In this document: positions 1 through 34,537 of the stretch, one piece after another | How the letters are laid out: each line of letters begins with the position of its first letter | Numbering within the stretch: the stretch's first letter is position 1 | Origin: a virus | Reading direction: 5' to 3' (one strand) | DNA: 34,537 nucleotides | Virus record (IMG/VR): IMGVR_UViG_3300031539_000156 | Span: 1 to 34,537 of that record | Notes under the pieces: generated by a model | Seen by the model: the letters and a program-made list of their open reading frames with translations, nothing else | Databases searched by the model: none | What the model was told of the DNA's origin: nothing | Program-made: the position numbers and the translations under genes

Positions 1-1
1 G

Positions 2-118
2 AAAACACAATCACTCTGGCCCGGAGTACCGATCAAGGTTCAGGCACACGGAGGGCGAATCAACACCGCACAGATCTGGCGGCATTTCAAAACGAGACTG
101 CGAAGGGTGGGAGCATGA
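2..118 (+). CDS. 3' end of an unidentified upstream gene (partial)
   Basis: This reading frame is open from the left edge and stops at a TGA that overlaps the next gene's ATG in an ATGA arrangement. That is the typical layout of translationally coupled phage genes. The visible 38 residues are basic near the end and carry no motif I recognise. The other two forward frames are also open over this short stretch, and one of them runs in frame into the glycosyltransferase. The choice of frame therefore rests only on the stop/start overlap. An enzyme acting with the following glycosyltransferase is possible but not shown. Confidence 0.4.
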   Translation, partial: KTQSLWPGVPIKVQAHGGRINTAQIWRHFKTRLRRVGA

Positions 119-894
119 CCGAGACATGGAAGATCGTGACGCCGTGGGTGAACGGAGCAGAAATCGATGCGTTTCTCGATGCATGGAGAGTCACAGGGGA
201 TGAGGACTGGCTCGTCCTTCATCACGATACGAGGGCGAATGGCAGCTGCGGCCAGCCAAAAAATGAGGGGGTCGCGGAAGCCGTGAGGCAGGGGGCAGAC
301 ATCGTCGTCATCCTCGACGGGGATTGCTACCCGGATCCCGAGGGGGCACAGTCGCTCGTAAAGCTGGCAGAATGGCATGTCTCCTCGCTCCAACCTCAGC
401 GCGTGGAATCCTATCTGTCGGTGACTTCCCCGCCATCTCGCGGCACGCCTTACGTCAATACGGGGCTTTTTCGGCCAGTCGCTGCGTCAATGGGGTTCTG
501 GACCGAGATCGGAGACTATTGCGCGGTCCGTCAACTGGCTCATCGATCCGCACCGATGACCTTCCGGCGTGAACCTATCTTCGGCAGCTACTTCCCACTG
601 TGCGGTATGAACCTCGCGTTCCGTCCGAACGACTGGAATCCGTGGTGTCAATTCATCGACGTGCCTCGCTTCGATGATATCTGGATGGGTTGGTTGTGGC
701 AGCGCGAAGCGTACCGGCGCGGATACTGTTTCAACCTCGCGGGTCCGATGATCCGACACGCCCGGCAGTCGAACGTTTGGAAGAACCTCAGGGAAGAGGC
801 TCGGTATCTGGAAGAGACCGACACGCTCTGGTCGAAGATCGCTCTGCACGACTCGGATGAATATGACGATCTGCGTGGGCTGTTACCGTGTTAG
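115..894 (+). CDS. GT-A fold glycosyltransferase-like protein
   Basis: This 259-residue protein looks like a small nucleotide-sugar-dependent glycosyltransferase. An N-terminal beta-alpha segment is followed by a CGQPKNEGV stretch (residues 45-53), resembling the RN-G region of GT2 enzymes. A hydrophobic strand then ends in D68-G-D70, which fits the metal-binding DxD motif. Near the C-terminus the pattern HARQSNVWKNLREE recalls the reversibly glycosylated polypeptide / UDP-arabinopyranose mutase family, but the protein is shorter. The ATG follows a purine-rich GGGTGGGAG. Phages use such enzymes to modify virion proteins, DNA or host surface sugars, and nothing here says which. The general class is fairly secure; the substrate is unknown. 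Confidence 0.65.
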   Translation: MTETWKIVTPWVNGAEIDAFLDAWRVTGDEDWLVLHHDTRANGSCGQPKNEGVAEAVRQGADIVVILDGDCYPDPEGAQSLVKLAEWHVSSLQPQRVESYLSVTSPPSRGTPYVNTGLFRPVAASMGFWTEIGDYCAVRQLAHRSAPMTFRREPIFGSYFPLCGMNLAFRPNDWNPWCQFIDVPRFDDIWMGWLWQREAYRRGYCFNLAGPMIRHARQSNVWKNLREEARYLEETDTLWSKIALHDSDEYDDLRGLLPC

Positions 895-941
895 ATGGGT
901 CATGGACATAGCGGACCCTCTTGGATGGAAGGCATAGGTCG

Positions 942-1583
942 ATGGGTCAATGTACGGCGAAATCGAAACGGTCGGGGCAGCGTTGCAAGAAGGACGCGGT
1001 CGTAGGTTTCGGCGTGTGCCACATCCACGGAGGCAAGAGCCTAGTCGGAACGGCGAACCCGGCGTTCAAGCACGGACGATACAGCCGATGTCTTCCAGAC
1101 CGACTGAGCGAGCGATATCACCTCGCTCTGGCTGATGGAGACCTGACCTCACTGGATGATGAGATCGCGTTGACCGACTCCCGATTACAGGACGAACTCA
1201 TGCGGTTGCGGACAGAGGGCCCGCAGGCTCAGTGGTCGGAGGCACGAGCGATCTTCGCCTCATTCACAGCCAACACAAATAGGAACAATCGAGACGGCGC
1301 GGTGCGCGACATCAATCGACTTCGCGTGGTGCTGGATGCGGCAGCTGATCCAGAGGCGTCGTGGATGAAAATTGACAACCTCATCGAACAGAGACGCAAG
1401 CTCGTCGAGACGGAACGGAAGCGGCTGATGGATGCGGACAAAGCCATCGCCATTGACCAACTGATGGTTATGGTCGCGGCCATCGCTGACATCGTCCGGC
1501 GTCACGTCGCGTCCAAGGAATCACGGAGGGTCATAGGGGATGAGATCCGGCGCTTGGTCGACCGCTCTACTCCGACTGGCTGA
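942..1583 (+). CDS. Candidate small terminase subunit with N-terminal zinc-binding motif
   Basis: This protein of about 213 residues lies directly upstream of the large terminase and overlaps it by 44 bases. That is the standard place for the DNA-recognising small subunit. Its start resembles a short metal-binding module found in many phage proteins: C-T-A-K then R-C-K-K, later C-H-I-H-G-G-K, giving two cysteines followed by CxxH. The rest is rich in charged helices, including a segment around ERKRLMDADKAIAIDQLM that could be an oligomerisation helix. I chose ATG 942 because GGAAGG lies about 10 bases upstream; a TTG at 921 would add seven residues. The role is inferred from position and helical character, since small terminases are poorly conserved. 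A separate DNA-binding regulator is the alternative. Confidence 0.6.
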   Translation: MGQCTAKSKRSGQRCKKDAVVGFGVCHIHGGKSLVGTANPAFKHGRYSRCLPDRLSERYHLALADGDLTSLDDEIALTDSRLQDELMRLRTEGPQAQWSEARAIFASFTANTNRNNRDGAVRDINRLRVVLDAAADPEASWMKIDNLIEQRRKLVETERKRLMDADKAIAIDQLMVMVAAIADIVRRHVASKESRRVIGDEIRRLVDRSTPTG

Positions 1584-3012
1584 CACCGTATCCCCGGAGT
1601 CGGGTCCTGTTCTTTGGACACCCATCGACGGACCACAGACGCAGGCGTTGGTCAGTGAAGCGGACGAACTGTTTTACGGCGGCGCGGCAGGGGGCGGGAA
1701 GTCGGATCTGCTTCTCGGCATGGCGGCCACTCAACACACTCGCTCCGTCATCTTCCGACGTGAGTATCCGCAGCTGCGAGATCTGATTGACCGTGCCGAT
1801 GAGATCGCTGGAGCGAACGGACAGATCAACCGTGGGTCGGGGGTCATGCAGCTGCCCGGCAGGAAGATACAGTTCGGCTCGTGTCCGCATGAAAAAGACA
1901 AGTATCGCTGGCAGGGTCGGCCCCACGATCTCAAGGCATTCGACGAGATCACGACGTTCACTCGACCCATCTTCATGTACCTCAAAACGTGGGCGCGTTC
2001 TGCGCTGCCCGACCAGCGCGTCCGCATCGTGGCGACGGGCAACCCGCCGTCCACTTCGGATGGGCTATGGGTGATTGAATATTGGGCACCGTGGCTGGAC
2101 CGCAACCATCCGAATCCAGCAGCACCCGGCGAACTCAGATGGTTCGTCACGAACAGCGACGGGGAGACAGACATCGAGGTCGACGGGCCGGAGCCGGTGG
2201 CGGTCGATGGCGAGGTGCTGTATCCAAGGTCGCGGACGTTTATCCCCGCTCTGCTCTCGGACAATCCTTATCTCTCGACCGATGACGAATACCGGGCCGT
2301 CATCCAGTCGTTGCCCGAGCCTCTTCGATCACAGATGCTCTACGGAAAATTCGACGTGTCTGTGGATGACGATCAGTGGCAGGTGATCCCGACCGAGTGG
2401 TACGACATGGCGGTACTCCGTTGGGAAGCAATGAAGGCGGCTGCTGGACCCATGACGGCGCTTGGCGTTGACGTCGCTCGGGGTGGGAAAGACAACACAG
2501 TACTCATGCCGAAGCACGGCGCATGGTATGGCCGACCCAATCTCGTCCCCGGCAAGGAATGCCGCACCGGGCGGGAGGTGGTTCGCGAAGTCGTGAAGAT
2601 GACGAGTCGAGTGCAAAGCGAAGTGAAGATCGGAATCGACGTGATCGGCGTCGGGTCCTCGCCGTACGATCTGCTGGTGGACGCGGGGGCGACGGTCAGC
2701 GGAATCAACTTCGGTGCGGGTGCTGACGATGCGACTGATCGGAGCGGCAAGTACAAGCTCGGCAATATCAGAGCAGCAGCGTACTGGGGATTCCGCGAAG
2801 CCCTCGATCCTGAGTACTCAGACATCTGCTTGCCCCCGGACAAAGCGTTGCGAGCAGAGATGATCATGCCCCGGTGGAAGGTCCGCAACGGACGAATCTA
2901 CATCGAGTCGAAAGACGACGTCGTAGCGCGGCTCGGTCGCAGCCCTGACATAGCAGATGCGACGGTGCTGGCATGGTACGTCGATAGGCGTCGCCGGATT
3001 GAGTTCTGGTGA
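1540..3012 (+). CDS. terL: Terminase large subunit
   Basis: This is the packaging motor: an N-terminal ATPase pumps DNA into the prohead and a C-terminal RNase H-like nuclease cuts the concatemer. The Walker A motif is GGAAGGGKS (residues 47-55, lysine 54). The Walker B motif is LKAFDE with D135-E136. The nuclease half shows three well-spaced acidic positions: D311 in GVDVARGG, D367 in GIDVIGVG and D473 in DIADATVLAW. These match the usual metal-binding triad. At 490 residues the length is normal and the protein looks intact. The ATG follows GGAGGGTCATAGGGG inside the upstream gene, suggesting translational coupling. The packaging type (cos or headful) cannot be decided from the sequence. Confidence 0.95.
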   Translation: MRSGAWSTALLRLADTVSPESGPVLWTPIDGPQTQALVSEADELFYGGAAGGGKSDLLLGMAATQHTRSVIFRREYPQLRDLIDRADEIAGANGQINRGSGVMQLPGRKIQFGSCPHEKDKYRWQGRPHDLKAFDEITTFTRPIFMYLKTWARSALPDQRVRIVATGNPPSTSDGLWVIEYWAPWLDRNHPNPAAPGELRWFVTNSDGETDIEVDGPEPVAVDGEVLYPRSRTFIPALLSDNPYLSTDDEYRAVIQSLPEPLRSQMLYGKFDVSVDDDQWQVIPTEWYDMAVLRWEAMKAAAGPMTALGVDVARGGKDNTVLMPKHGAWYGRPNLVPGKECRTGREVVREVVKMTSRVQSEVKIGIDVIGVGSSPYDLLVDAGATVSGINFGAGADDATDRSGKYKLGNIRAAAYWGFREALDPEYSDICLPPDKALRAEMIMPRWKVRNGRIYIESKDDVVARLGRSPDIADATVLAWYVDRRRRIEFW

Positions 3013-3047
3013 CCCGTGCGCTACCCTGGAAATGCTCCTCCTTCCAT

Positions 3048-3155
3048 CTCGACTTTGGTCGAGGGGCGCGACCCGGATTGTCCGGGTCGTCGTCTCTCAC
3101 CTTGCGTTCTACGATCACGCGTGGTACAACCAGAACGAGATGAGTGCTCGTCTCG
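3048..3155 (+). other. Three consecutive hairpins in the gap after the terminase
   Basis: The 205-base gap between the terminase and the next gene is densely structured. 3048-3053 pairs with 3058-3063 (CTCGAC/GTCGAG, loop TTTG). 3069-3077 pairs perfectly with 3081-3089 (CGACCCGGA/TCCGGGTCG, loop TTG). 3136-3144 pairs with 3147-3155 (CGAGATGAG/CTCGTCTCG with one G-T pair, loop closing at GTGC). None is followed by a T-run, so they are not simple terminators. They could be RNA processing sites, transcript stabilisers, a small RNA or part of a packaging recognition region. No open frame of note and no clear promoter were seen here. Confidence 0.6.
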
Positions 3156-3160
3156 ACATC

Positions 3161-3198
3161 CGGCCCCGACCCTGCGCAACAGGCGGGGCCGTTTCTTT
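3161..3198 (+). terminator. Rho-independent terminator between terminase and structural genes
   Basis: An 8-bp GC-rich stem (CGGCCCCG with CGGGGCCG) continues past a two-base bulge into a 4-bp stem (CCTG/CAGG) closed by a CGCAA loop. It is followed immediately by TTTCTTT. It ends only about 19 bases before the next start codon, so it would separate terminase transcripts from the following genes unless read through or antiterminated. Confidence 0.8.
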
Positions 3199-3217
3199 AG
3201 AACGAGAGGGGTGAGAC

Positions 3218-3676
3218 ATGGCGAAGGGTGACGCGATCTTTTTCCAAGGCGCGATGCTCGAATTCGGTAAGGGCACCATCGACATCTCGTCCGACACATT
3301 CAAGCTCGGGATCGTGGATGACACCATCACCCCTGCTGCCGATCAGACCACACCGACGTGGTCCGACTTTTCAGCCAATCAGGTCAGCACCGCTGGAAAT
3401 TATCCGAGCGGGGGTCCGGCATTGACGACTGTCGCGTGGGCGATGGCTGCTGGCATCGCAACGATGACCGCTGATGACGTGGTGATCGGGGTTCACGCTA
3501 GCGGATTTCTCGATGGGTATTGGGCGATCCTCTACCATGTGACGAGTGACGTGGCGATCCTGGCGATTGACCTCGGTGGACCTGAATCTGAACAAGCTGG
3601 AGATGTGAGCGTCGAGTGGCCGAGCGGGGTGGTGTTACAGCTTCCCGCCAACGTATTGACCTGGGCAACGCCCTAA
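3218..3676 (+). CDS. Small virion-associated protein, candidate head or fibre decoration
   Basis: This 152-residue beta-rich protein has no signal peptide or membrane segment. Its pattern resembles a widespread group of small phage structural proteins: a short start naming a gene product (GTIDISSDTFKLGIVDD), a middle stretch with NQVSTAGNYPSGGPALT, a DADDV-like ADDVVIG, and a final strand carrying a short W-P-S-G motif. Those proteins are usually found among fibre or head decoration genes; the biochemical role is not established. The ATG is preceded by GAGAGGGGTGAG. It follows the terminator closely and starts the appendage block. Confidence 0.6.
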   Translation: MAKGDAIFFQGAMLEFGKGTIDISSDTFKLGIVDDTITPAADQTTPTWSDFSANQVSTAGNYPSGGPALTTVAWAMAAGIATMTADDVVIGVHASGFLDGYWAILYHVTSDVAILAIDLGGPESEQAGDVSVEWPSGVVLQLPANVLTWATP

Positions 3677-3693
3677 CATGACGGAGGTTTGAA

Positions 3694-4083
3694 ATGTCAC
3701 ACTTCACGAACGAACTTGAAGAGCGGGTACTCGACTGGGCGTTCACCACTGGATCGCCAACGCGACCGACCGCATGGTGGGTTGGTCTGTTCGACACCAC
3801 ACCGACTGATGACATCGGGACCAACGGCGTCGAGAATGCTGACACGGGCTACGCTCGTCAGTCGGTGACGTTCACCCGAACGAGTCAGACCATGAACCCG
3901 AGCGCGACCATTACCTTCGGCCCGGCAACGGGAGCTTGGGATACGGCGAACGGTTTCGGAATTAGCACCCTCGTCTCCGCTGGCGTCTGGTTGGCGTATA
4001 ACGCATTGACGACTCCCAGAACCCTCGGTGACGGTGACAGTGCGGAATTCGCCACGACCGACCTCTCCATCACCATCGACTGA
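3694..4083 (+). CDS. Small phage structural protein, tail-fibre-like family
   Basis: This 129-residue protein has the layout of a common phage family often annotated as putative tail fibre protein. An N-terminal helix (ELEERVLDWAF) is followed by a strand, WWVGLFDTTPTD. A GYARQSVTF motif comes next, then an ITFGPATGAWDTANGFGI segment, and it closes with GDSAEFATTDLSITID. The members are beta-sandwich-like and usually adjoin head or appendage genes. The start is supported by GGAGGT 7 bases upstream. A hairpin lies in the 71-base gap downstream. Family resemblance is good; the exact role (head fibre, tail fibre base or capsid decoration) is inferred. Confidence 0.65.
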   Translation: MSHFTNELEERVLDWAFTTGSPTRPTAWWVGLFDTTPTDDIGTNGVENADTGYARQSVTFTRTSQTMNPSATITFGPATGAWDTANGFGISTLVSAGVWLAYNALTTPRTLGDGDSAEFATTDLSITID

Positions 4084-4088
4084 CCCGA

Positions 4089-4129
4089 GTAGGCTCAGCC
4101 GCTTGCGACTGGCGGCGGCTGACGCCTAC
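4089..4129 (+). other. Bulged 14-bp hairpin between structural genes
   Basis: 4089-4102 (GTAGGCTCAGCCGC) pairs with 4115-4129 (GCGGCTGACGCCTAC), leaving C4123 unpaired and a 12-base loop. No T-run follows, so it is more likely a processing, stability or attenuation element than a complete terminator. It sits 26 bases ahead of the beta-helix gene start. Confidence 0.65.
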
Positions 4130-4154
4130 CGCTTGACAGGATGGAGGTGTGGAG

Positions 4155-5597
4155 ATGGCGACCTACTACATGAGGGCAGATGGTGCGCTCTCATCCAAAA
4201 CGGGTGCTACGTCTGACGCAAACGCATCAACTTCGATGGATGCCGCAGCGTTCAACGGTGACACCTTCGCAACCGACGATATTGTCATCGTAAGTGATTT
4301 GGGCGGAACCTACTCTGGCGACACGCTCGACCTTGATGGCCGCTCCGACTTAACGCTCCAGGCGAATTCTGGTGGGTCACCAAAGTTCGAGAACACAACT
4401 CAAATCGTGAGCATGGAGCTTGCCTATCGGGTCACTCTTGACGGTATCGAATTCGAGAAAACAGGCGGCTATGCCTACGCGATCATTCGGGCCTCGAATC
4501 CAGGCGATGATTGTATCGTTCGGAACTGCATCGTTCACGGGGCTGACGATGGTGGGTTGGCTGTTGGCGACTTTTCGGATGCACGAAGAGACGCCAGCGG
4601 ATGGCTCGTCGAGGATAATGTGTTCTACGACAACGGCACCGCTGGAACAAACTTTGTATGCGGCCCTGGCGACGGTCCAGGGTATGACCTGACCAACTGT
4701 ATCTTCCGGCGCAACACCTGCTACGACAATAGCGATTGGAATGGTGGCTTCGGTGGCGGGATGAAGTTCTTCGGCAACTTCGAATTCATTTCGGGATTCC
4801 AGGTGTACGAGAATCTCGTCTACAGCAATGGCCGTCCGCAGCAGGACGGCAACCAGAGCGACGGGGTCGGCATCTACTTCGACGGCTGCATTGGGACGGT
4901 TGGCAACCCGAACCTCATCCACGACAATCTCGTGTACGACAACGGCGGCAACGGGATCTTCGTCGAAATCAGCCACTACACCTACGTCTATTCAAACGTT
5001 TGTTGCGACAATGGATTCAACGCTAACGGCCAGGATGAGTTTCTACCGGCGAACATCGTCGTGGACGCTCGGGATGAAGGATCGTCGCCACTCACTGCCA
5101 AGTACAACAAGATTATCGGGAATTCCTGTTACGGAGGTCAGTGCGGGATCAAGTGTTCCTCTTACAGCAACGAAGGCTCCATTCAATATCTTGTGGATAA
5201 CGAGTTCGCGAACAACATCTGTTCCGGCTACACCCTGTACGGACTCTCCGCGCAGGGCGGCGGCGACAACGACATCAACGGGAACGGGAACACCTACGAC
5301 AACAACTGTTTCGGCGCAGAGCCGGACCCCGCCGACGACTTCATCGAGTGGGGAAACAACACTCGATATGAGACCTATGACTCATGGCTCGCGGCTTCGG
5401 GTGCCGACTCTGGATGGACTTACGTTGACGGCGATCCGCTGTTCACCAACCCTACATCGAATGACCTGACGCTGCAATCTGGATCACCGTGTCGCGGCCA
5501 GGGCGACAACACTCTTGGTTCGCCATTCAACATGGGACTGCTGCCAACTTCGGTCTGGCCCGATGCGGTCGAGACGGACGATAGGGACAACTACTGA
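4155..5597 (+). CDS. Right-handed parallel beta-helix protein, candidate tailspike
   Basis: This 480-residue protein shows repeated N-x-V/I-x-x-N-x-G style rungs across its middle. Examples are EDNVFYDNG, RRNTCYDNS, YENLVYSNG, HDNLVYDNGGNGI, YSNVCCDNG and GNSCYGG. This is the PbH1 pattern of pectate-lyase-like beta-helices. Proteins of this shape act as phage tailspikes, depolymerases or surface-binding spikes. No catalytic residues can be assigned by eye. Many aspartates and asparagines line the turns. I chose ATG 4155, 6 bases after GGAGGT, over an in-frame GTG two codons earlier. Its stop TGA shares one base with the next ATG, so the two are coupled. Confidence 0.8.
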   Translation: MATYYMRADGALSSKTGATSDANASTSMDAAAFNGDTFATDDIVIVSDLGGTYSGDTLDLDGRSDLTLQANSGGSPKFENTTQIVSMELAYRVTLDGIEFEKTGGYAYAIIRASNPGDDCIVRNCIVHGADDGGLAVGDFSDARRDASGWLVEDNVFYDNGTAGTNFVCGPGDGPGYDLTNCIFRRNTCYDNSDWNGGFGGGMKFFGNFEFISGFQVYENLVYSNGRPQQDGNQSDGVGIYFDGCIGTVGNPNLIHDNLVYDNGGNGIFVEISHYTYVYSNVCCDNGFNANGQDEFLPANIVVDARDEGSSPLTAKYNKIIGNSCYGGQCGIKCSSYSNEGSIQYLVDNEFANNICSGYTLYGLSAQGGGDNDINGNGNTYDNNCFGAEPDPADDFIEWGNNTRYETYDSWLAASGADSGWTYVDGDPLFTNPTSNDLTLQSGSPCRGQGDNTLGSPFNMGLLPTSVWPDAVETDDRDNY

Positions 5598-6655
5598 TGG
5601 CAACGCTAGTCGTATCCGCGACTGACCAGAGCAACGATTACTCGAACTGCACCAACTACCAGGGCGGCAGCGTCGTTGTCGGCAACGAGTGGATCGCCGC
5701 AGACGAGACCTGCGACATCGAGTACATCAACACGTTCCTGAGAACGGATAATGAGGTTGGGAACTGCTGGCTTGAAGTCTGGAACGCGGCCCGTACCGCT
5801 CTCGTCACGAATGGCACCTCGGACACGGTTGCTGTTTCTGCTGTTAGCGACTCAGGCGCGGTCCAGCAATTCACATGGAGCGGAAGCAAGCCAGCCATCA
5901 CTGCCAGCACGAAATACCACATCATGCTTTGCAGCAACTCCGTCGATGGTGGAGGCATCTGGTGGGAGGGCGGCAACAACGTCGCGGCAGGGTTCTACAA
6001 ATGGGAGATGGACTACTCTGATAAGTCGTGGGCGAACCAGATCACAGATGATTCCCACTACATCGAAATCTACAAGTCCGACGCCGGTGGTACGCAGGTT
6101 CTCGCAGGGACCATTGGCGCAGCGGCGACCGTCACGGGCGACCTCACTCTGCTCAACGCACAGCCGGTCTACGAAGGCCACGGCGGGATCGGTGAAAGCC
6201 AGGACAGCGACACGGTCAACGTCCCGTATCCGACGACCATCAACGAGAATGACATCCTGATTCTGCAAACGCTGTCGACGGTGGACGATGATTTCGATAC
6301 GCCGAGCGGTTGGAACTTTGCCAATTCAGTGAACCAGGGTGCGAACTCAACGGCGGCATGGTACTGGAAGCGAGCAGTCGGAACGGAAAGCGGGAACGTG
6401 GCCTGTACGCGACTGGAGACGACCGGAGGATTCTTTGGGATCATCTCGCGTTGGTCGAACTGCAAGACGAGCGGAACACCGTTCGAGGGTGCAACCTCTG
6501 CCAATGGATCATCATCAACGGTTTCGTCCTCGTCAATCACTCCGACCGTCAACTACAACCGCATCGTTTGTCTGATCTGTGCCGAGGCTGCGACCGCAGT
6601 AGGAACGCTGGCTGGCGGCAACTATGCCGAGGACTTCGAAGTGAACTCGGCATGA
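5597..6655 (+). CDS. Two-domain appendage protein sharing modules with the downstream giant fibre
   Basis: This 352-residue protein has three parts. Residues about 1-165 form a beta-sandwich-like domain resembling cell-surface anchor or carbohydrate-binding modules (LEVWNAARTALVTNG, ASTKYHIMLCSNS). Residues 167-186 are one complete copy of the 20-residue repeat (VLAGTIGAAATVTGDL) that builds the next gene. Residues about 190-352 are a domain beginning VYEGHGGIG that is clearly homologous to the start of the next protein: shared DILILQ, WYWKRA and FFGIISRWS. It stops with TGA at 6653, earlier than the paralogue's domain ends, so its last strands seem missing. It probably functions in the same virion appendage. 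Confidence 0.7.
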   Translation: MATLVVSATDQSNDYSNCTNYQGGSVVVGNEWIAADETCDIEYINTFLRTDNEVGNCWLEVWNAARTALVTNGTSDTVAVSAVSDSGAVQQFTWSGSKPAITASTKYHIMLCSNSVDGGGIWWEGGNNVAAGFYKWEMDYSDKSWANQITDDSHYIEIYKSDAGGTQVLAGTIGAAATVTGDLTLLNAQPVYEGHGGIGESQDSDTVNVPYPTTINENDILILQTLSTVDDDFDTPSGWNFANSVNQGANSTAAWYWKRAVGTESGNVACTRLETTGGFFGIISRWSNCKTSGTPFEGATSANGSSSTVSSSSITPTVNYNRIVCLICAEAATAVGTLAGGNYAEDFEVNSA

Positions 6656-6671
6656 GGGACGGCGATCACTG

Positions 6672-9600
6672 ATGGCGGCTCCGGCCTATGAAGGCAACGG
6701 CGGCATTGGTGCTGGGAACCTCACTTTCACAATCGATGTCCCGTATCCAAGTGGCATCGAAGCGAACGACATCCTCATCCTCCAATTGCTGTCGGCAGCG
6801 GTAGACAGTCACAACGCGATCACCGACTGGAACAAGGTAACGGAGGTTGTTCAAAGCACGAACGGGACGATGTCGTGGTACTGGAAGCGAGCGACCGGCT
6901 CTGAATCAGGGAACCTCACCTGCACTCGCACATCATCGACGGGTCCATTCTTCGGCATCATCTCGCGGTGGTCAGGGTGCACCCCTGCTGGCACGCCGTT
7001 CGAGTCGCCAACTTCCAACACCGGAAGAGCCACGACGTGGACGTCACAGGAAATCACGCCGAGCGGAAATGAAAGGCGCGTCGTTTGTCTCGTGAACATC
7101 GAAGACAACCTCGCTATCGGGACACTCGATGGTGGGAACTTCGTTGAGAATTTCGAGGAAAATAATTCCTCTGGTACGGATGGATCATTCGCTGCAAACT
7201 CATTCGCCCAAACAACAGCGGCAACAGAGGCGTCCAGAACCGGATCAATCGGCGGCACTGATTCATGGGCTTCGTTCACATTCGCACTGATTCCAGCGGG
7301 GCCATATGTCTTCGCCGCCGATTCAGCGGAACAAGTAACAGCGACGAATGAACCCGCACGAGCAGGGACGCTAGGTGAGTCGGCATCCTGGGTCACGTTC
7401 ACTCTCGCTCTACTGCCTCCAAGCACCGGGACGATCTACTCGCTCGCCGGAAGCATCGCGGCAACTGCCACCGCGACAGGTGATGCGAAAGTGACCCGGA
7501 AGGTTGCCGGGTCGGTGGCGGCTCAGGCGAATGTCGCTGGAGACATGAAGCCGATTCGGAAGATGGCTGGAACCGTCGCGGCTGCCGCCACTGTAACGGC
7601 AGATGTGAAGCCGCGCCGCAAGATGGCCGGTTCGATTCTGGCACAGGCGGCGGCAGTCGGAACGCTCGTCTTGACCCAGGCGATAGCCGGATCAATTTCG
7701 GCACAAGCCACAGTGACTGGCGACCTCGGTGAGCCGACTACGGCCTTCGATCTGGCTGGTGACATCGCGGCATCGAGTGTCTTGATCGGAGACCTCAAAC
7801 AGACCAGGGCGTTAGTTGGTGCGATCGCGGCGACTTCCGCTGCCACTGGTGATCTCACGCGCCTCCAGTTCTTCGAGAAGCAAGAGGCTCACGGCGGCTC
7901 GACCCTTTATCAGATTGCTATTTCGTCGAACCTTGTTGCATGGGCAGCAGAATGGACAGCATTCAATGATGTCCGTATTTCCAAGTTCGACATCTTCGTC
8001 GATGAACACGGTCCACTCACATTCCCAAATTACAGGTGCTTGATCCTGCCAGACGACGGAGGGCAACCGGGCAACACTCCGATAGCGAACGGGACATCCA
8101 CGACGGAAGACCTCGACGGGATCGGATACTCCACTTGGGTCTCGTTCGAGTTTCCAGGTGGGCCGCAACTGACCGCTGGCGAGACCTATTACTTCAAGGT
8201 CGAATGCATAGGATCGTTCGGCGCACCCGGATACGTCGCATGGTGGTATCTGCCCGTTGCCGATGCTCCAGCGGTGAAGGCGTGGTCGCCGTGCTGGCGA
8301 TGGAATTACCTATCTGAAAAGGCCGAATATCCAGCAAGCATTTTCACGTTTCGGTTGTTCGGTGAATTCCTTGAGACACCGGATTGGGCGCTGCGCGGAC
8401 ACGCTGTAACGAAATCAACGGTGGCAGGGAATCTCGGCGCGCCGACCCAGGTGCAGGGCCTCGCCGGTGCCATCGCCGCTGCGTCTGATCTGTCAGGCGA
8501 TCTCATCGTCACCAGGGGAATCGCCGGAGCCATCGACGCACAATCATCAGTGGCCGGAACACTGACCCTCGGTCAACGATTGGTCGGGACCATCGCGGCA
8601 GAGTCGAGTCTCGTCGGGAACCTGATGACCTCCGAGGCATCATGGCCGCTCGGTGGCAGCATTACCGCACAGTCGGATGTGAGTGGGACGCTGGCGATCA
8701 CGAATGCGGTAGCTGGAAGCATCGATGCACAGGCATCGGTGAGTGGCGACCTTTCGGTCAGCCGAGGTCTGGCCGGTGCTGTCGAGGCTCAGTCGGCAGT
8801 CGTTGGCGATCTCACCCAAACCCTAGCAGCGTGGTCACTCGCTGGAGATGTCGCTGCCGCATCCTCGCTGGCTGGTGATCTCGCAATCACTAGGAAACTC
8901 GCCGGAGCGATCTCGGCACAGACAACAGCTACTGGGGATCTCAAGGGTCGTCTGATATTGGCTGGTGGAATCGCGGCTACCTCGACACTCATCGGAGACC
9001 TGGGTGAACCAACTTCTGTTCTCGCCCTAGCTGGTAATATCGCTGCTTCGTCTGTGGTGACTGGCGACCTCAGCGTCACGCGGGATCTGGCAGGAGGGAT
9101 CGCAGCGCAGTCGACCGTGCTTGGCGATCTGACGCTGATCGCAACCTCGGATGCGGCATTCGCTGCGGACTCGTTCGTGCAGCCCTCGGCAGGGAATGAA
9201 CCGGCGAGAACAGGGACTCTCGGTGAATCAGCATCGTGGATCACGTTCACGCTGGCTCTGCTTCCGCCTTCCGAGTCGAATGTCTTGCAAGGAACGATCG
9301 CTGCCACGTCATTGGTGAGTGGCGACCTCAGCGTCATTGGGACTCAGGTTCTCGCAGGGAGCATCGCGGCGCAATCGTCACTTGCTGGCAACCTCGTCAT
9401 CCCGTCAACCGGCGCATGGGATATGGGTGCGTTCATCTATGACACCGGGTCTACGACTCGGCAGCTTGCCGGTGCTATCGCGGCCACCTCTGCACTGACC
9501 GGGACGCTCGCACAGACGTATCGACTTGCCGGATCCATTGGCGCACAGTCTGTTCTCACTGGCGATCTCGTTCTAGCTGGTGAATGGGAACTGGCTGGAT

Positions 9601-11564
9601 CGATCGCGGCACAGAGCTCGATTGCCGGTGATCTAAAACCCACACGCGAGCTGGCCGGAAGCATCGGAGCGCAATCCACGCTGGCCGGAAATCTGATCGT
9701 GCCATCGACAGGCGCGTGGGACATGGGTGCCTACATCTACGATACTGGCTCAACGACCAGACAACTCCAAGGGGCCATCGCTGCAATTGCAGCACTGACA
9801 GGCGATCTGAAATCCACACGAAAACTTGCGGGTGCGATCTCTGCTCAATCGTCTCTCGTTGGTGATCTCACTCTGGCAGCAGAGACGTTCGATCTCGCAG
9901 GAGACATAGCCGCAACCGCTGCTCTTACTGGTGATCTCAAACCCGTTCGAGAATTGTCGGGAACGATAGGTGCTGTCTCTACGGTCACGGGCGATCTCGG
10001 GGAGCCGAAGCAGACGTGGCAGCTGGCTGGTGATATCGCTGCGGCATCCGATCTGGCAGGGGATCTGCTCGTCTCCAGAAAAGTAGCGGGAACGATAGCC
10101 GCACAAGCTGAGGTGAGCGGAACACTCACCCTCGATCAGCGGCTGGTCGGAGTGATCGCGGCGCAGTCGGAACTCCTCGGCAACCTGATGACAGATGAGG
10201 CAGCATGGCCGCTTGCCGGGACTATCGAAGCGCAGTCGTCAGTGGTCGGTAATCTCAAGACGACGATGAGATTGGCTGGAAGCGTCTCGGCGCAATCCGA
10301 TCTCGTTGGGGATCTCAAACCGTCGCGGTCACTCGCGGGATCGATTGCCGCACAAAGCACACTGCTCGGAGACCTCCAGGCGGCTCGTGGGCTGAGTGGA
10401 ACGGTCGCAGCGCAATCGGATCTCGCAGCGTCTCTCAGCCTCTCTCAGCGTCTTGTCGGTAGCCTCGTGGCACAGTCCGTAGTGACCGGCAACTTGATGA
10501 CTGACGAGGCGGCATGGCCGCTTTCTGGCGACATATCCGCAACGGTCAATGTCTCGGGAGAACTCACGCAGACGATTGCCCTGTCTGGAGGCATCGAAGC
10601 GCAGAGCGAGGTGACCGGGAATCTCGAATCCATCGAGGCGGTGTGGTCGCTAGCTGGAAGCATCGACGCGACTGCGACCGTCACCGGAACGATCACATCA
10701 CAGCGGCAGCTTGCCGGGATCATCGAAGCGCAGAGTGTCGTGGTCGGGAATCTGATGACCGAGGAGGCTGCATGGCCCCTCAGTGGAACGATTGACGCGA
10801 CGTCATCGTTGACCGGCGAGTTGACCGGGACGCTCAGAACTCAGGGGGGTATCGCTGCCCAGTCCTCATTCGTTGGGGATCTGAAGGTCACGCGAAACCT
10901 TGCAGGTGCAATCGAGGCGACCTCGACTGCCGCTGGTGATCTGAATGTCGTTGAAGCAGCGTGGCAGCTGGCTGGTGGGGTCGAGGCAACGTCGAGCATC
11001 AGTGGCGACGTGAAGGTGATCCGCAAGCTGGAAGGTTCTGTTGCTGCCACATCCGATGTCAGCGGGACTTTGGCAGCCACGATGAAGCTGGCCGGAACCA
11101 TCGAGGCGCAGAGCAGCGTAATCGGGAATCTTGGAGGCAGTCGAGTTCTCTCGGGGGCGATTGCCGCATCGTCAAACGTGACTGGCGACCTGACCAAGAT
11201 CGAGGCGTCGTGGTCCTTGGCTGGAGGCATCGCAGCGACCTCTGAATTGTCCGGGCATCTGTCACAGACTGCCGCGCTCGTTGGTGCTGTCGAGGCAACT
11301 TCTGCGCTCTCCGCCTATCTCACTCTCCATCAGGTTCTGGCTGGATCAGTCGAAGCTCAATCTGAATTGACGGCGAATCTGAGTTGGCTTCCGCTAGGGG
11401 CGTGGCCGCTTGCTGGTAACATCGAGTCGCAAGCGACGGTCATTGGGGATCTCGGACAGTATTACAACGGAGATGTCTACGCAGTCGTGGATGATGAATC
11501 CGATAGGGTGTGGGTGGATTTCGATGATGGAAATTACGGAGCAGACTTTGGACCGTTGACGTGA
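6672..11564 (+). CDS. Giant repeat-built fibre protein (about 52 twenty-residue repeats)
   Basis: This 1630-residue protein is mostly tandem repeats. Residues about 1-210 match the last domain of the preceding protein and end in SWASFTFALIP. A terminal piece of that domain recurs next (NEPARAGTLGESASW) and again near 9156-9280. From 7440 onward I count about 52 units of a 20-residue motif, L-A-G-x-I-x-A-x-S-x-V-x-G-D-L followed by a variable turn. An unrelated beta-sandwich-like insert lies at about 7866-8390. The alternating hydrophobic pattern predicts a beta-solenoid or fibrous shaft. A 50-residue acidic end (VDFDDGN) closes it. The ribosome site is weak: GAGGG sits 13 bases from the ATG. 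Likely a head or tail fibre; receptor binding is inferred only. Confidence 0.7.
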   Translation: MAAPAYEGNGGIGAGNLTFTIDVPYPSGIEANDILILQLLSAAVDSHNAITDWNKVTEVVQSTNGTMSWYWKRATGSESGNLTCTRTSSTGPFFGIISRWSGCTPAGTPFESPTSNTGRATTWTSQEITPSGNERRVVCLVNIEDNLAIGTLDGGNFVENFEENNSSGTDGSFAANSFAQTTAATEASRTGSIGGTDSWASFTFALIPAGPYVFAADSAEQVTATNEPARAGTLGESASWVTFTLALLPPSTGTIYSLAGSIAATATATGDAKVTRKVAGSVAAQANVAGDMKPIRKMAGTVAAAATVTADVKPRRKMAGSILAQAAAVGTLVLTQAIAGSISAQATVTGDLGEPTTAFDLAGDIAASSVLIGDLKQTRALVGAIAATSAATGDLTRLQFFEKQEAHGGSTLYQIAISSNLVAWAAEWTAFNDVRISKFDIFVDEHGPLTFPNYRCLILPDDGGQPGNTPIANGTSTTEDLDGIGYSTWVSFEFPGGPQLTAGETYYFKVECIGSFGAPGYVAWWYLPVADAPAVKAWSPCWRWNYLSEKAEYPASIFTFRLFGEFLETPDWALRGHAVTKSTVAGNLGAPTQVQGLAGAIAAASDLSGDLIVTRGIAGAIDAQSSVAGTLTLGQRLVGTIAAESSLVGNLMTSEASWPLGGSITAQSDVSGTLAITNAVAGSIDAQASVSGDLSVSRGLAGAVEAQSAVVGDLTQTLAAWSLAGDVAAASSLAGDLAITRKLAGAISAQTTATGDLKGRLILAGGIAATSTLIGDLGEPTSVLALAGNIAASSVVTGDLSVTRDLAGGIAAQSTVLGDLTLIATSDAAFAADSFVQPSAGNEPARTGTLGESASWITFTLALLPPSESNVLQGTIAATSLVSGDLSVIGTQVLAGSIAAQSSLAGNLVIPSTGAWDMGAFIYDTGSTTRQLAGAIAATSALTGTLAQTYRLAGSIGAQSVLTGDLVLAGEWELAGSIAAQSSIAGDLKPTRELAGSIGAQSTLAGNLIVPSTGAWDMGAYIYDTGSTTRQLQGAIAAIAALTGDLKSTRKLAGAISAQSSLVGDLTLAAETFDLAGDIAATAALTGDLKPVRELSGTIGAVSTVTGDLGEPKQTWQLAGDIAAASDLAGDLLVSRKVAGTIAAQAEVSGTLTLDQRLVGVIAAQSELLGNLMTDEAAWPLAGTIEAQSSVVGNLKTTMRLAGSVSAQSDLVGDLKPSRSLAGSIAAQSTLLGDLQAARGLSGTVAAQSDLAASLSLSQRLVGSLVAQSVVTGNLMTDEAAWPLSGDISATVNVSGELTQTIALSGGIEAQSEVTGNLESIEAVWSLAGSIDATATVTGTITSQRQLAGIIEAQSVVVGNLMTEEAAWPLSGTIDATSSLTGELTGTLRTQGGIAAQSSFVGDLKVTRNLAGAIEATSTAAGDLNVVEAAWQLAGGVEATSSISGDVKVIRKLEGSVAATSDVSGTLAATMKLAGTIEAQSSVIGNLGGSRVLSGAIAASSNVTGDLTKIEASWSLAGGIAATSELSGHLSQTAALVGAVEATSALSAYLTLHQVLAGSVEAQSELTANLSWLPLGAWPLAGNIESQATVIGDLGQYYNGDVYAVVDDESDRVWVDFDDGNYGADFGPLT
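9405..9461 (+). repeat. Duplicated 19-residue insert, copy 1
   Basis: The stretch STGAWDMGAFIYDTGSTT is attached to one 20-residue repeat. It recurs exactly 300 bases downstream at 9705-9761 with one residue changed (F to Y). The pair marks a 100-residue duplication unit inside the fibre. Confidence 0.85.
9705..9761 (+). repeat. Duplicated 19-residue insert, copy 2
   Basis: This is the second copy of the insert at 9405-9461, with synonymous base changes throughout, for example ACC to ACA and GCA to GCG. The protein sequence is conserved while the DNA has drifted, so the inserted loop is probably under selection. Confidence 0.85.
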
Positions 11565-11577
11565 TCGGAGGAACGCC

Positions 11578-11967
11578 GTGGGCGACATAAGCAGATACCG
11601 AAATGACACCTATCCGATCTATGCAACCATCCGTCGAGAGGATGGGACTGTCATGCCAATTGACGGATGTTCTTTCACTCTCACGGTGAACGAAAGGGCG
11701 AACCCCTCTGATAGCGAAGACGAGGTATTCCAATCTGATGGCGTGATCATCGGAGATCCAGCAGCCGGCAGAGTCGCGTTCCCTGTTCCTGGGACTACAG
11801 ACCCCGGGAAATATTTCTTCGACATCCAGATGATTGATACGCAAGGATACCGGCGCACGATCGAAAAAGGCGGCTACAGATTGTTCCAAGACATCACGAA
11901 ATCCAGAAGGCTCAAAGGAACGATCCTTGGGACTACGACTCTCGCAGCTGATCTGATGGTGGTGTGA
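11578..11967 (+). CDS. BppU-like small appendage protein
   Basis: This 129-residue protein matches a common phage pattern: RNDTYPIYATIRREDGT at the start, then IDGCSFTLTVNE, a GRVAFPVPGTTDPGKYFFDIQM segment, and an ending with FQDITKS. It is an Ig-like beta fold similar to the N-terminal region of baseplate upper proteins (BppU) that joins fibres to the virion. It may connect the giant repeat fibre to the particle; this is inferred from adjacency. Translation starts at GTG 11578, supported by GGAGGA five bases upstream. It ends one base before the portal ATG. Confidence 0.65.
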   Translation: MGDISRYRNDTYPIYATIRREDGTVMPIDGCSFTLTVNERANPSDSEDEVFQSDGVIIGDPAAGRVAFPVPGTTDPGKYFFDIQMIDTQGYRRTIEKGGYRLFQDITKSRRLKGTILGTTTLAADLMVV

Positions 11968-11968
11968 G

Positions 11969-14275
11969 ATGTCGAGTCAACTCGGACTGTTCAAACGCCT
12001 CCGACTTGCAACGAAACTCTTGGGGCAGGTAAGCGAGGATGAACAGCGAATCCTCTCCAAGATCATCCCCGGTGGATATAAGACCTCACCACATCGTGGC
12101 GTTAACGGAATGCTTACCGCATATTCGCGCAGCCCGTGGGTGCGGGCAGTCGTAGGGAAGATCGCTGAATCGATTGGTTCAACCTCATGGGGTCTGTTCG
12201 CGGTCAAGGGTTCTGGCGGGAAGTTTATCAAGCACAATCGTCTTCAGGCGAAAGGGATCTCGCGCAAGGATTTCGCGCTCGGCAACCTCGACCTTGACGG
12301 TGGGCAGGAGCTGGTGCCGATCACCGATCACCCATTCCTTCGGCTGCTGAACACGGCGAACCCACTCTTCCCAGGATCGGTAGGTCGAGCGCAGACGAGC
12401 ATCAGTTTAGAACTCACTGGTGAAGCATTTTGGATCCTAGATCCTGAGTGGCAGGGTGGCCGAGCGGTTCCAGAGCGATTCTGGTTGATTCCCGCAACAT
12501 GGGTGCGAGGGATGCCCTCACAGGAGGAACCCTACTGGCAGATATCGACTCCGAACTGGCAGGGCAAACTTCCGGTGCCAGCGGTGTTTCGGTTCGTGAC
12601 GCCTGACCCTGTCAATCCATATGGTCGTGGCTCTGCTCACCTCCGCGCATTCGGTGATGAGATCGACACGGACGAATACGCTGCACAGTACACGAAGAAC
12701 TGGTTCCTAAATTCGGCGCGCCCTGACCTTCTCATCACGTCGAATGACCTCGACCCTTCAGATACCGCTCGAATGGAAACGTCATGGATGCAGCAGGTCG
12801 GGTCGTTCATGCGAGCACACAAGCCGATGTTCCTTTCCAAGAAGGTCGATGTGCAGATTCTGTCGTCGAAATTCAGCGACATGGAAATGCGTCCGCTCCG
12901 TGCGTGGGAGCGCGACATCATCCTCCACGGGATCGGGATGCCTCCTGAGATCCTGGGCATCATCGAGAATTCAAACCGCGCCACCATCGAGGCTGCCGAC
13001 TACCTCATGGCGAAATACGTTCTGACTCCCCGACTCGAATTGCAGCGGACCTTTCTGCAATACAACTTGCTGCCCATCTACGACGACCGATTGATCCTCG
13101 GATACGAGTCACCAGTGGAAGAGGATGCTGCCTACCAACTCGAAGTGATGAAGGCAAACCCGGCAGCGTTCACCATTGCGGAATGGAAGCAGCAGGCTGG
13201 CAAGCCGTGGGACGAAAAGGATGAGGTGTATCTGCTGCCGTTCAACGTCAAGGTCGTGTCGTCGCTGGAGCCGACTGTGGATCCGCTGGCGGCAGGCGTG
13301 AGGTATCAACAAAGAACCCCATTCCTGGCGTCTGGCGACGGGTCTGAGCCTTCGTGCGGCTGCACAGAGGGCATCCACAGCCACGGGGCATTACCGCGCT
13401 CTACGGAGCCGATTTTGGGAAAGGGTGTGGGCGGGGATCAGGCGGTCACGGCGGCGATGAATTACACCGAGGAGATGCGGAAGGAAATCATCCGAGCGTT
13501 CATGGCTCTGCGGAACGAGGTCGACCTCACAGAGTTAGCAGCTGCCTTCGATTCGGGGAACGTCAATCGGGTGCTGGCTCTGATCAGCGAAGCGGACATT
13601 GCCGACTCACTCGAAGGGTCACGACAGATTCTGAAAGAGGCGTTGGTGTCGGCGGGTGAAGCTGCCGCCGCCGAGCTGTCGACCTTCCTCGGTGAGACGA
13701 TTGCATTCTCACTTATCAATCCGAATGCAGTCGAGTTCTTGGAGACCTATGGCGGGGCGATGGTGACGAATATCACCCCGGAAACGATGGAAGCAATTCG
13801 TGCTGCGCTGGCTGAGGCGTACGAGCTTGGGCTGACCCCTGCCGAAGCCGCCAAACGAATCCGCGACTCCATCGGTCTTACAGCCGACATGGAGCGGCAG
13901 CGAGCGAAGCTGATTGCAGATATGCTCGACGCGGGTGCTACGCAATCCGAGGTGGATGCGTTCATCGCGGACTGGACCGAAGCGAAGATCAAATGGCGTG
14001 CAAACAACATCGCGCAAAACGAGCTCGCAACCGCGAGCAATCAGGGACAAGAGATGCTGTGGGATCAAGCCGCACAGGAGGGCTACATTGATCCGAAAAA
14101 GGCTACCCGTGAATGGCTGACGACGGGGAGCGATAAAGTCTGTCCGCTCTGCGCTCCAATGAACGGCGCACTAACGAGAATTGGAGAACCGTGGCAAACT
14201 CAAGTGGGGCCGGTGATGACACCGAATGAAATCCACGTCCGCTGTCAATGCACAGAGATTCTGAATCCAGGTTGA
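11969..14275 (+). CDS. Portal protein fused to a MuF-like domain
   Basis: This 768-residue protein combines two functions. Residues about 1-440 have HK97-family portal features: an N-terminal helix, the SPWVRAVVGKIAESIGS segment, a LTGEAFWIL strand, and the region with FSDMEMRPLRAWERDI and GMPPEILG typical of the portal stem and crown. A linker containing a small cysteine/histidine patch (CGCTEGIHSH) and helices leads to a C-terminal part with RANNIAQNELATASNQG, then C725-P-L-C and H756-V-R-C-Q-C. The latter is the Phage Mu F / minor head protein pattern. It forms the dodecameric DNA gate, with the MuF part probably facing the capsid interior. Start is ATG 11969, one base after the upstream stop. 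Confidence 0.9.
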   Translation: MSSQLGLFKRLRLATKLLGQVSEDEQRILSKIIPGGYKTSPHRGVNGMLTAYSRSPWVRAVVGKIAESIGSTSWGLFAVKGSGGKFIKHNRLQAKGISRKDFALGNLDLDGGQELVPITDHPFLRLLNTANPLFPGSVGRAQTSISLELTGEAFWILDPEWQGGRAVPERFWLIPATWVRGMPSQEEPYWQISTPNWQGKLPVPAVFRFVTPDPVNPYGRGSAHLRAFGDEIDTDEYAAQYTKNWFLNSARPDLLITSNDLDPSDTARMETSWMQQVGSFMRAHKPMFLSKKVDVQILSSKFSDMEMRPLRAWERDIILHGIGMPPEILGIIENSNRATIEAADYLMAKYVLTPRLELQRTFLQYNLLPIYDDRLILGYESPVEEDAAYQLEVMKANPAAFTIAEWKQQAGKPWDEKDEVYLLPFNVKVVSSLEPTVDPLAAGVRYQQRTPFLASGDGSEPSCGCTEGIHSHGALPRSTEPILGKGVGGDQAVTAAMNYTEEMRKEIIRAFMALRNEVDLTELAAAFDSGNVNRVLALISEADIADSLEGSRQILKEALVSAGEAAAAELSTFLGETIAFSLINPNAVEFLETYGGAMVTNITPETMEAIRAALAEAYELGLTPAEAAKRIRDSIGLTADMERQRAKLIADMLDAGATQSEVDAFIADWTEAKIKWRANNIAQNELATASNQGQEMLWDQAAQEGYIDPKKATREWLTTGSDKVCPLCAPMNGALTRIGEPWQTQVGPVMTPNEIHVRCQCTEILNPG

Positions 14276-14288
14276 TTGGAGACGAACG

Positions 14289-15371
14289 ATGGCACACTTC
14301 CTGACCCGCGAACAATTCGACTCGTGGTTCAAAGCCACTGGTGGCAAGCCGCTGGTGGATGGGTCACTCCCCGCGATTCGCAAATTCGGATCGTTTGAAA
14401 TTGAGCACAAGGACGTGGATCCAGTGACCGGACTCATGGACATCGACTTCGTGATCTCGACCCCTGCTTTGGATCGGGATAACGACGTGATTGATCAGAG
14501 CGGTTGGGATCTCGATCACTACCAGAGGAACCCTGTCGTTCTGTGGGCACACGACTACAGCAAGCCGCCCATTGGGAAGTCGGTCAAGGTGTGGGTGAAG
14601 GGGAAAAAACTTCTGTCGCGTGATCGGTTCACGCCGCAGGAAATCAATCCGTTCGGCCACATGGTGTACCAGATGATCAAGGGCGGATTCCTCAACGCGA
14701 CATCGGTGGGCTTCCGTCCGCGGAAATACGTCTACAACGATGAGCACGGCGGGTACGACTTTGCAGAGCAAGAACTCATGGAGCACTCCGTTGTTCCGGT
14801 GCCTTCAAACCCGGAAGCACTGATGGCTGCGTCAGCGCAAGGTATCGACCTCGCCCCGATGAAAGAGTGGGCCGAAAAAATTCTCGATCGTGATCCCGAT
14901 GGGGACAAGATCGCTCTGTGGCTGCCGAAGAGTCTCGTGACCGAGATTCACTCGGAACTCTCCAATGTCGCTGTGAGCCTGAGTAGCACCAGCACTTGGA
15001 CGGGTGAGGATGGATCGACGTTCACCTCCTCGGATGCCATCTTCGACAAGGATGGGGATACGATTGTTGATCCCATCACCGTGTCTAACACAATACCAAC
15101 CAACGACAACGAGGAGAGACTTATGGAAGAGGCAATGAAGGCACTCACCGAGGTCATCCGCGAGTTGAACGACAACGTCGCCAAGCTGCCCGAGACAATC
15201 GCCGCCAAGGTGGGCGCGGAGATCGAGGCGAAGTTGGTCGTTCCCGAAAAGGAAAAGGAACCCGACGACTCTGATGAGGAGTTGGACCTATCTGCGGACG
15301 ATCTCAAAGCACTCATCACAGGTGCGGTCAACGAGGCGATCACCGCCACGACCGGCGCGTTGCCGGGCTGA
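14289..15371 (+). CDS. HK97-type prohead protease with C-terminal scaffold-like region
   Basis: This serine protease of the S78 type cuts scaffold and capsid N-termini during prohead maturation. Key positions are visible: LWAHDYSKPPIG with H88, and FLNATSVGF with S139. An acidic partner is likely in the EQELMEHSVVPVPSNPEA segment. That leaves about 80 C-terminal residues that are helical and acidic, including LTEVIRELNDNVAKL and DDSDEELDLSADDLKAL. They resemble a scaffolding domain. At 360 residues it is longer than protease-only relatives, consistent with a fusion. An internal start at 15123 could make the scaffold separately. The capsid gene follows 13 bases downstream. Confidence 0.88.
   Translation: MAHFLTREQFDSWFKATGGKPLVDGSLPAIRKFGSFEIEHKDVDPVTGLMDIDFVISTPALDRDNDVIDQSGWDLDHYQRNPVVLWAHDYSKPPIGKSVKVWVKGKKLLSRDRFTPQEINPFGHMVYQMIKGGFLNATSVGFRPRKYVYNDEHGGYDFAEQELMEHSVVPVPSNPEALMAASAQGIDLAPMKEWAEKILDRDPDGDKIALWLPKSLVTEIHSELSNVAVSLSSTSTWTGEDGSTFTSSDAIFDKDGDTIVDPITVSNTIPTNDNEERLMEEAMKALTEVIRELNDNVAKLPETIAAKVGAEIEAKLVVPEKEKEPDDSDEELDLSADDLKALITGAVNEAITATTGALPG
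15123..15371 (+). CDS. Nested in-frame scaffold protein (candidate)
   Basis: Methionine 279 of the protease gene is preceded by GAGGAGAG at 15111-15118, with its AGGAG core 6 bases from the ATG. That is better than many starts in this region. Initiation there would give an 82-residue acidic, helical protein identical to the protease C-terminus. The arrangement parallels lambda C/Nu3 and other phages in which the protease gene contains an internally started scaffold. Production is inferred; only the ribosome site and amino-acid character are seen. Confidence 0.55.
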   Translation: MEEAMKALTEVIRELNDNVAKLPETIAAKVGAEIEAKLVVPEKEKEPDDSDEELDLSADDLKALITGAVNEAITATTGALPG

Positions 15372-15384
15372 AAGGAAAACCAAA

Positions 15385-16566
15385 ATGAAACTGACCAAGG
15401 AAAGCATCGCGGCTCTGGCGAAGGAAATCGCCACCGAGGTGATGGCATCTCGTGAACCCGCACCCCAGTCGGTCGGGTTCGATGACATGGTGAAAGCCAT
15501 GTCACAACTCCGCGCACCGGCACCGCAGCCGGAGCGCAACGAAAAGGGACTCGGGTTCGCCCGTTTCCTCCGTGCGATGGCAAGCGGCAAGGGCGACCCA
15601 GAGCGTGCGGCGAAATACGCCAACAAACTCTGGGGTGCAGACAACGAGATCACCAAGATCCTCCAGGCGTCTGATGACTCGGCGGGTGGCGTGTTTGCCC
15701 CGACCGGCATCTCGTCTGAAGTGATCGAACTGCTGCAGGAACGGGCGGTGTTCCGTGCGATGGGACCGACCATCGTTCCGATGCCGACTGGCTCGCTGCA
15801 GATTCCGAAGATCACTGGCGGCGCGACCGCGTCGTACATCGGTGAGACGCAGAACATCGCGATCACTGAGCAGACCACCGGCATGATCAACTTGACCTGG
15901 AAAAAGTTGGCAGCGATGATCCCGATCAGCAACGACTTCCTGCGGTACGAGAGTTACGGTGCGGACTCGATGATTCGCAACGACACCGTGGCTGCGCTGG
16001 CAACCCGCGAAGACCTCGCGTTCATGCGTGGTGACGGAACCGAGCACACTCCCAAGGGGATGCTGCACTACGTTCCGAGCGCAAACACCTTCGATGCGAA
16101 TGCCACCGTCAATCTCGCCAACGTGACCTCTGATGTGGCTGATGCTCTGCTCCGTTTGCGGAATGCACATTGCCGGATGCTGAAAGTTGGCTGGCTGTGG
16201 AATCCGCGCACCACGATGTGGTTGAAACAGATCCGCGACACCAACGGCAACTTTGCGTTCAAGGATGAGATGGACCGGGGAATGTTCTGGGGCTTCCCGT
16301 ATCTCGACACCACCAACATCCCGATCAATCTCGGCGGCGGCACCGAGTCTGAAATCTACCTCGTCGATTATGCCGACATGATCCTCGGTGAAGCTGGGCA
16401 ACTCATGGTCGACACATCGACCGAGGCGTCCTACTGGGATGGCTCCGCTCTCCAGTCGGCCTACTCAAAAGACCTGACGCTGATGCGCGTCATCGCTCAC
16501 CACGACCTCGGGGTGCGGCACGACGCCTCCATCGTCGTCATCACCGCCGTCAAGTGGATCCCGTAA
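15385..16566 (+). CDS. Major capsid protein, HK97 fold
   Basis: This 393-residue protein has the familiar HK97 layout. About 95 N-terminal residues are helical and charged (LTKESIAALAKEIATEVMAS), corresponding to a delta-like segment expected to be removed by the protease. The core then begins with GGVFAPTGISSEVIELL. Further marks are the VPMPTGSLQIPKITGG strand, the ISNDFLRYES turn before the long helix, GDGTEHTPKGML, and an ending of RVIAHHDLGVRHDASIVVITAV. It assembles the icosahedral shell. I chose ATG 15385 after AAAGGAAAACC rather than longer upstream readings, which overlap the protease gene. Confidence 0.93.
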   Translation: MKLTKESIAALAKEIATEVMASREPAPQSVGFDDMVKAMSQLRAPAPQPERNEKGLGFARFLRAMASGKGDPERAAKYANKLWGADNEITKILQASDDSAGGVFAPTGISSEVIELLQERAVFRAMGPTIVPMPTGSLQIPKITGGATASYIGETQNIAITEQTTGMINLTWKKLAAMIPISNDFLRYESYGADSMIRNDTVAALATREDLAFMRGDGTEHTPKGMLHYVPSANTFDANATVNLANVTSDVADALLRLRNAHCRMLKVGWLWNPRTTMWLKQIRDTNGNFAFKDEMDRGMFWGFPYLDTTNIPINLGGGTESEIYLVDYADMILGEAGQLMVDTSTEASYWDGSALQSAYSKDLTLMRVIAHHDLGVRHDASIVVITAVKWIP

Positions 16567-16587
16567 GGGATCGGAAGGGAATAGCAA

Positions 16588-17058
16588 ATGATCATCAATG
16601 ACAAAGACGCTGGCGCACCGTTCAAACTGTTGAGCGGTGGAGGTGCCCGAGGCGTTGCCGCTGGTACTGGCGACAACACCGAAGCCGTGGGTGCCATCGT
16701 GGACATGCAGGCGCAAGACGGCCCGATGTCCGGTTTCCTTTTCGTTGCTGGATCGGCAGTACTGGCCGACACCAAAACGATCTCCATCAACGATGTCGGT
16801 ATCGAGCATGGTGATGCCGCGAACCTATCCGACAAAGCTGACTTCAACACCGAGGTCGATTTCGCTGCGGTGGGCACCGGGCAAACAGGAGGTACCACCG
16901 AATTGTTCACTGTGAAGCAGTCGATCAATCTGAACGGGGTCAAACGGTATTGGCGGGTCAAGGTCACTCCCGACCTCAACGCCACCGGCACCGACACTTT
17001 CCAGCTTGGCTTCGGCTTTGCTGCGATCTGTGATTCGTCTCCAGTCGCTGACGGCTGA
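16588..17058 (+). CDS. Candidate capsid decoration or head protein
   Basis: This 156-residue protein follows the capsid gene by 21 bases, where decoration or cement proteins usually lie. It is glycine- and alanine-rich at the start, then strongly beta, with alternating strands such as GFLFVAGSAVLADTK and KRYWRVKVTPDL. There is no signal peptide, membrane segment or recognised catalytic motif. The ATG is preceded by GGAAGGGAATAG. Position supports a capsid-surface role; the sequence alone does not identify a family. Confidence 0.5.
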   Translation: MIINDKDAGAPFKLLSGGGARGVAAGTGDNTEAVGAIVDMQAQDGPMSGFLFVAGSAVLADTKTISINDVGIEHGDAANLSDKADFNTEVDFAAVGTGQTGGTTELFTVKQSINLNGVKRYWRVKVTPDLNATGTDTFQLGFGFAAICDSSPVADG

Positions 17059-17075
17059 GGAGGGATGGAGGAGCA

Positions 17076-17312
17076 ATGAAAACCTCTGAGTTGATCCTTG
17101 TTCGTTTCCGCTCCAGCAATGCTCCATATCTCGCTGGCGAGTGTGCTGGATTCAATCCGGCATATGCGCTGAAGTTGGTGGACGCTGGGAAAGCGGAATT
17201 CGTAGAACCGCCACCCGGACTCGACATCGAAGGCAAGGTGCTGCCAGTCGATAAACCGACTCCCAAGGTGGAGCGGAAGCCGCCCACCAAACGCAAAGTG
17301 AAAGACAGGTAA
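17076..17312 (+). CDS. Small head-module protein, first of a related pair
   Basis: This 78-residue protein has a compact domain (LILVRFRSSNAPYLAGE through ALKLVDAGKAEFV) followed by a basic proline-lysine tail. A similar domain makes up most of the protein at 17385: strand, hydrophobic turn with AGE/PGQE, a phenylalanine, then an alanine-rich helix ending in a glycine-alanine turn. Short proteins of this pattern are frequent between capsid and connector genes in phages; their role is not established. The basic tail could contact DNA or the capsid. GGAGGAGC upstream of the ATG gives a strong ribosome site. Confidence 0.6.
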   Translation: MKTSELILVRFRSSNAPYLAGECAGFNPAYALKLVDAGKAEFVEPPPGLDIEGKVLPVDKPTPKVERKPPTKRKVKDR

Positions 17313-17334
17313 CGTGGGCATTGAGAGCACATCT

Positions 17335-17371
17335 GGGGGGCGGGGTGCTGGCTGCCCCGCCCCCCCATTTT
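17335..17371 (+). terminator. Strong GC-rich hairpin terminator after the capsid genes
   Basis: GGGGGGCGGGG (17335-17345) pairs perfectly with CCCCGCCCCCC (17355-17365) around the loop TGCTGGCTG, and is followed by CATTTTC. The 11-bp all-GC stem and short T-run fit an intrinsic terminator, or a partial one that sets the ratio between abundant head proteins and downstream connector proteins. Confidence 0.8.
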
Positions 17372-17384
17372 CAGGAGTTGGATG

Positions 17385-17579
17385 ATGGCACCGAAACATG
17401 ACGGGAAGTTGATCACGATGGAGTTCCTCAGGGCGTGGGCTGGATTCCTCCCAGGGCAGGAGGTTGATTTCGATCAGCGAACCGCGATGCAGTTGGAACG
17501 CGATGGCCGAGCCGTTCGAGTACGACCGAAGATCAAGACAAAACCGGTGCTGGCGAACAGCACGGTGAGGAAGGGATAG
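17385..17579 (+). CDS. Small head-module protein, second of a related pair
   Basis: This protein of about 64 residues shares a domain with the one at 17076: LITMEFLRAWAGFLPGQEVDF and AMQLERDGRAVRV align with the matching parts of its neighbour. It ends in a basic tail (KIKTKPVLANSTVRKG). An ATG at 17382 directly precedes the one used here. The AGGAG at 17373 is 4 bases from the first and 7 from the second, so I favour the second. It lies immediately after the GC-rich hairpin and two codons before the connector gene. Function unknown; tandem duplication of a head-module protein is the simplest origin. Confidence 0.6.
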   Translation: MAPKHDGKLITMEFLRAWAGFLPGQEVDFDQRTAMQLERDGRAVRVRPKIKTKPVLANSTVRKG

Positions 17580-17582
17580 AAC

Positions 17583-18233
17583 ATGGCCGTCACGGTCAGC
17601 GTCGCAGCGGAGTCTACGAACCTCACAACCGTGTCAGCGGTGAAGGCAACGCTCGGAGTTGCATCGAGAAAATTCGACGCGGAACTGGATCGCCTGATCG
17701 CAGCGGCCACCTCTGCCATCTCCGTCTACGTTGGTCACGTCTATGCCAAACAGACCTATGTTGAAACGGTAGTCGGCTCCGGCTATCCAAGATTGCTTCT
17801 GACCAATACACCAATCGTCAGCGTCACCTCAGTGTTGTGTGACGGGACGGCCGTCACCGACTACGAGGTTGAGGATCCAGATTCTGGATTTCTGTACCGG
17901 GCAGTCGGCTGGAGTTCTGCGGCATGGGCGGGATGGAATGCCTCGCCGTATTCGCTGCCAGGGACCGAGCGACCGATGTTCACCGTGACCTACGAGGGCG
18001 GCTATCTGTTGCCAGGAGAACCCGACGCGAATCTTCCAGCACACATCGAACAGGCGTGTATCGAAACAGTCGTCGATTGGTATCGAGGCGGGAAGCGCGA
18101 CGACGCCGTGAAATCGAAATCGGTTGGGGACCTCTCGATCACCTACAAATCGCCGACTGCTGTCCAAGCTGAACACGATGATTTCCGACTCCCTGCTGGC
18201 GCACGTGCGCTGCTGTCACGGAGGATTCGCTGA
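17583..18233 (+). CDS. Head-tail connector (adaptor), gp6-like
   Basis: This 216-residue protein shows the helical N-terminus of phage adaptor proteins: VSAVKATLGVASRKFDAELDRLIAAATSAISVYVGHVY. It is followed by a beta insertion with a run of aromatic residues and a C-terminal helix pair around HIEQACIETVVDWYR and PAGARALLSRRI. Such proteins sit under the portal and start the neck. It overlaps the next gene at its stop. The GDLSITYKS strand before the last helix is also common in this family. Length is slightly above the usual, due to the middle insertion. Confidence 0.8.
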   Translation: MAVTVSVAAESTNLTTVSAVKATLGVASRKFDAELDRLIAAATSAISVYVGHVYAKQTYVETVVGSGYPRLLLTNTPIVSVTSVLCDGTAVTDYEVEDPDSGFLYRAVGWSSAAWAGWNASPYSLPGTERPMFTVTYEGGYLLPGEPDANLPAHIEQACIETVVDWYRGGKRDDAVKSKSVGDLSITYKSPTAVQAEHDDFRLPAGARALLSRRIR

Positions 18234-18577
18234 TGTCGTGGGAAACAGAATTCGAAGAGTTCATGAACGACGTCGTGACGCGGGAGGCTTTCGTAGGCCG
18301 CAACGACTTCGGTGAGCCTTCATACTCGGGGAGTGAATCCCTGCCAGCTCGGGTCGTCTACAAGGCGCACGTGATTGCGACGGGTTCATCTGAGATCACG
18401 AGTGCAGTTCGTGAGACGTTAGCGCAGGCGAGCGTGTATCTCGGTCCAGATCCGGTATGGGATATCCGCGACAGGATCACGCTGCCAGATGGGTCGACGC
18501 CGCCGATTATCACCGTGGTCGCATATCCCGATGAGACGGCAGACCCATCGCTCCATCATCAGGTGGTAATCGTCTGA
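18233..18577 (+). CDS. Head closure (stopper) protein candidate
   Basis: This 114-residue beta protein starts at an ATG overlapping the connector stop by one base, and its own stop overlaps the next start the same way. The layout fits the small beta-barrel stoppers that close the head after packaging: an N-terminal helix (EFEEFMNDVV), a middle of hydrophobic strands with ARVVYK, then WDIRDRITLPDGSTPPIITVV. It matches the expected order connector, stopper, gp10-like, terminator. Position and fold pattern carry the call. Confidence 0.7.
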   Translation: MSWETEFEEFMNDVVTREAFVGRNDFGEPSYSGSESLPARVVYKAHVIATGSSEITSAVRETLAQASVYLGPDPVWDIRDRITLPDGSTPPIITVVAYPDETADPSLHHQVVIV

Positions 18578-18975
18578 TGGCAGTCTACGTCGTTGGCACC
18601 CCGGAGTTGATCGAGAACCTCCGCAAGCTCGGCAAGCGAGCAGACTGGGCTTTGGGTCGTGCGCTCTACCGAGAGGGCGAACGCATCATGGCCGTGTCCA
18701 AGCGCGATTACGTTCCAGTCGATACCGGAATTCTGAAGGGGTCTGGACACGTACAGCTGCCGAAGCCAGGGCCGGTCGTCTATCTCGGATACGGAGGTCC
18801 TGCGAGTGCGTACGCTCTCGTCCAACACGAAGCCCACTACAAGCACTCGATTGGTCAGCGGAAATACCTAGAGCGTCCTATGCTTTTGGCCATCCCCGAC
18901 ATGGGGAAACGTCTCGGGAAAGACATCAATGATGCGCTGATAAAACCGGCAGCGAAAACGCGACGGAGGGGCTAG
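18577..18975 (+). CDS. HK97 gp10-like head-tail joining protein
   Basis: This 132-residue protein carries the diagnostic pieces of the HK97 gp10 family. An amphipathic helix (LIENLRKLGKRADWALGRAL) leads to VPVDTGILKGS, then YALVQHEAHYKH and a GQRKYLERPM segment before a final helix and basic tail. These proteins act at the neck during head-tail joining. Overlapping start and stop bases couple it to both neighbours. The family assignment is confident; the exact neck position varies between phages. Confidence 0.88.
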   Translation: MAVYVVGTPELIENLRKLGKRADWALGRALYREGERIMAVSKRDYVPVDTGILKGSGHVQLPKPGPVVYLGYGGPASAYALVQHEAHYKHSIGQRKYLERPMLLAIPDMGKRLGKDINDALIKPAAKTRRRG

Positions 18976-19383
18976 ATGTCTGTTCTGGAAGACCTCGGCG
19001 TTCTCATCGAGACGAACGGTCTCGCCACAGTCGGAACCGATCTTTTTCTCGGCCACCTTCCTGAATCGCCAGCGGTGTGCTGCGCCCTGTTGGAATACGG
19101 GGGTGAACAACCTCTAAGGAATCAATCCGAGGGGGCGGCTCGTTCCGGTGCGCAGTCGGGCGAGCGTCCCCGGATCCAACTCCTCTGCCGTTCCGAATCG
19201 TATTCGGCAGGGCGCAGCCTTATTCAGTCGATGTGGGACCTCTTGGACGGTCGAGTAAACGAGACGATCAATGGAGTCGCGTACATCAGGATCGCTGCCT
19301 TGCAGTCTCCGTTCCTTGTGGAGATGGACTCGAATCGCCGGTATCTGTTCGGAACCAACCTTGCTGTGACGAAAGCGGTGTGA
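18976..19383 (+). CDS. Tail terminator / minor capsid-type protein
   Basis: This 135-residue protein begins at the base after the gp10-like stop. It has an N-terminal helix (VLEDLGVLIETNGL), a strand-rich centre with RPRIQLLCRSES, a helix (AGRSLIQSMWDLLDG) and a C-terminal strand, as in tail terminators that cap the tail tube. Its position just before the tube genes supports this. Cysteines near residues 36-37 and 76 have no obvious functional pattern. Family match is by fold pattern and order. Confidence 0.75.
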   Translation: MSVLEDLGVLIETNGLATVGTDLFLGHLPESPAVCCALLEYGGEQPLRNQSEGAARSGAQSGERPRIQLLCRSESYSAGRSLIQSMWDLLDGRVNETINGVAYIRIAALQSPFLVEMDSNRRYLFGTNLAVTKAV

Positions 19384-19394
19384 GGGGGATGAAT

Positions 19395-19742
19395 ATGGCC
19401 CGGAAGAAAAACACGCAGAATCGGCCCTCTAAGCGCGCGGAGACTCCAGACGTGGAATCACCCGCGATGGAGGCTACCCGAGATCCTGAGGGGGAAGGCG
19501 TGAGCCGCACGGCGTCTCTGGACCCATATCTCGGAGTCGCGTATTCAATCAGCACCTGGAAAGGGCTGCCGAATCACGAATGCCGCTTCTGTGCGATGGC
19601 GACATTGGATCGGGCAGACGCCATTCAGCATTTCGAAAAAGAGCATTGCACTCAGAAACCCGAGGAGCGAATCGTAGACACCGGACTCATCGATGAAGAT
19701 GGATCCAAGATTGTGCGGGTGATCCCCGCCGAGGAGGTATGA
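19395..19742 (+). CDS. Small C2H2 zinc-finger protein in the tail module
   Basis: This 115-residue protein has a basic start (ARKKNTQNRPSKRAE), a flexible acidic middle, and a likely single zinc finger. C63-x2-C66, then 12 residues, then H79-x4-H84 is the C2H2 spacing. The finger sits after WKGLPNHE. Similar short proteins with one finger occur near tail tube genes of other phages; their role is unknown. Start: GAGGGG is about six bases from ATG 19395 but almost touches the ATG at 19389, so I use the second. The gene ends one base before the tube gene. Confidence 0.65.
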   Translation: MARKKNTQNRPSKRAETPDVESPAMEATRDPEGEGVSRTASLDPYLGVAYSISTWKGLPNHECRFCAMATLDRADAIQHFEKEHCTQKPEERIVDTGLIDEDGSKIVRVIPAEEV

Positions 19743-19743
19743 C

Positions 19744-20187
19744 ATGACACAGCCCCTGTCCTCACACGGCACCCTGCTCCAGATGGGAGCGAGTGGCGGC
19801 GGTGGACCCTACACGACGATTGCGGAAGTGGTCGACGCTTCTGGTCCTTCGTTCCAACAGGCAACCCATGACGCGCCATCGCAAGACATCACCTGGATGA
19901 AAAAGGTAGCCGGACTGGTCTCCGCAGGAGAGGTCACGTTCGATATCAATTTCATCCCGAAGAATTCGACGCACGATGCGTCCACGGGGCTGCTCTCCAT
20001 CCTTGGAGCGCAGGTCGTCAATGGGTTCAAACTTCTGTACAACGACGCTGGTGCTGGCACGGCATCGTATTGGACGTTTGACGCCTATATGGTTGGCTTC
20101 GATCAGGACGTTCCAGTGGATGGAATCCTGATGGCTTCCATCACGCTCCAGATCAACGGACAGCCGACCTTCACGAAAGGATCCTAA
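19744..20187 (+). CDS. Tail tube protein, short paralogue
   Basis: This 147-residue protein is probably a major tail tube subunit, beta-rich and immediately upstream of the chaperone and tape measure genes. It begins TQPLSSHGTLLQMG, has a glycine spacer (ASGGGGPY), and then continues with AEVVDASGPSFQQATHDAP through a C-terminal QDVPVDGILMASITLQ. Nearly all of this is repeated in the next gene. Start is ATG 19744, after GAGGAGGTATGAC. The tube function follows from order and fold pattern. Confidence 0.75.
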   Translation: MTQPLSSHGTLLQMGASGGGGPYTTIAEVVDASGPSFQQATHDAPSQDITWMKKVAGLVSAGEVTFDINFIPKNSTHDASTGLLSILGAQVVNGFKLLYNDAGAGTASYWTFDAYMVGFDQDVPVDGILMASITLQINGQPTFTKGS

Positions 20188-20190
20188 GCC

Positions 20191-20916
20191 ATGACCCAAC
20201 CACTTTCGTCTCATGGAACTCTGCTGAAAATGGGCGACAACGCCGGGACGCTCGGCGCGTGGTCGCAAACGGGGGTAGGTCTCGACGATCTATCGTGGGA
20301 CGCGCTCGCTGCGTACCAAGGTGGACCGACGCGAGTAATCCGAGTTGAGATCGACCTAGCCGACACCAACGACACATTCCGCTGGTCACTCGACGGTGGC
20401 GTGTCTTGGGAAGAGGAAGGCATCCCCATTCCTGGGGCCGGGACGTCCTACAATCTGCCGTTCGGATTGGTCATCGAATTCGCAGCCATCACCGGCCACA
20501 CCCTCAATGATTATTGGGAAGCTACGGTCAGCGCGGTGTTCACGACCGTTGCCGAAGTCGTAGATGCTTCTGGACCATCGTTCCAGCAAGCCACGCACGA
20601 CGCCCCGAGCCAAGACATCACCTGGATGAAAAAGGTCGCTGGTCTTGTATCCGCAGGCGAGATGACCTTTGACATCAACCTCATTCCGAAGAACCAAACC
20701 CACGACGACTCGACGGGACTGCTGGCCCTCATCGGTCTGCAGCACACCACCGGGTTCCAACTCGTCTACAACGATGCCGGTGCTGGCACGGCATCCGACT
20801 GGAAGATGGATTGCTACGTCGTTGGGTTTGACCAAGACGTGCCGGTTGACGGAATCCTCATGGCATCCATCACCCTGCAAATAAATGGGCAGCCAGTGTT
20901 CACCAAAGGGTCGTAA
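20191..20916 (+). CDS. Tail tube paralogue with an inserted extra domain
   Basis: This 241-residue protein repeats the preceding tube protein at both ends (shared start and the last roughly 120 residues), but replaces the short glycine spacer with about 94 extra residues. The insert (about residues 41-113) contains FRWSLDGGVSWEEEG and GHTLNDYWEA. A related insert occurs in the protein at 25445. The shared halves are almost identical in residues but differ at many third codon positions, so both copies look functional. The inserted domain could project from the tube surface. It follows its twin by three bases, with an AAAGGA ribosome site in the twin's end. Confidence 0.72.
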   Translation: MTQPLSSHGTLLKMGDNAGTLGAWSQTGVGLDDLSWDALAAYQGGPTRVIRVEIDLADTNDTFRWSLDGGVSWEEEGIPIPGAGTSYNLPFGLVIEFAAITGHTLNDYWEATVSAVFTTVAEVVDASGPSFQQATHDAPSQDITWMKKVAGLVSAGEMTFDINLIPKNQTHDDSTGLLALIGLQHTTGFQLVYNDAGAGTASDWKMDCYVVGFDQDVPVDGILMASITLQINGQPVFTKGS

Positions 20917-20934
20917 CCAAGAAAGGAGAAACGA

Positions 20935-21315
20935 GTGAGCATCCCGAGAGTCAAAGTTCCGATTGTGCTGGATCGGCCACGAACGATCCTGTTGTCGTTC
21001 AACGCATTCGTGCTGGTGGAGGAGGTGACCGGGAAGTCGATGCTGTCCGGTCAACTCGACCTCACGTCGCTGCGAGCGATACGGGCAATCATGTGGGCTG
21101 GTTTGGTTCATGAAGATCCTGCGCTGACCTTGGAACAGGTGGGTGATCTCATCGAGGACTATGGCATCGCGAAGTCGATGGAAGACATCGGTGCTGCAAT
21201 CCAAGTGGCCCTGCCTGAATTGTCTGTCACGGAGGACGGCGCGAATGCGTCGGACCCTCCAGACCCCCAACGTGGGGGGATATCTGGTCAGTCGGAATCT
21301 ACGACCTCCGGCTGA
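20935..21315 (+). CDS. Tail assembly chaperone, upstream frame (gpG-like)
   Basis: This 126-residue protein starts at GTG with AAAGGAG eight bases upstream. The N-terminal part (VKVPIVLDRPRTILLSFNAF) and helices (LTSLRAIRAIMWAGLVHED, LTLEQVGDLIEDYGI) resemble the first chaperone of siphophage tails, which binds the tape measure before the tube polymerises. The last part is low-complexity and is read through the likely frameshift region. Most ribosomes would end here at 21315, giving the short form. Function rests on position before the tape measure and on the frameshift arrangement. Confidence 0.8.
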   Translation: MSIPRVKVPIVLDRPRTILLSFNAFVLVEEVTGKSMLSGQLDLTSLRAIRAIMWAGLVHEDPALTLEQVGDLIEDYGIAKSMEDIGAAIQVALPELSVTEDGANASDPPDPQRGGISGQSESTTSG

Positions 21316-21611
21316 GTGAGGAACTGTTTTGGAATCTGACGCCATACGAATTCGAACTTCTGATGCGCCGACATCGAAACGATGCGAAGTGGGTCGAGGT
21401 GATGGCAGCGGTGACGCCGTGGGTTTTCGCAGAAGCACATCGAGATCCGAAAAAACGTCGGAAGTCATACTCATTGGAAGAGTGGACGGTGACAGGTCTC
21501 ACGACGCCACGAAAGCGGAAGGTGGTCCGAGATCCGGCAGCTGTATTCGGCCACATCAGCGCAGGTCTGAATGCGCTTGGAGGAAAGCCTGATGTCAACC
21601 ATCGTAGGTGA
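20935..21611 (+). CDS. Frameshifted long tail assembly chaperone (gpGT-like)
   Basis: A -1 shift near 21264-21280 would join the first chaperone to a frame running to the TGA at 21609-21611. The joined product would be about 225 residues. The second frame reads as WGDIWSVGIYDLRLSEELFW, then LTPYEFELLMRRH and AEAHRDPKKRRKSYSLEEW. This closely resembles the T-like second halves of such chaperones in other phages. It has no convincing start of its own near the first frame's end. The tape measure ATG lies within its last 20 bases. The shift itself is inferred; the conserved downstream frame is seen. Confidence 0.78.
21264..21280 (+). other. Probable -1 ribosomal frameshift site
   Basis: Within 17 bases lie a run of five C's (21264-21268) and a run of six G's (21274-21279). 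In the first frame the G-run is exactly two GGG codons. A tRNA on the second can slip back one base and still pair perfectly, and the next codon becomes GAT, entering the T-like frame. The CCC codon in the C-run also allows perfect slippage in the P site. Which is used cannot be settled by eye. Confidence 0.7.
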
Positions 21612-23973
21612 CCTGCTCGTAAAACTCAGGGGCGATACGACTCAGTTCACTGGGGCGATGGCAACTGCTCAGGCAAAGCTGAAAAAGATGGGCGCGACGA
21701 TGACGGCGATCGGTCGCCAGATTTCCATGTCAATCTCGTTGCCGCTCTTGGCTGCAGGGGTGGCAGCGGTCAAGTTCGCTTCGGATTTCGATATGACGCT
21801 TTCCCGCGTCGTGGGTCTTGTCGGTCTGTCTCGGCAGGAGGTCGCAGCGTGGCGTGATGAGATCCTACAACTCGGGCCCTCGGTAGGGAAGTCGTCGAAG
21901 GAATTGGGCGAGGCTTTGTTCTTCGTCACGTCCGCTGGTATCCGTGGGGCTGAAGTAATGAAGACCGTGGAGGCGGCAGCCCAAGGCGCAGCTGCTGGAT
22001 TGGGTGACACAGCTGTCGTTGCCGATGCGGTGACGTCCGCGATGAATGCCTACGCAACATCGAATATTTCAGCAGAGCAGGCGACAGCAGTTCTGGTCGC
22101 CACGGTCCGCGAGGGTAAAGCCGAAGCCGCCTCACTTGCTCCCGTTCTCGGTCGCATCCTCCCGGTAGCAAATACCCTCGGCGTCAGCTTCGATCAAGTT
22201 GGGGCGGCTCTGGCTGCAATGACAAGGATCGGTTTCGATGCCGCGACTGCCGCGACCTCACTCCGGGCAACGATGGTTCAGTTGACAAAGGTGACACCCG
22301 CTCAAGAAAAGGCTGCACTTGAAATGGGTCTGAGTTTTGAGCGACTTCGCAAGACGATTCAGGAAGATGGACTGATTGCAGGTCTGCAGCAGATCAAGGA
22401 TGCCGTTGGCGAAGACGAAGTAGCCATGACGAAAATCTTTCCGAACATCCGTGCGCTCTCCGGTGTGCTTGCCATGATGGGTGATTCCGCAGAGGCGACG
22501 ACAGCAATTTTCGCTCGCATGGCGAAGACCACGACCGATGATTTGGCTGTCGCGTTTGCAGCTGCCGAAGAACAGGCTGGATTCAAATTCCATCAGGCAC
22601 TCGTCGCGCTCCAGAATCTCCTCATCAAGATCGGAGACGACGTGCTGCCGAAGCTCGTACCGTGGGTCGAAAAACTCACGGCGAAAATGCAAGAGTGGAT
22701 GACGGCGTGGAAGGACATGTCGCCGGGAATGAAGGACTTCATTCTGAAGGCGGCGGGGTTACTGATCACCCTCGGCCCGCTGGTCATCATTCTTGGATCG
22801 TTGGCGAATGGATTGGCAGCCATTTTCGGAATCGTCGGTTCAGTGGTTGGGGCGATCGGAGGTCTTCTCGGATTCGGAGCGGTTACGACTGCGGTGACGG
22901 CAACAGGGACGGCAGCGGTAGGGGCTGCCACGGCTCTGACTGCAGCGGAGGCGTCATTGATCGCAGCTGGATCTGCAGCAACAGCAGCGGGGATTGCTTT
23001 CGTAGCGATGGCGGCTGGTGCAATCGTAGTAGGTGCTGGCATCGGAGTCGTGGTCGGAACCTACATCCGACCCTACGTCAATGAACTCCTCGGTCTAAAC
23101 GAAGCGTTGGGGCTGGTCGCACAGAAGCAAAATGATCTTCACGAGGGTCTGGCCGAAAGCCAGGATGCGTACGAAGCGCAACTCGATGTCACGCGGAAGA
23201 TGATCAAGCAACTCGGTCTCGAAGGAAAAGAGTGGCAGCTGCAATCGGACTTCACTCGGGAGAACGCATCGCGCTTGAATGACGTCACGGAAAAGGTCAC
23301 CGCCCTAGCCCGAGAAAAATCGGCTCTAAGCGCGACCATGCGCGAGTCCTTGGCAGCCTCAGACGCAGAGGCTGCGGCGCAGGAGAGGAACGCTCAGGCA
23401 ATCACTACGGCGATTGAGGAAGAGACTGCTGCAGAGGCGGCACACCTCGATGCTCTGAAGGAGAAATACGACGTTCTGTCCAAGGACGACATCGCGGCTC
23501 AGATGAACGACATTGCCGCTGATTTCCTGGCGTTGAAAGATACCGTGGACACGACGCAGCTTGCCGAGAAGTTCAACGAGCCGATGCTTCAGATGGCGAA
23601 GCTTGCAGCCGAGAACAAAGTCGCGTTTCCGCAGCCGTTCAAAGATGCCGCCTCAGCCCTCGGAGACAAGCTGGCACCGGGGATGAAAAACCTTATCGAC
23701 CAGTCCGTCAATTTCAGAAACGACTTCACGAACACGGGCAAGGTAATCGACGGGATTATGTGGTCCACCGGGGAGTCGACGAAGGCGGCTCTGTCCGGGG
23801 GATTCAAGAACGGGATCACAGAGGGGATCGCAAGCGGGAAGGTCGCCATTGACGAATTTGTGAAGCGTCTCGAATCGGACGTAATCTACATCCCGGTGCA
23901 GCCGAATCTTGAAGGCTGGAACCAAGCGGTACAGGACGCGATGGAAGGTCGCGTCCCGAACACGACGGGGTGA
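21592..23973 (+). CDS. Tape measure protein
   Basis: This protein of about 793 residues sets tail length and is ejected with DNA. The N-terminal domain (STIVGDLLVKLRGDTTQFTGAM) and the following long helices (ALFFVTSAGIRGAEVMKTVEAAAQGAA) match the TP901-type tape measure pattern. A hydrophobic, probably membrane-active stretch covers residues about 384-425 and another about 440-490, rich in alanine, glycine and valine. The rest is helical and coiled-coil-like. At about 1.5 angstroms per residue, the tail would be near 120 nm. ATG 21592 follows GGAGGAA by a good distance and lies inside the chaperone reading frame; an upstream ATG at 21571 is less likely. No muralytic domain is obvious. Confidence 0.9.
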   Translation: MSTIVGDLLVKLRGDTTQFTGAMATAQAKLKKMGATMTAIGRQISMSISLPLLAAGVAAVKFASDFDMTLSRVVGLVGLSRQEVAAWRDEILQLGPSVGKSSKELGEALFFVTSAGIRGAEVMKTVEAAAQGAAAGLGDTAVVADAVTSAMNAYATSNISAEQATAVLVATVREGKAEAASLAPVLGRILPVANTLGVSFDQVGAALAAMTRIGFDAATAATSLRATMVQLTKVTPAQEKAALEMGLSFERLRKTIQEDGLIAGLQQIKDAVGEDEVAMTKIFPNIRALSGVLAMMGDSAEATTAIFARMAKTTTDDLAVAFAAAEEQAGFKFHQALVALQNLLIKIGDDVLPKLVPWVEKLTAKMQEWMTAWKDMSPGMKDFILKAAGLLITLGPLVIILGSLANGLAAIFGIVGSVVGAIGGLLGFGAVTTAVTATGTAAVGAATALTAAEASLIAAGSAATAAGIAFVAMAAGAIVVGAGIGVVVGTYIRPYVNELLGLNEALGLVAQKQNDLHEGLAESQDAYEAQLDVTRKMIKQLGLEGKEWQLQSDFTRENASRLNDVTEKVTALAREKSALSATMRESLAASDAEAAAQERNAQAITTAIEEETAAEAAHLDALKEKYDVLSKDDIAAQMNDIAADFLALKDTVDTTQLAEKFNEPMLQMAKLAAENKVAFPQPFKDAASALGDKLAPGMKNLIDQSVNFRNDFTNTGKVIDGIMWSTGESTKAALSGGFKNGITEGIASGKVAIDEFVKRLESDVIYIPVQPNLEGWNQAVQDAMEGRVPNTTG

Positions 23974-23976
23974 CGC

Positions 23977-24405
23977 ATGGCTTTCACAATCAATCAAACT
24001 GGAATCGAGCGTGGCGCGACGAAGCTGGTCTTCGAGTCGGCCCCAATCATCCTCGAACGCCATGCCGAAGATGCGGCAGACGCCGCGTATGAAATCTCGT
24101 TGACCGGCGCACCCGTCGTGACCCAGTTCGTCAGAACACAGACACAGTCGTTCCTTCGATTCCGCTTGCGGCTGGTGGCCGGATCCGATGTCGCGACACT
24201 CACAACGCTGATGGCTGGCTCGGGTCCGGTCACGGTGAAGTTGACGCCGGGGTCAGCCACGACGATCCAGTGTATGTTTGGTCCACGGGCCGAGCAGAAG
24301 TTCATGCCGTTCAATGACGAATACGCGACGGGGAAACCGGACGGGTCGGCGGTCGACGCGGCGTTCATTCAATACCGAGTCGATCTGATGATGTTGCGAA
24401 TGTAG
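23977..24405 (+). CDS. Small tail protein after the tape measure
   Basis: This 142-residue protein is mostly beta. It starts FTINQTGIERGATKLVFES and has a central run of strands, FLRFRLRLVAGSDVATLTTLM. Hydrophobic and charged residues alternate, with no signal peptide or membrane segment. It starts three bases after the tape measure stop. Its place suggests a distal tail or tail-tip protein, but I do not recognise the family. Two methionine-rich residues close the protein (MMLRM). Confidence 0.45.
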   Translation: MAFTINQTGIERGATKLVFESAPIILERHAEDAADAAYEISLTGAPVVTQFVRTQTQSFLRFRLRLVAGSDVATLTTLMAGSGPVTVKLTPGSATTIQCMFGPRAEQKFMPFNDEYATGKPDGSAVDAAFIQYRVDLMMLRM

Positions 24406-24415
24406 GGAGGCAACG

Positions 24416-25435
24416 ATGAGTTCAGAGATTCAGTTCAGAGACGCAAGCGACCCGACAGATCCAGATGCGTCGTTGCTGCTCCGCTATGAGAACACGACGA
24501 GTGCACCAATTGTTTCCGCGACGTGGCTTGATAACGGGGAAGCAATTGCGGGTTCGTACACGATCTCGGCCACCTCGGGTTCGGCCGTGGATATCACCGC
24601 AGAGGATCCGAAGAACGAACTCGTCCAGTCGGGGAAGTCGGTCGTCGCTGATGGCGCGACGGCGAACAAGGACGTGATCCCCGGAGTCGCGATTGTCTTC
24701 TCAGCTTCACTGGCGAACGGCTGGATTGCGAAGCTGTCAATCGGGGCCCTGATGGATACCGGTGGCACCACCTCCAAGCGACTCAATGTAGGGACCATAG
24801 AATCTGGCGAGGTATCGACACAGCGACGGATCGCTGCGAGGAATGTTGGCGACGAAGATTCTACCGAGACTGAGGTGTATGCGCTGCCCGGGTTCTACGT
24901 CTCCGGGGTGAGCGTGGCCGACTACATCAAGACCTTGAAAAACCACACCGACCCGGCGCGTCACGGCATCCTCATCCCCGGCGATTACGTGCTGACGTTC
25001 GCGGACTACCAAAGCGGCGCGACGGACACCGTGGACGTGTACGTCAACAAGGATGGGGGCGGGGCGAACAAGGCCATCGAGGATGCAGAACTCAACGAGA
25101 CGCTTTACCAATACGGCGTCACGGGTTATATCGATGGAGGCGATTACCTGCCGGGACTCGGCATCGCGCTTTTGAACAACGGTGATCCAACGTCGAAGAC
25201 CTTCACGATCCACGCACGAGATGGGGACGACTGGATTGAATTCGCACCCGACTCTAGCGGTGCTCCGGGGACGTGGCAGTCGGGACCGCTGACGCTTACC
25301 GAACTCGGTGAGACGACAGGCACCATCACTGCTGGCGGCCATGCGTTTTTCTGGATCCGAGTAAACGTGCCGGACTCTGCGGACCCCGGCGATATGAGGC
25401 TCGTCAATCTCCGCGCACGCGGCTTGACGGTATAG
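24416..25435 (+). CDS. Beta-rich tail-tip or baseplate protein
   Basis: This 339-residue protein begins with a beta domain (QFRDASDPTDPDASLLLRYE), continues through TISATSGSAVDITAE and has a later domain ending GGHAFFWIRVNVPDS. That final part resembles the C-terminal part of the next protein (EAAFWMRAVTTP and a closing RLRLNARLL), so the two probably share an assembly module. ATG is preceded by GGGAGGCAAC. No enzymatic motif is visible. It lies between the small tail protein and larger baseplate proteins, which supports a tail-tip role. Confidence 0.5.
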   Translation: MSSEIQFRDASDPTDPDASLLLRYENTTSAPIVSATWLDNGEAIAGSYTISATSGSAVDITAEDPKNELVQSGKSVVADGATANKDVIPGVAIVFSASLANGWIAKLSIGALMDTGGTTSKRLNVGTIESGEVSTQRRIAARNVGDEDSTETEVYALPGFYVSGVSVADYIKTLKNHTDPARHGILIPGDYVLTFADYQSGATDTVDVYVNKDGGGANKAIEDAELNETLYQYGVTGYIDGGDYLPGLGIALLNNGDPTSKTFTIHARDGDDWIEFAPDSSGAPGTWQSGPLTLTELGETTGTITAGGHAFFWIRVNVPDSADPGDMRLVNLRARGLTV

Positions 25436-25444
25436 GAGGTCACG

Positions 25445-27541
25445 ATGCGATTTTGGGAATGGGGCCAGGGCGACCTTGAGTGGCCGGAACAGGTGTGGGA
25501 ATCCCTCACTCAGATTGCATCGCGTGGACCGTGGGGACAGACCTACGATCAGGAATTCAATCCGACTAGTGGCACAGACTACATCACCATGGGTCACAAC
25601 AGCGGACAGTTCAACGTCGAGGTCATCCACCGCTGTCCCATCGCTGCGTTCAGGCAGAAGCTCGGCCAGGTGCCCGTGTTGATTCAGGCGCAGTTGGTCC
25701 TCACCGGAGTCTCCATTGACGGAACGACGGCGGGTCAATGGTACTGCCGTCGATTCCTTCACGATTGGGATACCGCCGATTACACCTCTTGGTTCCAAGA
25801 CGACAGCGCATCAGAGCCGTGGTACGGCGACAAGAAGCACCTCGTCAGAGGCTACGACGTCTCGTTGGATGCAGTTCACATTTCGGCGTATTCGCACACC
25901 AGCGGTCTCGACGATAAAATGTATTTGCTCTGCACAGACATCGTGGCGCGTGCGCTGCGTGACAATGACGAGATCAGGATGTGCTTGGGAGTGAACTATT
26001 CACCTGGGTCGCTGCCTCCCGGCGACATCATTTTCTATGATCACAGCGACACCTCAGCCAAGCGTCAGTACTACTCGTTCGTCTACCTTTATCCGGTCGA
26101 GTTCTACAAGGACGACGGGGCTGGGGATCTTGATCTGGCATCGGTGATCGGAGACGTTCCAGGCGAAGAGTATTACCTCGGTGCGGTGGGTCCGAACGAG
26201 ACGAGCACGGCGGTGAAGGGACACCTGAAAAATTATTCTGGAAGCCAGCAGCAGGTCGAGTTGTTTGACGACCACCCGGAGTACTCGACGCCGATCACTC
26301 GCGTCGGAACCTCGACCCTCGATTATGTCGTACTGAGCGAACCCGCTACGAGCCAGAAATACACCGTCGTGTTTTACTCCAATACGGAGTACGAGATCGT
26401 CGCGGAAACCTACCGAGACAATGCTGTCTCATATCACCCGGCGATCAATGCCGATGCGACGTGGCGCGGAACCGTTAGCACCAACTTCACCGCGCCGGAA
26501 GGTGGCTTGTCGATTCCAGCAGCCGCCTGGCAGACGGGCACCGCGACAGGCGACGAATACGAGATCGCATGCACCGGCAACACTACCGACACGGCGTGGC
26601 CGGCAGACTCGAACGATCAGGTCGAGATCACAAGAGACAATGCGGGATCGGCAGACGCGACCGGGTGGCGACCCATCCAAGGTCACCGAGAACTCACAAA
26701 GGGTTCGATCACCGTGGACGCGACGACCAAGTTCTTCCCGACGCGGAGGATCAATCCGGTTGACTGGCCTGTCGACAATCGAGCGTTTGTCCACAACCTC
26801 GCATCCATCAACGAGGGCCAAATCGACTCGGTGCAGGAGGCGTCTATTGGTTCCACTTCGTTCTCTGGTACTGGGAACGATGACATCACGATCAGCGGCA
26901 ACTACAACGGAATCTGGACCAACACCCTGCGCGTGAAGATTGACGGCACCGGATCACCCAACACATTTACCTGGAGCATCGACGGCGGCTCGACGTGGGA
27001 AGCCACTGCAGTCCCATGCACTCTGGCAGGGACCGAGCTTGTCGACGGGCTGATCATCAGCTTTGCTGCGACCACTGGTCACGTTCTCGACGACTACTGG
27101 GATGCGGACATCGAGACGTGGGGCATCACGCTGAAATCACTCACCGCAAACAGTAACGTCTACGGTGGTGGATCCATCATTGGGACGAGCCTACCAATCA
27201 GAGACGTGGACGCTGCGATCTTCACTACGGTCAATGCTGCCAGCGGCGTCAGTGAGTCGAACCCGGCGCGTCTCTACATCGACGACACCGCAGGGTTCTC
27301 AGCGAGCCAAGATGTGTTCGTTCAGACACCCTTGTCACCATCGACTGGTGAGACGTTAGAGGTGCAGACAGTCGGCAGCGGTTACATCGACTTTACGAGT
27401 GCGATGACCCAGGACTACATCGACGGAGATTTCGTCACAGTGGTCGGGGTTGGCGAGGCTGCATTCTGGATGAGAGCGGTAACGACGCCGACGACTGCGG
27501 AGCAACTAAAGCGACTCAGGTTGAACGCGAGACTCCTGTAG
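25445..27541 (+). CDS. Large baseplate/tail protein with embedded shared domain
   Basis: This 698-residue protein starts MRFWEWGQGDLEW and contains many beta segments and aromatic residues. Residues about 480-557 (26890-27120) carry the sequence pattern FTWSIDGGSTWEATA and GHVLDDYWDA. This is related to the insert in the tail tube paralogue at 20191. The C-terminal part ends with FWMRAVTTPTTAEQLKRLRL, matching the previous gene. Strong ribosome site: TAGGAGGTCACG. The role is inferred from location; a lectin-like or structural arm is possible. It is not recognisable as an enzyme. Confidence 0.55.
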   Translation: MRFWEWGQGDLEWPEQVWESLTQIASRGPWGQTYDQEFNPTSGTDYITMGHNSGQFNVEVIHRCPIAAFRQKLGQVPVLIQAQLVLTGVSIDGTTAGQWYCRRFLHDWDTADYTSWFQDDSASEPWYGDKKHLVRGYDVSLDAVHISAYSHTSGLDDKMYLLCTDIVARALRDNDEIRMCLGVNYSPGSLPPGDIIFYDHSDTSAKRQYYSFVYLYPVEFYKDDGAGDLDLASVIGDVPGEEYYLGAVGPNETSTAVKGHLKNYSGSQQQVELFDDHPEYSTPITRVGTSTLDYVVLSEPATSQKYTVVFYSNTEYEIVAETYRDNAVSYHPAINADATWRGTVSTNFTAPEGGLSIPAAAWQTGTATGDEYEIACTGNTTDTAWPADSNDQVEITRDNAGSADATGWRPIQGHRELTKGSITVDATTKFFPTRRINPVDWPVDNRAFVHNLASINEGQIDSVQEASIGSTSFSGTGNDDITISGNYNGIWTNTLRVKIDGTGSPNTFTWSIDGGSTWEATAVPCTLAGTELVDGLIISFAATTGHVLDDYWDADIETWGITLKSLTANSNVYGGGSIIGTSLPIRDVDAAIFTTVNAASGVSESNPARLYIDDTAGFSASQDVFVQTPLSPSTGETLEVQTVGSGYIDFTSAMTQDYIDGDFVTVVGVGEAAFWMRAVTTPTTAEQLKRLRLNARLL

Positions 27542-27550
27542 GGGCGGGAC

Positions 27551-29548
27551 GTGAGCGTCACCACTCCCCAGGTCGCTCGGGCTGGCGGTCGCGCTCCGCG
27601 TTCCCAGATCAGCGGGCAGCAGTTCACCGAGGTTCTGATCGGTGGGTTGGCTGGATCCGTCGCGGCATCGCCAGTCATCAATTCAAGCGTCAAGATCATC
27701 CAACTGAAGTCGTGGTCTCCTCCAATCACCGACCTGGTGCGGAGGGCCGAACCGATCACGCTGAATTTTGAAGCCGTCTACTCGGAAATGCTCTCGCAGC
27801 GATGGACGACGAACGTCAATTATGACGTTGGTACTTTCATCAACGCGAGGGCAAACGACGCCAAGATCGAACTTGCAGCCATCCAAGGCATCGAATTGTG
27901 GGACGAGACGGCTGACACCGGGAACTGGACGAAGCGCACGAGTGCTGCCGCGACGATCTCATCATCTGCGGAAGATGGGAAGGTTCGGTACAACGCAACG
28001 TACAAAACTGGTTTCTGGACTTATGACGGTGGGCCGCTTTCTGCAGGCATCGAAATCCGTGGGTCGTTCTACGGCACCAGCTTCAACAGTTCGGCAGGAT
28101 TGATCGCCCGGGTAACTGGGGCGGGGACTGCGTGTCGCGGCTACCGGATCGAATACAGATTCACTCAGCACGATATGATCCTAACCCGGATCACTGGCGA
28201 CGGAACAACGGCTCTGATCACTCAGTTTTTCGGCGCAGCGAACTACGAAAACAAGTGGTTCAACATGGCGTACAAGATCACCGAGGATCACCACCACTGG
28301 TACAAGCTCTGGCTCGTCGGCGCAACGGAACCGACATCATGGTCAGGCGGGACATTGAACTCGGTTCACACTGACAACGGTGCGGCTGGGGTAAGTTTTA
28401 CGAACAGCTTCTCGAATGACCAGATCACTGCCGGGCCTGTCACGATAGAGGCAATCCCACCGGAGCGCGAGACGAGCGGAACCTGGGTCAGTGAAGTCGT
28501 GGACGTGACCCCGGTGAAGGCGTACTCGTTTGGGTCGTTGACCTGGGATGAAGACCTTCCGACCGGCACCTCGTTGACGATGGAGATTCGATGGGCTGGA
28601 GGGTCGTGGCTTACCGTCACTAACGACGGTGAGTTCCCAGGTATCGACTACGGCGAGAAGATCGAGGCAGGGACGTCGAAGACCACGCTGGAAATTCGAG
28701 CGTCACTGGCGACCACCGACACCTACGAGACTCCGCTCTTGTCGAACATCCGTTTGTATTTCGAGCCGTGCCGAGTCGACCAGCTGAGCCTGACCAGGGA
28801 TGGGGATGACCACACCACCGCGCTCGGCAACCTCGAACACTGGGGGCAGGGGTGGGTCGGCGATGTTAGCGGAGGAGTGCCGACGAAGGAGTCGGCCACC
28901 TGGGACGACCTCTATCTCGAAACGAAGTACGAACGGCTGCTGTCTCACCTCTACCCATTCGACATCGTGGTCGACTATTACGGGCACACCGTTCTGACTG
29001 GATCATTCATCACGGTCGAGGATTTGGATCGGGCAGTCGATGGGAAAGAATTCTATTGGAGCGTGCCGCCTATACCGAGGGCGTCTGGCAACAACGAATT
29101 CAACTACACCGTATATTCAAAGTGGGAACCGTTCGGGAAAACCTACGAGTGGAATATCGTTGACAAAGGCTCTGCCATTCACGCAGACGTCAAATATCTT
29201 GTCGGCCACGCTCAGATTGACAACCAGCCGATTTCCTTCGTCCTTGCCATTCCGATCATCGACGATCACAAGCTGTCGGTGACGGCGAACGCCTGGAAGC
29301 GGGACACCCACCCACTGTCGGCAATCATCCAAGGATGGAAGCTCGACGCGCAGCCGATGTCGTACTCGGTCGGCATCTGGACGATCAACGATCACCCGGT
29401 CTCCGCGCTCGTCGCGCTGCGATTCCTGAACGACCATCCCGCATCGCTGCTCGTGTACGGTGTGAACCGAACCGGCATGATCGAGGTCAATATCATTTCG
29501 GATGCGACGTGGGACGAACTGACGGCCCTCGGGTTCACGAGGAGTTGA
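27551..29548 (+). CDS. Tail protein with lectin-like domain and 14-residue repeats
   Basis: This 665-residue protein starts at GTG with weak SD-like purines. Residues about 115-300 look like a concanavalin-A/laminin-G-type fold (SAGLIARVTGAG, GYRIEYRF, HHWYKLWLVGATEPTSW). A fibronectin-like segment follows (TWVSEVVDVTPVKAYSFGSL), then a hub-like region (YPFDIVVDYYGHTVLTG). The C-terminus has six tandem 14-residue repeats (29216-29467), for example INDHPVSALVALRF. The last residues (ATWDELTALGFTRS) resemble short closing motifs in tail proteins. It likely attaches the tail to the cell surface. The lectin resemblance is by pattern. Confidence 0.6.
   Translation: MSVTTPQVARAGGRAPRSQISGQQFTEVLIGGLAGSVAASPVINSSVKIIQLKSWSPPITDLVRRAEPITLNFEAVYSEMLSQRWTTNVNYDVGTFINARANDAKIELAAIQGIELWDETADTGNWTKRTSAAATISSSAEDGKVRYNATYKTGFWTYDGGPLSAGIEIRGSFYGTSFNSSAGLIARVTGAGTACRGYRIEYRFTQHDMILTRITGDGTTALITQFFGAANYENKWFNMAYKITEDHHHWYKLWLVGATEPTSWSGGTLNSVHTDNGAAGVSFTNSFSNDQITAGPVTIEAIPPERETSGTWVSEVVDVTPVKAYSFGSLTWDEDLPTGTSLTMEIRWAGGSWLTVTNDGEFPGIDYGEKIEAGTSKTTLEIRASLATTDTYETPLLSNIRLYFEPCRVDQLSLTRDGDDHTTALGNLEHWGQGWVGDVSGGVPTKESATWDDLYLETKYERLLSHLYPFDIVVDYYGHTVLTGSFITVEDLDRAVDGKEFYWSVPPIPRASGNNEFNYTVYSKWEPFGKTYEWNIVDKGSAIHADVKYLVGHAQIDNQPISFVLAIPIIDDHKLSVTANAWKRDTHPLSAIIQGWKLDAQPMSYSVGIWTINDHPVSALVALRFLNDHPASLLVYGVNRTGMIEVNIISDATWDELTALGFTRS
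29216..29467 (+). repeat. Six tandem 14-residue (42-base) coding repeats
   Basis: The units are IDNQPISFVLAIPI, IDDHKLSVTANAWK, RDTHPLSAIIQGWK, LDAQPMSYSVGIWT, INDHPVSALVALRF and LNDHPASLLVYGVN. All have the same length and phase. The common pattern is hydrophobic, D/N, x, H/Q, P, hydrophobic, S, then alternating hydrophobics. A possible degenerate seventh unit lies just before, at 29174-29215. DNA copies are strongly diverged. Confidence 0.9.
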
Positions 29549-29549
29549 A

Positions 29550-30311
29550 GTGAAGTATTCGCTGACCGTCTACATGGATAAACGCGACGTGACGCCGTGG
29601 GTGCTGCGCTGCAAGATCGAACAGCTTGACTCCATCAACCGAAAATTCTCGTTGACGTTTTCAGGCTGGCATGAGTTCGATGACTCAAACAGATGGGACA
29701 TCTTCGAGTCGTACGACAGCACGAATCCGAGGTCTGAGATCACGATCCGTAATGGCGTGATTCCGAACGACAAAACACGCATGGTTCGCGTGAACCCCGG
29801 AGTGGTGCCTCAGATCGTCGCGGAGGGCTACGAATATGTCTACCTGGCGAAGAGGCGTGCGCCCCGTGAGACGATCATTCTCGTGCCTTCGAGACGCAAC
29901 GTCGAGCAGGATGTAGGGATCGCTCTGGAGAATTATGGCAGCAACCGCTCTGTGGGCGCATGTCGGGTTTGGGGCGGCGTCAGAACTCTCCACGGCGCAG
30001 TGAGAAAATTGATGAATGCGGCGGGGGTCCGGGTGCAGATCAGAATTCCCGATTACGACATGACTCCCTACGTGATTGACCCCACGCTTTCATATTGGGG
30101 GGCCGTCGAAAAACTGACCGCCCCATACGCGCCGGTTCGGTATTACATCCGATCGACAAATACGATGATGATTGCGGACGCGACCGCGACGATCATGGGT
30201 TCTGGATCGGTGCTGAATATTCCAAGCGATGCAATTTCAAGTATGGACATCCAGCCGCAACACCTCCGACGCATTCGCAGGGTTCTGATGAGGAAGACAC
30301 GATGGCTCTAA
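29550..30311 (+). CDS. Baseplate hub-like tail protein
   Basis: This 253-residue protein starts at GTG with AGGAG five bases upstream, one base after the previous stop. The N-terminus (KYSLTVYMDKRDVTPWVLRC) and the strand-rich first half fit the beta-barrel domains of hub proteins such as gp27 or Mu gp44. The second half includes a helical TLHGAVRKLMNAAGV and a T-L-S-Y-W-G-A-V-E-K-L helix start typical of a domain found in hub and late-control proteins. It may form the tube-closing hub. The end overlaps the next start by ten bases. Confidence 0.55.
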   Translation: MKYSLTVYMDKRDVTPWVLRCKIEQLDSINRKFSLTFSGWHEFDDSNRWDIFESYDSTNPRSEITIRNGVIPNDKTRMVRVNPGVVPQIVAEGYEYVYLAKRRAPRETIILVPSRRNVEQDVGIALENYGSNRSVGACRVWGGVRTLHGAVRKLMNAAGVRVQIRIPDYDMTPYVIDPTLSYWGAVEKLTAPYAPVRYYIRSTNTMMIADATATIMGSGSVLNIPSDAISSMDIQPQHLRRIRRVLMRKTRWL

Positions 30312-31996
30312 ACGCAAACACATTCGCAACGGTAACGCTAGAACCCGGACCCGATCAGGCAGTCTGGACCGAGGGTGTCGGAGCGACTGCAGTGACCACT
30401 GGTCACTACAAAAACCCGACGCGACCCGATGAGGAAATTCTGATTGACCGTGAGAAAACCGTGATGAATCAATTCGGCACGGTGATGCGGCGCGATGTTG
30501 AATATTGGCAGTACGATGTTCCCGGCGCACCACCCATCCGATACGAACACAAAACCTATTCGTCGGCATTCCTGCCGGGGCTAGGTCGGCAGCTGCGATT
30601 GGTCGAGGAAGAGGTCCAGTACTTCTGGGCGTTTGCGCCGTGGAACGACGGCGACAATCTCGGTCGCACGAGAGTCGTCAATGCGTACGTTGTCTACGAT
30701 CTCCCCGAGGATCCTACTGCTCCATCGAGTTCTGCTGGACAGGCTGCTGCGACTTCGAAGGGAATGACACCCGGCGTAACCCGTGACAGGATCGTAAGTT
30801 CCGGCAAGCTGTGGAGCTCGGCCAACCTCTCAAACTCGACCGTCGAGGATGCCGCGACTGGGCAGACGACGAAGTGGGTCGAGGGCGTCATCGTCGAGCA
30901 AGACATGGTGGAAGAGGAATTCGATAAATGGACAACGTGGACTCTGAAAAAGGATGCACTTCGCTCGGCTGGTGTTGAGTGGGATGGACCCAAGTACACG
31001 CGCAAGGAATCGTTCTCATATAGGCTTCCAGTCCCGATGCAGCCGCCCGAATTGGAAGCGACGAATGTTGACGGTGGGATTCGGCTTCACGCGATCAAGG
31101 GTTGCACGACGATCTCCAACGGATACTTCCGATCAAGCGGGACCTATAAGGTTGCCCCACAGAAGTACAACTTTTATCGGAAGGTCGTGAGTGAAGCAGA
31201 CCGCACTCCCGATCCGAATCTGCATGGACTTTGGAATACGCCACCCGCTGCACCGACGCGCCCCGGAATCATCACGGACACAGCCGTCACGGATTACGAT
31301 GGGGCACCCTCTTCGGCTCTGCCCACGGCGTCCACCTATGATGAGCCTCACGACGTAGAACCCGAGCCTCAGCCTCCAGAAGCAGAGTTCGTGAGGATCG
31401 GGGAATCACCCAACACCCAAGCGAAGACGGAATGCGGCGACGGCACGTTCTTGGATACCGATGTCGAGGATGGCGCCGGGTACGAATATTACGCGACCTC
31501 GGTGTATGGAGACCAAGAGTCGACCAACTCCAATCACGAGACGCAAACGTTTTCTGGAGACGGACTCAGACGGCACCGGCTGATTGACAAGGAAGATGTC
31601 GTGGACGCCATCGCTGCGAACGATCCGATCTACCCTGGAGACGACTACGGCGAGGTGGTGGAATTCGATCTTCCTGCGGACGATCCCTACGGCGACGGCT
31701 CTGGCCCTGCAGATGACATCGCCAACCGTCAATTCGCCATGAATCGTGAAGAGGATTTTCAGATTCGCATGGTCATCACGCACCCGCTGATCTCGCTGGA
31801 GTGGGGCCAAAAGGTGGGGATGCCGAATGTCGGTTGGGACACTTACGGCAACGCGATTCATCTGGCGACCCAGACCGACTCGACGAACTGGATGGTGATC
31901 GGTTTCGGAAGAACGATTGAGCGCAGCAGAGCGGACGGTGAGTGGCAGTCCCCAACGACCGTCTTGACGCTGCAGGAACGGCCGCGTCCGCAATGA
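30302..31996 (+). CDS. Large tail-tip protein with FN3-like segments
   Basis: This 564-residue protein begins MALNANTFATVTLEPGPDQ and has a long beta-rich N-terminal half. From about residue 245 a fibronectin type III pattern appears: PPELEATNVDGGIRLHA, then KYNFYRKVVSE, and later GAGYEYYATSVYGD. A proline- and glutamate-rich insert of about 75 residues (around residues 300-370, with EPEPQPPEAEF) splits it. The final part (AMNREEDFQIRMVITHPL and an ending PTTVLTLQERPRPQ) looks like a hub or tip attachment domain. It likely forms the central fibre or tail tip. Overlaps both neighbours, so it is translationally coupled. Family recognition is by pattern only. Confidence 0.5.
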   Translation: MALNANTFATVTLEPGPDQAVWTEGVGATAVTTGHYKNPTRPDEEILIDREKTVMNQFGTVMRRDVEYWQYDVPGAPPIRYEHKTYSSAFLPGLGRQLRLVEEEVQYFWAFAPWNDGDNLGRTRVVNAYVVYDLPEDPTAPSSSAGQAAATSKGMTPGVTRDRIVSSGKLWSSANLSNSTVEDAATGQTTKWVEGVIVEQDMVEEEFDKWTTWTLKKDALRSAGVEWDGPKYTRKESFSYRLPVPMQPPELEATNVDGGIRLHAIKGCTTISNGYFRSSGTYKVAPQKYNFYRKVVSEADRTPDPNLHGLWNTPPAAPTRPGIITDTAVTDYDGAPSSALPTASTYDEPHDVEPEPQPPEAEFVRIGESPNTQAKTECGDGTFLDTDVEDGAGYEYYATSVYGDQESTNSNHETQTFSGDGLRRHRLIDKEDVVDAIAANDPIYPGDDYGEVVEFDLPADDPYGDGSGPADDIANRQFAMNREEDFQIRMVITHPLISLEWGQKVGMPNVGWDTYGNAIHLATQTDSTNWMVIGFGRTIERSRADGEWQSPTTVLTLQERPRPQ

Positions 31997-33183
31997 GAGC
32001 GGAGCTGTTTGACGCGGGGACAATCCTCAATATTCTGCCCAATCGAACTGTGCCAGGAATGGACGAGGGCTACTTCCGCGGAATCGACATGGAGTGGAGG
32101 TTCACCGAGAACATCCAAGGCGACATCAATGACCGACTGACCGCCGCGACGAGGCACGCAACACTGGTGCCGTGGCCGGTGCCGTTTCCAGGTCGATGTT
32201 GGGTGGACTGGTCGCCACGATACGAGGGCGAGGATGGGGGCCCTAAGATCCGTTTGCACCGGTATGATCTCGGGGAAGAGGACTACGCAGAGGTTCCTGC
32301 GGCTCTGGTTCAGATACCCACTGACGCCGCGTATGACCCCAACGCATCTACGGAGGATGCGCGGCTCGGTGATCGCAAGACGATGACGGAGATTCAGTCA
32401 GAGCAGCCGTCGCCCACAATCTGGCTGCGGCGCCCACTCCAGAACGAGCGTGGCGGCAGCCGCTACGCCGCGTGTGCGCTGGAGCAACCGGTGGAGATGA
32501 TCCACGAAGGTCACACCGGGGATGAATACCGGATTGTCGCTGATTACAACCCGCTGTTCGCGCCGTTCGACGGTCGCCGGCCAGAGTGGTATGAGGCACA
32601 AGACCAAGAGGGCAACGCGATCTCAGACGCGGCGAAATTGAGAGCGATGAGCTTGCGGCCAGAGGGCCACTACCGAATTTATTTTCGTCCGGCGAATTGG
32701 CGGTGGGTGGCGACGGTGTATGCGAATTACATCTACGTCTCCTGGTTCGAGATGTACCCGGTCACGCTGACGTTTACTCAGGCGTATTTCGACCGGCCAC
32801 CCATCTACCCGAGTCGACACGATCTGCTCCACACGACTCAGACAGCAGGCTACCCCTACAACGGAACCTTCTGGTCGTACGATCAGGGAATCAACAATGC
32901 ATTTGACCAGTCGAGGGCAGCTGCCTTCCTGCGCTTTCAAATCATCGACCAACAGTGGTGGACCCAAAGCGAAGCGTTCATCTTCGCAGGCAACGATCCG
33001 GCGACTCTTGCGATGTGGCTCTACCCACCGGAAGCGAACGACATCGTTCTCGGGATAGCCCACGTAGATGACACGACTGGGGAAGATGACGTGGTGTGGT
33101 TCAAACAGATTCGCGACCTGACATCCGAGTATGCTCGGACCGTGATCGGTTCGTATCTGGATCCCGACTTCGCGGCGTACTGA
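31993..33183 (+). CDS. Tail-tip protein of unknown family
   Basis: This 396-residue protein is rich in tryptophan and tyrosine (WVDWSPRYEGED, WRWVATVYANYIYVSWFEMYP), with beta strands throughout and no membrane segment or signal. It begins with an ATGA overlap on the preceding stop; an in-frame GTG at 31942 would add 17 residues but lacks a ribosome site. High aromatic content may indicate carbohydrate contacts, but this is inference. The segment DIVLGIAHVDDTTGEDDVVWFKQ near the end lacks a recognised active site. Its location, after the tip proteins and before the lysis genes, suggests part of the tail tip or fibre. Confidence 0.45.
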   Translation: MRAELFDAGTILNILPNRTVPGMDEGYFRGIDMEWRFTENIQGDINDRLTAATRHATLVPWPVPFPGRCWVDWSPRYEGEDGGPKIRLHRYDLGEEDYAEVPAALVQIPTDAAYDPNASTEDARLGDRKTMTEIQSEQPSPTIWLRRPLQNERGGSRYAACALEQPVEMIHEGHTGDEYRIVADYNPLFAPFDGRRPEWYEAQDQEGNAISDAAKLRAMSLRPEGHYRIYFRPANWRWVATVYANYIYVSWFEMYPVTLTFTQAYFDRPPIYPSRHDLLHTTQTAGYPYNGTFWSYDQGINNAFDQSRAAAFLRFQIIDQQWWTQSEAFIFAGNDPATLAMWLYPPEANDIVLGIAHVDDTTGEDDVVWFKQIRDLTSEYARTVIGSYLDPDFAAY

Positions 33184-33193
33184 GGAGGAATGA

Positions 33194-33541
33194 ATGAGTG
33201 ATGAAACAGTGATCGCTGCCCTGATGGAATTGGTCAAGGCAAACACGGCTGCAATCAACACGATGTCCCAAGCTGTGAATGAGAATGCGAGCGCGTCCGC
33301 AACGATGGCGTCCGAGATGGTTCATCTCAGAGCCACCATCGCCGGGGCGCAGCGAAAGATCGGTGGCGAGATTGGCCCGATGATTGACAAGATGAAGGAA
33401 ACGCAAGCGGCCATCCAAGCCGAGAAGGGAGAGTTATTGAATGCCAAGACCAGAAGTGAGGCAGCGCAACGCAGCGGTGCCGATGAGGGGCCACCGTCTG
33501 GATCAACAGGTGCGGGATACGGCAACGGAAATCCTGGTTGA
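33194..33541 (+). CDS. Small coiled-coil protein overlapping the next gene
   Basis: This 115-residue protein is helical (LMELVKANTAAINTMSQAV, MIDKMKETQAAIQAEKGELL), with a likely coiled coil to residue about 85. The tail is flexible and low in complexity (GPPSGSTGAGYGNGNPG). A GAGGAGGAATGA site precedes the ATG. The last 101 bases are also read in another frame by the next gene. It may be a fibre or tail accessory protein or a small lysis-associated helper; function unknown. Confidence 0.55.
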   Translation: MSDETVIAALMELVKANTAAINTMSQAVNENASASATMASEMVHLRATIAGAQRKIGGEIGPMIDKMKETQAAIQAEKGELLNAKTRSEAAQRSGADEGPPSGSTGAGYGNGNPG

Positions 33542-33779
33542 CTTCCATGCCTCCGAAGCTGTGTCCGATCTCCTGTTGTGGTCGACCATCACCAATCGAC
33601 TTCGCGTGAAGATCGGCGCGGGGTCATATGCAGCTGTCGGTGATTCGCGGACTGCCGCCGTGAGCTTGGGTGCATTCACCGCTGGCGAAACGAAGCAAGG
33701 CACCATTGAAGTGAAGATTCCGGCAGGTGCCGATACGCGCCATGAGGAGCTTGTTTTGAATCTTGGATACGGTATGTAA
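33441..33779 (+). CDS. Small beta-rich protein with N-terminal overlap
   Basis: This 112-residue protein begins inside the coiled-coil gene at ATG 33441, 9 bases after GGGAGAG. It has a basic start, then a beta-rich core (TNRLRVKIGAGSYAAVGD, GTIEVKIPAGADTRHEELVLNLGYG). A later ATG at 33483 would still overlap. The core resembles small decoration or fibre proteins by strand pattern, but I cannot name a family. It is probably virion-associated or an accessory of the adjacent lysis genes. Confidence 0.5.
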   Translation: MPRPEVRQRNAAVPMRGHRLDQQVRDTATEILVDFHASEAVSDLLLWSTITNRLRVKIGAGSYAAVGDSRTAAVSLGAFTAGETKQGTIEVKIPAGADTRHEELVLNLGYGM

Positions 33780-33793
33780 GCTCTGGAGGGTAC

Positions 33794-34255
33794 ATGGCAA
33801 CGAAACGAAGACAAGAAACGACCAGTCAGATTTGGAGAAGCATCAAGGTTTCCGATGGCAATGGAGGAGGGACCACCCAGTGGGTGCTGAGCATCGACAG
33901 GATGAGAGCCGTTGCCGGGCTGATCGTTTCAATATTGACAATCCTTACGGTCGTCGTGGGAGGAATTTTTGCGGGTGTGAAATTCGGCATCACAACCAAT
34001 GCACGAGAGGTCATCGAAGTTGAATGCGGCCCGGAGGGAATGATCACACACGAGATTGAAACATCACGGACTGAGATGATTGACGAAGTGGAAGGGATCG
34101 TGCAGGGGAACATGGACTATCTCGAATCCAAGGTCACAGCAATTCAACAGACACAAAACGAACTGGTCACCGGGCAAAAGGAACTCGCCACACAGCAGCG
34201 GAACAATACAGACGAATTGAAGCTGCTGCTTCACAAGGCAATCAACGGAGGCTGA
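33794..34255 (+). CDS. Membrane protein with coiled coil, candidate holin or lysis accessory
   Basis: This 153-residue protein has one clear transmembrane helix at about residues 40-62 (VAGLIVSILTILTVVVGGIF). A basic N-terminal part precedes it, and a long polar helix (VTAIQQTQNELVTGQKELAT) that looks coiled-coil follows. It sits one base before the amidase gene, a usual place for a holin or other lysis protein. Classic XhlA-like holins have the coiled coil first and the membrane helix last; here the order is reversed. A spanin-like or tail-membrane role is also possible. Start ATG follows GGAGGGTAC. Confidence 0.55.
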   Translation: MATKRRQETTSQIWRSIKVSDGNGGGTTQWVLSIDRMRAVAGLIVSILTILTVVVGGIFAGVKFGITTNAREVIEVECGPEGMITHEIETSRTEMIDEVEGIVQGNMDYLESKVTAIQQTQNELVTGQKELATQQRNNTDELKLLLHKAINGG

Positions 34256-34256
34256 G

Positions 34257-34537
34257 ATGAAAGTCTGGATCGACGCTGGACACGGCGGTGAAGACAGCGG
34301 CGCAGTCGGCCCAAGCGGAACGAGGGAATCGACGATCGCTCTTGAAATTTCTAGGTACATCCGTCTTGGCCTGATTGATTCTGGATGTGAGGTGGCATTG
34401 ACAAGAGACGATGATTCATTCGTCTCCTTGCCAACACGCTGCGCGAAAGCCAACACCTATGAAGCGGATCTGTTCTTGTCAATCCACTGCAATGCGTTTT
34501 CCAATCCGACTGCCCACGGATTTGAAGTGTGGACGAG
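34257..34537 (+). CDS. N-acetylmuramoyl-L-alanine amidase endolysin, 5' part
   Basis: This gene is cut by the window end after 93 codons. The protein opens directly with the catalytic domain of zinc amidases (Amidase_3/AmiC type): H9 in IDAGHGGED, E24 in GTRESTIALE and H77 in DLFLSIHCNAF. These are the expected zinc ligands. It would cleave the bond between N-acetylmuramic acid and L-alanine in peptidoglycan. There is no signal peptide, so export would need a holin, fitting the membrane protein just upstream. Its ATG lies one base after that gene's stop. The remaining domain and catalytic glutamate are outside the window. Confidence 0.9.
   Translation, partial: MKVWIDAGHGGEDSGAVGPSGTRESTIALEISRYIRLGLIDSGCEVALTRDDDSFVSLPTRCAKANTYEADLFLSIHCNAFSNPTAHGFEVWT

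Follow-up and report, generated by a model that had tools for sequence, protein, structure and literature searches.

The window analysed here is a 34.5-kb virus record (IMGVR_UViG_3300031539_000156; 34,537 nucleotides) with siphovirus structural genes, which next to those for terminase, portal and tape measure (Table 1) include genes for a protease, an HK97-type capsid protein, head-tail connectors and two tail-tube-like proteins. A module located between the terminase and portal genes encodes, in this order and entirely on the plus strand, a Gp80-family protein, a NosD-like protein, a 352-aa ORF, a giant repeat protein and a phrog_1084 protein, the genes nearly abutting from the NosD-like one onwards. 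The Gp80-family protein passes the PF23140 profile with 92.6 bits (Pfam cut-off 27; E 3.3e-26; residues 4-127 of 129), and a profile of its relatives matches the GP4 virion chain 8jou_a (E 2.6e-22). The truncated copy of domain B in the 352-aa ORF is 53 % identical, and a small gene follows the repeat gene in other phages as well.

Table 1. Coordinates of the module around the giant repeat gene and of structural genes in the window; L005, L006 and L046 are relatives described in the text
Feature	Position	Strand	Remarks
Terminase	1540-3012		
Gp80-family protein, 129 aa	3694..4083	+	PF23140, podophage GP4 fibre I; presumed appendage base
NosD / right-handed beta-helix protein, 482 aa	4149..5597	+	fused to repeat protein in L046 and L006
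Upstream ORF, 352 aa	5597..6655	+	one repeat unit (at 6101) between N-terminal domain and truncated domain B copy
Giant repeat protein	6672..11564	+	1630 aa, 51-52 units
Domain B (N-terminal, non-repeat), residues 1-257	6672..7442	+	kin in C-terminal part of upstream ORF, L005, L046 and L006
Repeat block 1, residues 258-395	7443..7856	+	7 units (unit scan)
Insert domain, residues ~396-573	7857..8390	+	no relative found; low-confidence beta-strands
Repeat block 2, residues ~574-820	8391..9131	+	12 units, including a degenerate one at residue ~574
Second insert, residues 821-871	9132..9284	+	partial duplicate of the domain B end, E 1e-13
Repeat block 3, residues 872-1594	9285..11453	+	33 units, including two 38-residue spacings
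phrog_1084 protein, 129 aa	11578..11967	+	ends in one weak unit (LKGTILGTTTLAADL)
Portal-MuF fusion	11969-14275		one 768-aa ORF; Mu-F-like head morphogenesis domain
Tape measure	21571-23973		

Elsewhere in the window, the last 98 nt of the protease ORF (14289-15371) also belong, in another frame, to the capsid ORF (15274-16566), and the two are matched as one by phrog_617; they may be fused by a frameshift or contain an overlapping scaffold region. The tail-tube-like proteins (147 and 241 aa; 19744-20916) are adjacent and both match the lambda-type TTP family. Six large tail-region ORFs (253-698 aa) between 24416 and 33183 have no PHROGs match, and short NDHP(V/A)S repeats occur near the C-terminus of the ORF at 27551-29548. 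The window begins within a glycosyltransferase-like (RGP) gene (1-894, open at the window start) and ends within that of an amidase-like lysin (34257-34535, WIDAGHGGEDSGA, open at the window end).

The giant ORF is real and continuous and starts with ATG. A position-specific scan trained on its own units, with the threshold set on residue-shuffled copies of the protein, detected 51 units, and 52 after retraining on relatives, the additional one being the degenerate unit at about residue 574. Units are spaced mostly by 20 (31 times) or 23 residues (13 times), next to spacings of 22, 24 and 38 residues and two large gaps, in agreement with the approximately 52 units of 20- and 23-residue forms counted in an earlier note on this DNA. 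Both 38-residue spacings of block 3 contain GAWDMGA(F/Y)IYDTGSTTRQ. While the array as such is real, the description of the protein as made almost wholly of the repeat was too strong: the three interrupted blocks account for about 68 % of the chain, and the N-terminal domain plus two inserts form the rest. With domain B and the insert domain as queries, viral contigs and the PDB revealed no kin beyond L005, L046, L006 and the upstream ORF, and BLASTP did not relate the insert domain to the first domain of the upstream ORF. AlphaFold2 (AF2) modelling of residues 1-700 was poor (pLDDT 44) and mostly unreliable beyond residues 1 to about 110; this first part of domain B is predicted as beta-strands (block pLDDT 62-90). 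Its best structural match, the head domain of the Tuc2009 RBP, was rejected at a Z of 6.9, below the trusted level.

Each unit follows the core pattern L-x-G-x-I-x-A-x-S-x-V-x-G-D-L, with the consensus LAG(S/A/T)I(A)A(Q/T)S(x)(V/L)(x)G(D/N)L, after which come about five residues of the type KxTRK. Glycine at position 3 is invariant in all 51 scanned units of the window and alanine occupies position 7 in 50 of 51. In block 3, sequence identity amounts to 0.28 at lag 20 as compared to 0.05-0.09 at lags 18, 19, 21 and 22; a value of 0.20 at lag 10 reflects an internal 10-residue half repeat, and super-periods of 20+23 and 20+20+23 are visible at lags 43 and 63. At the DNA level, copies share a mean identity of 55 %, and Tandem Repeats Finder detected no array with a period of the ~20-residue unit in the window. 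Identity among copies is 0.61, 0.72 and 0.34 at codon positions 1, 2 and 3, with 0.26 expected from composition at position 3. The residue pattern rather than the DNA is therefore conserved, as third positions are near random while the first two are maintained, and the observation that copies differ in DNA yet keep their pattern is borne out. The DNA copies of the unit are old, with third positions nearly randomised.

Relatives were sought with two-unit DNA patterns in viral contigs, followed by the unit scan. The repeat was found in about 40 phage contigs, mostly with period 20. In total, 45 ORFs (including that of the window) harbour at least 4 units, with a spacing of 20 residues by far the commonest; at this threshold, the loci retrieved contain 43 real ORFs as compared to 0 after residue shuffling. 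Unit number ranges from 4 to 45 among relatives. The 52 units of the window form the longest array found, but long arrays are not as exceptional as had been assumed, since other phages reach 45, 34, 28 and 27 units. Among 15 bacterial-genome loci, true period-20 arrays occur in two (L057 and L064); the other 13 were dismissed as chance or unrelated L-G repeats. Repeats of Microcystis/Pseudanabaena phages (E 8e-10 to a relative) differ in consensus and the 'TGTLDAS' repeats of Lactobacillus phage 3-521 belong to another type. Another contig (L003/L082, IMGVR_UViG_3300031565_001584) is identical to the window over the last 22 residues of the giant protein and the whole capsid protein, and stops close to the 3' terminus of the giant gene. 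Such genes may be under-represented, as assemblies possibly break at the repeat.

The nearest relative, L005 (IMGVR_UViG_3300009169_000072), encodes a 1354-aa repeat protein with 45 units, matches domain B with 65 % identity (E 2e-85) and shares the 5'-side gene order with the window (Gp80, 7e-55; NosD-like ORF, 8e-17). It differs by about 160 extra N-terminal residues, the absence of the insert domain and an array that is not collinear with that of the window: the longest increasing run comprises 11 units, with a random mean of 10.2. The lack of collinearity indicates that arrays turn over and that their length is not fixed. The proposal of the earlier note that shaft length is selected is thus not supported, given unit numbers of 4-52 and the lack of collinearity between the two closest arrays; what is conserved is the residue pattern.

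In other relatives, repeats are joined to recognisable domains: CBM_4_9 and a beta-helix in L006, a beta-helix/NosD domain in L046, Laminin_G_3 (laminin-G) on one chain with repeat blocks in L020, and CBM96 and the disaggregatase-related Disaggr_repeat likewise in L023 and L044. The window instead possesses NosD as a separate gene. Fusions to CBM, laminin-G and lyase-like domains fit a fibre whose repeats would space putative sugar-binding parts.

The repeat unit has no match in Pfam, NCBIfam or the PDB and, as judged from these sequence searches, the family is absent from the libraries covered. PHROGs matched the giant protein weakly and at residues 722-830 only, in low-complexity repeat (phrog_10356, 'virion structural protein', E 9.4e-5). 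Of 39 repeat segments, 12 matched phrog_10356 and three phrog_29955 ('appendage'), and matched categories include 'tail protein'; both phrogs provide a category annotation only and describe neither a repeat unit nor a mechanism. Tblastn against 50,697 phages returned nothing significant with the whole giant protein, nor did a search of phages with a 525-aa repeat stretch, the repeat being probably lost to low-complexity masking. PDB entry 9lc0 ('60 kDa protein', E 1e-4) contains an NVNTVAGSID-type repeat and was treated as a compositional match. Bactofilin (PF04519) was matched weakly by three of the 39 segments (best 0.0011) and by L053 (20.7, cut-off 27.9), and the giant protein has no Pfam match to it.

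Charge is absent (to the nearest percent) at positions 1, 3, 5, 7, 9, 11, 13 and 15 of the 454 units from about 40 phages, and these eight alternate positions keep hydrophobic or small residues throughout. AF2 modelling of 11 units with 39 diverged rows yielded a predicted all-beta solenoid (pLDDT 77.3, pTM 0.70; monomer model). Strands locate at unit positions 4-7 and 10-17, i.e., about two per 20-residue coil and not one per unit as originally proposed. VIA aligned the model to the beta-solenoids of HMW1 (2odl), MpAFP (3p4g) and CsgA (8c50), i.e., adhesin, ice-binding and curli proteins of the same predicted fold class, at Z 17-18. These proteins nevertheless differ from the giant in lacking a sequence match, in their consensus and in non-significant Foldseek E-values; Foldseek with the repeat model gave no match with E below 1e-3.

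The proposed beta structure is thus supported by the strict inside/outside alternation and by AF2, the latter with a known bias, as AF2 over-predicts beta-solenoids for repeats (PMC11795689). According to Pratt et al., perfect random repeats lead to confident false solenoids, often with buried charge, while for natural families with diverged repeats all methods predicted alike (PMC11795689). This documented bias, together with the suspicion that beta-helices in phage adhesin spacers are artefacts (PMC13243795, section 16), would accommodate a flexible, largely disordered linker with a false predicted solenoid. Such a linker is nonetheless very improbable: the present units are diverged, and for repeats of this kind the methods agreed (PMC11795689); moreover, eight charge-free alternate positions across 454 units are unexpected for disorder. 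Diverged units and uncharged buried positions favour real beta structure, be it in a monomer or in a trimer.

Phage fibre shafts are mostly trimers, and a trimeric (or dimeric) fibrous shaft, built as a multi-chain beta-prism or beta-spiral, would be equally compatible with an even period of 20 and with buried and exposed positions that alternate strictly. AF2 places the strands in one chain, albeit modelled as a monomer only, and the tolerated units of 22 and 23 residues are compatible with loops in both folds and do not discriminate; overall, a multi-chain shaft appears rather unlikely. For the single-chain solenoid, each unit is predicted to form one coil. Beta-solenoids rise by 0.48 nm per coil, and at one coil per unit the 52 units would extend over about 25 nm.

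The linkage to Gp80 is the strongest result. In loci selected by the repeat and not by Gp80, a Gp80-family gene was detected in 30 of 36 repeat-carrying records (29 above the Pfam cut-off), and the six records without it are fragments of 4.7-19.8 kb. As a capsid-protein query for unselected related phages returned no contig other than one identical to the window, IMG/VR contigs drawn by an arbitrary 15-mer served as control; none of these 11 contains Gp80. Among 12 contigs that match the repeat pattern but lack a full array, Gp80 is present in three, all of which have 2-3 real units. Repeat gene and Gp80 are co-oriented in all 32 cases, and in 25 of these 32 the repeat gene starts 0-3 kb downstream of Gp80 (gaps being slightly underestimated with repeat ORFs measured from stop to stop). 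This linkage to a fibre-type gene and the carbohydrate-binding and lyase-like fusions in relatives corroborate the earlier assignment as a fibre or shaft.

The Gp80-family neighbour resembles a component of the tail-fibre apparatus of podophage GP4 (PDB 8jou; Zheng 2023, as cited in PMC11784390), whose structure paper is cited there for three types of tail fibres. A GP4 fibril linking an adhesin to a tail collar is described in PMC13243795. The phage of the window differs in its siphovirus tail genes, and no match was found between the giant repeat and the GP4 chains. In Alishewanella phage LSH1, gp34-36 combine, as here, a lyase-like beta-helix domain with a poorly predicted beta-helix-like spacer, alongside an Ig-fold partner and a fibril of the GP4 type (PMC13243795). 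A search of the LSH1-related phage Slicko01 for the repeat, run without a positive control, gave no match.

Counter to a tail fibre, the giant gene is surrounded by head genes, with terminase on one side and portal on the other, and its product could be attached to head or neck. It would then form a collar-whisker comparable to the neck passage structure (NPS) of lactococcal siphophages, which is expressed with the capsid in TP901-1 and whose fibre ends in carbohydrate-binding or lyase-like modules (PMC6669499). The small downstream gene matches BppU_N in three of 12 cases (best E 0.037), far from significance and on a separate gene. By contrast, the lactococcal NPS has a coiled-coil shaft and an N-terminal BppU on the same chain (PMC6669499), and the giant shows neither: no coiled coil is predicted in the repeat, and no Pfam match to BppU_N was found at its N-terminus. 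Moreover, Gp80 of GP4 has been classed with the tail fibre proteins. A neck or head whisker is accordingly a possible but somewhat doubtful placement.

The giant protein is probably the shaft or spacer chain of a virion-surface adhesin anchored via Gp80, and the repeat unit most likely serves uncultured phages as shaft or spacer in an adhesive fibre of variable length. The 20-residue units would form a beta-rich extended shaft with L/I/V/A/S/G at odd positions in its core and polar or charged residues outward, on which domain B and the insert would be carried as adhesive or structural beads, and the chain would be anchored on the virion by the adjacent protein of the Gp80 family (fibre I/collar type). 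We infer the virion location as well as the attachment to Gp80, the latter from gene linkage. The NosD-like beta-helix protein is probably part of this appendage, in which it would bind or cleave polysaccharide, and domain content suggests that the appendage would bind host-surface polysaccharide. More tentatively, and with chances a little short of even, the repeat may define a widespread undescribed shaft class: a diverged 20-residue beta-solenoid spacer of evolvable length, with Gp80-type bases and CBM or lyase domains between coils.

The way in which a phage reaches through host polysaccharide depends on fibre length and on the order of the beads. The repeat is probably hidden from ordinary BLAST by low-complexity masking, and the repeat scan allows a probable adhesin to be recognised in many uncultured phages with unannotated fibre proteins, for which the Gp80 linkage provides a testable anchor. 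Should the single-chain solenoid hold true, it would differ in design from the trimeric shafts usual for fibres and would offer a natural source of rods whose length can be tuned.
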